NCBI GenBank assembly: GCA_008330645.1
Contig: VLTN01000092.1
Coordinates: 17,553 to 81,552, forward strand
Length of the DNA stretch: 64,000 nt
Direction of reading: 5' to 3'
Source of the DNA: Cafeteria roenbergensis
Taxonomy: Eukaryota; Sar; Bigyra; Bicosoecida; Cafeteriaceae
Made by a program: the position numbers and the translations under genes. The notes beneath the pieces are model-generated. The model searched no databases and was not told the origin of the DNA. It saw nothing but the letters and a program-made list of their open reading frames with translations. Positions 1-64,000 of this stretch are shown here, piece after piece. Within the stretch, counting starts at the first letter, position 1; every line of letters begins with the position of its first letter.

Positions 1-3000
1 GGGCTGTGGCCGCTGCTGGGGGCGGGGGCGGGGGCGGCGGAGGTGGCTGAGACGGCGGCGCGCCGGGGGCCGGCTGGTCGACCCGTCCGGACAGCGAGCC
101 GGTCGGCGGCTGGGCCGGTGCTGGCGGAGGCGGCGGCGGGACCGAGGCGCCCGTCTGGGCGGCGGAGGCGGGGGGCTTGGGCGCAGCGGCCGCAAGCCCT
201 GCCGAGGCGGCGGAAGACGCGGTTGCCGCCGAAGCTTGCGCCGGAGGCGGTGGCGGCGGTGGGGGAGGAGGTGACGAGGTGGCCGCAGGGCCAAGCGCCG
301 ATCTGGGCACTGAGGCCGCGCAGGAGGAGTCGTCTCCGGACAGCGACCACGGCGAGGGCGGGCACGACGACCCGCTGTCGGACAGGGCTGGCGAAGCCGG
401 CGGCGCGCCGATCAGGCTCGCGGACTCGCCTGTCGTCGCCCCGCCGACGCCAGGCTTTCGCTTGCTTGCCGCGGCAAACGCGGCGGCGGCAGACACCGCC
501 CCGCGAGGTGCCGGGTCGGCGCCGGCCGCCCGTTTGCTGTCGTCCCCTACAGAGCCGACGGGGGCGCTGACCTTGTCCTGGCTGCGCGCGCCAGTCTCCG
601 AGCTGGAACCAGCCCCGCCGCCGCTGGCGGCGCCAGCCTTGCTGGGGCCGGCACCACTGAGCGGGTTGACGGCCACGCTCACGATGGCGGCGCTGGAGGC
701 CGACCCTGCCATGGCCGTCGCCTCCTTGGCAACGTCCACGTTGCGTCGGACCGCCGTTACGCAGGCCGACACCGCAAACCCGCCGATGAGAGCGGCGCCA
801 CAGGTGACGACGAACGCGGCCGACAGCCAGTCGTTGAGCGTGGTGCGGAGGGGCTGGAGCCGCACGCCCGACGACACCACGGCGTCCAGGCCGTTGCCAA
901 GGCGCCCCGCGCCTGTGGCGGACAGGAGGAGGTCTGCGCCCGGCGTGGACACCCGCCCCTCCCCGCCCCGGGGAACGGATGTGGAGACCGTGAGCGGGGG
1001 CGTCGCGGCAGAGCCGCCCGAGCTGCTGCTTGCCGGCGAGGTGGCGGTCTCGGGCCCAGGGAACGGAACAGGCCCCGCGGCCGCCACGCCCACGCGCGCC
1101 AGGGACGGTCCCAGAGCGGCGAGCGCGGCGCTTCGGGCGCACTGGCCCGTGCCGGGCGCCGCCGCTGCCGCCAGGTCGGCCAGGGACCCGGAGTGCAGCA
1201 GCGGCAGGGCCAATGCCACGCGGCCAGTGACCCCCGAGCAGGCGGAGAAGGGGCCGTCTGCCTGCGCCGCTGAGGTGAGCGACTGCGCCGCAGCCAGCTC
1301 TGCCGCGACCACCAGCGGCCAGCGCTGTGAGAGGAGGGAGGCGGCGCCCGCCACGGCAGGGGCGCCGGAGCGGGAGCGCCGCAGCGACGAGGACAACACA
1401 GCGCCATCCATCGACGCGCGGAGGGGAGGCGGTGCGGCGGCGCCCGGAAGCATCGTCAGGCTGACTGCGGATCGGTCGCCGGACAGGCCTGGGCGGAGGT
1501 CGGGGCTGCTTCGGAAGCCGAGGGCGAGGCCCGAGTCCCCCGCCAGCACCGCACGGGCCCGCGCTGACGCGGACGTGGAGTGGGGCTCTGTCGGCAGGAT
1601 CGCGGCCAGGAGGAACGCCTCCAGGGCCTGCGGCGGGGCGAGGGGCGCGACGAGGCTGGCGAGCAGCGAGGGCACGCCCGGCGCCGCGTCACCGAGGAGC
1701 AGGTCGGCCAGTGTGGAGCGCGTGACGAGCTGCGCAGGCGCGTTGGCGGCGGCGGCGGCGGCGAGGGAGGGGGCCTGGCCCTCCCACACGCCGACCGGGG
1801 TGGCGTCTGCTGGGGCCGCCGCGGCGTCGATCGCGAAGAGAGCATCGTCGGCTCCGCCGGCCGTGGCGCGGATGGCGGCCGCGGAGTCGGGGTCGTAGGC
1901 AGACGGCCTGCCGTGCGACGAGGCCAGCAGGCGGGGCGGAAGGAGCGCGATGGAGCCCGTGGACACGAGCGACAGAGCGGAGCTCGCGGAGGCGGCGGAG
2001 CTGCCGAGGGCCACGGCGGCTGCGGCAGGGGCGGACACCGCCCCCGTGACGGGGATCGTCACCGACACCCCGGCGGCGACGGCGGCGGCGACAGCGGCAT
2101 CCGTGAGGGACGCGTCGCCGCCGAGGGCGTCGGCGGCCGCGCTGGCCGAGGCGCCGGGTCCCAGTGCGGCTGCAGTCCGCTGAATCGCCGCCGACACCGT
2201 GAGCGCATCCCCCGCCGCTGCGGACAGGCCGGCGCCGACGTCGGCCAGCGCCCGTCCCTCGCCCAGGTTGGCGCTGTCTTCGAAAGTGGCCCCTCCCGCG
2301 ATGAGGGTGGACACGCTGGAGGGGAAGTAGTTGAGCAGAGCCGCCTCTGCCCCGAGCACCGCAACTCGAAGGCGGTTCAGGACTGCCGACGCGGCGCCGT
2401 CTGAAGGGCCCAGCGCTGCAAGGGTGGCTCTGCCGCGGGCGGGGGAGTCGCTCACAGCGAGTCGTGCGAGCAGCAGCTGCGGGGCGAGCGACACCGCGTC
2501 GCTCCACGCGTCCTTGAGCGTGTCGGACAGCTCCGAGGCGGGAAGCGACACCCCCGCCAGGACAGGCACGCGCGCCGGCGGCACAGCCCCCCCCGGGGCC
2601 CCGCCCTGCTGTCGAGCCTCCGCCCAGGCCTCATAGGCGTCGCTCGCTCCCGCGGCGCTGCACGGTCCGTCGAACGCTGCGGCAGCACCGAGCGACGCGT
2701 TGCGGGTGCAGCTCAGCCGGCCGGCGGAGCCCGCCGCCCAGCCAACGAGCGCGTGGAGCGACGCCGCCGCCGGGCGCGCCCCCGCGGACAGCGCCTGCAC
2801 CTGCGACTGCTGGGTCAGGGCGGCGGCGGACGCGGCGAGCTTCGCGGCTGGGCTGTCTGCCACCAGCGTGTCCACGCGACTGGGCGACGTCGGGAGCGTG
2901 CCTGCGCCGCGCGGCGGCAGGGCAGCAGCCCGAAGCGCGACCGCCCACACAGAGGACGTTGCCACCGCCGCTCTGACCGGCTCTGCCAGCGTGACCGTGA

Positions 3001-6000
3001 GGGACGTCGGCGCCCAGCTGACGGAGGACAGCGTCTGCTGGCCCAGCATCGCAGCGGAGAGGCGGGCCTGCCCCTCGGACGCGCTGCCCGCGAGAGGCGC
3101 GGCCGCCGCAGCGGCGGCGGCGTCGTCTCGGGATCGAGCCGCCGCCGCCATGGCCGACGTCGCTGCCAGCGTCCACGCGAGCGGAGGCGGCGCGTTGCTC
3201 AGTGCGGAACTCGACTCAACGGCCACCAGCCCGGCCGCCAGGCCGCCCGCGGAGCCGCTGCCGCCGCCTCCAGCCTGCACGGTCGAGGCGGCCCAGGCAG
3301 CGGGGCCGGCGTCGGGAACGAGGTGCCAGCCCGCCAGCGCTGCGCCGTCAGAGGCCGCTAGGGCCGACCCCGGCTGCGCTGCCGACGGCACGAGTGTGCC
3401 GTCCGCGAACCACGCCACTGCAACGCCGCTCGTCGCAGCCGGGAGGGCGCCGAGCTCGGCTGCTGCCCCCGCCGCGGGGTCAGCGAGCGCCGCCAGCGAC
3501 GGGGTCCCCTGCGTGCCGGCCAGCAGAGCGCCCGCCACGGCCCGCCCGTGGGCCGCGCTCGCGCCGGCCCCAGCGGCTGACGACGAGCCGCCCCCGTCCA
3601 AGGCAGTCGCCTCCGCAGCCGCGCTCAGCACCAGCAGCGCGGACGCATCAACCGCCGCGGACCCAACCACGACCTCTCCGCTCCCAGCCGACGCCTGGCC
3701 GAGTGAGTCCACGCGACACATGACGTCGGCACCGCCCAGCAGCCCCCCTCCCGCCCCGAGAATCGCGTGCCAGTCCCCGCTCTGCCGCAGTGCGGGCGCC
3801 GCTGCCAGCTGCTGCAGCAGCTCGGCGCCAATGCGGCGCTGCACGCCCGCCAGCTCGGACAGCTCAGACGGCAGCGTCGCTGACGGCAGCGCCGACCGCG
3901 CGGCCAGCCGCATGGCCAGGGCCCGTGCGGCCGCAGAGCCGGGGAGGCCCTGCAGCGCCAGCGCCTGGCTGAGGGCGCGGCCGGCGGACACGGAGATGCG
4001 GGTGCTGACGCGCGACGACGGGGCGGCAGAGGCGTTGCTCCAAACGGGCAGGGCCAGCGGAACGAGGAGCTGCGTTTGGCAGGATGAGCAGAGGCTTCCC
4101 GATCCTTCCCACGCCCCAACGGCTGATGCTGCGCTGACGGGGGCGGCAGCCGCAACGACGCACCACCGCGTGGCCGACTTGGCAGCGGCCGCGGCCTCGG
4201 TCCGATCGGCCCCCTGCGCGCCCGCAGCTGGAAGCAGCGCGCCCTGGGCCGTAGAGAGCACGGCTGGCCGCCCGACGACGAGCCCCACTCCCTCCGCCGA
4301 CGCGGCCGCCAGCTGGGCGCGGCCTGCCGCCGCGTGGGTGACATGGCTTGTCGCGATCCCGGCCACGGCGTGGCGCGAGACGGCCTCGGTGGCCTCTCCG
4401 ATGCCCGTCATGGCCCCTGTCCAGGCGAGCCCCACGACTGCAACGGACAGCGCGGTCAGCATCACAGACGCCAGCGTGGCTGCGCGAATGGCGCCCCCCC
4501 CGCCGCCGGCGCCCCCGCCCGCGTCCTTCTTGCCCTGCTTCTTCCCCGCCTTCCTCGACCCGCTCGACGACGCCAGCCGCGGCCGAGGGCGCCCGAACGA
4601 GCCCGCGAAACCGCCGGTGAGGGCCGCCTGGATGGCCACGAGGGAGGAGCCAGCCCCGCGCCCGGCGCCAGCGCCCGCCCCCGCCCCGTCGCCGCCAGCG
4701 CCCGCCCCAGACTTGTCCTGAAGCGCAGCGCCCCCGCTGCCCCCCTCAGCGGAGGCGAGCGCCAGCCCGCCTGCTGCTCGCCTGACCTCCTCCTCCGTGC
4801 CGACCCCGAGCGCCACAAGCTCGCCTGCTGCTCGCCTGACCTCCTCCTCCGCCGCCTCCCCGCGCATGCCCTCGCAAATGGACAGCAGCAGGACGAGCGT
4901 GGCCGCGCACACCCCGATCACCACGCTCACCGCCGCGGGCAAGAGCGTTGTGCGCGCGAGCGAGGCGCGCGGCAGAGCCACGATGACGGTCCACGCTCTG
5001 GGAAGCGGGCTCAGCGCGCTGGCCGCCTCGTCCGCTGCTGCCCAGGCCGCCGCATCGCTGATCGGCCCGCCGGCAGAGCTGTTGCGCAGCGCCACAGTCA
5101 GGGCCTCGGCCACAAGGCTCGTGGCGAAGTCGGACGCCGCCTCCACCCGCGCTCCTGCCGCCAGCACGTCGGGAGAGGGAGACCACCACTCCGAGGATAC
5201 GTCCGCCGAGGCGGCGAGGCCTGCGCTCCACTCCCCCGCCTCGAGGGCGGGCGAGAACGGGGATCCGATGAGGCCGAGGTCGATCGTCGCGCCGAGCGAC
5301 GCGACGGCGCTCACCCCGCCGGCGGAGGCCTCGGCGGGCAGCAGGGCGAAGGCGGCGCTGGGGTCGGCCTTGCTCCCCGCGGTCACGAGAGCGGTTTCGC
5401 GAGGGTACACGCCTCCCGCCACCTCCACGACCCAGGAGGGGGGCGCGAGGTGCCGCCTGACATCGACGCGGGCTCCCGAGAAGCCGGAGGGGCCCACGCC
5501 TGCCCAGACCCCGGCCCGCGCAGTCGCGGCGTCGCGGAGGCTGGTGGCGCCGGCGGGGGCTGTGGCCGCCGCGGGGGCGACCGAGCCCGCAGCCGAGGGC
5601 GCAGCCTGGAACCCGCCCAGCGACCTGGCCGCGGCAGCGTGCTCGCCGGCCCCCTCCGCCCACTCCCAATCCCACGCGCGCGAGCGCGCGGCGCTCGCTG
5701 GCCTGCCTTGCGACGGCACCCCGGCGCGGGCCGCGTCCGGGGCGAGCGCGGACGCGTGGTGCAGAGACGCCTGCGCGTGCGAGCGGGGCTGCGAGCACAC
5801 CGGAACGGCTTCGACGGCGAAAACGGGAACTGGCCACGTCGCCGTCAGCGCGACGGGCTGCAGCGTGAGAGGAAGCGTCGACGTTCCCGTCTGCACCGGC
5901 CCCCCCGCCGACTGCTCCGCAGCGGAGCCGCTTTCCGCCGCCTCCGCACCGATCACAGACGAGGTGGCGTCCGTTGCGCCAGCACCCTCGTCCACCACGT

Positions 6001-7765
6001 CGAGGCATGTCCCCGCCATGGCCTCGGCTGCCGGCACCCCGTGCGCCACCAGCCCGGCGCGCAGCCGAACGGACAACGCCCGCGAGTCCAGCACCAGCGT
6101 CAGCGCGCCGACGACATGCCCTGCCGACGTCGGCCCGGCAGGCAGCGCCGCAGCGGACCCCGGAGCCACCTCCGCCTCTGCCGCCGAGGCGACCACGGGC
6201 ACGGTTACGGCGATGAGGCCCTTGGCCGCAGAGCCCGCTGCGATCGACCAAGCGCTGGCTCCCTCCGTCCACACGGCCAGGGCATCCCCGACTGCGCTGC
6301 CCGGGGCCAGGTCCGGCAGAGCCTGGGCTTGGAAAGCAGTCCGGGTGGTGTGGCCCCAGGTGGCGGAGGCGCCGCTGCCGAGGCCGCGACCTAGCGCCGC
6401 GAGGGCCGCAGCTTGGCCTGCCGCCTCGCCGCGGCCGCCGCTGTCGCCGGCCGCGGCGACTGCAGCGAGGAGCGCTGCCGACACCGCTGCCTGCTGGCCC
6501 CGCTCCGCTGCCGCCAGGGTGCTTGCGCGGCTCGCGGGGTGCACCCCCGGGCCCGCGGGCGGCGAAGTCGCGTTGGGAGGAGGCGCAGCAGCGGCCTCGT
6601 CCAGTTCGCGCAGCAGCGCGCGCCTAGCGTCAGCGGGGGGCCCCGCGTCCGCCGCGGCGGTGGGGGCGGACCCAGCCCCGGGCTGCGGCGCCGCCGCGCC
6701 CCACGCGGGGCTCGTCACCACCGCGGCGGCGGCAGCGTCCGCCAACTGTAGCACGGCGCGGCCGCCGCCTGCCGACTGCGGCGCCCAGGCCGTAACCAGC
6801 AGGCCCGAGGCGGCGTCTGCGGACGACCCCGGCTTCCGTTGCTGCGGCCACGCTGGCTGCGGCTGCGCGGTGCGGGCCACGGACAGGGCCGCCCAGTGCC
6901 GCGGGTCCGAGGCGTCACCGCTGCCCGTCGCGACAGTGGTGAACGACAGTTCGGCGGCGACCAAGGCCCCACTCTCAAGGGTGCCCGTGGCGCCTGCGAT
7001 TGACAGTTGCCGCAGGAGCCACGCTCGGGACGCGCTTGCGTTGGCGCCCGCCCCAGTCGCCGCAATGCTGCGCAATGCCTCGGCAGCGGTCGGAGCATTG
7101 CCCAGTGCAGCCCGCACTAGCTCGCCGATGCTTGCCCCGGTTGGAGTGCCGGGGCGCGCAAACTCCGAAGTCCCGACGCCGTCAGCCGCAAACGCCGCCG
7201 CCCACCACGCCCGACCAGCAGCCGGCCTGGCAGCGCGACGAACCATTGCGGCCGCAAAGCGAGAGAGGGGCGCCGCTGCCTCGTCCTCGGCGGCTCGGCC
7301 CAAGGCGCCCAGGCCAGCTGAAGCAAGGTTTCCGGGGCAGCGCACAATTCCGCTCAAGAGCACTCCGCTGTCGGTCCCGTTGTGGCCAGCGCAGTGCTGG
7401 AACACGCTTCTCAGCCAGCGCATGGCCGACACATTGGAGGGTTGGCCGGGCGGGCTGGCGGGCGCGGAGGCGCCGAAGTCCGGCGCGGCTGCGGGGGCGC
7501 CTGACAGCGCAATCGCCGCCCAGCGAGCCAAAGTTAATCCGTCCGACGCCGCCTCGGCCGCCCAGGCCCGGGTCTCGGCCGCAAGGAGCTTCGCTGATGA
7601 GTTGGTGGCCAGGATCGCTTGTTGGTGCGTCGCGGACGCCGCGGCTACCCACCCCAGGAAGGCCGTGGCGCCCACTGCGACCAGAGTTCCAAAAACGCCC
7701 AGGGTCCCGGCCAGAGCGGCCCTCCTGCGCGCAGGGGAGCAGCAGGCCGCGCGCGGCTCTTTCAT
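1..7765 (-). CDS. Giant multi-pass membrane protein, receptor-like (3' partial)
   Basis: Reading from ATG at 7765 down to base 1 the frame has no stop (2588 codons) and it continues off the left edge. The protein has two tandem TM-ectodomain-TM units. TM1 (about residues 16-40, a signal anchor after an Arg-rich start) leads to a ~900-residue ectodomain and TM2 (about 938-962). A ~130-residue cytoplasmic stretch follows, with an 18-residue direct repeat and a KKQGKK basic patch. TM3 (about 1095-1118), a second ~1190-residue ectodomain and TM4 (about 2308-2335) come next, then an Ala/Ser/Pro-rich cytoplasmic tail. The end of ectodomain 1 (AWTVIVALPRASLAR running into TM2) resembles the end of a dCache sensor domain. 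A catalytic domain may lie beyond the window. I do not recognise the family; a receptor role is inference. The plus-strand frames across this region (for example 4797-7871) are low-complexity shadows. Confidence 0.75.
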   Translation of the reverse strand, partial: MKEPRAACCSPARRRAALAGTLGVFGTLVAVGATAFLGWVAAASATHQQAILATNSSAKLLAAETRAWAAEAASDGLTLARWAAIALSGAPAAAPDFGASAPASPPGQPSNVSAMRWLRSVFQHCAGHNGTDSGVLLSGIVRCPGNLASAGLGALGRAAEDEAAAPLSRFAAAMVRRAARPAAGRAWWAAAFAADGVGTSEFARPGTPTGASIGELVRAALGNAPTAAEALRSIAATGAGANASASRAWLLRQLSIAGATGTLESGALVAAELSFTTVATGSGDASDPRHWAALSVARTAQPQPAWPQQRKPGSSADAASGLLVTAWAPQSAGGGRAVLQLADAAAAAVVTSPAWGAAAPQPGAGSAPTAAADAGPPADARRALLRELDEAAAAPPPNATSPPAGPGVHPASRASTLAAAERGQQAAVSAALLAAVAAAGDSGGRGEAAGQAAALAALGRGLGSGASATWGHTTRTAFQAQALPDLAPGSAVGDALAVWTEGASAWSIAAGSAAKGLIAVTVPVVASAAEAEVAPGSAAALPAGPTSAGHVVGALTLVLDSRALSVRLRAGLVAHGVPAAEAMAGTCLDVVDEGAGATDATSSVIGAEAAESGSAAEQSAGGPVQTGTSTLPLTLQPVALTATWPVPVFAVEAVPVCSQPRSHAQASLHHASALAPDAARAGVPSQGRPASAARSRAWDWEWAEGAGEHAAAARSLGGFQAAPSAAGSVAPAAATAPAGATSLRDAATARAGVWAGVGPSGFSGARVDVRRHLAPPSWVVEVAGGVYPRETALVTAGSKADPSAAFALLPAEASAGGVSAVASLGATIDLGLIGSPFSPALEAGEWSAGLAASADVSSEWWSPSPDVLAAGARVEAASDFATSLVAEALTVALRNSSAGGPISDAAAWAAADEAASALSPLPRAWTVIVALPRASLARTTLLPAAVSVVIGVCAATLVLLLSICEGMRGEAAEEEVRRAAGELVALGVGTEEEVRRAAGGLALASAEGGSGGAALQDKSGAGAGGDGAGAGAGAGRGAGSSLVAIQAALTGGFAGSFGRPRPRLASSSGSRKAGKKQGKKDAGGGAGGGGGAIRAATLASVMLTALSVAVVGLAWTGAMTGIGEATEAVSRHAVAGIATSHVTHAAAGRAQLAAASAEGVGLVVGRPAVLSTAQGALLPAAGAQGADRTEAAAAAKSATRWCVVAAAAPVSAASAVGAWEGSGSLCSSCQTQLLVPLALPVWSNASAAPSSRVSTRISVSAGRALSQALALQGLPGSAAARALAMRLAARSALPSATLPSELSELAGVQRRIGAELLQQLAAAPALRQSGDWHAILGAGGGLLGGADVMCRVDSLGQASAGSGEVVVGSAAVDASALLVLSAAAEATALDGGGSSSAAGAGASAAHGRAVAGALLAGTQGTPSLAALADPAAGAAAELGALPAATSGVAVAWFADGTLVPSAAQPGSALAASDGAALAGWHLVPDAGPAAWAASTVQAGGGGSGSAGGLAAGLVAVESSSALSNAPPPLAWTLAATSAMAAAARSRDDAAAAAAAAPLAGSASEGQARLSAAMLGQQTLSSVSWAPTSLTVTLAEPVRAAVATSSVWAVALRAAALPPRGAGTLPTSPSRVDTLVADSPAAKLAASAAALTQQSQVQALSAGARPAAASLHALVGWAAGSAGRLSCTRNASLGAAAAFDGPCSAAGASDAYEAWAEARQQGGAPGGAVPPARVPVLAGVSLPASELSDTLKDAWSDAVSLAPQLLLARLAVSDSPARGRATLAALGPSDGAASAVLNRLRVAVLGAEAALLNYFPSSVSTLIAGGATFEDSANLGEGRALADVGAGLSAAAGDALTVSAAIQRTAAALGPGASASAAADALGGDASLTDAAVAAAVAAGVSVTIPVTGAVSAPAAAAVALGSSAASASSALSLVSTGSIALLPPRLLASSHGRPSAYDPDSAAAIRATAGGADDALFAIDAAAAPADATPVGVWEGQAPSLAAAAAANAPAQLVTRSTLADLLLGDAAPGVPSLLASLVAPLAPPQALEAFLLAAILPTEPHSTSASARARAVLAGDSGLALGFRSSPDLRPGLSGDRSAVSLTMLPGAAAPPPLRASMDGAVLSSSLRRSRSGAPAVAGAASLLSQRWPLVVAAELAAAQSLTSAAQADGPFSACSGVTGRVALALPLLHSGSLADLAAAAAPGTGQCARSAALAALGPSLARVGVAAAGPVPFPGPETATSPASSSSGGSAATPPLTVSTSVPRGGEGRVSTPGADLLLSATGAGRLGNGLDAVVSSGVRLQPLRTTLNDWLSAAFVVTCGAALIGGFAVSACVTAVRRNVDVAKEATAMAGSASSAAIVSVAVNPLSGAGPSKAGAASGGGAGSSSETGARSQDKVSAPVGSVGDDSKRAAGADPAPRGAVSAAAAFAAASKRKPGVGGATTGESASLIGAPPASPALSDSGSSCPPSPWSLSGDDSSCAASVPRSALGPAATSSPPPPPPPPPPAQASAATASSAASAGLAAAAPKPPASAAQTGASVPPPPPPAPAQPPTGSLSGRVDQPAPGAPPSQPPPPPPPPPPAAATA
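4768..4851 (-). repeat. In-frame 54-bp direct repeat in the membrane protein
   Basis: The same 30 bases occur at 4768-4797 and 4822-4851, 54 bp (18 codons) apart. On the minus strand both copies encode EEEVRRAAG, in the cytoplasmic loop just after the second transmembrane helix. It looks like a recent in-frame duplication of a short charged helix. Confidence 0.85.
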
Positions 7766-8612
7766 GTCCACAGCAGAGTCCCTGGGGCGAGACACCGGCG
7801 GAGCACCGAGCTCGGCGTCCGCAGGTGCGGCCCGCTGGCCGGGCAAGAGGTCGGCCGCGGCAGAGGTCTAGCCAGACAGGACGCGCACGCGGCGTGCGTT
7901 TGACAGCCGCCGGGATTCGGCGAAGCTCTCGTGCAGCCTCCATGCCGCCCCGCCCTGGGGCTGCACGGCTGCTCAATCCACAGCAACGCTTGACCGGCCT
8001 GACCACGGAGCGGGGTTTTGCAGAGGGGCAGAAGAAGCTCGGAGCCAGCTACCGGCTGTTTCCGGGGCAGGATCGGGCCAACGCTGGCCGGCAGCTTCGC
8101 CGCGCGTCGAAGCCCAGCCGTCTGCGTACAGCCGGCCAGAATCGCCACCGCAGCGAGCTTCGCCAGACCTTCGTGAGGTTCGGCGGGTGTGTTCGGTCCC
8201 CGAATCAATCTGGTTGGCGATCATGACCTGGAACACACTCTGGGGAAAACGCGCTCGTGTGACTTCGATTCGGCCCGGCAACGGAGCAAAACGAGGGACT
8301 ACACGGCAGAAGCACGCAAAAAAGACACGAAAATAATTTCTCTAATAGGAGGAGGCCGCGCCGCTCGCGTCGCTCGGCGACATTAGTTGCTGGCCCCAGC
8401 GCTGGCCCAAAACGCTTCCCGAGCAACGCGGCTCGGCGGTTGACGGAAGGCGCGAGTCCAAGCGCAGCGCTGCCCGCATGGAGCGCCGGAGAAGCTAGGA
8501 GGGCCGGGAACGGAGAGCTCGCAAATGGATCCGGCGACGGGTGTGGTTCCGGTGCCCCCAAGGCGCCTGGGCGGACGACACTGGCCAGGAGCTTGCGAGA
8601 TCACGTGCGTGC
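7766..8612. other. Intergenic, upstream of the giant membrane protein gene
   Basis: This 847-bp stretch lies between the stop of the secreted-protein gene (8613) and the ATG at 7765, both on the minus strand. It should contain the 3' end of the first and the promoter and 5' leader of the second. I saw no conserved protein sequence in any frame. A relatively AT-rich patch is at 8290-8350. Confidence 0.5.
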
Positions 8613-9617
8613 TCAGACAAAAGTTGGCGCCCGCGCGCCCAATGCCTCTCCTGGGCCGAACGTCAGGCCTTCTCCCAGCTCAGGCAGGGCGCCATCTCTC
8701 GACGTCCCAAAGGTGGCCAAGACCGTGACGTTGGGGGGCTGCAGAACCTGCGCGGCGCTGGTTTGGAAGGAAGCGAAGAAGTCGGGCATCAACCGCAACA
8801 GCTCGGGGCGGCTTCGAAGGACCCACTCGTCCTCGTTCAGCGGGCCCAGCCTGTCCTGAAGGTCCCAAACCGTGGTGGTGAACCAGTAGGCGAACTCCTT
8901 GGCCATTCCGCGCCGGCGCTCGGCCTCAGCCTCGGCCGAGAGGCCGGCGCAGTGCTCGACGTTGTACCAACCTTGCCGAATTGCCGTCTCGGTTGCAAGG
9001 GCAAGCGGCGTGTTGCCAGACGTTCCCCACACGCGCGGGAAGACGCTCTTGAGGCCCACCTCTGTGAGCGCGTGCAACAGGTGTTCCACAACCTCCAGAG
9101 CCTGGCCGGGCACGCCTTCCATGAGGCCGTCGCAGACGGTGTGGTCTTGCGCCACGGAGCTCCACGAATCCTCCAGGTGGTGCGGCACGGCCTCCCAGTA
9201 CCCGCTCACGATGGGCACGACGGCCTTGTGCCGGAACATGGCCCGGATCACTGCCTCCTGTCGCTCCGGGTCCGAGGCCAGGAATTGCGGCAACATGGAC
9301 TCCAGCGTGTCCGCAACGCGCTCCAAAAACCCGTCCGACACCTCGGCCTCCGCGAGCAGCGTCACGCCCCGCGTGACGACCACGCGGTCGAAGCCAGGGT
9401 ACTCGTCAGTCTCAAAGGGCCCCTCGCGCTGGTACAGGTCCGCGGGAACCACCCCGGAAGCTGTGGCCAGAGCGCAGCCCGCCAAAGATGGGTCTTCGCA
9501 CCCCGCGGTGCTGTCGACGATGCTGAAGGGGTTTGGGCCGAGGATCGACGCCGCAGCACCGCACGACAGCGCCGCACCGAGCGCAGCGGCCAGGATCGCA
9601 GATGCGAGGTGGCCCAT
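8613..9617 (-). CDS. Secreted protein of an uncharacterised family
   Basis: 334 residues in one exon. The frame is open further upstream, but the ATG at 9617 begins a clear signal peptide (MGHLASAILAAALGAALSCG) and is the best start. The mature protein contains a core with EVSDGFLERVADTLESML, then EVVEHLLHALTEVG, a VWGTSGNTPLAL segment, EFAYWFTTTVWDLQDRLGP and an EDEW segment. From memory, this succession of motifs occurs in uncharacterised secreted proteins of marine bacteria and algae. The EHLLH stretch could be a metal site, but this is not a standard HExxH and I assign no activity. Cys residues in the N-terminal third suggest an oxidised, extracellular protein. It lies between two minus-strand genes with no obvious functional link. 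Confidence 0.7.
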   Translation of the reverse strand: MGHLASAILAAALGAALSCGAAASILGPNPFSIVDSTAGCEDPSLAGCALATASGVVPADLYQREGPFETDEYPGFDRVVVTRGVTLLAEAEVSDGFLERVADTLESMLPQFLASDPERQEAVIRAMFRHKAVVPIVSGYWEAVPHHLEDSWSSVAQDHTVCDGLMEGVPGQALEVVEHLLHALTEVGLKSVFPRVWGTSGNTPLALATETAIRQGWYNVEHCAGLSAEAEAERRRGMAKEFAYWFTTTVWDLQDRLGPLNEDEWVLRSRPELLRLMPDFFASFQTSAAQVLQPPNVTVLATFGTSRDGALPELGEGLTFGPGEALGARAPTFV

Positions 9618-10083
9618 GGCGGTGGTGAGTCCTCGCGGGGCGGACCAGGAAGGTGACAGAGGGGCAGTGGACTGCTGGGACGCCCCGACTGGTGGTGGAA
9701 CCTGGGCACCTCGGTCAGTCAGCAAGCCTGGTCGGTCGGACCCGGCCCGTCGAAAAACAGCGACGCTGGCAGTGAGCCAGGCGGCTGCGCAGGGAGAGAA
9801 GGCGCGCAGGGGCTGCAAGGCTGTGTCCCTGGCCGCCAAGGTGCGAGCCTGCACTTTCCTGCGGCGCCGGTGCAAGTTGTTTCCGCGCAGGTCAAACATC
9901 GAGCTTGAAGCTTTGCTGACTTGGCCGATCGGCTCAAGTTGAACGCGCGTTTTTTCTCTTCTTCTTCTTCCGCACCACCGACTAGTCGCGAGCAACCGGT
10001 GCACGCACGCAAGGACACTGGTCGTCGTTGTGCTTGTGACGCTGCCGGTTCGACCGCAGCGCCTGCTTTCTCGCGGCCAGCCC
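9618..10083. other. Intergenic between secreted-protein and PH-protein genes
   Basis: This 466-bp stretch holds the 3' end of the PH-domain gene (stop 10084) and the 5' region of the secreted-protein gene. A T/C-rich run is at 9951-9972. I saw no coding signal. Confidence 0.45.
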
Positions 10084-13000
10084 CTACAACTCCGTTAGCA
10101 CAAGCCGCAAAGCTGCGGCCCACCTGTTGCACTGCTCGGGCGACGCCGCGAGCAAGTCTAGGGTGCGCCCGCCCCCGACAACAGACAGGCACGCGGCCGT
10201 TTGCGTCCCAACGCGGTCGAGCTGTCGCGAGAACACGGCAGTGGAAGCTCCCTGCACCACGCGAGAGCTGCTGCTCAAGTCGATGAATCCGGGCGTCGCC
10301 GCCAGGTCTCCAAGCTTGGCGCTGCGCCACCGTAGACGAGCCCCATCCAGCCACACGAAGCGCCGGTGCGGCCTTCCGCGCCTCCCGAACTTGAGCAGCA
10401 CAGCTCCCCGGCACAGCAGCTCGCTGGCCGCAGCCAGCGCCGCCGCGCGCCGCGAAGGCGACATCGGCCCTCCTCCCTCTGCCCCTGGCGCCGCTGGCAC
10501 GCCTTGGGAGGGGTTGCCGTCTGATCCACTTGTCGCCACACGCAAGGCAGGCGCCTTTGGGGGCGAGCGCTGCCAAAGCGCCTGCCTGAGCCGAAACCCA
10601 GGTGACGAGTGGCGCTCGGGCAGCGGAGCGGCTTGGGCGCCCCTGCCAGGCGACGGGCTTGTGCCCGCCAGAGACCGCTCGGCGGGAGCCACTCCAGCAT
10701 GCTGGGGTGCTGCCATGCCTGGCGGCGGCGGCCCTGCCGCGTCGATGAGCTCGGCGGCGGTGCTGAGCGCGCCTGCTTCCTGTCGGCCGGGCCGCTCTGC
10801 GGGGAGTTCCGCGGGCTGCTCCGGCCCTGGCGCCTCGCCACGCGGCGAGGACTCGCCGCCTTGGCCGCCGAAGAAGGGAGCGCGCGGCGTTGCGGCGCCG
10901 TCGTCCGCGGCGTCCGAGCAAGGCGAGCGGCCCCCTCGAGCTCGCTGGGTCAGCCGCAGCTCAAGGCCCGGCGGGGCCAGGCCGCTGGCCGGCGACGAAC
11001 CGGCTCGCGCCCCGCCGTCCGGCCCTCGGGCGGCGCTTCCCGTCCCGCCGCCCTCGACGCCGGATCCGTCCGGCTCGCGGCGAGTGGCCGATGCCGCGCT
11101 CGTAGGTGAGGCGCCGGCTTCGAAGCCGCTGCCAAGGGGGCGCGGCGCCAGCCTTCTCGACGCCGAAGCGCCGACGCTGCGCCCAGGCGAATCCGCCACC
11201 AGACCTCCGCCAGAGCCGCCTGGCCATCGCCGCGGCTGCCTCGCCTCGCTCGAAACAGCAGCGCCAGCGGTCACGGCAGCGGCGTCATCGCCACCACCGG
11301 CAGCCCACCCGCGCGCATAGCCCCGCACGCGCCCGCCCTCCGGAAGCGCTGCACCCCCCGACGTCGAGTCGGAGCCTCCCGACACTGCGCGGCTTCTCGC
11401 GGCGCCGCCTGCTTCGGCCAGGTCCGCGGGCTCGCCCGCCATGTGTTCCGGCACCCGGCCCGCCGCCGCGCGCGACCCGCCCGGTACGTCGTCCCGGCCA
11501 GGGAGCAGCCCGCGCCGCGCCAGTTCTGCAATGGCTGCCGTCACGCTGTCCATGCCAGCGACCCGCCGGCTCGCGCTCGAGCCAGCTGTCGCCACAGGGC
11601 GCGCTGCCGCCACAGGGCGCGCTGCCGCCGCCGCGGGGCCCGCTGCCATGCCCAGGCCCCTGCAGAGCTGGCGCAGACATCTCTCGACCGCAACCAGGCC
11701 TGCGACCGGGTCCTTGGCAGCGCCAGCGTGGGAGCCCGAGGCAGACAACTCTGCCCCGAAAGCGGCACGACCGCGCAGCCCTTGCAGGCTCACCTCGCCC
11801 CCGCACATGGCGCCCGCGCTGGACGCCACGGCCACGGCGGCCGCCTGGGCGCGGACAAGGTCTGCAGCGCTCTCTGCCGCTGCGAGCACCGCCTCCTCGA
11901 CGCTGAGGCCGGGACGGGTCGCGAGAGCGCACCGCGCGACGAAGGTGGCCACCTGCCAGCCGCGGAGCACGCCCCTGTCCGCGGGCGACGGCAGCGGCGC
12001 GGCGGTCTCCGAGTGCCTCCTGCAGGGCGGCTCTGCCACGCGATCGACCAGCGCAGAGGCGGCGAAGAGCGACGCGAGGGCGCGAGGTGAGAGCCGCTCA
12101 GCAGTGCCGTGGGCTGGGTTGCCTTCGGGGTGGTCGGAGCCGGGGCCGCGCGGTGACGGCGGCGCGAGCAGGCCAAGTGCCCGCGCCAGCGCCAGCGCCT
12201 CCGGCCAGGTGACGGCCAGCACAGGGGCTGGCGGCGCGGGCCGAGCGGCGGCCGCTGGCCGTCCGCGCAGGGCCCCGCTCCCGCCGGCCGGGGCCCATGC
12301 GGAGGCCCTGCCGCCCTCGGACCCTGCCTGAGCGGAGGCGGCGGCCGGCCTGGTCCCCGCTGCCCCCCCGTGGAGGCGGCCTAACCCGTCGCTGTCGTCG
12401 TTGTCGCTGCTGCTGAGGGCGAAGCTGTCCCATGCCGAGCCTGCGGCCAGCGGCACACCGTCCGCGCTGCGCGCACCGTGCCCCCGAGCTGCTGCGCTCC
12501 GCACCGAGCGCTGGTCGGCGGCTGAGGCGGCTGGGCCGATCCGCCCGCTCGCCCTGGCGGCACGCAGCGCGTCGCCCAGCAGAGACGATTCGGAGGGGAC
12601 CGCTGCGCCCGGTGCCCCGCCGGCCTCCGTCCCAAGCTCTGCCGCAGCCTCTGCTGCTCGGATCGCGGCGGGGCCCAGGCCAGAGTGACGCAGCCAGTCC
12701 GACGCGCCGGCCGCTCGCGCCACTGCCTTGCGGCGAACCGAGCGGCGGAGCAACCTGCCGTCCGCATGCCCCTGCCCGCCGCTCGGCAGAGCAGCGCCTC
12801 CTACCCAGGCCACCACCGCCGCGGTGGCCGGGACGAGGCGTCGGAGGGCTGCGCCCCAAGCGGCGCCGCGCAGTTGCAGCGTGGCAGCGGCCCATGCCTG
12901 CGGGTCGATGCGCACGGCGCTGCGGAGGACGTGGCCACAGACGAGGCGCCGAGCGGCGCCGTCCACGGACGCCGCGACCGCCGCAGCCGCGGAGGCAACC

Positions 13001-14726
13001 ACTCGCCCGGGCACCACGGCGCTGGTCGACGGCAGGCGGCTGAGGTGCGAGGGTACGAGAGAGGGCGGCGCCCGGCGGCGGTGCCGCGCTGGGGGGGCGG
13101 GGGGCGCGGCAGCGGCGGGGGCCCACGGCTCAGAGCTCCCCAGGGGCCGGTCGTGCCGCGTGATGTGCCGCCAGGGGCTGCGGGGCAAGGCGCGCGAGCC
13201 TGCGGCCTCGGCAGTGACGCCGGCTGCAGGCGGGCGGGTTGCACCGGCAGCGCGTCGCTGGTGGTGGCGGCGGCGGCGTGCTCCTCGGCCCAGGCTGCCC
13301 CCCCCCGGCAGAGCAAGGGCACTGAAAGGGTCGGCGTCCGGGTGGAGGCCGTCATCCCAGTCTGCCACGGAGGCAATGGCTCTGCCAGCAGTCGAAGCCG
13401 GCCGCAGCAGGGCTCGGCTCGCGAGCCTGGCTAGCAGGCATAGAAAGCCTTCAAACGTGAGCGACGCGCCCCCCGACGCGCGCCGGCGCCTGGCAGCGGC
13501 GGCGAGGGAGGCTTCCGCCGCGGCGCCCGTTGCGGCCTTCAGCGCGGCGCCGGCCCAGCCCGGGGCCAGGGGGTGCGACGGGGTGCCGTCCCCGCCCGCA
13601 GACGTCGCGGCGGCAGCGACGCGAAACTCAATGGCCAGCTCTGCCGGCGTAACTTCGAAAGGGCAGAGCTCACCCGCAGGCAGTGAGGCCTGCGGCTGGT
13701 GTCGAGCGGACGCGGCTGACCGGGTCGTCGACGCCCGGCCCAGAGGCAGGGGCTGGGCCGCGGCGGGGCGAGGGGGCGGCCGGCGGCAGGGGTCGAAGCC
13801 GCTTGAGTCCGGAAGCAAGAGGCCGCAGTCGCCGAGGAGCTGCGCGGCGGCGGCAGCGGAGAGCGTGGGGCCGGCGGCCGCTGCGATGGCGCCGTCGCTC
13901 TGGGCCGACCGGTGGCTTGCGAAGGCGGTCGAGGCGGGGGGTGCGGGGGCAGGGGCGGCAGCCGCCTCCCTCCCGGCATAGTGCGCGAAGACGAGCCACA
14001 GGTCCAGCTCCCACACCGCGAGCGGCGCCGGGACGAGGCCAGCTGACTGCACCGGCGGCTCAACCGCCGACGCCGCAAGGGCCAGGGTCGCGAGCGACAC
14101 TCGGCGGGGCCCGCCGGAGCCGGTGTCGGTCCCAGAGCCGGAGTCGGGGCTGGTTCCTTGCGCCTGTTGGGGCAGGTGGCTGGGGGTGCCGGCTGCCTGG
14201 GCAGCCCAGAGGGCCGCGCTCTCAGCCACGGCCCCCCTGCACCACTCCAGCGTCGGGCCGACCGCGCGACCCTCGCCCAGTGGCGCGCTCTGCTGCTGGC
14301 GGCCATGCGCTGGATCTGCTTGCTGGGCCGGCGGCCCGCCTCTGGTGTGGGCCACGTCGTCAGCCGAGCCGGCCCGGCCGTCTTCCGCACGGCTGCTTTC
14401 AGGAGCGCCGTCTCGAAGCGCCGACACGCGCCACGCAGCTGCTGCATCGGCCACCGCTGACTCGACCACCACGCCACGGGGAGCGAGGCCGAGGCCGATT
14501 GCCGCTGGCACCCCGTCAGGCCACTCCCACGCCCTGCCGCCATGCCAGCTCCTCCACCTGCTGGCCAGACCATGGGACGGCGAGAATCCCGTCCCCGACT
14601 CTGAGCGCGCCCACGCCGGACGCACCTTCACCGGTGCAGGCAACAGCGACAGGGCGTGGAGAGACTGCGCCACCGAGGCGACTGAGGCGGCGCGATCGCT
14701 GGCCGGAGGGGCTCTCCCGCCCGCCT

Positions 14727-14764
<38 letters not shown>

Positions 14765-15939
14765 TCGTCGGCGCTGGAGCGAGCAGCAGCCTGAAAGGCA
14801 GACCTACCGGAGACTGGCTGAGCAGGGCGCGGCGCCTTGACCGCCCAGCCCTGACGCGGGGAGGGATTCGAAACGACGTCGCTTGCGCCCTCGCCGCCCC
14901 AGCCGGCCGCAGCCGGTGTCCTGGGGGTCACACCGAAACGACCCTCAGGCTCCCCGCCTGTGACCCCTCCCTGGCCCCGCCAGGCATTGAGCCGGCCAGA
15001 GGCTGCCCACGCGTCGCCAGCCCACCCGGCCGGGCGCGGCTCTGCGCGGCGCCCGGGGAGGCGGATGTAAAGCCGCAGCGCCTGCTCAGGGCCAGGCGCT
15101 GCGTGCACGCTGGCCTCACTGCTCTGCCCGTCCTTCCCATGGGGAGCGTCGCCCGCGCCGCTTGCGTGCTCGCCGTGGGGGCCTACGAGCCCTGCCACGG
15201 CCGTGATATGCATGTGCTCTGGCAGAGCCGTGCCTTCGTCGTCGCAAAGCACTGCGCCCTCCAGCTGGGCCCCGGCAACGCCAATCAGCGAGCAGGCGTC
15301 TCTCAGTGCGGCCTGCACCGTGAGCCCAGCGGTGATTTGGAGCGACACGCAAGGCGCCCCCACGACGGGACCCAGCGCACCGCCCCAGATGGCGACTTGG
15401 GCCGCCCGAGAGGCGCCACCGCCGGCCTCAGGGCAGCGAGCGGAGTCTGCGCCAGTCGCGCGTGCTGGGGCCGCGCCTCGGCCGCTGGCGGGCCGCACAA
15501 CCAGCCGGGGCATGTAAGCGTCGACTGTGTGCCGCCGCTCTTGCACTGCGGACACGGCGACTCCGTCGTCCAGGCAGAAGACGAAGGGCCGCGGCACACC
15601 TGCAACTGCTGCATCGATGGCAGTGCGGGCGGCCTGCAGCGTGTCATGCAGTGCGACATGAACGAATCCCAGCACCTGCCCGCCCCAGAGCTCAACAGCA
15701 ACGAGCTCTGGATCTGCCAGGTTGCGCGGGGGAGGAGGAAGAAAAGCGGGGCAAGGGCGGGGTCACGACAGCAGTTGCGCACGGGCGTTGGCGGCGCGCC
15801 AGGCTTGCAAGCTTGTGGCCGCCGCTGTGCAGGCATTTGGCCACGCCTCAGCATCCCCGCGACATGAAGTCTCACCGTCTCGAGCTGTGCCCTCCTCTGC
15901 GAGGCTGCGGAGGGACTTGGCCGGGCGCAGCCCTCTCAT
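10084..15939 (-). CDS. Large PH-domain protein with two N-terminal ubiquitin-like modules
   Basis: Two exons: 15939-15876 and 15713-10084, joined in phase across a 162-bp intron (donor GTGAGA, acceptor CAG after a pyrimidine tract). The codon split is G|AT, giving TARDDPELVAVELW. 1897 residues. Near the N-terminus there are two short modules, about 22-80 and 110-210, with the pattern strand-helix-FVFCLDDG-RLVVRP, resembling a ubiquitin-like or PB1-type fold (inference). A 12-Gly run lies near residue 345. Residues about 590-790 hold a helical region with LWLVFAHYAG and LTFEGFLCLLARLA that looks like a divergent EF-hand-like calponin or TPPP-type module. Long Ala/Ser/Pro-rich stretches follow. 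A C-terminal PH domain (about 1790-1895) has VLLKFGRRGRPHRRFVWLDG and ends with the invariant Trp of helix 1 (NRWAAALR). A lipid-binding scaffold role is inferred only from the PH domain. Confidence 0.75.
14731..14763. repeat. (GCC)n trinucleotide run
   Basis: Eleven consecutive GCC triplets. On the minus strand they encode the poly-Gly run in the PH-domain protein. Length polymorphism is likely. Confidence 0.95.
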
Positions 15940-16641
15940 GCAGCCCGCCAGGTCCTCGTGCCGCGCGCCGCAAGGGGCACGGCGGGGCGGCGAGCGGAGG
16001 CCAGCCCCTCCAAGGCCAGGCCACAGCCTGCCGGACACGCAGCCGGACACTGGCGCCAGCGCCTGATGGCTGGCGTTCCTGCCTGGGTGGGTGGCTGTGG
16101 GTGACTGCATGTCCGGGCGTGCGCTCGCGCTCGGCTCTGCAGCGACTGTCGCACACGCAGCCGTCCGGCGGCCGCCGAGGCGCAGCAGCTACCCTCCACG
16201 CGAGGCAAGGTGGGGGGTGAGGAGCGCCGCTTCGACGGGGTGCTCTGTGTTCATTGTTGGGGGTCGGCAATGGCGCATTGCCGCCTACATCGCGACTCTG
16301 TCTGGTGCACTCTGAGCGGCCTCCCGACTCTTCAAGCGGAGGCGGCTTTGGATAGTGAGCGCGTGCGTCGCGGCGGCTCGCCGTGTCTTGTGTGCGGTTG
16401 AAGCCGTTGCGGGCCCGTGGCGAGGTGGCGACAAACAGGTAGTTCGCAGGCTCAAGGGGCCGGCCGAGGGCCGGGAACGCACACACGCAAGCCTGTCCAC
16501 GGAATGACACGCATCCCAAGCATTGGCGCGCACCTGCGGACCCCTGGGGGCACGCGCGGCGAGGGCTTGGGCACGCGAGAGCAGGCAAACAGAGAGAGAG
16601 ATGCCGCAGCCACGCAAGCAGGCGAAATCCACCCGCCTGGC
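15940..16641. other. Intergenic between NOG1 and the PH-protein gene
   Basis: This 702-bp stretch contains the 3' end of NOG1 (stop 16642) and the promoter side of the PH-domain gene. The PH-gene frame stays open upstream of 15939, so a longer first exon cannot be excluded. I saw no other gene. Confidence 0.45.
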
Positions 16642-19126
16642 TCAACGCCAGTCGGTGGTGCCGATGCCGCGCTTTCCGGAGAAGAGATGCTTGGGCATCT
16701 TGGTGCCGATGAACCTGTCGCCCTCGCCCTTGCGCCCCTCGCTCTGCATCTTCTTCTGGGCCCGGCGGCTGGACTTGATGGCTCTGCTCTTCATCTCCAG
16801 GTCGCGGAAGCCCTCGCCCTCCTGCGGCGCGGCCACGCCCTTCATGACGGACTTGGAGCGGCGGCGCTTGGCGCGCTCGACACCCTCGTCCATCTCCACA
16901 TCGCTGCCGTCGGCGCCCTCGCCGTCCTCGGGCCTGCGGTCCGTCGAGCGTCCGCGCTTCCCCTGCCGGCGCACGGGGGCCGCCTTTGCCACCGCGGCGG
17001 CGCCGCTGGCGTCCATGCCCAGCGTCTCGAGGTGCGCTGCCAGGCCCGGGCGGGTCATGGCGCGTCCGCGCACAGTCTTGGGCATGACCGCCGAGTTGGT
17101 GGCCTGGCGCAGGCGCGACTGCATGGAGCGGACGGCGCGCTGGCCCCGCACCGCCTTGGCGAGACGGGCCTCGGCGATGGCCTCGGCGCGCTCCAGCGGG
17201 GTCTTGGCGGCCTCGAGCGCAGACGCAGCGGCTGCCTCGCGCGAGTAGCGCGCCTCGAGGGCGGCCTCCTCAGCCTCCAGGGCCTCCAGGCGGGTGAGGA
17301 TCTCGGGGTCCACGTAGTCGACGACGTTGCGCCCGTCCATGATCTCCGGCATGACGTCGCGCTTCCAGTCCTCCTCGTCGAGCAGGTAGTTCTTGGACAT
17401 GTCGGCGCTGTACACGCCCACGCCGCCCTGCTCGCGCTCCAGGTCCACCTCAAGCTTGCGGATGCCCTCCGTGCGGCTCGAGGCGGCTGCCGCGGGGCCG
17501 GCCGCCGAGTGCGAGCTGGCGGCGGCAGCCGCAGCAGCCGCCTCGTCGGCGTCCATCGGCAGGTCCTCGCCCGCCGCGTCCGCAGCGCGCGCGCGCGCCA
17601 CGGACGCAGGGATGTGGGAGGGGCGGGCGCGGGTGTCGCGGGGCTTGGGCATGGTCACCACGAGACGGTGGCTGACCTCGGCGAGGCGGGAGCCGGCCTT
17701 CTTGGCGTCCGTGCGCGAGGCGAGGAGCTGGTCGCAGGCCTCGTTGCGCACGACCATCACGCCCTCCTCGGTCACGTTGGAGAGGGAGGTGATGGAGGCA
17801 CCGGCATCCTTGGCCGTTGCGGCGATCTGCAGTGAGCAACAGCGGCAGCGGAAGGCAGCAGGCGAAGAACAGCGTCAAGGGGGGCGCGGCGATGCAGGGC
17901 ACGGAAAGGCGCCTGGTCCCGAAGACGATGGCGCAGGGAAACAAGGACAGCGGACCGCACGAGCACGAGCACAAGCACGGGCGGGAAGGAGGGAGTGTAC
18001 CCAAACCGTGAATGGGCCTCATCCTTGGGAAGGAGAAGGGCCCACAAACCGCGGTTTGGACGAGGCTTGCGCCTGGGTGTTGGCAAGCGTTTTAGCCCAC
18101 TGCGCCTGTGAAGGGCACAGCAGGAGGTATTCCTGCCGGAATGGCGCGCAGTGGCAAGGCGGGCGGGCGGGCGGGGCAGGCAGGTGGCGGCGGGGCTCGT
18201 CCGCGCGGTCTCACCAGCGCCTTGGAGGCGTCGTCGAGCGTGCTCATGGGCTGGAGGTCCGTCTTGGTGCAAACGATGGTGAGGGGCTTGCGGGCGAAGA
18301 GCGGCTTGATGGAGTCGAACAGGTCGCACTGGGCCTGGATGGAGTGGCCGCAGGTTTCGCTGATGTCGAGGAAGAAGAGGATGGCGGCCTGGAGGTGGGC
18401 AAGCGCCGTGATGGACTGCATCTCGATGGTGTTGCGCGCCTCGAGGGGCTTGTCAAGGATCCCCGGGGTGTCGATCACCTGCCACGGCACGTAGCGGTAG
18501 TCGCAGTGGCCCACGAACAGGGACTTGGTGGTGAAAGCGTACGGCTGCACGTCCACGTCGGCGTTGGTCACCTTGTTCATGAAGGAGCTCTTTCCCACGT
18601 TGGGGAAGCCGCACACCAGCAGGGTGCGCGTGTTGGGGTTGATGGCCGGGAGACGGGCGAGGTGCTTGCGCACCTCCTCGAGGTACTCGAGCGCGGCCTT
18701 GTGCTTGCGCACCACAGTGCACATTCGCCCGAGGGCAGCGCGCTTGATGTGCTTGCACCGGAACGCGGTGTCGCCGTACTTGAGCGCGCGCACGTAGTCC
18801 TTGCCGATGGCAGTGATGATGTTCTTGGCGCCGTTGACCTGGCCAAGGGCGAGCTTGTAGTGGTCCCGGTCGTAGAGCACGTTGATGAGGTCGGCGTAGA
18901 AGGGGTGAATGTCGTCGAGGCGCGGGAAGTCCGTGACGATCTGGCCAAGCTTCTCCTCCCAAAAGGTCTGTGCGAGACGGACCTTGGTCATGTAGAACTC
19001 GCGGACGCGGGTGATGTGGAACTGGGGGTGAATTTGGGTGGCGCTCTTGCGCATCACGCGCGAGAGCACGGTGTCGATGAGCTCATGGGCCTTGGCCACG
19101 GGCTTGACCGCCTTGAAGTCGTACAT
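16642..19126 (-). CDS. NOG1: Nucleolar GTP-binding protein 1 (NOG1/GTPBP4)
   Basis: Exons 19126-18215 and 17826-16642, separated by a 388-bp intron (donor GTGAGA, acceptor CTGCAG, phase 0). 698 residues, slightly longer than the ~635-650 of yeast and human. The N-terminus follows the NOG1 pattern closely: [40 protein letters not shown] and [15 protein letters not shown]. GTPase motifs are G1 GFPNVGKSS (about 172-180), G3 DTPGIL (about 218) and G4 TKTD (about 285, a variant of NKxD). The C-terminal half has [16 protein letters not shown], the NOG1C region, and ends in a Lys/Arg-rich nucleolar-type tail ([30 protein letters not shown]). NOG1 is known to act in late nuclear maturation of the 60S ribosomal subunit. 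It is divergently arranged with the E2-like gene at 19748. Confidence 0.95.
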
Positions 19127-19747
19127 GACTCCTCAGACAAGCGAGCAGGTGCTTGCGGGGCGCCGGAGCTGGCCTCGGTCGTGCGCAAGGCTCGCAGCCT
19201 GGAAGTGCCAGCAGTCGAAGGCAGCAGAGTCGGAGCGCTTCCGGCTCTGCTTCCATCGTTTGCAGCGGAGGGGTTGCCTTTCGCCTCGATTGCGGGCGCC
19301 GTTCCCCTGCCCCGGCCGAGCGCGCAACGTCCTCGCCCACCCAAACACCACCACACTCGGACGGTGGTGCGCGACGGGCTGCGTGCGGTTGTCCCTTCGC
19401 GCGCCCTCGCTGGGCCAGAGTGGGGGCAGCCGCGCGACGTTCGCAACCTGGCCTCGCGCTCCCAGAGTTGTGCGGCCCCGTGTCCCGGCCCGCTGCTGCT
19501 CGGGAAGCTGAGGGCGCACCGAGGGCGGCGCGTGGCGCGGCGAATGCGGGCCGTTCCCGTCCCGCCGCTCCGCCCTGCGAGGCCGGCCGGCAATCCCTCC
19601 CAGCAGCAACCTCGCGCTTTGGCAGCAGGCGGCTGGCTCTGCCGGAAGCCCGCGTGCGAGCTCGACGCCGGCGGGTCTGCGGCGCGCGCGGCCTCTCGCC
19701 GGGCGCGCACGGCGCCCCTCCTGCCCGGCGGCGCGAGCGCGCACGTG
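19127..19747. promoter_or_regulatory. Divergent promoter region, NOG1 / E2-like gene
   Basis: 621 bp separate the NOG1 ATG (minus, 19126) from the E2-like ATG (plus, 19748), so both promoters must lie here. No TATA-like element was obvious. The frame upstream of 19748 is open but Arg/Pro-rich with no recognisable domain, so I treat it as leader. Confidence 0.55.
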
Positions 19748-21454
19748 ATGATGCGCCGTGGCGTCTCCCGCCCCACCGCGTCGGTGGTGGCCGCTTGCAG
19801 GCGCGCGGCGGCCGAGGAGGGCTTGCTCGCGCGTCCGCTTGTTGCCGGGTTCGTCTCCGCGGCGCGCGGCGGCCTGCCCGCCCGGGCGCCCCGCGAGGCT
19901 GGCGTCCTCGCTCCAGCGATCGTGTCTGTGGCCGTGGGGCGCCGCTCCGTGACGGACTTTGGCGCGTCCAACCCGCTCAAGATGCCGGCGCTGAGCCCCA
20001 CGATGAGCAGCGGAACGGTGTGCCGCTGGCTCGTGGCCGAGGGCGACGCGGTGTCCGCGGGGGACACGGTCGCGGAGATCGAGACCGATAAGGCGACGGT
20101 GTCGTACGAGGTGCACGACGACGGCTTCATGGCCAAGATCCTTGTGCCGGGCGGCTCCGAGGACGTGCCCGTCGGCACCGTGCTCGCCCTCATGGTGGAC
20201 GACGAGGGCGACCTCGCGGATGTCCAGTCGCACGACTGGTCGGCCGTGCTTGCTGCGGGCAAGGCCGCGTCTGGCGAGACGAGCAAAGCCGAGGAGGGCT
20301 CGGCGCACGACGGCGCACGCGCCAACGCGTCTTCGGCGGCCTCGTTCGGGAGCAAGCGCACCTCCCCCGCCGCCGCGCACCTGGTTCGCACGCACGGCCT
20401 GGACATCAGCGCGCTCGAGGGCACTGGGAGGCACGGCGTGGTGACCAAGGGCGACGTTCTCGTGATGATGGGCAAGGCTCCCGCCTCGGCGCTGCCTCGC
20501 AAGGCGGCTGGCCACGCCCCGGCCAGCAAGGCGCCGCCCGCGGCGGCTCTCAGCGCTGCTGCCAACGCGCCGTCGTCGACAGCCGCGGCTCCCGCCGCGG
20601 CGGCGCCCCCCGCGCTGGCCGCGGCCGTGCCGCTGGACCAGATTGTCGACCTGGGCGGCAACCTGCCCCCCGCCGTGTTCGACGCGCCGGAGCGCCCCGC
20701 TTCCGCGGCCCCCGGCGCCTTTGAGGACGCCAAGCCGTCCACGATGCGCAAGGTCATCGCGGGGCGCCTCACGGAGAGCATGAGCACCGTGCCGCACTCC
20801 TACGCCGTGATGGACTGCCGCATCGACAACCTCCTCGCCCTCCGCCAGCGCCTCAAGGCCGTCGGCGTCAACGTTAGCGTCAACGACCTTGTCATCAAGG
20901 CCGTGGCCAAGGCGCTGGTGGCGGTGCCGGAGGTGAACTGCCGATTCGACGCCGAGTCGGGCACCGTCAAGGCCAACGACTCCGTCGACATCAGCGTCGC
21001 CGTGGCCACGGACGGCGGCCTCATCACCCCCATCGTCACGCACGCAGACACGCTCGGCCTGGCCGGCATCAACGCCGCAGTCAAGGACCTGGCGGCCAGG
21101 GCCCGCAAGGGCAAGCTCGCGCCTCACGAGTACCAGGGCGGCTCCTTCTCCGTGAGCAACCTCGGCATGTTCGGGATCGACGAGTTCACCGCGGTCATCA
21201 ACCCCCCCCAGGCGTGCATCCTTGCCGTGGGCCGCGGCGCCCAGCGGGCAGTTCTTCCCGCAGACAACGCGGCTGTGGCCGCGGACGTCGATGACCTCGG
21301 CGACGGCCCCGCCCCGGGCGTGACGCCCGAGCTCGCCACCGTCATGTCCGTCACCATGTCCTCCGACCGCCGCGTCGTGGACGACGCCATTGCCGGCCAG
21401 TTCCTCGCCGCCTTCCGCCTCCACTGCGAGACGCCCGACCTCCTCATGGCCTAG
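19748..21454 (+). CDS. Lipoyl-domain E2-like protein lacking the catalytic His: PDH E3-binding protein
   Basis: 568 residues, one exon. An Arg-rich mitochondrial presequence (about 1-70) starts at the tandem ATGs 19748/19751. The lipoyl domain (about 75-155) has KMPALSPTM and the lipoylation site ETDKATVS. The peripheral subunit-binding (E3-binding) domain (about 204-240) reads SPAAAHLVRTHGLDISALEG. A 2-oxoacid dehydrogenase acyltransferase domain runs from about 330 to the end, with SFSVSNLGMFGIDEF. The acyltransferase motif, DHRxxDG in active E2, here reads DRRVVDD (residues 540-546): His is replaced by Arg541 and Gly by Asp546. Vertebrate E3BP (PDHX) has the same kind of loss, so the protein probably anchors E3 (dihydrolipoamide dehydrogenase) in the pyruvate dehydrogenase complex instead of transferring acetyl groups. 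A normal E2 would be expected elsewhere in the genome. Confidence 0.88.
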   Translation: MMRRGVSRPTASVVAACRRAAAEEGLLARPLVAGFVSAARGGLPARAPREAGVLAPAIVSVAVGRRSVTDFGASNPLKMPALSPTMSSGTVCRWLVAEGDAVSAGDTVAEIETDKATVSYEVHDDGFMAKILVPGGSEDVPVGTVLALMVDDEGDLADVQSHDWSAVLAAGKAASGETSKAEEGSAHDGARANASSAASFGSKRTSPAAAHLVRTHGLDISALEGTGRHGVVTKGDVLVMMGKAPASALPRKAAGHAPASKAPPAAALSAAANAPSSTAAAPAAAAPPALAAAVPLDQIVDLGGNLPPAVFDAPERPASAAPGAFEDAKPSTMRKVIAGRLTESMSTVPHSYAVMDCRIDNLLALRQRLKAVGVNVSVNDLVIKAVAKALVAVPEVNCRFDAESGTVKANDSVDISVAVATDGGLITPIVTHADTLGLAGINAAVKDLAARARKGKLAPHEYQGGSFSVSNLGMFGIDEFTAVINPPQACILAVGRGAQRAVLPADNAAVAADVDDLGDGPAPGVTPELATVMSVTMSSDRRVVDDAIAGQFLAAFRLHCETPDLLMA

Positions 21455-21529
21455 GCGCGAGGCCAGACGTCGCCGACCGTCTGCGTGCGGTGCCCTGCTG
21501 CTGCAAATTCGTCCGACTGCCTCCATAGC

Positions 21530-21694
21530 GCAGCGCCCTCGCCCACACTCTCGCCCACTCTCGCACTCACGCCCCCGCCCGCAGCGCCCTCGCCCACACT
21601 CTCGCCCACGCCTACGCCCACGCGCCCGCCGGCAGCACTCGCCAACATTCCCTCCCGCAGCGCACGCCCACGTTTCCGCCGGCAGCACTCGCCA
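21530..21694. repeat. Imperfect CGCCCAC-rich repeats
   Basis: A 29-bp segment beginning gcagcgccctcgcccacact occurs at 21530-21558 and 21581-21609. Another, gccggcagcactcgcca, occurs near 21628 and 21678. Short CGCCCAC units lie between them. Confidence 0.8.
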
Positions 21695-21839
21695 GGCTCA
21701 CGCCCACGCATCAAACAATCTCCTGGCGCATCGGCGGCGTGTTAGCAGCCAGCGTGGCGAAGGCACCGCGGCGACCAAGGGCGAGCCCTTTGCGATGGCC
21801 AGGGCGCTTGGACAAGAGACTCGCACGGGCCAGCAGCGC

Positions 21840-21840
<1 letters not shown>

Positions 21841-21863
<23 letters not shown>
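21841..21863. repeat. (GA)n microsatellite
   Basis: An uninterrupted run of GA dinucleotides followed by GGGAGAGACAGGGAG, in the 3' region shared by two convergent genes. Confidence 0.95.
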
Positions 21864-21870
<7 letters not shown>

Positions 21871-21971
21871 CAGGGAGCACGCGGGCGGTCGAGTGGGTGG
21901 CGGTTTTTGGACACAGGTCACGCATGCGACGGCGGGCAGCAGCGCGCGGCAGGACGACACAACACCCTGCC

Positions 21972-23003
21972 TCACGCCTCCACATCGGCAGCGGCGGCAG
22001 CGGCGGCGGAGTCAAGGCCCACGCCGCGAAGGCGCAGGATGTCGGCGGTCGCCTCGTCCACCGCAGCCTGGCTGGGGCGGCCGGAGGCGGTGGGCTTGCA
22101 CCCGGCGAGGTGCACGAACTCCTGCTCAGAGCAGCCCAGGGCGTCGTGCGCCACGGAGGCGAAGCCCTCGTCGGCGAAGAGGCCTGCCTGCTGGATCTCG
22201 AGGCGGGTCAGCCACTGGTGGTCGTCGTACTGGCTGGGCATCTCCACGCGGCCGTCCAGGATGTCGGCGCGGAAGAGGAACACCTTGCGGCCGTAGCTCT
22301 GCCGGCGGCTCTGCTCCTCCTCGTCGAACGGCTGGAGGTGCACGGCCATTGGGCCCGAGCCCACGACCCAGAAGTTGATGTCTTGGCCGAAGGCGTTGGT
22401 GGTGGACCGGTGCACGGCGGCGGCGAGCGGGGAGAGCTTGAACCCGTGGGGGCTGAGCACGGGGTCGGCGGTGAGGCTGGCGGCGTGGTCGAAGGCGGCG
22501 CCGGGGAACACCCAGCGGCCGGTGCTGGCCTCGCGCACCACCAGGACGAGGCGGTCGGCGAAGGCGCGGTCGAGGGTGCGCGTGTTCCCGAGCTCGTCGT
22601 TCTTGGTGGTGCGGGGCACCTCCCTGGTGGAGCTGGCGACGAACTGGGAGGCGGCGCCGCCTTCGCCGCGGAGGGCGGAGGCACGGCGCTCGAGGTCGTC
22701 GGCGCCGTACTTGGACTCCGTCTCTGCCGCCTCCTTGGCCTTGCGGCGGTCCTTGGTGGTGCCAGGCCCGGTCTCGTGCGCCGGCCCGGACTCGTCGTTG
22801 TCGTTGACTCCTCCCCCGCTGAGAGCCGCCTCCCGCTTGCGGCGCTGCGCCTCGAGCGCCTCGGCCTTGAGGTCCTCCAGCATGCGCTCAAGCTCCGCCG
22901 GGGTCTCCGGCTTCTCGGCGGCGCGGCGCGCGTCGCGAACGGTGCGGAAGGCCGTCTCCCAGGGCATCTCGTCTGCCGTGATGATGGGGGGGCGCTCGAG
23001 CAT
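21972..23003 (-). CDS. MRPL46: Mitochondrial large-subunit ribosomal protein mL46 (Nudix-like)
   Basis: 343 residues from the ATG at 23003. The N-terminus (ERPPIITADEMPWETAFRTV) fits the mL46 N-terminal region, followed by a Lys/Glu-rich helical stretch (KDRRKAKEAAETESKYG). The inactive Nudix-fold domain begins at LDRAFADRLVLVVRE, continues through WVFPGAAFDHAA, YGRKVFLFRADIL and HQWLTRLEIQ, and lacks a GX5EX7REUXEE catalytic box, as in mL46. In other eukaryotes mL46 is a structural protein of the 39S/54S mitoribosomal subunit. The only uncertainty is the start: a presequence is not obvious after 23003, and an Arg-rich open stretch lies upstream (to about 23252) without an ATG in frame, so a further exon or a longer start is possible. 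A neighbouring minus-strand gene at 23277 also encodes a probable mitochondrial protein. Confidence 0.78.
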   Translation of the reverse strand: MLERPPIITADEMPWETAFRTVRDARRAAEKPETPAELERMLEDLKAEALEAQRRKREAALSGGGVNDNDESGPAHETGPGTTKDRRKAKEAAETESKYGADDLERRASALRGEGGAASQFVASSTREVPRTTKNDELGNTRTLDRAFADRLVLVVREASTGRWVFPGAAFDHAASLTADPVLSPHGFKLSPLAAAVHRSTTNAFGQDINFWVVGSGPMAVHLQPFDEEEQSRRQSYGRKVFLFRADILDGRVEMPSQYDDHQWLTRLEIQQAGLFADEGFASVAHDALGCSEQEFVHLAGCKPTASGRPSQAAVDEATADILRLRGVGLDSAAAAAAADVEA

Positions 23004-23052
23004 CCTGCGGGGCCGCGGGCGCGCAGCGTGACAGGGAGAGGCGGGCAAGGCG

Positions 23053-23112
23053 TGGCGCGCTGAGCGCGGGGCGCGTAGGGCGCGTGGCGCGCTGAGCGCG
23101 GGGCGCGTAGGG
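23053..23112. repeat. Tandem 32-bp repeat upstream of mL46
   Basis: Two perfect 28-base copies (23053-23080 and 23085-23112) with a 32-bp period, followed by degenerate GGCGCGTAGGG units to about 23140. They lie just upstream of the mL46 start codon. Confidence 0.85.
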
Positions 23113-23276
23113 GGCGAGGCGCGTAGGGGGCGGGGCGAGACGGACGGCGGGCGCCTCGCCGCGGGCGAGAAAGCGACGCGGCTGCAAGGGCGGGGGGCCG
23201 CGCAGTGTGCCGCTTGCGCGCAGCGCAGGGGCAGCGCCGCACCGAGCTCCAACCTCCGGCATGTGCGGGCGCGAGC

Positions 23277-23868
23277 TCACGTGGCAAAGTGGAGCTCCGG
23301 CGGGTTGGCGAAGCCAGCGGCTGCCTCCTCGAACGCGGCGAGCTGCTCCGCGAAGGAAGTCTTCTTCGCCGTGCGCAGCGCCAGGTTGTTGTGCGCGCGC
23401 AGGAGGCGGGGGTCGTTGCTGTCCTTGTACGGCTTGCCGTTGCGCTGGAAGTCGTGGTCGGGCGTGGCGGTGAGCACTGCGAGACGGGAAAGCCGACCAG
23501 AGGCAAATACCAAGCGAGTCAGCGACAGGCAAGCAGCAGCAGGCGCTCCGTCGCATCCGCACACGCACGGGCCAAGTGCGTGTCGCGGCAGCGGGGAAAA
23601 GTCGGCTGCCGCCGTCGGTGGCTGGGGCAGCGGGGGGGGCTGAGCGCGATCGGCGCCAGCTGCGTGCCGCCCATGGCGGGGCGCACGCAGCGGAACCGCG
23701 TCCCGGGCGGCCGACTGGCTCACTCTTCGGCCTGCGCTTCTGCTTGTGGTACGGCCTGGGCCGGTCCCGCTGGCCATACTTGCGGGAGTAGGCTCGCGCA
23801 GGCGCCGCGCCCGCCGGCGCTGGGCGAAGCGCGGCGGCAGTGGACGGTGCCGCGACCCGTGCCACCAT
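23277..23868 (-). CDS. Small probable mitochondrial protein, unknown
   Basis: Exons 23868-23724 and 23476-23277 (247-bp intron, donor GTGAGC, acceptor CGCAG, split codon A|TG). 114 residues. The start MVARVAAPSTAAALRPAPAG and following PARAYSRKYG look like a cleavable mitochondrial presequence. The middle is strongly basic (YHKQKRRPK) and the second half reads DFQRNGKPYKDSNDPRLLRA, then LALRTAKKTSFAEQLAAFEE and a PELHFAT end. The quality of the splice signals and phase agreement support a real gene. I do not recognise the family. Size, basic charge and the position next to mL46 would fit a small mitoribosomal or assembly protein, which is inference only. Confidence 0.68.
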
Positions 23869-24277
23869 CCGGCTCGAGGCCAGGGCGCTCCCTCTTGCTG
23901 CGCGCACGGCAAGCATCCTTGGGCCAGCGACTGGCGGCGGGGCGCTCCCGCGGGCACCCGTGCGGGCTCGCCAAAGGGCGATGGCAAGCGATTGGCGACT
24001 GGCTGGCGTCCCGGCAGAGCCAGCGCCGCCCGTGCAACGTTTGCTGGCGCGGCAATATCTCGCTCCGCAGGCGTTGCGGCAACCCATGGCGCCGGCGGAG
24101 CGCACAGCAGAACCGGCAATTGGCCGCGAACGCTTGTCGGGCAGGTGGTGTGCCCGCGCGCGGCCAGAGGGTGCGCTCCCCGCGACCGTTCGCGCGCTTG
24201 GAAGCGGTTGCCGGCAGGAGCGACCCCGCGAGTCCTCTCCAGTTCCCTCCGAGCCGCGAAAGCCCGGCCCTGCTGCC
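23869..24277. promoter_or_regulatory. Divergent promoter region, small mitochondrial protein / four-TM protein
   Basis: 409 bp between two divergent ATGs (23868 minus, 24278 plus). Both promoters are expected here. Frames are open on both strands but show no protein family. Confidence 0.5.
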
Positions 24278-25325
24278 ATGCAGCAGCAGCCCTTCGAGGT
24301 GGATGCGAAGACAGTGGCCGCGCTGTCAGCGCGCGACGGGGCGCCAGCGCGCTCGGACTCGGTTGTCATCGGGCGCCAACCCGTGCTTGAGGAGCACTCG
24401 GCGGTTGAAGCTGTGCTGCGGGTGAAGCTGCACGCGTGTGCGATCACCGTGGCCGCGGTGTCGATAATTCTTCTCATTGCGTCTATGGTGAGCCGCGCGC
24501 GCCCCCCTGCAGTCCCGCTGTGGCATGCCGGGCTGGCGGCGTCTGCGTTCGCGCCTGCCGCGTCCCTCCGCTCTGGCCACCGCCCTCTCCTCGGGCTCGC
24601 CCAATTCCCCGCCGCCGCAGGTCTCGCCCGTGATGGACGGCGTGCTCTCCGACGGCACTTCGTTCGGCGTCATGGCCTTCCAAGTGCGCCTGTGCCCCCC
24701 GCCAGGGGCGGCGGCGGCCGCCTGCGTGGCGGCGTCGGCGTTTGCGCCACTGCCGCCCAAGTACGCCAACGAGCCTCTGGGGTCGCACCTGACCTCCGCG
24801 GCGGTCGGCGGTGTGCTTCAACTGCTGTCGCTGCTGACCGTGGCTGCGTTCGTAGCGCTGGCTGCGGTGCGAGCGCGAGACGAGACCATGCTGGGCCGCA
24901 TCCACAGCGCGTGCGAGCTGCGGGCAGGAATCGTCGTACCTGGGGTCGGCATCCTGGCGTCGCTCCTGTGCGTTGTTGGGGCCCTGTTTGTGGTCGCAAA
25001 CACCGACGGGGGCGACCGGAACCCCAGCGACTCGACCGGCCCGGGCTTCAATCTGGCAATGTCTGCGTTCTGCATGATTGGTTGCGCCGTCGTGTGCACC
25101 GCTGCGGGCTCCCACGAGATTGCAGGGGTGCGCTACCAGCGGCGGCGGGAGGCCGAGGCGGCGTGGCAACGGAGCCGGCGCAGCAGCCGAGGCTCCAGCA
25201 CGGCTGCTGTGCTGGCCGCGGTCGACGGGGCGCGGGCGCCTACCGCCCTCGCCGTGCGGGCGGCGTCGCGCGGGAAATCAGGCATTGTCGGCACTGACAA
25301 TCCCGCCCGCAGCCATCGCGTCTGA
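24278..25325 (+). CDS. Four-helix membrane protein, unknown
   Basis: Exons 24278-24487 and 24621-25325, phase 0 across a 133-bp intron (GTGAGC...CCGCAG). 304 residues. A cytoplasmic N-terminus of about 48 residues precedes TM1 (ITVAAVSIILLIASM). A loop of ~75 residues follows, then TM2 (VLQLLSLLTVAAFVALAAV), TM3 (IVVPGVGILASLLCVVGALF) and TM4 (LAMSAFCMIGCAVVCTAA). The tail is basic and Ser-rich (RRRREAEAAWQRSRRSSRGS). The topology recalls claudin or tetraspanin-size proteins but their signature cysteines are not evident. No function is assigned. Confidence 0.72.
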
Positions 25326-25750
25326 CTTGTGGCACCTCTGCGTACGCGCTTGTGCTGCGGCTCTCCGCTCGTCCTACGCAGGATTGGGCCGAGCCGAATG
25401 CGCCATTTGCATGGTTTCGTTGTATTTCGAGGATGCCCTCGGTCTCGCGATGCGCGCCCCAAGCTGCGCCTCGTCGATTGCGGGATGCGCGACCAATTGC
25501 GAGAAGAGTTTTCGAGGCATCGGCGCGAGCAAGGCTGCCACACGCTGTCAGGGATGCTGCCGACCCGCCCAAGCCCCAGCGCAGGGGCAGAGTGCCATGT
25601 AGTGCCACCAAGCCGTCGCGCACTGCCCAGCGGTCGCCGACAAGCGGTCCAAGAGCGCAAGTTGACGTTGGCAGAGCGTCTTGCGCCGCAATTAATCCGC
25701 CAGCGATCAGGCACTCCACGGCTCACGCTGCAGGGAAGCGCTCCCCAAGT
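25326..25750. other. Intergenic, upstream of the methyltransferase gene
   Basis: 425 bp between two plus-strand genes. It is less GC-rich than its surroundings. I saw no coding signal; it should hold the terminator of the four-TM gene and the methyltransferase promoter. Confidence 0.45.
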
Positions 25751-26988
25751 ATGGCGGCCTCGGATGCGGCAGCGGACACGTCCATGGATCTCGCGTACGA
25801 CGCCGGCTTTGCCGAGTACTGTGAGCCGCCGCGGCCGCCACGCCTCGAGCGTCTTGCACTTGCTGCAGCCGGGATCTTTTGCTTGCGCCACCGGCCGAGC
25901 TCACGCTGTCATGGAGCCCAGACCGCCGGCCAGCCGTCACCACCTCGTGTGTAGGACGGATGCGGTTGCGTCGCCGCGCCGCAGACGACGAGCACTTTGG
26001 CAACGAGCAGGAGGACATTCGCACGTCGGTGAAGGACTGGCTCAGCGCGCAGGAGGTGCCCAACAAGTCTATCGTGGACGTAGGCTGCGGCAGCGGGCAC
26101 CTTCTCGAGGCCATTGTCGAGGATGAGCGCTTCTCCGGGTGGTCCGTCGCGGGCTTCGACCTGTCGAAGCACATGGCGGCAGTGGCCGCCAGCAAGCTCG
26201 GCGACCGCGCCACCGTGTGGGTGGACTCGGCCACCACCTGGACGGCCAAGGGCGGGGACGGCACAGTGGGCGTGGTGAGCTCGACGTTCAACGCGTTCAA
26301 CCACATCCCGGGGGAGACAAACATCGCGGACGGCTTCAAGCGAGCAGCCGCTGCGCTGGCCCCGGGCGGTGTCCTCATCCTGGACGTGCTCTCGCGCCTG
26401 GGCTTTGACCGCCTCATCGTCAACACCTCGGAGGAGGCGGAGGACGGCACGGGGGGACTTTACATCAGCTCCGGTGCCCGTGTGGACGCGAACACGGTGG
26501 CTCTCAGGGAGCTGGTGTACATGCCGTCTGGCGACGACGGGCTGTTCAAGCGCATCGACTCGCACGTTTGCATGTACTTTTACGATATCCAGTGAGCCAG
26601 CGCCGACGACGCCTTCCCGGCAGGGCGGTTGCACCCACTCCGCCCGACTGGCCACATCCGCCTTGCCGGGCGCGGCGGCTCGCGGAGAGGCTTGTGCGCG
26701 AAAAGCCGGCGCTTGCGCTGCGACTGCCACGTCTGCCAGATCGCGACGCTTGTGCGCCCCTTGCGCCTCCCCCCTGACCTCAATGCGCTCTTCCCCCACC
26801 CCCTGCCCCCAATGCGCTGCTGCAGGCGCCTCAAGGACATGATCGAGGCGGCAGGGCTCACCGATGTGCAGGTTCATGCTGGGTACGAGACCCTCGGCGA
26901 CGGGTGCGACGACGTGGCTGCCGCGCTGGCAGTCGCCAAGTCGGAGAAGGCTCTGGAGATCGTGTTCACGGCCCGCAAGGCAGCTTGA
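25751..26988 (+). CDS. Class I SAM-dependent methyltransferase
   Basis: Three exons: 25751-25820, 25985-26591 and 26826-26988. Introns of 164 and 234 bp have GTGAGC donors and CAG acceptors, and the phases agree (codons T|AC and CA|G). 279 residues. The N-terminus YDAGFAEYYDDEHFG is the helix typical of small Methyltransf_25/11 proteins. Motif I is VDVGCGSGHLLEA, the acidic post-I residue is in AGFDLSKHM, and motif IV/post-IV is VVSSTFNAFNHI followed by ALAPGGVLILDVL. The C-terminal exon (RLKDMIEAAGLTDVQVHAGY) completes the fold with the usual helix-strand ending FTARKAA. The substrate cannot be told from sequence. The last exon is needed for the fold, which supports the join. Confidence 0.85.
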
Positions 26989-27241
26989 GAACCAGGCTAC
27001 TGCCGACCCCGCACAGCTTGCGTTCGCGGTTCATTCGCCCCTGGCCAGGGCAAGACTTTTCGTCCCCACGTCTGCTGAATTGCCTGCTGCTGCGCGCGTC
27101 GCGCACACACTGCACACTCTGAACGCCCACGAGTCAATGCCGACGGTTCGAGACAAATGTTGCCCGCGCGGCTCTGCTCAACGGGGGCGGGCGCGCAAAC
27201 AGCCCGCCTCACTCAGACGCAGGCGCCGCCGGCAGGAGCGC
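26989..27241. other. Short intergenic before the kinase gene
   Basis: 253 bp between the methyltransferase stop and the kinase ATG, both plus strand. No features were recognised. Confidence 0.4.
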
Positions 27242-28793
27242 ATGGCAGCAGCATCTGACGACGAGTATGCGGACGACTTCGAGACGGACGATCCTGAGGC
27301 TGCCCCGCGCCCAGCCGCTCCAGAGGCAGCTGCTGCTGCGTCTGCTCGCAGCAGCGCCGCTGCTCCTGCCTCGCGAGCCGACGACGGGTTCGCGGAGGTG
27401 CCCATCGAGGAAATTGAGATCGGAAAGAAGCTAGGCGGCGGTGGTTTCGCCGTTGTCTTCCTGGCTAGGTGGAGGGGCAAGCAGGTGGCCGCCAAGGTGC
27501 TTGTTGACCCGAAAATATCGGACGAGCTCAGGACTGAGTTCCTCAACGAGCTGCGCGTTATGAAGTGAGCGATCTGGTGCGCTGCTGGTGCTGGTGGCGC
27601 GCAGGCTCGCTCGGCGTTGGGGGGGAGGGCGGGCTGGACTTGCTGGTTTGCGCCGTCGTTGCGTCTCCAAATTGTTGCACGCGCGTCGCTTGCGCTGCGC
27701 CCCTGGCTCATCTCTCTTGCTCGATGGCCGCCCGCGCGACTGGTCGTGCGCAGGAGCCTCCACCACCCGGGCATCGTCCGCTGCGTGGCAGCGTGCTCCA
27801 CGCCGCCGCGGATGGCGTTCGTGATGGAGCTTTGCGGCGATTCCCTCTTCTCAGTGCTCCACACCCCGGCCGAGTGCCACTGGCGGGGGGCAGCGAAGCG
27901 CATCCCGGAGGCGCAGACAGTGCGCTGGGCCACCGGGGTTGCCGAGGCGATGGCCTTCTTGCACGCGCAGTCTCCGCGCATCGTGCACCGCGACCTCAAG
28001 AGCCACAACCTGCTGCTTGCCGCCGACGGCCGCCTCAAGCTCTGCGACTTTGGGCTTGTGCACCACCCCGAGCCGGGAGCAGGCACGCCGCAGTACATGG
28101 CGCCGGAGCTGCTCGCCGGGGCGCGCTCTGGGTTCAGCGACCGGGTCGACGTGTTCGCGTTCGGCGTCCTGCTCTGGGAGGTGAGCTGCGGTGCGGCGGG
28201 CAATGGCTCGTGCAACAGGCGTATGCGTGCGCATAGCTCCGCACTGCTCCGCATAGCTCCGCACTGCTCCGCATAGCTCCGCACTGCTCCGCACTGCTCC
28301 GCACTGCTCCGCACTGCTCCGCATGGTTCCTCTGCCCGCGCACGCGCGGGGGCCTCGGCCTCGTTGAACCCCGTCATCTTCTGCTCTGCGAGCCCTCCCC
28401 CGGGACCCCCCCCCGGGACCCCCTCCTCCACTTCTCAACGCAACCCGCCAGCTCTGTCTCTGTGTGCCCCTCGCGCGCTCTCCGCCCCTCGCTGAACCCT
28501 CGAGCCCCGCGCAGATGCTGGCCCGCCGAGTGCCCTACGCCGGCTGGAGGCAAGAGGACATCGTGTCGGGCGTGCAGGCGGGCGAGCGCCCGCCCATGAG
28601 CGACATCGCAGAGGGAAGGGCCTCGCCGGCGCTCCGGGCGCTGATCCAGCGCTGCTGGGACGGCGACGCGACCAAGAGGCCGAGCATGGCGGACGTGGTG
28701 GCCGAGCTGCGGAGGTGGCGGCCGGCAAGCTCCGCCGTGGCATCCGCAACGCGCAAGCGGGGCGGGGACGCACTGGATGCCCTTATGCACTAG
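27242..28793 (+). CDS. TKL-like serine/threonine protein kinase
   Basis: Exons 27242-27564, 27754-28180 and 28515-28793 (introns 189 and 334 bp, GTGAGC donors, CAG acceptors; split codon AA|G at the first join, phase 0 at the second). 342 residues. An acidic N-terminus (SDDEYADDFETDDPEAA) precedes a compact kinase domain. It has a glycine loop (KLGGGGFAVVF), the VAIK-type lysine in QVAAKVL, SLHHPGIVRCV, a catalytic loop HRDLKSHNLLL, DFGLVHH, APELL in the activation segment and CWDGDATKRPSMADVV near the end. All catalytic residues are present, so it should be active. HRDLKSHN and the C-terminal CW..D..KRP motif are typical of TKL kinases, common in amoebae and stramenopiles. The target is unknown. 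Confidence 0.9.
28231..28330 (+). repeat. Intronic 10-bp minisatellite
   Basis: Nine exact tandem 10-mers of two kinds, gcatagctcc and gcactgctcc, plus a degraded tenth unit, inside intron 2 of the kinase gene. The first five units alternate and the last four are homogenised. Confidence 0.97.
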
Positions 28794-29022
28794 GCGTGGC
28801 CCCAGCTTGTGTGCGTGGACCCTCTCTGTGTGCCAGCAGCGGAGGCAGCTTTGCAAGCAGAGCACCACCTGCGAGCGCTGCCAGCCACACGTTCGCGCAC
28901 TCGCACGCCTGAGTCTGCTTGCCGCACGGCCCGCCTCTGGGGTGCACACAGGCTCAGCTTGCGCGGGCTAGGGGCTTCGGGGGCCGGCTTCTGGGAGGCG
29001 TTTGAGCGATCGAGCGCGCAAA
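28794..29022. other. Short intergenic, kinase to helicase
   Basis: 229 bp between two plus-strand genes. No recognised elements. Confidence 0.4.
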
Positions 29023-32000
29023 ATGGAATTCGAACAGGCGGCAGCCGCATGGGCTGCGCGGCAGCAGGAGCTGTTGGATCTGGAGGCCCACGAGGAAGAG
29101 GTGCGCACCTCTGGAGCACTAGCAGTCCTCACGGCAGCCGAGCTTGAGGCGCAGGGCACCACCATCTCACGGGCCATCATGGGCGGGGCGGTTCTCGGCT
29201 CGTTTGGGCGCACCATGGTGCGCCTCGAGCCGCCCCCGCTGCCAAAGGGCGCCCAGAGCGGCAAGGGCGACTCGGACAAACCGGGGCGGGCCAGTCGACC
29301 CGTCTTCCCGCCACACAGGCTGCGTCCCGGCAGCCTCGTCGGATTGTGCCTCTTTCGCGACGACGCGACGGCGCGAGCCTGCTTGCACCCCGTTCGCGGC
29401 GTGGTTTCCCGGTCCTCGGACACGCGCATCGAGATCGCGCTCGACGAGAGCAGCACCGGCGGCGGGGGCGGCGATACGCCCGCAGAGCAGCGCGCCGAGG
29501 CGCAGATCGAGGCGGTGATCCGGGCAGGCGCCGTGGTGCGGCTGGACACCATCGGCAGCGACATCAGCGGGGACCGCCTTCGCCGGGCCGTGGCCGACGT
29601 GGGCGCCGGGCGATGGTGGGCGGCGGAGGCCGTGGGCCGCGCGCTGTTCGCGGCAGGCCCCGACGCCGAGACGGAGGAAGCCTCCACCAAGGCGGCTGCG
29701 GCCGCGGCCATGACGGGCGACGCTGCGACGGCCTACGCGACCGCGCCGGCGGCCAGCCTCGCCGCTGACTCCGGCGCCGACTGGCCAGCCTTCGCGTGGA
29801 GCCGGTGCGACGCAGCGGCGCCCGACGGCGCCGTCGCGACCCCCTCAGCCGACGAGTCTGGGGCTGAAGCCGCGGACTGCGCCCCGGGGGAGGCCCCGGT
29901 TCCCGGCGAGACGGCGGTGCCGGCCCCGGCCCTGTCCGCCGTGCGCCGGTCGCTCTTCAGGCAGGATCTGAACGCGCCCCAGCTGCGCGCCGTGGCCCGC
30001 TGCCTCGCCTCCGCGGACGTCCACCTCGTACACGGCCCGCCCGGCACTGGAAAGACCACCACCGTGGCCGAGATCGTGCGCCAGCTCGTGGCTCGGGGGC
30101 TTCGCGTGCTGGCCTGCGCGCCCTCAAACGTCGCCGTGGACAACCTCGCCGAGCGCCTGGCAGAGCCGGCGGCAGAGCCGGACGGGTGCCAGGGGCTGGC
30201 CGGGGCGCGGCGAGGCGCCCGCCCCTCCCTCGTGCGTCTGGGGCACCCCGCGCGCGTGAGCGAGGACCTGCAGCGCCTGACGCTGGACGCGCAAGTGGAG
30301 GCGTCGGCGGCAGACTCGGGGGTGAAGGAGGCGCGGCGGGCGGCGGAGCGGGCGGGCAGGAGGGCTCGCTCGGCCAAGACGGGCCCCGGGCGCTGGGAGG
30401 CGCGGCGGGAAGCGCGCGACGCCGCCAAGGAGGCGCGGGCCCGAGAGCGGCGGGCCGCGGGGACGGTCATTCGCGCGGCGGACGTGGTACTGGCCACGCT
30501 GTCCGGGGCCGCGTCGCAGTCTCTGTGGGCGGCGGTGCGAGACGGCCGCGGGGATGCGGCGGCGCCCATGCCGGCGGGGCTGTCGGAGTCCGCGGCGGCC
30601 GCGGTGGCGGCGGCCGCATCCTCGGCGGCCAGTGCTGCGGCCGAGGCGGGCTCTGCATCGTCGATCGCGGCCCCTGACGGCTTCCGGTGGTTTGACGTCG
30701 TGGTGATCGACGAGGCCGCGCAGGCCACGGAGGCGGCATGCTGGATCGCCGCCCGTCTCGGCAGGCGCCTCATCCTGGCGGGGGACCACCTGCAGCTGCC
30801 GCCCACGGTGCTGAGCGACGAGGCGGCGCGACGCGGGCTGGCGGCCACGCTGCCCCTGCGAGTGGTGCGTCTGGCCGGCGCCGCGGCGGTTTCGCTGCTG
30901 CGGGTGCAGCACCGCATGTGCGAGGCCGTGGGCGGCTGGGCGAGCCAGGCCATGTACGGGGGCAGGCTCGCCGCGCACCCGAGCGTCGCGAGGCGGGCGC
31001 TCCTGGACCTGCCGGGGGTGGCGGCCTGCTTGCGGGCCCGGGGGGCGGACACGGGGTTAGGGGGCGCGGCGGCGACAGCGCCGCCTGGGGAGGAACCGGC
31101 CGACGCGGGTTCGCCGGCGCCCGCTGGCTGCCTCGCTCGCGGGTGGGAGGAGATGCCGCTGCCTGACTGGATGAGCGACGCGGGGTCGCTCGACCCGCAG
31201 GAGACCGCCGAGTGGTGCGGAAGCGGCCTGGTGCTGCTCGACAGCGCCGGGTGCGACGGCTTCGAGGACGACACCGACGCGGCAGAGGCCGCGAGGGCTG
31301 CTGCCAGGGCTGAGGCGGAGGCGGCGGGGCTGTCGGCCGAGCGTGTCGAGGCGGCAGTGCGCTTCGCCGCGGGCGAGTCTCGCAGCAACGTGGGGGAGGC
31401 CGCCCTTGCTGCTGGCGCGGCCGCGGCGCTGGTGCTCTCGGCAGGGGTCGACCCGGCGGGAGTCGTGATCATCTCCCCCTACAACGGGCAAGTAGCCCGC
31501 ATCCGCGCAGCGGTGGCGGCGGTGGCGGACGAGGTGGAGGCGCTCCGGGGCGGGGAGGGCGGCGCCGCCGCTGCCGCCGCGCTGCGCCGACTGCGGGTGT
31601 CCACCGTCGACTCGTACCAGGGGCAGGAGGCCGAGGCGGTGGTGCTGTCGCTGGTCAGGAGCAACGCGAGGGGGGAGGTGGGGTTCCTGGCGGACTCCCG
31701 GCGAATCAACGTGGCCGTCACCAGGGCGCGCCGCCTCTGCGTGGTGGTGGGAGACTCCGACACGGCGGGCAAGGACGCCTTCTTGGCCGGCCTGTTGCGC
31801 CGCTGTGAGGCGCTGAGCGACGCAACGGCGGCGGCGGGGGGATGGCGCGCAGCGCTCGCAAGCAGGAGCGCCGCAATCACTGGCGCCGCCGCTGCTGGCA
31901 CCGCCTCGTCTCCGGCCAAGGCGGCGACGGCGCCGCTGGAAGTGGTCCCCGGCGGAGCCGTCCGCTCGGCCGCCATGTTCGAGGACGTTCGCGACGCGGT

Positions 32001-34008
32001 GGCTGAGGTGATGGACGGGGGGGGCTGGGCCGCCGGCAGGGCCGCCGCTGCCGCTGCCGCTGCCGCAGCCGCTGCCGCCTCCGGGCGCGGGGGAGCAGGC
32101 GGGGGCGGCGGCGGGCGGGGCAAGGGGCGCGATGGGCGCGGCCGAGGCGCAGCGAGCAGGGCCCGGCCAGCTGCCCAGTCCAGCGCGGCCACGCGCAGCC
32201 CCACCGCCGAGACGCGGTGGAGCGACGCTGTCGTTGGCGCCTTCTCGGCCGCTTGCCTCGCGGCCGCACGCCTTCCCGCTCCTGCCGGCGACGCCGCCTC
32301 CTCCTGGGGCGAGCTCGTGGGCGAGCGCGTGGCAAGCGCTGCTGCGGCGGCGACGGAACCGCGCCTGGCGCGAGGCGTTGCGGCGCGCGTTCTCGTCGCC
32401 CCGGTACCGGCGCGCCGCCTGCCCGCCCGCGGCTCTGCCAATCACGACCTCTGCTGGGAGGGCCCCTCGGGCAACGCCTGCCTCGTCCTGGAGCTGAGCG
32501 ACGCGGTGCCGCCCGGCGGTCGCCGGGCCGCGCACGCGGCAGCTGAGGATCACGGCGCGCTGCACCTGACGGTGGAAGGTTTCGCCGAGGAGCTGGAGGG
32601 CGCCGTGCCGCTGCGGGGGTCGGCCGCCGCTGGGTTCGAGGGGCGGCGCACCCTCGTGTTCAGCGTGTTCCCCGACGCCAAGCGTGCTGCGCTGGCGGCG
32701 CGGTCGGCGGTGCTGGCGGAGGCTGGGGCTGCCCATGCGCATTCTGCAGCCAGCGGGCGCGCGGCACCGGGCTCCACGTTCGTGGCCGCGGCGGACGACG
32801 CCGAGGCGGAGATGGTCCTCTCCCGCCGCTCCCAGGCCGCTGGCGCCAGAGGGGCGCCAGCCGCTTCCCAGCCGGCGCGCGCGGTTCAGGGCAAGGAGGG
32901 TGCCTCTGGTCCGGAGGAGGAGGGGGAAGAGGAGGACGACGGGGCGGCGGAGGAGGCGGAGGGCACCGCCAAGGGCGCGGCGTCGCCCACAGGCAGCCCG
33001 TCCCTGCACGAAGCCGATACCGCCGCCGACGATTCCGCCGACGATTCCGCCGACGACTCCGAAGGAGCCGGCGACGAAGCCGCCGCCGCCGCGCCGGCAG
33101 AGCCCGAGGGCCCGGTGACCCTGGCTGTGATCCTCGCCCGCGTGCCGGTGACTGCCTCCAAGGCAGAGCTGCGGGCTCTGCCGGCGAAGGAGCGCGTCGC
33201 AGCGATGAAGGCGACACGGGCCGCGGCAACCGCTCGCGTGGAGAGCTGTGGAGGCTTTGCTGGGCTGAAGCGCGAGGTGGCGGCCGAGCGGCGCAGTGCC
33301 AAGCGGGCGGCGAAAAAGGCTGAGAAGGCCAGAGCAGCGGCGGCGGCCGAGGCGGCGGCAGCGGCTGCGGCCGGGCGGCGGCTCGGTGGCTCCGCCGGGC
33401 AGACGCAAGGGTTGTCGGCGATGGCGGCGGCCCGGGCCGAGGGCGCAGCGGCGAGAAAGGCTGCTGGTGCTGGTGCTGCTGCGGCGGCGGCGGCGGCGTC
33501 CGGCGCTGGCGGGCGCGGCGCGGCGGCAGGGAGGCGCGGAGGCACTTCGGGCGCTGCTGCCAGCACGGCTGGGAGGCGGCTCGGCGGCGGGGCTGCTTCG
33601 GGCGAGCAGCTTCCCACGTATGAGGACGGGCTCCGCGTTGTGAGGGCAAGGAGGGCGGCCGAGGGGCGGGAGTGCGGCACGGAGTCCGAGGAGGACGAGG
33701 CAGTGGCCGAGGTGGCGTCGCTGACGGACGCGCTGATGCGCAAAGTGGAGCGTGGGGGCGCGATTCTGCGGCTGGCAGACGGGCGGGCAGTTGCAGGGAG
33801 CGTGAAGGACGGCGACCTCGTGCGTGAGGGGGGAGCTGCAGCGTCAGCCCAAGCTCGCGAGTCAGGCGACCTCAAGGGCTGGAAGCGGGAGCTGGTGAGC
33901 CGACAGCTGCGCGAAAAGCTGGAGGAGTCTCGCGCTGGCCGGACCCGTAGTGCGGGCGATGACGGTTCCGGGGCCAAAAAGCGTGGGTCTAAGCGCAAGA
34001 AGCCTTGA
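29023..34008 (+). CDS. UPF1-like SF1B helicase of the IGHMBP2 (SMUBP2) type with long C-terminal extension
   Basis: 1661 residues in a single exon, start at ATG 29023 (the frame is open a few codons upstream but with no earlier ATG). The N-terminus (EQAAAAWAARQQELLDLEAHEE) and the following FGRTMVRLEP, RPGSLVGLCLF region fit the SMUBP-type 1B domain. Helicase motifs are in order: NAPQLRAVARCL (Q), GPPGTGKTTT (I, about 339), ACAPSNVAVDNLAERL (Ia), VLATLSGAAS, VVVIDEAAQATE (II, about 563), LAGDHLQLPPTV (III), LLRVQHRMC (IV), STVDSYQGQEAEAVVLSLVRS (V) and NVAVTRARRLCVVVGD (VI). All ATPase residues are present. IGHMBP2 relatives unwind DNA and RNA 5'-3' and act in translation and tRNA-related processes; here the role is inferred from family. 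After about residue 950 the protein is Ala/Gly/Glu-rich low complexity with a Lys-rich end (AKKRGSKRKKP) that could be a nuclear signal. Confidence 0.92.
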   Translation: MEFEQAAAAWAARQQELLDLEAHEEEVRTSGALAVLTAAELEAQGTTISRAIMGGAVLGSFGRTMVRLEPPPLPKGAQSGKGDSDKPGRASRPVFPPHRLRPGSLVGLCLFRDDATARACLHPVRGVVSRSSDTRIEIALDESSTGGGGGDTPAEQRAEAQIEAVIRAGAVVRLDTIGSDISGDRLRRAVADVGAGRWWAAEAVGRALFAAGPDAETEEASTKAAAAAAMTGDAATAYATAPAASLAADSGADWPAFAWSRCDAAAPDGAVATPSADESGAEAADCAPGEAPVPGETAVPAPALSAVRRSLFRQDLNAPQLRAVARCLASADVHLVHGPPGTGKTTTVAEIVRQLVARGLRVLACAPSNVAVDNLAERLAEPAAEPDGCQGLAGARRGARPSLVRLGHPARVSEDLQRLTLDAQVEASAADSGVKEARRAAERAGRRARSAKTGPGRWEARREARDAAKEARARERRAAGTVIRAADVVLATLSGAASQSLWAAVRDGRGDAAAPMPAGLSESAAAAVAAAASSAASAAAEAGSASSIAAPDGFRWFDVVVIDEAAQATEAACWIAARLGRRLILAGDHLQLPPTVLSDEAARRGLAATLPLRVVRLAGAAAVSLLRVQHRMCEAVGGWASQAMYGGRLAAHPSVARRALLDLPGVAACLRARGADTGLGGAAATAPPGEEPADAGSPAPAGCLARGWEEMPLPDWMSDAGSLDPQETAEWCGSGLVLLDSAGCDGFEDDTDAAEAARAAARAEAEAAGLSAERVEAAVRFAAGESRSNVGEAALAAGAAAALVLSAGVDPAGVVIISPYNGQVARIRAAVAAVADEVEALRGGEGGAAAAAALRRLRVSTVDSYQGQEAEAVVLSLVRSNARGEVGFLADSRRINVAVTRARRLCVVVGDSDTAGKDAFLAGLLRRCEALSDATAAAGGWRAALASRSAAITGAAAAGTASSPAKAATAPLEVVPGGAVRSAAMFEDVRDAVAEVMDGGGWAAGRAAAAAAAAAAAAASGRGGAGGGGGGRGKGRDGRGRGAASRARPAAQSSAATRSPTAETRWSDAVVGAFSAACLAAARLPAPAGDAASSWGELVGERVASAAAAATEPRLARGVAARVLVAPVPARRLPARGSANHDLCWEGPSGNACLVLELSDAVPPGGRRAAHAAAEDHGALHLTVEGFAEELEGAVPLRGSAAAGFEGRRTLVFSVFPDAKRAALAARSAVLAEAGAAHAHSAASGRAAPGSTFVAAADDAEAEMVLSRRSQAAGARGAPAASQPARAVQGKEGASGPEEEGEEEDDGAAEEAEGTAKGAASPTGSPSLHEADTAADDSADDSADDSEGAGDEAAAAAPAEPEGPVTLAVILARVPVTASKAELRALPAKERVAAMKATRAAATARVESCGGFAGLKREVAAERRSAKRAAKKAEKARAAAAAEAAAAAAAGRRLGGSAGQTQGLSAMAAARAEGAAARKAAGAGAAAAAAAASGAGGRGAAAGRRGGTSGAAASTAGRRLGGGAASGEQLPTYEDGLRVVRARRAAEGRECGTESEEDEAVAEVASLTDALMRKVERGGAILRLADGRAVAGSVKDGDLVREGGAAASAQARESGDLKGWKRELVSRQLREKLEESRAGRTRSAGDDGSGAKKRGSKRKKP

Positions 34009-34549
34009 CCAAAGGCGAGTGGTTTGTCGCGTGTCGCCGCTTCGCCAGCCCCTCTCATGAGCGATCAGCGCTGCCCCGCACGCCGCCCACCCAATGCCAG
34101 GCCGAAGCGCATGGCTCGAGCGCCGGGCTGGCAGTCCAAAGGGCGGGCCATGGGAGGTCCGTGGGCGCGCGAAATTTCGACGCCGGCTCGCTGCGCGGTT
34201 GCTGCAGCAGACTCTGCAACTCGAGTTGCGCTGACTGTGGAAGGATCAGCAGCGTGTGCCCGCGGCGGGAACCCCGCCCCAGAAGGCGCGGGGTGGGGAG
34301 CCAGAGTGAACGAGCCTACGGGCGGCTCTGGCACGGCCTTGAGGCGCAGCACGGGAGTGGCGACGGCGGACGCTGCGGGCCGTCGCGGCGGAGACGGACT
34401 TGCGGTCAGATTGCAGAGTTCAGTTCCGCAAGGCTGAGCGATGCTTGCTGGACTGCGGCACGTGGCCGGCGACCGCACTCTGCGAGGTCCACAGGGAGGC
34501 CCGGGCTCAGCCGTCCGCCTCGTGCTCGAACAGACGCTGTTTCCTGGCA
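34009..34549. other. Intergenic, helicase to PH/proline-rich gene
   Basis: 541 bp between two plus-strand genes. I saw no protein-like segment and no repeat. Confidence 0.4.
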
Positions 34550-36371
34550 ATGGCAGACGCGGCTCGCGAGGCACTGCAAGGCGCGGCGGCGGCAGACGCC
34601 GAGGCGCTTCCAGGGCTCCGGTCGCGGATCGACGCCTTCGGGCGCGCCCTGCTGACCGTCGGTCCGACCCCTAGCTTTTTCGTCGATAGCCACACGATTG
34701 TTGCCAGTCGCGAGCGCCTAGCGGAGACGGCCGCGGCCATGGAGGGCGCTGGGGACGCAGACGGCGCGCTTTGGGCAGAGCAAGTCCACCCCCAACTGCA
34801 GGCCATGGCGCGCTCGGCCGCATCCTTCAAGCGGCAGCTCGGGGCGGCGTGCGAGGCCGCGCTGGGCGGCGACGAAGACGCGATTCTCAGCCGCGACCTT
34901 GCGGCCTCGGGCATGACCGGGCAGCAACTGCAGGTGAGCTGACCTGCGATGGGTCCCGATCCGCGCCACCGGCCCAGCTGGCAGCGCGAGCCGCGGTGCG
35001 CGGCGTGCAGGCTGGTGCGCCGGCGACAGGGCGCGGGGTGCGTTGAGCGGGCCCGGCGCTCGGCGGCCTCGCTTGCCGCGTGCGCGCGACGAGTCGCCGG
35101 CTGCGCTTCGCCTCAACCTCGATTCCGAGGGCCCGGCAACCGCCCCGGCGTTCGGCGCAAGTTTGTCTCGTTCCCGAAGCAAGAGACCGCGCTGCGCCTC
35201 GCCCAGCCCCTCTGGCCAGGCCCTGCTCTGAGGCCGGCTCGCACCGTCACTGCCCCGTTTGTCGGTGCCTTGGCGGCCTGCCCTGCTTGTTGCACGACCG
35301 CAGGAGTTCCTGCTCGAGCTGCTCACGTCAATGCAAGCCCATGTCGAGGCGGCCGAAGCGGCCGCCGATTGGGAGCTGGACAGCATTCCCGATGCGGACG
35401 CCGTTGCGACAACGATGCGCGATGCTGTGGATGCCGTTGCTCAGGCCCAGCGCGTCTTCGCGCTCGGCAAGGAGTGCGTGTGGGCGGGAACCGACTCGGA
35501 GGTGCCCCTTTTTGTTCCGGGCCGCGTGGTGGTTCGCCAGCAGACCTTCCCCATCATGGACCAGGACGATGAGGAGCCCAACCCCAACTACAGCGTCTGG
35601 CTCTTTTCCGACGCGCTCATGTACGGCGCGTTCACGGCCGACCAGCGCTACGAAATTGTCGGGCTCATTTCGCTTGAGCCCAGCGCCTCGCCAACGGTTG
35701 ACTGCCCCAAGGCGCGCGGCAAGCTCCGCAACTCGTTCCGCGTGGACCACACCGGCGGCCACCTTTCCGTGGTGTGCGCCAGCGAGGCGGAGCGCGACAG
35801 CTGGGCCGCGGACGTGGCGCGGACCGTGGCGCAGGCCGCAGCCCCCCCCGCCCCTGCGCCAGCAGCTGCAGGTGGGGTCGCCCCGCCCCCTGCTGCCCCC
35901 TGGACCGGCGCCGGCCTGCCCCCTCCTCCCCCGGCCCCCGGAGGCCCGCCAGCGGGCGGCTTGGCCCCTCCCCCCCCAGCCGACGGAGCCTCGGGCGCTG
36001 GCGCCGGCGCCGCCTCCGACGCGGACGCGGCCAACACCAAGCTGCGCCAGCGCCTGCAGCTGAGGCGCTCCAACCGCCAGGCCAGGGCCCCCGCAAGCGG
36101 CGGCCTCTCCATCCCGCCCCCCCCGGGCGCCGCCGCGGCAGCAGCCGCGCGTGCCGCAATCAACCTGCCTCCCAGGGAGCCGTCTCCCGGTATCGGCATT
36201 CCCCCGCCGCCCGCAGCTGTCGCCAGCAACTTGCCGCCGCCCCCCATGGCACCCCCCGCCACGCTGCCCCCGCCCCCCGCGGCGCCGTCCATGCCGCCCC
36301 CGCCAACGGGCCACGCGCCGGTCAAGCCCCCCAAGGCAGGCCTGCGTTTCGCCCCGCCCCCAAACCCCTAG
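34550..36371 (+). CDS. PH-domain, proline-rich protein (possibly DH-PH like)
   Basis: Exons 34550-34933 and 35304-36371, phase 0 across a 370-bp intron (GTGAGC...CCGCAG). 483 residues. Residues about 10-190 are predicted helical (LRSRIDAFGRALLTV, ARSAASFKRQLGAACEAAL, FLLELLTSMQAHVEAAEAAA), in the place a Dbl-homology domain would occupy. A PH domain follows (about 190-315) with YSVWLFSDALMYGAF, the strand pattern of RhoGEF PH domains, and a closing helix RDSWAADVARTVAQ. The C-terminal third is Pro-rich (PPPPPAPGGPPAGG and many PPPP runs), as in actin regulators that bind profilin or SH3 domains. The overall plan suggests cytoskeletal signalling, but DH-like activity is not shown by any motif. 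Confidence 0.72.
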
Positions 36372-36881
36372 GCGCCCCTTCAAGCCATGCCCCCCCCCCC
36401 CCCCCCTTCCAGTCCAGGCGCACCGGCGGCGCTCCCCGCTGCCCGGCGACGCCTTGCACGGGGCCCTCCTGTCTCAGGGCGGCGCCGCCCTACCGCTGAT
36501 CGAATGCCGAGTGGATTGCGTGACCGGCGGTGGCTAATGCCACCGCCGGACCAAGTCCCGTCATTATTGCGCGCTGCTACATGTGTCGTGCCGCCGCCCC
36601 CACCCGAAGCCAGTCTCCGCCCACTCGATTCGCCACACAGTTTGCTCCACACGTGGCGAGTGGGCGCGCGCTCTGCATTCGGGGCAACATCATCATTTGG
36701 GCACCGCGACGCAATTGCGCCGGCACACAGCAGGCAAACACGGACGGGAGCAGGGCGAAGACAGGCAGGAAGGGGAGGCCCTTTGGGGGGCAACATGAAG
36801 GCCACGGAAGGGGTGCGAAGGGGGGGAGTCTGGCGGGGCGAAGGCTGGCGGGGCGGCGCGGCGCGGCCGCAGGTTGCCAGC
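36372..36881. other. Convergent intergenic with a 17-bp poly-C run
   Basis: 510 bp between two stop codons (PH-protein plus, RNR minus). A C17 homopolymer sits at 36390-36406, just after the plus-strand stop. No coding signal. Confidence 0.5.
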
Positions 36882-38713
36882 TCAGAAGTCCACGTCATCG
36901 GTGTCGCCGGCGAAGGTGCGGTCGTCGCCAGTGGCGCCCACTCCGGACTTGGAGTACTCGCCCACGCGCTTCTCGAAGAAGTTGGTCTTGCCGTCCATGG
37001 AGATGAGCTCCATCCACTCGAAGGGGTTGCTGGTGCCCCAGACCTTGGGCACGCCGAGGGAGACGAGGAGGCGGTCGGCGACGAACTCGATGTACTCCTG
37101 CATGAGCTTGGAGTTCATGCCGATGAGCTCGACGGGGAGGGCCTCGGTGACGAACTCCTTCTCGCACTCCACTGCGGCCACGATGATGTCCTGCACGGCG
37201 CCGGGGGCGAGCTTCTCCTGCAGCATGCTGTACATGAGGCAGGCGAAGTCGCAGTGGAGGCCCTCGTCGCGCGAGATGAGCTCGTTGGAGAAGCAGAGGC
37301 CGGGCATGAGGCCGCGCTTCTTCATCCAGAAGATGGCGCAGAAGGACCCGCTGAAGAAGATCCCCTCCACCGCGGCGAAGGCCACGATGCGCTCTGCGAA
37401 GCTGGCGGTCTCGGAGTTGGTCCAGCGCAGGGCCCACTCGGCCTTCTTGGACACGCAGGGCACGGTCTCGATGGCGCGGAAGAGGGAGGCCTTCTCGTCC
37501 TTGTCCTTGACGTACGTGTCGATGAGCAGGGAGTACACCTCCGAGTGGATGTTCTCGATGGCGATCTGCGCGATGGACAGGAGGGGGATGTGGGGTGCGC
37601 GGAGGGGCGTGGGGCTCCGACTGCCGGGCGTGCGTCGTCAGCGCAGGGGGCGCAGCGGCGGTTGCAGACGGCGGGGAGCCGGGCCAAGGTGCGGAGCGAG
37701 ATGCGCTGACCAGGGGGCGCGCTTGCTCACCTGGAAGCCGTAGAAGCACCGCGCCTCGGGGATCTGGACCTCGTTGGCGAAGTTCATGGCGAGGTTCTCG
37801 TTCACGATGCCGTCAGAGGCAGCGAAGAAGGCGAGGATGTGCTTGATGAAAAACTGCTCGTCCCCGGACAGCGAGGCCCAATCCTGCAGCAGAACCGGGG
37901 GGGCGGGCGCAAGGCACGGGGCAGCAGGCGCAGTGGCGCGCACGAGTCCCGCTCGAGCGCGCAAAGCGGGCGGCTGCCTTTCGGAAGGGGCTGCGGGACT
38001 GACCCCGGCGAATTCGAATTGCTCGCTCGTTCAAGCTGGCGAGAGCAGACGGGCAGGCAAGGCTTGCAGCCGCGCCCCCATGACGGGCCGACCGCGGGAT
38101 TTTGCATCGCGCTTGCTGGCGGCTCGCGTGGCGGCGGGGGCGCGGGTCGAGGAGAGCGGGCGGCCGTTGGCCCGTCGCACCTTGTGGTCGTGGGCGAGGT
38201 CGACCTCCTCGGCGGTCCAGAAGGACGCCTCGGCCTTCTTGTACATGTCCCACACCTGCGTCGACAGCAAGCGCGGGGGGGATCGGAGGCACAATGGAGG
38301 TCGGCGGGGCTCGGCGGGGAGGGGAGCGGCGCGCGGCGGCGAGGCACACGCCGTTTCTGGCTTAGTGCCGATGCTCGGCGCAAGAGAAGCCAACGGCGAC
38401 GGGCTGACCTTAGTGTGCTGGATCGGGAACAGAACGAAGCGGCCCGGGTTCTCGCGCAGCAGGGGCTCGCTAGACGCCATAGCGCTGGAACTGGCCACGC
38501 GGGAGGGCGGCAGCTGCGACGGAAGGCGACGGGGGGAGGGGCGGAGGCGGCGACGTTTCATACAGTCAGTTCGAACGGCCGCGCGTCGCCGCGGCGCCCG
38601 GGCACCGGGGCGCGGCGAGGGCTTACCTTGAAGGAGCTGATCGGGCTTTCCGGCGTGCTGGAGGAGGCGGCGCGGGCCACAGCGGCGGGGGGCGTGCTGA
38701 TTGCGGAGGCCAT
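36882..38713 (-). CDS. RNR2: Ribonucleoside-diphosphate reductase small subunit (R2, class Ia)
   Basis: Five exons, all joined in phase 0: 38713-38627, 38513-38409, 38255-38181, 37883-37731 and 37565-36882. Donors are GTAAGC, GTCAGC, GTGCGA and GTGAGC. 367 residues, typical length. R2 makes the tyrosyl radical used by the large subunit to reduce NDPs to dNDPs. The exons read [73 protein letters not shown] and [18 protein letters not shown]. Iron ligands D83, E144, H147, E207, E241 and H244 are all present, and the radical Tyr is Y151. The C-terminus ends DDVDF, the peptide that docks to R1. The gene is divergent from APC8 with only 186 bp between the two ATGs. Confidence 0.97.
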
Positions 38714-38899
38714 GGCTGCTGCTGCTCAAATGTCGTGGCGTGTGCGCTCCCAGCCCGCCAACGAGCGGCTCTGCCGGCGCCGGCCGACAGGCGCCTCTGC
38801 CGGCCAGCGCGCCGCCGTTGCCGGCTGCGGGCCGCCGGCCTCGGGGGCGCACGCCGAGCGGAGAGGGGCGCTGCTTCCAGGGGGCGCGCTGCTGGGAGC
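38714..38899. promoter_or_regulatory. Compact bidirectional promoter, RNR2 / APC8
   Basis: Only 186 bp lie between the divergent ATGs of the ribonucleotide reductase small subunit (minus) and APC8/CDC23 (plus). Both promoters and leaders must fit or be shared. GC-rich throughout, with no clear TATA box. A GGCGCGC-type element (about 38884) recalls an E2F-like site but is not distinctive in such GC-rich DNA. Confidence 0.6.
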
Positions 38900-41755
38900 A
38901 TGGCCTTTGCCGTGCCGGCACCGCTGCCCGTGTCGGGCATGCGGGAACTGCGGAGCGCGATTGCACTGCTCAAGGCTCGCGGCCTGCGCGCCTCGGCGCA
39001 GTGGTGAGGGGCGGCGCTGCCCGGCGCGCTGCGAGCCTGCGACGTGCTCGCGACGCCAGTGGCGCGCACGCAAGCTCGCTCGCCAGCGGCCGCTTCGCAG
39101 GGGCGGGGAGGGGGAGTGCGCCTTGCCCTGCCGGGACGCGCCTGCAGCTCGGCGCCGGCTCAAGGCAAACGCGACTGCCCCGCCACGCTCGGCGCCCCAT
39201 CGCTGCGTCCGCGACCGCCGCTGCTCAGTCGGCCCCGTGACGGTTGTGTGCGCTGCGCGCAGGGCGGCTGAGCTGCTCGTGGCCCACGGCGACGCCATGA
39301 TCACCGAGGCTGACCCTCCAGCGCCCGTTGCCGGTGCGACCCGGGCGCCGTTCCTCGGGCCCCGTGCGGGCGTGAGCGTGCCGCCACTTGCCATGCACCA
39401 GTCCGATCTGGATCCGTCCGACGTGGCCACGCTCGCCGTCTGCTTTCTGGAGGCGGGCGAGTTCGAGCGCGCCGCCTTCACGCTCGAGCGGGCGCACGGA
39501 GGCCCCCCCTCCGCCCTCTCGCGCCCCAGGATCGACGGCGGCGGCTTCCGGGAGCCGTGCACAGTCGACGTGCGCGCCGGCGGAGACGCAGTCCTTCTGC
39601 CCCGGTGGCCGGCGAGCTCGACCGCACCGGAGCCGCCGCTTCGCTCGCCCACCGCCTCCTCGCGCCCCGCGGACGCGGGGCACTGGACCACGCTGGAGGT
39701 GTGCGTCTGGGCGCACGCCAGCCTGATGGGGGGGGAGCGGCGCGCCACGGAGCGCCGCCTGGCCGGCGGCGACCCGCTCAAGGGACCCGTCGTCGCCTCC
39801 TCGCAGGCGGCCCAGGCCACGACGAAACCGCACCCGGCGTCGGGGGCAGCGCGCGCGCCCGTGAACCCCGCCGCCGGCGTCGTGTCAGACGCCCTCCTCC
39901 CCCTCTGGCGGGCCGGCCGCCTCGACCCCCCAGCCGCCGCCGTCCTGGGGGCCGCGCTCCGCCGCCGCGGCCACCTCGCCGACGCCAGGGCCGTGCTCGC
40001 CGCCGCCGCCGTATCCATGCCGCTCCTCTGGTCGGCCTGGCTCGAGCTCGCGCAGTGCTGCGCATCGCCCGCCGACGTCCCGATCCTTCCAACCGACCAC
40101 TGGGCGGCGCACCTGTTCGCAGCCCACGTCCTCAGGGAAACCGGCAGAGCCGCAGCGTCGCTCGCGTCTCTCGTCCACGTCGTCGGGCCCGAAGAGCCCA
40201 CGCCCCCGCGCGCAGCCGCGCACGCGGCAGCGCCGACAGACCGCCGCCCCCCGCCCGCCGTCCGCACGGCCATTGCCGTGTCCAGACCCTTCCGCCGCGA
40301 AACCGCGCTGGCTCTGTACGCGCTGCGCCGCCTGGCCCCCGCCCGCGCGCTGCTCGCGAGCCTGCACGCCGACGACCCCTTCGATATGTCCGTTGTGGCC
40401 CCGCTCAGCGACTGCCTCTTCGTCACGGTGAGCGCTGCCTCGCCAGAGCGCCCAGCCGCCTGCCCGGCTCCAGCCCGCTGCCCCGCCGTCGTCTAGGCGC
40501 CTGCCAGGCTCGTGCCGCCGCGCCTGTCCCTTCCACCGGCCGTCGTCTAGGCGCCTGCTTCCCCCCCCCGCTCCGCCCCCGATGGCTCCCGCCCCCCGAT
40601 TGCTCTCGCTTCTTCTCGCAGGGCCGGCGCGCCGACCTGGCTTCCCTGGCGCAGCGCGTGCACGCCGCGGCCAAGTTCCGCCCCGAGGCTTGCCTGGTGA
40701 TGGCCAACCACGCGTCCGCGCGCGGCGACCACGAGCGCAGCATTCTGCACCTGAAGCGCGCGCTGCGGGCGGACCCCGCCAGCGCGACGGCCTGGACGCT
40801 GCTCGGTCACGAGTTCCTCGAGGGGAAGAACGGCCCGGCCGCGGTGGAGGCCTACAGGCGCGCGATCGACGTGGCGCCGCTGGACCACCGCGCGTGGTAC
40901 GGGCTTGGGCAGGCGCACGAGCTCTTCGGGCTGCGGCTGCGGGCGCTGGACGCGTTTAGGCGCGCAGCGGCGGTGCGGCCTGCGGACGGCAGGATGTGGA
41001 CCGCGATGGCCGCGTCGCTCGACGCTCTGGGGCAGGAGGCCGAGGCGGATGCCTGTTACCGCCGAGCGGCAGCGTGCCCAGAGAGCGACGGTCACGCCGC
41101 AGCGGCGCTGGCCGAGCGTGGCGGGGCGGCCAGCGGCTGGCCGCAAGCGCATAGACTGGCGTTTGACGCGCCTGGGATCGGCGGACCGCCCGAGGGCGAT
41201 GCGGAGGTGATGCGGCGGGCCGATCAGCTGATGGAGTTCGGAGAGGCGGCGCTCCAGGCGGGCATGGCGGAGGACGCGTGCGCTCACGCCGAGGCCGCCG
41301 TGGCCATCCTGGGGGCGGGCGGGGCCAGCGGGGGCCAGCGGGGCCAGGCCGCAGCGGCGGCGCGCAGTGAGGCGCTCGGCCTGCTCGCGAGGGCTGCCGA
41401 GGCGGCCGGGTTGTCGCTCAGGGGCGCGCCGTCGCGGGCGCTGGCTGCCTCCGCGGCCAGCGGGAGGGGGTGGGCGGGTGTATCGCTGGGCGACTCCGCG
41501 TCGTCCATCGACCTCAGCTCGCCCGGGGCAGAGGCGGAACGGGCAGGCGCCGCGGCGGACGGGGTCGCCGGCGCAGGGGCGGCCGGTTTGCGCGCGTCGG
41601 CCGCTGCGCTCGCGAGGGCGGGGGATGCTGTGGCGGGCTGGGGCCGAGGCGAGGACCGCGACGATGCAGGCCAGGAGGAGGAGCAGGAGCAGGAGGAGGA
41701 GGAAGCGGCGAGTGAAGACGAGGCCATGAGTCTGGACGATAGTCACAGCGACTGA
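38900..41755 (+). CDS. CDC23: Anaphase-promoting complex subunit 8 (APC8/CDC23), TPR protein
   Basis: Exons 38900-39003, 39263-40427 and 40622-41755 (introns 259 and 194 bp, donors GTGAGG and GTGAGC, CAG acceptors; codon TG|G then phase 0). 800 residues. The N-terminus has MRELRSAIALLKARGLRASAQWAAELL, the conserved CDC23 start. The central part is divergent and Ala/Pro-rich. The strongest match is the third exon: FRPEACLVMANHASARGDHE, RALRADPASATAWTLLGHEF, AYRRAIDVAPLDHRAWYGLG and RPADGRMWTAMAASLDALGQ, which align with the CDC23 TPR array, including AWTLLGHE and HRAWYGLGQ. The tail is acidic (EEEQEQEEEEAASEDEAM). APC8 is a scaffold TPR subunit of the ubiquitin ligase that drives anaphase and mitotic exit. 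It shares a promoter region with the RNR2 gene. Confidence 0.92.
40485..40558 (+). repeat. 20-bp direct repeat in APC8 intron 2
   Basis: The sequence gccgtcgtctaggcgcctgc occurs at 40485-40504 and 40539-40558, 54 bp apart, inside the second intron of APC8. Confidence 0.9.
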
Positions 41756-42122
41756 GTCACTAGTTCAGTGGGAGAGTGACCCAAGCGTTGCGGCTCCGCT
41801 GCCCTCGGCGCCCGCCGCTCGGCTAGCTGCGCAGCGACTGCCCGGACAAGCATCTCATTCGTGCGGAAGAAGCGGTCGAGCCGCATCGGGACGCCAGTGG
41901 CGCGGCTGGTCGAGTGCCTGCACGCGCTGTCTCACGCTTGCGCGCGAAGCTTTGCACTCGCCGGCGAGTGGCGGTTTTTGCGCATGAGTGGCAGCAGTCG
42001 ACAGCTGCCGTCGTCCAGTGCAAGAAGGGCAAGCACGCGTACATGCATTCTACTCAGTGCTCCTGCGTGGGAGGCAGCCCCGCCCCAGCGGGGCGCGCCC
42101 GCCCCAAAGACCACATCAAAGC
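41756..42122. other. Convergent intergenic, APC8 / RING-like gene
   Basis: 367 bp between two stop codons. No coding signal. It contains an ACTAGTTCAGTGG stretch just after the APC8 stop and is less GC-rich than the genes. Confidence 0.45.
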
Positions 42123-43018
42123 TCACATGACGCAGCAGCCCTCTCCGTCGTGGCGCGGCGGGTACGAGGGCGCAGGCCGCCAGCCGCCCCCCTGGGGTGC
42201 GCCCCTCGCCATCGGATACTGCGCGCTCGACCTCTGGGTGACTCCGGGGCCGTAGCCCCCGCCGCGTGGGAGTGCGGCCACGCGCAAGCCCGTCGAGTGG
42301 TAGCTGGAGCCTGCGCCCCCGTGGCCCGCCGCCCCCCCGCCGGGGGCTCCGCCGTGGTCTTGCGCCACTCGCCTCGCGGCGTCGTATGCGGCACGCTCCG
42401 GGTCTACCCGCGCTGCGCCTGAGCGCGTAGGGAGCTCGGCGCGGCAAAGCGGGCAGGTGTTGCTCGTGCCCAGCCACATGCGGATGCTCTCCTCCAGAAA
42501 CATGTGCTGCGTGAGCGGGGCGAGGGGGGAGCCGGCAAGCCGCAGGCGCAGGTGGCGTGCCGTGGTTGGCGCAGAAGGGGCCACGAGCGCGGCCGCGCGG
42601 TGACAGCGTCGGTGCGCCGCGTCGTTTGCCGGAACATTCCGCGCCAGCAAGCGGGGCTCGCGCGCGGACTCACCCCACAAGGAAGCTTCATCACGCGGTC
42701 GCCCTCTTTCATTGCTTCCGTCGTGATGGGGCACTCGAGGCGCTGGGCCGCGAACGACGCGTCTGCCTCGAAAACCTCGCAAGAAGCCAAGGACGACTCG
42801 GCAGCAGCATTGGACGCCTGAGCCGCGGAGCGCGCCTCCTCCGCCGCCCGGGCCATCTCGGCCCGGAGTTCGGCTGAAGTGCGGACTGTGCCGGAGGTAG
42901 CCCCGATGTGCAGCTCAGCGCCGCAGTGTCCACACGCGATGGTGGAATGCCCCCGCGGTGCGGCCAGGACGGAGCGACAGTGGGTGCAGCGCACCGCCAG
43001 AGTGCCGCTGCTGTACAT
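42123..43018 (-). CDS. Zinc-ribbon / single-zinc RING-like protein with CaaX-type C-terminus
   Basis: Exons 43018-42674 and 42506-42123, phase 0 across a 167-bp intron (GTGAGT...CGCAG). 242 residues. The N-terminus has an LSD1-like zinc ribbon: RCTHCRSVL and IACGHCGAELH (two CxxC pairs). A helical stretch follows (SAELRAEMARAAEEARSAAQ). Next is a RING-like module: ECPITTEAM, KLPCG/HMFLEESIRMWL joined by splicing, and TCPLCRAEL. The second zinc-site ligands C3, H4, C7 and C8 are present, but the first-site positions 2, 5 and 6 are Thr, Leu and Ser, so it can bind only one zinc, as in SP-RING/U-box-type ligases (CPIT also fits SP-RING). The Gly/Ala-rich tail ends EGCCVM, a CaaX box (X=Met favours farnesylation). 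The likely role is a membrane-tethered ubiquitin or SUMO ligase; the start could lie in a further upstream exon. Confidence 0.78.
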
Positions 43019-43341
43019 TGCGAAGCGCCCGAGAGTGAGCTCCTTGCAGCACCGCACACCTCAGTCGGGTGTGCCACGGGGTCGGGCACGTTTTCGGCGC
43101 GCGCGCAGAGCCAGTTTGCAAGGCTTGCCATTTACCCCCCCCCATCCCCCAAAGATGTCGCTTGTTTGTCGCGCGCGCGCGAGCGGGTGGGGAAGAGGAG
43201 TGCGGCAGTTGCGCTGCGGCCAGAGACTGCACTCAGCTCAGGCAGCATGCCCGCACTGCGCAGCTGGGCCGCGCGGACCAGGTGGCCGCGCTGTGACGTG
43301 GGGCTGTGGTCGCTGGCTCTTTTGCTGCCGCCGGGCCAGAG
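43019..43341. other. Intergenic between RING-like and F-box/LRR genes
   Basis: 323 bp between two minus-strand genes, with a C-rich run at about 43133-43148. An additional short 5' exon of the RING-like gene could be here, as an open frame extends to about 43057 without an ATG. Confidence 0.4.
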
Positions 43342-46092
43342 TCAGTGGCCGTGGCCGTTTCCGGCTTCCTCGGCGAACTGCGACACGGCGGCCGAGACCG
43401 TGGACGCTGCGCCCGCGGCCGACTCCATGATCGCGTTGTGCTCCCGCTCCACGGCGAGGTCGCGCTCGTAGTCGTCGTGGGCGTCGGCGTCGCTGCTGCA
43501 GCTCTCGCCGAGCCCCATGCCGGGGGGCGGGAGGGGTCCCACGGGCGCGACGATGGAGCCGGGGGGCGGGCGTACCGGCTCCGGCGGGCCCCACCTCGGC
43601 GGCAAGACGTCGACCACAGCGTCGGGCGTGCCCGCCCGCGCCTCCGCTTCCAGCGCAGCGGCGGCCGCCACCGTGATGGCGACCTCCCCAAGGTCCACCT
43701 CAGCCGGCGCCGTCCCTCCCGCCGCGGCGGCCGCGGCCGCGCTCTCCGCCGCCGCCCCAGCCGCGCCCCCGCACTCTGGCACGGACAAGATGCGCAAGTT
43801 GGGCCACGCCGCCAGCAGCCTGCGAGCCGCCGCCGCCGTGACCGCAGGGTTGGCGCCCAGGTGCGCGTCAGTGATGCACAGGCGGCACGCGGCCGTCTCG
43901 AGGGCGGCAATGCCCTCCGCCGTCAGGGCCTCGCACCCTGCCATGTGGAGGGAGAGCAGTCGCGGGCAGAGCGCTGCCACTGCCTCGGCCGCGCCGTCGC
44001 CCAGAGGCATGCGCACCGCGCCGGCGGAGCGGCCCGACTTGGCCGCGGCGCGCCTGCGGCGGCGAGCCCGCTTCTTGGCCGCCGCCGACACCGGGGCGGT
44101 GGAGGCCGAGGTGGACGGCGCGCTGCAGACACTGGCGGAGGAGCCCACGTGCGAGGAGGCTGCGGCCGCATCCTTCGACTGCGCTGCAGCAGAGGGCGCC
44201 TGGGAGGGCGCCGACGAGCCTGTCCCCTCACCGCCTCCGCCTCCGCCGCCGCCTCGCTTCTTCTTGCGCCTGCGACGGCGCTTTCCGTCCTCGGACCCGG
44301 CAGCGCCGCCGGCATTCCCCGCGCCCCCACCGCCGCCCGACGCCGCGCTGCCGCTGCCGCTGCCGGTACCGGTGCCGCCCGCTGCCGCCCCGGAGGCGGG
44401 CCCGGCCCCCCCAGCCCCGGGCGCGAGCGAGCCCGCGGCCGCGCCCGAGGGCAGGTGCTGCCCGCCGCCCCCCGCCGCGGCGCCCGCGGACTGCACTGCC
44501 GGCATGGCGATCTCGAGCGGCACCGCGTACTCGGACACCGCGGGGAGTGCCTCCGCCACGACGGCGGGCGAGGTGGCCGCGCGAACGGTGGGGCCGTCCA
44601 CGCCGATGAGGAGCGACTCGAGGGTTGAGCCGCACCCGCCCAGGACCGCCGTGACTGCCGCGTCGTTGATGCGGGGGCACATGCGGAGGTCGAGGCGGGT
44701 GAGGGGGGCCCCTGATGCGGAGATGAGGGCCGCGGCGGAGGGCCCGGCGTTGCATCCGGCCAGGCTCAGGGACGTGAGCGTGGGGGCGCAGGCCCGCAGC
44801 GCGAGCTCCACCCCCACGTCGGTGATCCCGGGGTTGCGCGAGAGGTCGAGGGTAGCGAGGCGGGGGCGCGCGGCCGGGAAGAAGGCGAGCGACTGGTCGG
44901 CCACGCCGCAGCCGGCCAGCGTGAGGGAGTGGAGGGAGCGCAGGCGGTGCACCAGGGCGCCGGCGGCTAGGTGCGTGAACCCCACCAGGGGGCTGTCGCT
45001 GAGGTCGAGCGACGTGACGGACGGGCAGGAGGACGCCAGCGCTGCGGCGGACGTGTCGGTGAGGCCGCCGCAGCGACGCACGGTGAGGGCGGTGAGGCCG
45101 AGGCCCTGGGGCGCGAGCTCGTCGACCACGCTGTGGAGGCCAACGCCGTCCACTGCGAGCTGGCGGAGCTGGAGGCAGTCGCTCACGATGGCTGCGAGGC
45201 CGTCGGCGGTCACGCCCGGGCAGCCGAGCAGCGATACGGACTCTAGGGCCTCGCAGGCGTCGGCCAGGCGCTCCACCCCCGTGTTGGTGATGCGCGGCAG
45301 GCGTGCCGCGTCGAGGCGGTGCAGCTGCGAGCAGGCGCTGGCAATGTCCTCGAGCGCCTTGTCGCCGAGCTCGACGCAGCCGCTCACGAGGAGGATGCGC
45401 AGCTCCCTGCAGCCGTAGACCAGCGAGGAGAGGCCCAGCTCCGTCACGCCGGCGGAGCCCTCGCAGTTGAGCATGCGCAGTCGGGGGCAGTGGGTGGCCA
45501 CCGTGCGGAGTGCGATGTCGGAGACGGGGGAGCCGCTGAGGTCCAGCGCGAGCATGTCGCGGCCCGCGGGCACCAGCGCCGCGGCGTGGGAGTCGGTGAA
45601 GCCCGGGCCGCCGAGCTTGACGTAAGCAAGGAAGGGAAGGGCGGAGGCGAGGGCGCGCAGGGCGGCGGGCGGCGCGGAGCAGCGGGAGGCGTCAAGGCGC
45701 GTGAGCTGGTGGCAGCCGGCCAGGGCGGCCAGGCCCACCTCCGTGACGTTGGCGGGGGCGCTGAGCGCTGCAATGGACGCTGGCTCGTCCATGCGGTCCG
45801 GCGGCGGCTCGTCGACGATGAGCACCTCGAGGTTGTGGCAGCGCGCGCCCACCTGCTGCAGCACGGCGTCGCCCACGAAGCAGCCGCGGGTGCTCAAGTC
45901 GTGCATGTCCGCGCCGTGCGCCTCCAGGGCCCACTTCATGAGCGGGGGGACCACGCGGCCAGGCGCCGGGCCCATCACTGCGAAGTCCACCGCGCGCCAG
46001 TTGCGGTCGTCGTCGAGCGCGCGGCGCCACAGCTGCGACACCACGCGGAGCCGCACCCGCTCGTCCAGCGGGAGGAAGGAAAACACGGACAT
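43342..46092 (-). CDS. F-box / leucine-rich repeat protein (FBXL type)
   Basis: 916 residues from the ATG at 46092. The N-terminus (FSFLPLDERVRLRVVSQLWRR) is an F-box, short at its start. At least 15 cysteine-containing-type LRRs follow (for example LRMLNCEGSAGVTELGLSSL, LRILLVSGCVELGDKALEDI, LESVSLLGCPGVTADGLAAI and LATLDLSRNPGITDVGVELA), the LRR-CC kind that end in D/T-GL-A. A low-complexity Ala/Gly/Ser insert (about 560-680) with a KRRRRRKKKRGGGG stretch interrupts the array. A last LRR group and an acidic tail follow. In SCF ubiquitin ligases such proteins bind Skp1 through the F-box and substrate through LRRs. A strong 3' splice signal (poly-C, then CAG at 46114-46112) lies 19 bases upstream of the ATG, so an upstream exon with the rest of the F-box is likely. 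Confidence 0.88.
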   Translation of the reverse strand: MSVFSFLPLDERVRLRVVSQLWRRALDDDRNWRAVDFAVMGPAPGRVVPPLMKWALEAHGADMHDLSTRGCFVGDAVLQQVGARCHNLEVLIVDEPPPDRMDEPASIAALSAPANVTEVGLAALAGCHQLTRLDASRCSAPPAALRALASALPFLAYVKLGGPGFTDSHAAALVPAGRDMLALDLSGSPVSDIALRTVATHCPRLRMLNCEGSAGVTELGLSSLVYGCRELRILLVSGCVELGDKALEDIASACSQLHRLDAARLPRITNTGVERLADACEALESVSLLGCPGVTADGLAAIVSDCLQLRQLAVDGVGLHSVVDELAPQGLGLTALTVRRCGGLTDTSAAALASSCPSVTSLDLSDSPLVGFTHLAAGALVHRLRSLHSLTLAGCGVADQSLAFFPAARPRLATLDLSRNPGITDVGVELALRACAPTLTSLSLAGCNAGPSAAALISASGAPLTRLDLRMCPRINDAAVTAVLGGCGSTLESLLIGVDGPTVRAATSPAVVAEALPAVSEYAVPLEIAMPAVQSAGAAAGGGGQHLPSGAAAGSLAPGAGGAGPASGAAAGGTGTGSGSGSAASGGGGGAGNAGGAAGSEDGKRRRRRKKKRGGGGGGGGEGTGSSAPSQAPSAAAQSKDAAAASSHVGSSASVCSAPSTSASTAPVSAAAKKRARRRRRAAAKSGRSAGAVRMPLGDGAAEAVAALCPRLLSLHMAGCEALTAEGIAALETAACRLCITDAHLGANPAVTAAAARRLLAAWPNLRILSVPECGGAAGAAAESAAAAAAAGGTAPAEVDLGEVAITVAAAAALEAEARAGTPDAVVDVLPPRWGPPEPVRPPPGSIVAPVGPLPPPGMGLGESCSSDADAHDDYERDLAVEREHNAIMESAAGAASTVSAAVSQFAEEAGNGHGH

Positions 46093-47459
46093 GGCACTCC
46101 AGCCACGGGCCCTGCGCGGGGGAGGGGGGGGGGGGGGGCGGGGGTTGCGTGCAGGTGGCGTCGGGGAGCTTCGCGCGTTGGCAGCGGCAAGCGGCGGGAG
46201 CGCAGACGCAGGGCGGGGGAAGCGCAGCCGCGCAAGCCACAGTCCGCCTCCGGGCAGTCGGGGAAGGGCCACAACCACGAAGATGCGCGCGTGCCACACT
46301 CCTGGCTGCGCCGCGTCGTGCTCGCCGGCACCCGCGGCGGCACTGCACTGGCCGCCTTCCCCCTCGCGCCGCGCTCCCCACTCCCCCCCACGTGGCCAAG
46401 CCACGCCATAGACAGCCGGTGCCGGCCGGCTACCAGGCAGGCTCGGCGCGAGCGGGCCTGAGGCCGGCGCTGTCGCAGTGAGAGGGGGCCGCGCGTTGGC
46501 GGAGCTCCCTCGCTCTCGCGTTGCTGCCAGTCCGTGCGCCGCCCCGCCCGCCCAAGGGGCGACCCGGGGTGGAGAGAGCGGCATACGCGTGCCACCGTGC
46601 TCCCTCTCCCGCTCAGGCGGCGTGGGGTGGGCGGGGTGGGGGTGCGGCTCCCCGCAGCGCGGGGAGGCGCCCGGGCAGGCCGGCGGCAAGAGGGAGGACG
46701 GCGCGCGGCGAGCCCCTGCCGCCCCAGGACACGCCGGCTGGCTTGCAGCACGGGCAAGGGCCCGGGGGGCGCGCTTCCAGCTGCCCTCCGCGCCAGGGGG
46801 GGGACAACAGCGCGGGGCGGCGCATGCCGGCGGCGCATAGGGGGGACCTTTGCCTTCCGCTGCCTTTTTGGCCGGGCGGCCCTTGGACTCCGGGTCCGGC
46901 GCAGCGGGAGGACTCACCCAGGAATCCGCAGGCCGCTCGCTGCGCTCCTGCCAAGTGCCAGGGGGGCTGTGCCGCTCCGCGCCTGCTCTGGCCGGCCGGG
47001 AAGCCCACGCCGGCCTCGCATGGGCGGGACGTCAAGGCTGCCACGCGATATTATGACTTCGGGCAACACTGGCTGGCAGAGCCCGCGCGCGCGTCCTCGA
47101 CGCCACGAGCACGAGCGTTTGCTCGCCGGCCACTGCCGAGGCGCCCCGCGAGCCCCGCCCGCCGCGCATCTCGCGGCCTCTCCTCCGCTCGCCGGCTGCA
47201 ACCGCCCGTGGATTGCTTGTGCGCCTGGCAGCCCGTCGCGTCTGCCTCGCCCGCGGCGACCACAGCCGCCGCCCATCCCGCCTCGCAATCCGGCAGCCCC
47301 GCCCAGCCGAGTCCGCTTCCGGCCCACAAAGACCGGCCTCGGGCCTATCTGGTGCACTTCTTTCGTTGGCTTCCCTTAGGGCGCGCCCGGAGAGCTCCCT
47401 GCTCTCTAGACAGCGGAGTTTGAACTCGGGTCGGTCGGCGTTTCCCCCTCCAGGTTGCC
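46093..47459. promoter_or_regulatory. Divergent intergenic region, F-box/LRR and zinc-transporter genes
   Basis: 1367 bp between two divergent genes. It includes a G15 run at 46124-46138 that is the pyrimidine tract of a minus-strand acceptor, so some of this is intron and upstream exon of the F-box gene. The rest should hold both promoters. No recognisable domain was seen in any frame. Confidence 0.5.
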
Positions 47460-49541
47460 ATGCGCAGCACAGCCAGACGAGTGAGCGCCAGGGCAGGCTC
47501 CCGGCTCAGCGCCGCCGCCCCACGCGTGCTGGCACATCCAGCGGCCCGTGCGCTGCCCAGCGCGGCTCCTGGCGTCGCCTGCCGGGTGCACGACTTGCGG
47601 TGCGCGTCGAGCGTGTCTCGCGCGCCGGCGCCCCGCGGGCTGCCGGTCTCGCCCGGCGGGGCAACGCCTTGCCCGGCCGGCTGGTGGGTCAGGTGTCGCG
47701 GCTCGGCCCCCGGCCTGCGGCTGAGCAGCAGCGTTTGCAAGGGCCCGACGGCCCCGAAAGCCGACGAGGGCGAGGCGAGCGACGACGGCAGCAGCGCGCG
47801 GTCCGGCATGGCCAGCGCACGGCCGGGCCCTGGCGCGGCCGCATCGGCTGCCAGCGAGTGGGACGACGATGCGCTCTCGTCCTCCCCAGGCGACGGAATG
47901 AGGTCGGCGAGCCGGCCGCACGAGCCGAGGCAGCAGGCCCAGTCCTCCCCGCGGGACCACCTGATTAGCGAGGACGCCACCCGGCTCGCCGAGCGGATGC
48001 GCAAGGGCTCGCTGGAGCGGGACCGCACCCGCTCCACCCTCTGGAGCGCCCTCGCGGCCAACTCCCTCGCCACCGCTCTCAAGGCGGCCGTGTGGCTGTC
48101 GACGGGCTCGAGCGCCATGTTCGCCGAGACGGTGCACTCCGCAGTGGACACCGCGAACCAGGCTGTGCTCAACCGCGGGCACATCGAGGCCTCCTTCGAG
48201 CCCGACGTGAAGCACCAGTACGGCTACGGCAAGGCGCAGTACGTGTGGGGCCTGGTTAGTGCCATGGGGATCATGTGGATGGGCGCCGGCGTGGCCGTCT
48301 ACAGAGGCATCGAGGCTCTCGCCTCGCCCCCGGTGGAGGCCTTCACCATTCCCATGGCGGCGTGGGGGGCGCTGGGAGCCTCCTTTCTCCTCGACGGGTA
48401 CGTGCTGGTGGGCGCAACCACGGAGCTGGCGCGCCGCGCTGCGGCAGAGCACCCCGAGGCATTCCTCCCCATCCGTGAGATCGCCGGCCGGCGGTACGAC
48501 GAGGACGGGCGCGTGGTCACGGAGGCGAACGCCTCGATGCTGGCCATCGCTGCCGCCACGCCGCGAGTGCTGGCCAGGCGCTTGGGGGCCATCCTGGGGC
48601 ACGTTCGCGCCACCCGCGACACGAGCGTGGCGGCCGTGTTCTTGGAGGACGCGGCTGGGTGCGCGGGCGTCACCATCGCGGCGGCGGGGCTTCTCGCCAC
48701 GCAGGTGACGGGGGACCCCACTTGGGATGCTGTGGCCACGCTCAGCATCGGCGCCCTGCTCGGCGGGGTGGCCATCCAGCTGCTCGAGCGAAACCGCCAG
48801 ATGCTGTTGGGAGAGGCAGTGTCGCCCAAAATGGTGGCTGCGATCACGGCGCTCGTCGCGTCGCGCCCCGCCATCGACGGCGTGCGGGAGGTGCAGAGCC
48901 AGTGGATCAGCCCCGACACGTTCGCGTACAAGGCCGAGGTAGACTTTGACGGCACGGTGCTGGCGGCCAGACTGCTGGACGACTACCAGGGCCTCTTCCT
49001 GGGGGCGGCAGACCTGGAGGCCGAGCTCCCGGTGCTGCTGTCGCTCTACGCGGAGGACGTGACGAGGGCAGTGGAGCGGGAGCTCAAGGCCACCGAGGCG
49101 GACATCCGGAGCCACTACCCCGGCGCAGCGTTCATTGAACTGGAGCCAGACTCTGTGGCCGCGAACGAGCGCATGAGCGACCGCGCCTCCTCGCAAGAGG
49201 GCCAGCGGGGCGAGAGGAGGCAGCTCCTGGCCAGCCTGCTGGCGCAGCAGCAGGCTCGAGCCCTCGCCAGAGGCCCCAGTGCCGAGGGGCAGATGGAGGC
49301 AGCCGAGGAAGAGGCGCGCCTTCGAGAATGGTTCCGCCGGGCAGAGCTGCTCGGCGCCGCGGCAGTGCCCAAGGTGGTAGTCACCCCCGCGCCGACGCAG
49401 GGCGCAAAGCCGGCAGATGCAAACGCTGCGCTTGAGGCAGCGCAGACCCGCGAGGCGCCCACGGCAGACTCAGACAGCCCGGCAACCGATGCAGCGGGCG
49501 AGGCCTCGCAACAGCTCCGCGACGGCGGTGGGCGGCGCTAG
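47460..49541 (+). CDS. SLC30A9: Mitochondrial zinc transporter, ZnT9/SLC30A9 type
   Basis: 693 residues, one exon, ATG 47460. The first ~70 residues are Arg/Ala/Ser-rich with no acidic residues (MRSTARRVSARAGSRLSAAA), a mitochondrial presequence. The cation-efflux domain (about 190-440) follows the SLC30A9 pattern: NSLATALKAAVWLSTGSSAM, ETVHSAVDTANQAVL (the HxxxD metal site), HQYGYGKAQYVWGLVSAMG, MWMGAGVAVYRGIEAL, SFLLDGYVL, VAAVFLEDAAGCAGVTIAA and IGALLGGVAIQLLERNRQMLLGEAV. A cytoplasmic-type C-terminal domain (VREVQSQWISPDTFAYKAEV) and an extended acidic, low-complexity tail finish it. SLC30A9 exports zinc from mitochondria in animals. It converges with the mitochondrial calcium uniporter gene. 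Confidence 0.93.
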   Translation: MRSTARRVSARAGSRLSAAAPRVLAHPAARALPSAAPGVACRVHDLRCASSVSRAPAPRGLPVSPGGATPCPAGWWVRCRGSAPGLRLSSSVCKGPTAPKADEGEASDDGSSARSGMASARPGPGAAASAASEWDDDALSSSPGDGMRSASRPHEPRQQAQSSPRDHLISEDATRLAERMRKGSLERDRTRSTLWSALAANSLATALKAAVWLSTGSSAMFAETVHSAVDTANQAVLNRGHIEASFEPDVKHQYGYGKAQYVWGLVSAMGIMWMGAGVAVYRGIEALASPPVEAFTIPMAAWGALGASFLLDGYVLVGATTELARRAAAEHPEAFLPIREIAGRRYDEDGRVVTEANASMLAIAAATPRVLARRLGAILGHVRATRDTSVAAVFLEDAAGCAGVTIAAAGLLATQVTGDPTWDAVATLSIGALLGGVAIQLLERNRQMLLGEAVSPKMVAAITALVASRPAIDGVREVQSQWISPDTFAYKAEVDFDGTVLAARLLDDYQGLFLGAADLEAELPVLLSLYAEDVTRAVERELKATEADIRSHYPGAAFIELEPDSVAANERMSDRASSQEGQRGERRQLLASLLAQQQARALARGPSAEGQMEAAEEEARLREWFRRAELLGAAAVPKVVVTPAPTQGAKPADANAALEAAQTREAPTADSDSPATDAAGEASQQLRDGGGRR

Positions 49542-49773
49542 GAGCAGCGCGCCTAGCCAGTCGTGGCAGCGGCGGTGCCTCTGGCGGGCACGGCGACACC
49601 GCCAGCGAGTGAAGGGCGGCGCTCCAGCGCGGCTGGCAAGCGCCGCTCGCATTTGGCAAACGTTGAAATGCAGCTGCTGCTCTCCCTGCCGCACCCAACG
49701 CCCACCACACACACACGCAACTGTGCTGCTCGACAAAACAACGCGAACGGGCCTGAGCCGAACCTAGCTTGAA
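49542..49773. other. Convergent intergenic, ZnT9 / MCU
   Basis: 232 bp between the two stop codons, containing both 3' ends and a short CACACACAC tract (about 49707-49715). Confidence 0.5.
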
Positions 49774-51401
49774 TCACTGCCTCACCGCGGGGTCGCCGCT
49801 GCCGTCTGCAGCGACGCCCCGGCCGCCGCGCGAGTGTTTCTCTGCCGCAGCAGTGACAAGGCGGACGAGCGAGGCCGCGCGGCGCACTGCCTCCTCCTCG
49901 TCGGCGCTGGCCGTCTTTCCTGGGCGAAGGTTCGCGGTGCCAGGGAGCGCGGTCACGGACTCCACGGCGTCGTAGTACTGGAGCAGGGACGGGTTGAACT
50001 CCGTGCGCGCGAGGAGCTCCACCTCGGCCTCCTCCGCGGCAACGCGCGCCTCCAGGCGAGCAAGCTCCGTCTCGTAGGCAACGGCCGGGTCGGCTGCGGT
50101 CGCAGTGGCAGCTGCCCCGCGCCCAACGGCCTGGGAGGCGCCCGAGGCCCCCGCCGACGCGTCCAGCGCCTGGGCGCCTTCGGACAGCACCCCGCGGTAG
50201 AGGGACCGCCTGCGCCAGCGCATGACCGTGTCCGCGAAGGAGGAAAACCCGAGCTCCCTGTCTGCCAGCACCCACCACCAATACGCGCCGACGGAGGCGA
50301 CCGCGCCCGTGGCGTAGGTCACGGGCTCCATGATGTCCCAGGAGAGGTAGTCGAAGGCGAGCCACGCGTACACGCCCACGCCAGCGGCCATGCTGGCGAA
50401 GCCGAAGCGGTTGCTCCAAAGCGCCCAGGCGCCCGCCTCCCGCTCAACGAGCGCGCGAGCGGCGCGGCGGTCGGCAAGGCGCGCCCGGTGCCCTGCAAGC
50501 TCCGCCTGCTTCCGCTGCCTCTGCTCCCTCACAAAGGCCTTGTTCGGGCCCTCCAGTCCGAAGTGGCCGTAGAGCGCGTCAAGGGCCTCCTCGGGCTTGA
50601 GGAAAACCACGTCGCGGAGGTGGGGATCAGGGTGGCGGTGGAAGTGAAGCAGCACCCCTGCACGGTGCAGCCCACGCAGCAGATCGCGGCCCTCGTCTGG
50701 GGGCACCCCTGCATCGGCAGCGAGGTTGAGGAATTCGGCGACTCGAATCGTGCGCTCTGGCCGGGCACGCACCGCCTTCGTCACGCGGAGGTACGAGCCG
50801 CGACGAACGACCTCTTCGAGCGTGAGCACGCCCCCCTGAGTGTCCGAGCGAGTGGGGACCCACGGAAGCGGAGACAACCGAATGGTGCGATGATTGCCAA
50901 GCCGAACCAGGAACCCGCCTGAAGCCAAGTCGCCAATCGTTCCGAGCCTGTCTGCTGGGGTGCCGTCGTCGAGCGCAACCTCAGCGCCCTCGAGCCCGGG
51001 CTCGGCCCTGAGCAGCTCCAAAGCCGAGGCAACCGTCGTGTCTGCGACTCACGCGTCGCCATGTGGGAGAGGGGGGAGAGATGGGAGGCAAAGGAGGATG
51101 GTTCGGGGCGGGGAGGGCGAGAGAGCCCGCTGCTGCCGGATCGCGTGCGTTCTTGACGAGCTTGCAACCATCGCCGCAGCTAACCGACTCCTAGAGGGAA
51201 GGAAATGTCCTCGCTGTCGCCTGGCTTCACCCTCAGCCTGAGCACAACCTGCCCTCGTGCGTTGACGTGGAGCGCGCGGCGCTCGACTGCAGCGTCTTGC
51301 TGGTCGGCTAGCTGGCTCGAGCTCCTCGCCGGCACCAGCGGCGACGGGAGCGGGAGGGCACGAATGACACGGTCGCAACTCGAGCGTGCTCTGCGCAGCA
51401 T
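49774..51401 (-). CDS. MCU: Mitochondrial calcium uniporter pore subunit (MCU)
   Basis: Exons 51401-51185 and 51041-49774, codon G|AC across a 143-bp intron with donor GTTAGC (weak) and acceptor CGCAG. 494 residues. Exon 1 gives an N-terminal presequence (MLRRARSSCDRVIRALPLPS) and the start of the MCU N-terminal domain (LHVNARGQVVLRLRVKPGD). The join restores SFPLGVDTTVASALELLRAE. The pore region has TM1 (ASMAAGVGVYAWLAFDYLS), the selectivity motif WDIMEPVTY (about 306-314) and TM2 (ATGAVASVGAYWWWVLADRE), followed by a coiled-coil (ARLEARVAAEEAEVELLART). MCU forms the Ca2+ channel of the inner mitochondrial membrane. Asp and Glu of the DIME motif are present, so the pore should conduct. No MICU or EMRE gene is in the window. 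Confidence 0.95.
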
Positions 51402-52402
51402 CGCGGCCTCCAGAGTGGGCAGGCGCGTCTCAGCATAGTTTTGGGACGCCGGGATGTTGCAGCTGCTGGTTCTGCAGCCACAACCAGCGCGGCAGAGCCA
51501 GGCGCTCGCGTCGCCGTGGTCGGTTGCGGCAAGGCCTGCTCGCTTTCCGGCAGTCAAGCAGCGAGCGGCGGGGCGTCGCGTCAAATGAACGCAGGCTGCC
51601 GCTTTTGGAGGCCATTGCTTGGCGCGTGCGTCAGCATTCCCCCCCGGTGTCCAGGCGTTTCGCGCCAATTCAAGTTTTGGGGTTGTGGAGACTGCTCCGG
51701 CGGTGAAGCGCGCAGAGGCCGGCAAGCCAAGCAGCCGCAAGCATTGCTATCGAGACGCGCTTTCGCCCTTTTCTGGTTGCAACAGGCCACATCGCAACGG
51801 CCAGTCGCGAGCGTGGGTTGTCATGCAACGAGCCAGCTCAAACTCAGCGCGCTGCAAGCAGAGAATGCAATTCGTCGCAGCGCACGGTGAATCCGCGCCA
51901 TGGGTGTCCCCGCGCCGCGCACAGTGGCTTGAGACGTGCAGCGCTGACCCGGCGCGCACAGGGGGCACGGGGCAAAAACGCAGGCGCGCCGCCTGGACTT
52001 CTCGCTCGGCGCAGGCGGCCGTCCCGCCCGCGAGAGGCCTGTCCCGCCCCCCAAATGCACGAGGCTCACGCACGAACTGGGGCAGCCCCCATACCAACGA
52101 GCATGCCCGGCCTGGGAGCCCATGACATGGAGCGGTGTGGCAAGCAGGAGGCAGAAATTAGCTTCCCGGTCAACATTGCAGTGTTGACGTCAGAGGTTCG
52201 ATTTCTCAATGGCGCCGATCAAAGCGAGCAGCGCGAGCGTCAGCCATGCAGCACTTTCTCGCGTGGCTGACGAGCCCAGGCGCGTTCCGCCGCGCAACCC
52301 AACTCCTTCCTCAAGTCCCAGCCCGCTGCGACTGCCTGGTGGCGACAGCTCCGGCTCGCCGTGCATCTCGCTGACAGCAGCTCACCGCTTCAGCGCTATA
52401 CG
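51402..52402. promoter_or_regulatory. Divergent intergenic region, MCU / cadherin-repeat gene
   Basis: 1001 bp between divergent starts (MCU minus 51401, cadherin protein plus 52403). Both promoters and leaders are here. Frames are open in places, but I saw no protein family or repeat. Confidence 0.5.
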
Positions 52403-55400
52403 ATGCGCGTCATCGCCGCCAAACGCCCCGCCTTTTGGCTTGCGCTCTTAGTCGCCATCGGCCTGCTATCGGATTCGGCTGATGCATGGTGAGACCATGG
52501 CGCGCTCCCCTGCGATGGTGCTCCTTTGCCCAAAGCCAGACCAGACCGCGTGCGGGCTTGAACCGAAACCGGTGCCGGACTGCCCGAACCCTCGATGCCC
52601 CCCCAATTCCATCTCGGGCCAGCGGCTTGGGACGCCCCCTTCCTGACCCGGGGAGCGCCCTCGATGGCAGCAGCACCTACTGCAAAGCTCATATGCTGCT
52701 AGGGCCCAGATTTGCGGGCGTTCGTCTGCGGGTAATCGCTTGCTTTGCCTTCGGCTCAGGTCGAGCTAGCCGTCGAGCCGCACTCTGACCGCTTGCCTCG
52801 CAACCGCAGGGGCCGCCGCCGCCGCCGCCGCGCGCCCGCTTGCTACAGATGCGGAGTCGGTGAGCAGTTGCGCAGCCGCTCGGGCACCCCGCCGCCTCGG
52901 CCTTGGCGATTTTCGCAATCGCCTTGGCGGGAGTCAGAACCTTCGGGCCATCCCGTCAGACACCGGGTCTGACCGCCGCTTCTCGCAGGCTACTACTACG
53001 CGGCCTGTTATTCGTGCGGGAGCTGCGGTGCTGGCTACTACCAGCCGTACGGGTCCCACCAAGGCGGATGCTACACTTGCAGCGCGGGCTCGTACTCAGG
53101 CGTGCGCGCTGGGACTTGCTCAAGTTGCTTGGCTGGGTATTACTGCCCCACGAGCGGCATGGGGTCTCCTTACGCTTGCCCTGCCGGGCGGTACACGAGC
53201 TGGGCAGGCGGAACGTCGTGCAGCTACTGCTACGCGGGCTACTACTGCCCGTACTCCGCCTCTCGTTCGCCCACTCCGTACCAGTGCCCCGCTGGTCGAT
53301 GGTCTTCGTCCGGATTCTCTGCGTGCACATATTGCACTGCAGGCAGGTACGGCTCCGCAGGCGCCACGACGTCTTCGTGCTCTGGCGCATGTCCTGCGGG
53401 TTCGTACTCGTCGGCAGGGGCAAACACGTGCACAAACTGCCCTGCTGGTCGCTTCACTGCATCGACAGGTCAGAGCTCTTGCACGGGATATTGCGCTCCC
53501 GGTCGCTATGGCGTCGCAAGCACCCGGGCCTCCTCCTCGCTGTGCTATGGCGAGTGCTCCGCCGGATACTACTGCGTTGCTGGGTCCACGTCACCGACGC
53601 AGTTTGCTTGCGGATCCGAGACAGTGTACTGTCCGGCAGGCTCCGGCGCTCCGCTTGGCGTCTCACCAGGCTACTACGCCTCAGGCGGTACCGTAACAAC
53701 ACGCACTTCGCAGACGCCGTGCCCAGGCGGCCAGGGAAAGTTCTGTTCCGGAGGCCAGATCCTACCTTGCGGCCCCGGCCGCTACGGGTCGTCAGCTGGG
53801 CTGCCGTCCGCAGCCTGCGACGGCGCTTGCTCGCGTGGCTACTTCTGCCCATCCGGGTCCACGTCCAAGTTTGCATCCAAGTGTGGAAGCGTCGCGGTGT
53901 ACTGCCCTGCAGCGGCGGGTGCTCCGACAATTGTCCCTCCAGGGTTCTATTCGGGCCCGCTTGCCGCTCCCGAGGACGAGCGGTACGAGGCTTTGCCATG
54001 CCCGACGGGCAAGGCTTGCCAGAATGGCATCATCATCGAGCCTCTGAATTTCTACACCTGCCCAGACGGCGAAGCCTCCCGAGACGTGCTGGAGTTGACG
54101 GTGAACGCGAATGCCGGAAACGCCATGGCAGCGAAGCTCCAGGGTGGGGCGACGGGAACGATTGCGTACTCCATCACGTCGCAGTCGTGGAACCAGGGTT
54201 GTGTGCACGGTGACAGCAACGTGTTTACCATCAGCAGCTCGGGGCAGCTCAGCCTGAACTCTCGGAGCATCAAGTACGACACCTGCACCTCATTCGTCGT
54301 TAACGTGCGGACTTCGTTTGGCGCCTCTGTTGCGGACTGCAAAGTCACGATTTCGGTTGTCGACGTCAACGAGAAGCCGACGGCCCTGTGCGGAAATAGA
54401 GAAGTCAACGAAAAGGTGATTGCCGGCACCAAGGTCGGCCTGCCAATGTTGGCAACAGACCCTGACAGGCAACAGTCGCTGATTTGGACGATCACGTCGC
54501 CCACTTCCAGCCCGTTTTCGATTGCACCTTGCGATGGACAGGTCCTTGTTCGGAATGGAGGCGCTGCGCTCGATGCAACGGAGAAGTCTTCCTACTCCCT
54601 CACTCTCGCAGTCACCGACGATGGCGAACCGAAGCTCTCCGCAACTTGCTCAATCGTCGTGACGGTCCGCAACGTGAACGAGCCGCCGTCGATGACGTCG
54701 CCTCGCTTCGTTTTTGGCCTGTTCGAGAACATGCCAGCTGCCACTGTGGCGGGCACCGTGACCGCCACAGACCCCGATGCAGACAGGCTCGTGTACGCAT
54801 GGGCGGCCACCGACTCCCCAGACCATTTCGCGCTCGACAGCCAGACCGGGAAGGTTTCCATTCGGCCTGGCGCGTCCATCAACTTCGAGGCCAAGGACAA
54901 GTATACGTACACTGCGAAGGTGTCCGACCCCTCTGACAACGTCGCCCAAGCTCAGGTGGTCATCAACATCGCGGACGACGCGGATGCGCCGACGATTTTG
55001 GACGTGTCCGCCATGTCAGTGCCGGAGCTCGCCGCGGCGAACACGCTTGTCGGCCGCCCTCTGACTGCAAAGGACGAAGACGCCAATGACCAGCTGACTT
55101 GGTCGGTCACGTCGGGGTCCACGTTCGGCATCAACCCCCAGACTGGCCAGCTCTTCGTGTCGGGTAACGGCGGGGCAAACCTCAACTTCGAGGCGGCAAC
55201 GACGGCCATCGTCGCGGTGCAAGTTACCGACTCGCACTCCCTGACGGCGTTCAAAAGCATCACCGTGGACGTGACCAATGTGAACGAGGCGCCCACCATG
55301 AGCCCGTTGACCAGGTCTGTGAAAGAGAACGCTGCCATCGGGGTGGGCGTCGGAGGTGCCGTGGCTGCCCAGGACGTGGACGCAGGCACGATCATCTCCT

Positions 55401-58400
55401 ACTCGCTCGTCTCCAACCCTGGGGCCTTCTTCAGCATCGAGTCGGGCGGAGGCCAGATCCGAGTTGCCAAAAGCCTGGACTTCGAGACCAAGCCCGTGCA
55501 CACGCTGACAGTCCGCGCAACTGACAACGGCTCGCCCCCCAAGTTCTGCGAAGCTCAAGTGACCATCATCGTGGAGGACACGACGGAGCCACCAACGATT
55601 GCCGCTCAGAGCGTAACCATGCGAGAGGATGCTGCGGTCGGCTCCAGGGTGCTTGCCGTGGTTGTTCAGGACGAAGACGCGGGCGACACGCACACCTGCA
55701 CAATCACAGAGGGCAACATCGGCAGCATGTTTGCTCTCAAGCCAGTGTCTGGGTCAACGTCGTCGTTCCACTGCGAAGTGATTGTGGGCACGGGCGGCCT
55801 GGACTTTGAGAAGGCTAGCAAGGTGGTGCTCAAAGTCACCGCAGCGGACAGTGCAGACCCACCCAATTCGGGCTCCGGACTTGTCACAGTGTCAGTTACG
55901 GACGTCAACGAGGCGCCAGTCATCACCGACTCGTCAGCCGGACGCGCCGTCAGCGCCCTGGCTCTCAAGGGGAGTCCCATCGGGAGCCCCTTGGCTTTCG
56001 GCGACCCCGATGTGGGCCAGTCTCACGCATGGCAAATCCTGTCCATCACCGCGCCGGATGACGTTCAGCACAACTCGTTGTTCACCATCGACAACAACGG
56101 CCAGTTTCGAGTCGGAGTGGACGAGCTCAGCGTGTACATCGAGGTTCACAACGTTGGGCTTGACGACCCAGACTGTGTCGTCGTTGCCAAGGTAACAGAT
56201 AACGGGACTCCTCCCATGAGTGGTGAGGTCTCGACAAAAATTCAAATAGTTTCGGGCAACAAGCCTCCAACTGTCATGCCAATGACGCTGTCTGTGGAGG
56301 AGTCGACTCTGCCTGGCAGCATCATCGGCAAGGCCGTCGCCACCGACCCCGAGGACCAACTCGTGAACAAGTTTGCAATTTCGGCGGGCAACGAGCAGGG
56401 CCTGTTCTCAATCAACGAAGACACCGGGGAAATAAAGCTCCTAGGGAAGCTGGATTTCGAGGGGACTTCTTCGTTCACTTTGCAAGTTCAGGCGCAAGAC
56501 AACCCGCCCAACAAGATCTTTCAAGGCGAGGAGATAACGGTGCTTGCATTCACGGCAACGGCAGTTGTGTCGGTCAAGGTGCTGGATGTGAACGAAGCTC
56601 CAGTTTTGCTGGGCGGAGACGCCGCAGTCGATGAGCTCTCTCCCAGAGGCGTCAAAGTCGGCATGCCGTTTTTTGTGTCTGACCCAGATGCAGGCGACAA
56701 GCCTACGTTTGCCATTTCTAAAGGCAACACTGGCAGTGTCTTTGGAGTGCAAGCGGTCCAAGATGCCTTGGGAAAGTGGGGCGGTCAAATCGTTGTGGAA
56801 AAAGCTAGTCTGAACTTTGAGGTGATGGAGTCCTACAACCTGGAGCTACAAGCAACCGACAAAGGTGGGCTCAAGTCGGCAGCAAGCGTCCTGGTCACCG
56901 TTAACAACGTGAATGACCCCCCCACCATTGGAAACCTGCAGACACTTGTGTTGGCGGAGAACACAGCTGTTGGATCGCTGTTGCCGGCAAGCGGAGTCCT
57001 GGTTCCCGTGCTAGACGAAGACCACGATGCTGTGAGCTTGCGGATCAAGTCTGGCGGCGAGGGACTGTTCAAGCTGTCTCCCTCTGGCCAGCTGAGCCTG
57101 GCAGGGGCGCTTGACTTCGAGACCAAGGACCGCCACGTGCTCACGATCGAGGCACAGGATGTCAGGCAGGCAGCCGCCACGAAGGATTGGGTGATCCAAG
57201 TGTCCAACGTGTGGGAGAAGCCCGTGTACTCTGGTCCCGCGTTCGCGCAAGTGACCGAAAACGCGAAAGTCGGGTCGCTTGTTTTGCAATGCAGCTGTGA
57301 CGACCAAGACCTTAATGACGAGCTTGTTTTCAGCTTTGCCAAGGACTCGAGCGTGTTCGGGATGGGGTCGTCCAACGGCCAGATCCGAGTCGTCGGGTCT
57401 GTGAACTATGAGGATGCGGATTCGCACCAGCTGACCGTGGTCTGCACCGACAGGGAGGGGCTGTCTGCGTCGGCAACCGTCTCCGTCAAGGTCACGGACG
57501 TGAACGAGGCACCGGCCATCGTCACCACCAGCCTGGACCTTCCGGAGACCGAGGCGAGCGGCGTTGCTGTGGGCCGGATCGTCATCGCCGACCAGGACGC
57601 GTCTGACACACACTCGGTGACCATCACGTCCGGGAACGGCCCTGCTGATGCGCCGCACTTCGTGCTGGACGGCAGCACGCTGAAGCTCGCCAACGCAGCT
57701 CTGGACTTCGAGGGTGAATCGGGCGCCACGTCGTTCACGCTTGGGATCAAGGTCGTCGACAGCGGCACTCCTTCGCTTTCGGCTTCCGCCAACGTGCGAG
57801 TCGTGGTCCTCGATCGCAACGAGCCCCCTGTCATGCTGGACCAGGCGAGGAGCATCGAAGAGAACTCGCTCACGAGCGCACCGGTGGGAGCTCCTCTGGA
57901 GGCGAGTGACCCAGACCAAGGGCAGCTGTTGACTTTCCGCATCACTGCCGGCAACGAGGACGGCAAGTTCAAGATCGACCCCTGCTCCGGCCAAATCAAG
58001 GTGGACGAGGACAAGGGCCTCGACTTTGAGACCAAGTCGAGCTACACGCTCACGGTGCAGGTCCAGGACGACGGGGCTGCAGAGCCAGGCCCGGCACGGC
58101 TGGCCGACACGGCGACGGTCACCATCAGCGTCATCGACGTGAACGAGCCGCCCACCCTCCAGGACGCAGCGGCGAGCATCGCGGAGAACTCCGCCCAAGG
58201 CACCCCAGTCGGGGCAGCAGTCACCGGAACCGACCCCGAGCGCTCGGTGCTGGCCTATAGCATCGCGGGAGGCAACACTGGGAGCGCCTTTGCCATTGAT
58301 TCCACGTCTGGGCAGATCTCGGTGGCCAGCAGCGCGGCACTCGACTTCGAGAGCGTCAAGGCCTTCACGCTGCGGGTGAGGGCCACGGACGACGGAAAGC

Positions 58401-61400
58401 CCAACGGTCCCCATCTCTTCGGCGAGGCAGATGTCGTGGTCTCGGTGCTGGACGTCAACGAGCCACCGGTGTTCCTGGCCCAGCAACGAAGCATCCTTGA
58501 AAACTCTGCTGCAGGCTCTGCAATCGGTGCAAGGCTCGACGCAAGCGACCCCGACGCTGAGCAGACTGTTTCCTTCGAGCTCTCTGGCGGGCCAGACGCA
58601 GCCTCCTTCACCCTGAGCTCCAACGGGCAGCTCACAAGCTCCATTGCGGCGAGCTTCGACTTCGAGTCCAAAACAGAGTACGCCGTGGAAGTGACCGCCA
58701 GAGACAGTGCAACGCCCTCGCTTCAGACCAAGGCCACCATAGTGGTGAACGTGCTGAACCAGAACGAGGCGCCCACCATGCCCGACGCCACGGTGGAAAT
58801 TGCCGAGTCCGCCGGCGTGGGCGCGACGGTGCCGGGCACGGCCAGCCTCGCGACGGACCCCGACGCAGGCGACCGCCTCCAGTACGAGCTGGTCAAGCAG
58901 GAGCCGGACCGCCCCATCTTCCGCGTGCTCGCGGCGGACGGCTCCGTCGAGGTCAAGAGCGCGCTCCTCGACTTCGAGACCGTGCCCGTGCACAGGGTCT
59001 GGGTCCGAGTCACGGACATTGATGGCCTGGCTGACGAGGGGGTGATCACCATCGAAGTTCAGGACGTCAACGAGCCCCCCACGCTCTTGGCACAGGCTCG
59101 GGCCGTGTACGAGAACGCCCCTGGTGCGCCCGTTGGGGAGCCGCTCATCGCAAGCGACCCCGACGCTGACGACAAGGGCGCGCTGACGTTCACTCTGCTG
59201 AGCGGGGGCGCTGCGACCCAGTTCGCGATCAACAGCACGAGCGGGCAGCTCAGCACGGCGGCGGGGTCCGCTCTGGACCACGAGAGCGCGGAGCTCGTCG
59301 TGCTCAGCGTGCAGGTGAAGGACTCTCAGGGTCTGACCTCCACCGCGCAGGTCTCTGTGACGGTTCGCGACGTGAACGAGGCACCCTCAATGGCCGAGGA
59401 CACGTTCGAGTTCAAGGTGGCCGAGAACGCCGTGATGGGCACCCAGATCGACTTCGTCCGCGCTGCCGACGTCGACGACGGCGACGTCCTGACATGGTCG
59501 ATGCGCGTCGTGTCGACCGGGACCATGGCAGCCGCCGGGGCCGGGGACTTCGCGATCAACCCTGCAACGGGCGCGCTCACCGTTGCGAAGGATACGGGCC
59601 TCGCGACGGACCCACCCGGCACGCGCCTGAGCAAGTACCTTCCCGAGGGGAACGTCTACACGCTGCAGGTGACAGTGACCGACGACGGGACAGGGCTCCT
59701 GCAGGACACCGCAACTGTCAGGGTGACCGTGATCGAGAACAACGACCCGCCCGAGTTGGAGGCGGAGTACTCGGCAAGCGTGAGCGAGAACTGCGCCGCC
59801 AACACACTGGCCCTCGAGCTGCAGGCCACCGAGTACGACGAAAAGGACCGCAACAAGCTGACCTACGCGATTCTGGACGGCAACTACGCCGACACCTTCA
59901 AGCTCACAACGGTGGTGAGCACGGACGGATCCGCCAACAAAGCCGAGCTGCGGGTGGCCCGGCCCATCGTCGACTTCGAGGACCGCACCTCCTACTCCCT
60001 CGTCGTCCAGGTCAGCGACGGCTTCCTCAAGGCGTCCACCGTCGTCACCGTGTCCGTCGTGGACGTGAACGAGCGCCCCGTCATCGACGCGGCCAGCCTG
60101 ACCATGGCCGTCGACGAGAACCCGGCCTCCGTGGGAGGCGTGGTCGGAACCGTGGTGGCCCGCGACGTGGACGCCGACGACCTGCTGACGTTCGCCTTCT
60201 TCGGCGACGGGAACAAGGCGGGCCACTTCGCCATCGACGCGTCGACGGGCGCAGTGTCGGTGGCGTCGCTGGACATCGACCGCGAGACGACGTCGTCGTA
60301 CTCGATCGGGGTGCGCGTGTCGGACGCGGGGGGGCTGGTTGACGAGCGTCAGCTGTCGGTGCTGGTGAACGACGTCAACGACGCTCCCGTGCTTGGAGTC
60401 TCCGCCGTGACTGTGGCCGAAAACAGTCCTCGCGGCACGGTTGTGTCCGTGGGCATCCGCGCCAAGGACCAGGACACCTCTGACGCCGTTTCCTACTCCA
60501 TGGGCAGGCCCAACTGCTGGGGCGTGCAGATGTCCAAGCCCGGCGCAAGGGAGTACTCGCCGTTTGTGGTCAAGCCCGTGGGCGCAGTGCGCAGCGTTGA
60601 CTTCTCGGTCAAGGCTGCGACGGGCGCCGTCATCGTCATGCGCGACCACGCCGAAGGAGACGCGGAGTATGCTCCCCCCACTGGACCATCGTACGAGCTC
60701 ACTCTCGGGCTCGGCGGAACAGGGTCAGGTGTGTCGCTTCGGCGCGTGTCGGTGACGACTGGCGGCGGTGTAGAAATTCTGGACCTTGCGCCAACAGCCT
60801 CTGCCGCCGCCGGCCTGCTCCTCGTGCACGCTCGAGGCAGTACCCGGTTGGTCCTCGAGATCGACGCGTCAGCCACCGGCAGGCGCGTGGTAACCCTTGC
60901 TCGGGCCACAGGTAGCGACGCGGTCATCGCGCAGTGGGTCGACGAAACCGAGAACGGGCCGGTCGGGATGCGATTCGGCGTTGGGGCCTCCAGCGCCCAG
61001 GCGCCAGTGCAGGTCAGTCCCGCGTGTTTTGAGCCCCTGGCGGCAAGCTCCAGCGCAGATGCCTTCAAGGTCAGTCGGGACGGGAACATCCTTGTGTCGG
61101 ACGTATCGACAAACTTCGAGGCGCAGCGCGAGTTCGGCTTCGAGCTCATTGCCACCGACGACGGCACCCCGTCGCTGTCCTCGTCTGCAGCCGTCGTCAT
61201 CCAGGTCAGTGACGTCAACGAGGTGATGTCTTGGGCCACCGTGCCTTGTCCAAACACGACTGGCTCGTTCATCGCGTGCTTCTCTGTTCCGGAGAACACC
61301 CTTATGGCCTCGTCCGCCGCCACGCTGGGGTCCGTGCGTGCGCAAGCCTCGGATCCGGACGTACTTGCGGGGCAGACCCTCTCGTTTACCGTTGGGCCCG

Positions 61401-62896
61401 TGGGGAACTCCGCCAATGACAAGGCCGTCTTCGCGGTCGGAGCGACGTCGGGCGTTGTCAGCCTGCTGCAGAACGCCCTCAACTTCGAGGCCAAGGCAGC
61501 GTGGGAGGTGGGCATCACGGCCACAGACAACGGAGTGCCGTCGCTCTCCAAGGAAGGAAAGGTGCACATTGCTGTCGAAGACGTGAACGAGCCGCCGGCC
61601 TTGCTGACCGAGTCCCTCAGCGTGAGCGAAACGGCCGGTGCAGGATCGCAAGTCGGAAGTGCCCTGGTCATCACGGACCCCGATCCCATGGACTCGCACG
61701 TTGTGAGCATCGTCGGGGGAAACGGGCCGAGCGAGGACTGGTTCCGCATCGACGGCACCAAGGTGGTGCTGGGGGCCGCTCCACTGGACTTCGAGGGCGT
61801 GTCCGGTTCGAACAGGTTCTCCCTACAGGTGCGTGTGAGCGACGTTCCCCCTGCAGGCAAGCTGCCTGGGACCCTAGCCGTCACGAAAACGGTGGTAGTC
61901 TCGGTCACGGACGCCAACGAGCGGCCCGTCATCGCCGATGCTGAGCGCCAGGTCGAGGAGAACTCGCCAGTGAACACGCCGGTCGGCGACATCCTCCCCG
62001 CGTCCGATCAAGACGCCGGCCAGACCCTGTCATTCGCAATCACGAGCGGCAACGATGACGGCATGTTCAAGATCGACGGGTGCTCGGGGCAGGTCAAAGT
62101 CGCCCGTGCCGCGCTCGACTTCGAGACGACGAAGGAGTACTCACTGCAAGTAACAGTCACGGACGATGGCGGCGTCGTGCCAGGGCCAGCGCGCCTGTCT
62201 GCCAGCGCCGTGTTGACAATCCGCATTGTCGACGTCAACGAGCCGCCCTCCCTGAAGGACTCCGCTGCCACTGTCGACGAGAACTCAGCAGTGGGCACGG
62301 CCGTGGGGAGTGCTCTTCGAGGCGAAGACGTGGACGCCGGCTCGGTGCTGTCGTATGCGATTGCGAGCGGCAACGTGGGCCAGGCGCTTGCGCTCGACTC
62401 GAGCTCCGGAGTCCTGTCCGTGCAGCGCGCAGCGATCGACTTCGAGACCACGGCCAAGTATGTCCTCAACGTCACCGTGACGGACAACGGAAAGCCCAGC
62501 GGTCCTCCTCTGTCGTCGTGGGGCATTGTGACCGTCACTGTGAGGGACATCAACGAGGCGCCCGTCATCGAGGACCAGCAGCGGTCGGTCAACGAGAACT
62601 CGCTGGCTGGAAAGCTCGTCGGCTCTTTGCTCGCCGCCAGCGACGTGGACGCAGGGAACTCGCTCACATTCGCCATCGTCGGGGGCCCGGACGCCGCTGC
62701 GTTCCTTGTTTCGCCTGTGGGTCAACTGACGGTGGCCACTGGCGCCGCGCTCGACTTCGAGACCCGGAGCAAGCTCTTCGTCACGGTCCGAGTCACAGAC
62801 TCTGACAAGGTCCGCCCCCTGTCCGACGAGGCCACGATCACGGTTCAGCTCGTGGATGTCAACGAGGCCCCCACTCTGGCGGAGCACACACCGTAG
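52403..62896 (+). CDS. Giant secreted or surface cadherin-repeat protein (reading frame breaks at 62890)
   Basis: Exons 52403-52488, 52810-52859 and 52989 onward (introns 321 and 129 bp; donors GTGAGA and GTGAGC, acceptors CAG; phases 2 and 1 agree). Exon 1 is a signal peptide (MRVIAAKRPAFWLALLVAIG, then a DSADA cleavage region). Exon 2 adds an Arg-rich linker and YRCGVG. From about residue 46 to 340 the protein is Cys-rich with repeated CxxCxAGYYC and CPAGRY units, like GCC2/GCC3 (ephrin-receptor-like) modules. At least 26 cadherin repeats follow, each with an ENSPxG-type strand, DxDxGD/DPDAG, FExK/DFE and a DVNEAP linker (the DxNDN calcium motif in variant form). 3347 codons are readable to the stop at 62894-62896, but repeats continue in other frames beyond it. 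A role in adhesion or cell-surface coating is inferred from the domains. Membrane anchor and C-terminus are not in the window. Confidence 0.9.
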
Positions 62897-64000
62897 TGGT
62901 TGCGGAAAATTCCCCGATTGGCTTTGCCATCGAAGGCACAGCGTCTCGGGCCCGCGACGTGGACGCGGATGACGTGCTGTCGTACGCGATCGTGTCCCAG
63001 TCTCCTGGCTCCTTCTTCCGCATGCTCAGCGCGGATGGAGCGGTGGAGGTGCGCCAGGCGGGCATCGACTTCGAGACCAGCGCCAAAGCACAGCTTGCTC
63101 GTTCGGGTGTGACCGACAAGGCCGGGCTGTCCGCGGAGAGCCAGCTCCACATCTCGGTGGCGGACGTGAATGAGGCGCCTGTGATTTGCCCGACCAGCGC
63201 CGAAGCGTGCCCGAGAACTCGCCATCGACTTCTTGCGGCCCTCCCACTGGTGGCGGCGGACGTGGACGCCGAAGGACACCCCGTACAGCTTGCGTTCGCA
63301 TTCTCCATCGTGAGCTCATCCGCCCCCGGGGCGTTCGCCATCGACCCAACCAGCGTGTGCTCTCGACGACGGCTGCTGCAGAGCTGGACCACAGGCTGCC
63401 CGGAAGCGGTCGTCCGGGTGCGAGTGACGGATTCGAGTGGTGCGACGGGGGAGGCGGCGATCACGGTGATGGTGACGGATGTGAACGAAGCGCCAACGTT
63501 CGCGCACACGTCCTACTCCTTCCAAGTTGCAGAGAACGCAAATTTCCAGGAAGAGGTGGACATTGTATCAGCCGCGGATCCAGACAAGGCAGACACGCTT
63601 CGCTTCACCCTCCGGGTCGACTCGGCGCCGAAGGCGGGCATGCATCTGATCTCGGCCATCAACCCTTCACAGGCAAGGTCTTCGTAGGCCCGCAAGACCG
63701 CTGCTGGCTGTGGCTACACACCGGCGGAGTACTTGCCGCAAGGCAGAGTCTACACTTGCACCGCCACGGCGCAGGACAACGGCATTGGGTGGACTGATGG
63801 CAACCACCCAGGTGGTCGTTACGGTGGTGCCTTACAACGACCCGCCCACGCTTCCTGCAAGTGTGGTCTCGGGCTCTGTTCGTGAACCTGGCCGCCAGCG
63901 AGCACGCTTGTGGCCACCATCGAAGGCAGCGACAACGACCAGGACATAACGCGAGCTCTCGTACTCGAATTCTGGACGGCAACTACCGGACACACTTCAA
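62890..64000 (+). pseudogene. Frameshifted continuation of the cadherin-repeat protein
   Basis: Cadherin repeats carry on after the stop at 62894 but jump between frames. VVAENSPIGF resumes one base out of frame at about 62892. A SVPENSP segment near 63208 is in a different frame from its flanks and the frame is regained by about 63230. Further shifts occur at about 63665 (NPFTGKVFV), 63700 (GCGYTPAEYL), 63800 (TTQVVVTVVPYNDPP), 63885 and 63970 (DGNYRTHF). Repeats 27-29 can be recognised. Either the consensus sequence is poor near a contig end, or this part of the gene is decaying. I list it as broken without choosing. Confidence 0.7.

What the first reader, a model, noticed from the sequence alone, without database searches (positions are those of the whole stretch)
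1..7765. Giant two-module membrane protein with no recognisable family, running off the left edge
On the minus strand the frame from ATG 7765 to base 1 has no stop in 2588 codons and is bounded by hydrophobic helices that pair up as TM-ectodomain-TM twice. The junction AWTVIVALPRASLAR before TM2 resembles a dCache-to-membrane boundary. This would fit a very large sensor whose output domain (for example a cyclase or kinase) lies beyond the window. Two successive ~900- and ~1190-residue ectodomains in one chain is an unusual plan.
Basis: partly seen in the sequence, partly recalled or inferred. Interest (0 to 1): 0.75.

Follow-up and report, generated by a model that had tools for sequence, protein, structure and literature searches.

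The report
Giant four-pass orphan protist membrane protein
This is a real, very large gene of the marine flagellate Cafeteria whose protein appears to cross the membrane four times and to expose two huge loops of unknown family; it may be a surface receptor or adhesion protein, but the suggested kinship with bacterial sensors could not be confirmed and the gene's far end lies outside the window.

Summary
A 2,588-codon frame runs from ATG 7765 to the left edge on the minus strand and is coding: its codon usage matches Pfam-backed genes of the window (r = 0.975, against 0.70-0.87 for the other five frames). Four helices stand out as membrane-spanning (22-42, 944-964, 1095-1115, 2313-2333), giving TM-loop-TM twice, probably with both ends cytosolic. 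N-glycosylation sequons are enriched in the first large loop, not in the second. The window is nuclear DNA of Cafeteria roenbergensis/burkhardae: its uniporter ORF agrees with FNF31_01418 at 374 of 375 aligned residues. Pfam, NCBIfam, PDB sequences and capped protein-database searches gave no relative. The dCache idea is not established: a short strand before TM2 matches a dCache profile above shuffles, but the non-Cache receptor Tar scores as high and the signal vanishes without the membrane columns. AlphaFold gave no usable model. Best reading: a lineage-specific four-pass surface glycoprotein, receptor or adhesin, with a Ser/Pro-rich cytosolic tail. Any output domain lies beyond the window; the frame of the last ~90 codons is uncertain.

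The parts
2..7765 (-). open reading frame of 2588 codons (P0001), 3' end beyond the left edge
   Evidence: coding by codon usage
7640..7702 (-). TM1, residues 22-42, preceded by the basic stretch ARRRA
   Evidence: insertion-energy minimum 0.96, hydropathy peak 1.87
4946..7639 (-). first large loop (ecto1), residues 43-940: 6 N-glycosylation sequons, 4 cysteines, 24 Trp
   Evidence: 6 sequons against 1.13 expected, 0 of 5000 shuffles reach it
4958..4993 (-). strand WTVIVALPRASL (residues 925-936) just before TM2, the only dCache-like stretch
   Evidence: short, specificity not shown
4874..4936 (-). TM2, residues 944-964
   Evidence: insertion-energy minimum -1.0
4764..4865 (-). in-frame direct duplication, copies 54 nt apart, in the loop after TM2 (EEEVRRAAG twice, residues about 968-1001)
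4490..4867 (-). middle loop residues 967-1092, basic (K+R 12.7%), no Trp, Cys or Asn: probably cytosolic
4421..4483 (-). TM3, residues 1095-1115
   Evidence: insertion-energy minimum 0.25
821..4423 (-). second large loop (ecto2), residues 1115-2315: 2 sequons, 8 cysteines, 17 Trp
   Evidence: sequons not above chance here
767..829 (-). TM4, residues 2313-2333
   Evidence: insertion-energy minimum 0.76
2..754 (-). tail residues 2338-2588, Ser/Pro/Ala/Gly-rich, with proline runs at 2499-2508, 2543-2548 and 2574-2583; frame of the last ~90 codons uncertain

Best explanation
A lineage-specific, four-pass plasma-membrane glycoprotein of the bacterivorous flagellate Cafeteria. Both ends and the short middle loop lie in the cytosol; two very large loops (about 900 and 1200 residues), each anchored in the membrane at both ends, lie outside. 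Contact of the loops with a ligand, prey cell or surface would be passed through the paired helices to the basic middle loop and to the Ser/Pro-rich tail, which would recruit cytosolic partners. Shown here: a coding frame, four predicted TM segments, sequon enrichment in the first large loop. Inferred: the topology as a whole, location on the cell surface, receptor or adhesion role, and every signalling step.
For: Coding frame. Four TM segments separated from the next candidate by 1.5 units. Basic residues on the expected inner side of TM1 (3 against 0) and TM3 (2 against 0), slightly at TM2 and TM4 (3 against 2). Sequons: 6 in ecto1 against 1.13 expected (0 of 5000 shuffles), 6 of its 8 Asn being in sequons; for both loops together 8 against 2.57, p 0.0016. 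Cysteines number 4 and 8 in the two loops, 0 in the middle loop. Organism: C. roenbergensis/burkhardae; in C. burkhardae signal transduction and adhesion genes rise in stationary phase (PMC7852580, passages read).
Against: No relative of known function and no fold. 43% and 50% of the two loops are low-complexity by a SEG-like measure, against 4-32% in five Pfam-backed segments of the window, and their content of F, I, L, M, V, W, Y, C (21% and 24%) is at or below that of those segments (24-34%), so parts may be unfolded. Sequons in ecto2 are at chance level, and 17 of the 19 Asn of the protein lie in the loops anyway, so absence of sequons elsewhere says little. Positive-inside bias is slight at TM2 and TM4.
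Confidence: 0.45

Rival explanations
1. A very large bacterial-type sensor: Cache-like ectodomains with a catalytic output (histidine kinase, cyclase) beyond the window.
For: TM-loop-TM layout; strand match placed where a dCache ends, above 150 of 150 shuffles, and not produced by TM2 alone (12.2 with a TM2-only profile); histidine kinases are enriched among stationary-phase genes of C. burkhardae (PMC7852580, passages); the Cache models were made without eukaryotic sequences because domain boundaries there are unclear (PMC4822843, passages), so a divergent eukaryotic Cache could be missed.
Against: No Cache hit in Pfam for four pieces at E 10 or in NCBIfam at E 10, though HMMER's filters drop most matches above about 0.1; score no higher than about Tar's and within shuffles when TM columns are removed; loops about 4 and 5 times the dCache length; output unseen.
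Confidence: 0.2
2. A mostly structural, low-complexity coat glycoprotein, held to the membrane at four points, without sensing function.
For: A, G, P and S make up 55% and 56% of the two loops and 43% and 50% of them is low-complexity; sequons in ecto1.
Against: Ser plus Thr is only 15% and 17% of the loops, low for a mucin-like chain (recalled judgement); 24 and 17 Trp; Ala richness is partly general here, 12-26% in nine other ORFs of the window against 27% in this one.
Confidence: 0.2
3. A gene-model artefact: the frame joins exons of two neighbouring genes, or true introns lie inside it.
For: No protein of 442-1407 or 1423-4529 residues matched among the candidates scored, although the same organism's uniporter is in the database; C. 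roenbergensis has 1.67-1.89 introns per gene on average (PMC6972860, passage); codon usage is unclear in the last ~90 codons.
Against: The frame is the best of six in 19 of 20 blocks of 400 nt; the duplication in the middle loop is a multiple of three.
Confidence: 0.15

Closest known systems
dCache_1 chemoreceptors and kinases (PF02743)
   Same: extracellular region held between two TM helices; a Trp-containing strand just before TM2
   Different: dCache_1 has 240 profile positions, these loops 898 and 1201 residues; no Pfam match; the local match is short and its specificity not shown
Four-pass proteins with both ends inside and two outer loops (tetraspanin- or claudin-like topology; recalled)
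   Same: number of TM helices and inferred topology
   Different: outer loops there are tens to about a hundred residues (recalled), here 898 and 1201; no sequence relation found
Formins with an FH1 proline-rich region (recalled)
   Same: proline runs of 6-10 in the tail
   Different: no FH2 domain within the window's part of the protein, and the frame of the proline-rich end is uncertain

Membership tests
dCache_1 (PF02743) | match to the family profile | tested here: not met
   0 Pfam families for the whole protein at E 1; for four pieces at E 10 only one match, phage sheath, E 0.042, below its cut-off
dCache_1 (PF02743) | profile similarity over the whole domain | tested here: not met
   14 columns, probability 8.7%, score 29.8; held-out members score 137-267 over 288-294 columns, 6 of 6; Tar 28.9; TM-free score within shuffles
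dCache_1 (PF02743) | region flanked by two TM helices | tested here: met
   for both modules, by prediction
dCache_1 (PF02743) | two PAS-like folds | tested here: inconclusive
   AlphaFold without relatives: pLDDT 35.1 (residues 1-972) and 41.3 (455-600)
receptor kinase or cyclase | cytosolic catalytic domain | not testable with these tools
   would lie beyond base 1; no genome held
formin | FH2 domain | not testable with these tools
   no Pfam family in the 251-residue tail; beyond the window unknown

The most novel reading that the evidence does not exclude
A new class of eukaryotic surface receptor in which a TM-giant ectodomain-TM unit occurs twice in one chain, with a proline-rich cytosolic tail that couples prey or surface contact to the cytoskeleton. 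Because no protein of 442-1407 or 1423-4529 residues matched among the candidates scored, the full protein may exceed 4,500 residues.
Probability: 0.12. Interest if true: 0.6.

Novelty: new member of a known kind. Interest (0 to 1): 0.3.

Why it matters
Cafeteria is a bacterivorous flagellate and a giant-virus host (PMC6972860, abstract passage); its surface proteins are candidates for prey recognition and virus attachment. A real, very large orphan membrane protein is a candidate for such a role, but nothing here shows it.

Tried and rejected
Internal duplication of the two modules: alignment score 315 against shuffle means of 289 and 307 (maxima 352 and 364), so none detectable; the C-terminal ends score 38 against 39.6 (170 of 300 shuffles reach it), the N-terminal ends 68 against 55.9 (25 of 300): not convincing. 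Viral contigs: 9 stretches matched a pattern, none a relative. PDB by sequence for residues 440-965: four matches at E 0.81-0.93, chance. tRNA and Rfam scans of the window: nothing. Both protein-database searches with this ORF scored only the candidates sharing most words (7980 and 7995), so a distant relative may have been missed among Ala-rich proteins. AlphaFold of residues 1-972 and 455-600 was too poor for a fold search, so none was run. A first dCache profile read the minus-strand loci on the wrong strand; it was rebuilt from 29 of the 39 loci L082-L120 (10 with partial matches left out beforehand: L086, L087, L090, L091, L106, L108, L114, L115, L116, L118). A dCache paper search found nine papers, eight listed, only listings seen; passages of one of them were read later (PMC4822843). 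The formin idea for the tail was considered and not adopted, because the coding frame there is uncertain.

Full report
What is there. The minus-strand frame 7765-2 has 2588 codons and no stop. The window is 71.2% GC, so long open frames are cheap and coding had to be tested. With codon frequencies from Pfam-backed domains of the window, this frame is the best of six in 19 of the 20 blocks of 400 nt covering 1-8000, two of them narrowly. Over its whole length it scores 0.14 bits per codon against -0.79, -0.57, -0.42, -0.02 and -0.85 for the others; in all seven Pfam-backed segments tested the sense frame also scores best (0.11-0.49). Its synonymous codon usage correlates 0.975 with six of those segments (cadherin left out), the other frames 0.700-0.874. 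A synonymous-only score agrees (0.41 against at most 0.31) but does not favour the frame in the last ~90 codons, where the sequence is proline-rich (0.03 and 0.24 in frame, against up to 0.62 and 0.63 in other frames). So the gene is real up to about residue 2,500; its last stretch in the window is open to doubt.

Whose it is. The ORF 49777-51021 (mitochondrial calcium uniporter) agrees with FNF31_01418 of Cafeteria roenbergensis at 374 of 375 aligned residues, the one difference being the TTG start codon read as Met; the two differ otherwise only in gene model. The published genome of this species has about 70% GC and 1.67-1.89 introns per gene (PMC6972860, passages read). Strain E4-10 has since been renamed C. 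burkhardae (PMC7852580, passages read). The window is therefore nuclear DNA of this stramenopile or a strain very near it. No whole genome is held for it, so the gene cannot be followed past base 1.

Anatomy. By insertion energy (recalled scale, my own weighting) four segments stand apart: 944-964 (-1.0), 1095-1115 (0.25), 2313-2333 (0.76) and 22-42 (0.96); the next is 2.5. Hydropathy alone also lists three Ala/Val-rich segments inside the loops, which the energy scale ranks far lower. The N-terminus and the middle loop (K+R 12.7%) are basic, the large loops less so (5.8% and 5.0%); the tail is not notably basic (6.0%). The 8 N-X-S/T sequons lie in the large loops, as do 17 of the 19 Asn: 6 in the first loop (1.13 expected, 0 of 5000 shuffles), 2 in the second (1.41 expected, not significant). 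The middle loop carries an in-frame duplication with copies 54 nt apart. The tail has three proline runs of 10, 6 and 10 residues in mixed codons; among nine other ORFs of the window one run of six or more was found.

What it is related to. Nothing was found in Pfam, NCBIfam, PDB sequences, viral contigs, or the protein database for lengths 1423-4529 and, with a query joined from five complex pieces, 442-1407; both database searches scored only about 8,000 candidates. Since the same database holds this organism's uniporter, either the annotated protein is longer than about 4,529 residues, or it is not annotated in one of those lengths, or the database lacks it; which of these is unknown.

The dCache question. 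I built a dCache_1 profile from 29 bacterial proteins. Module 1 matches it with score 29.8 at W925-L936, where a dCache would end, above 150 of 150 block shuffles (maximum 22.3), but over 14 columns and with probability 8.7%. Six held-out members score 137-267; the two highest, L083 and L085, are close kin. Among nine E. coli control proteins Tar scores 28.9 at its TM2, through TM columns of the profile, and CpxA 25.2; the other seven score 13-20. With TM columns removed module 1 scores 15.6, within 100 shuffles (maximum 19.4); with TM2 columns alone it scores 12.2, so its match needs strand and TM together. Module 2 shows nothing (16.8). AlphaFold without relatives gave pLDDT 35.1 (residues 1-972) and 41.3 (455-600), which allows no statement on the fold.

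Interpretation. I read the protein as a lineage-specific four-pass surface glycoprotein with two giant outer loops, most likely a receptor or adhesion protein of a bacterivore. The four TM segments are well supported by prediction; function is inference. A Cache sensor with an enzyme output is a rival at 0.2, a structural coat protein at 0.2, a gene-model artefact at 0.15. One paper search for Cafeteria burkhardae with transmembrane, receptor and protein gave one paper, on channelrhodopsins (listing only); within that search no description of this protein was found.

Noticed in passing
window 53102-62896 (+): A 3264-residue ORF with 23 cadherin stretches, Cadherin_4, Big_9 and a sub-threshold ephrin-receptor-like match, in a stretch of clearly lower GC (58.6-66.1%): a giant cadherin-like protein in a unicellular stramenopile. 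Cadherin is named among stationary-phase genes of C. burkhardae (PMC7852580, passages).
   Followed up: partly
window 49777-51021 (-): The published model FNF31_01418 leaves out 40 residues (278-317), but the frame is open here and a metagenome relative (P0002) keeps the stretch with 35 of 40 residues identical: possibly an over-predicted intron.
   Followed up: partly
window 49777-51021 (-): Uniporter ORF with a COR-A match next to the MCU domain; Pfam lists both for all six database relatives found.
   Followed up: no
window 10087-15675 (-): An 1863-residue ORF with only weak PH-domain matches, below their cut-offs, near its C-terminus and a composition like that of the finding's protein.
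   Followed up: no
window 4797-7871 (+): A 1024-codon frame opposite the finding's ORF; codon usage favours the minus strand there.
   Followed up: partly
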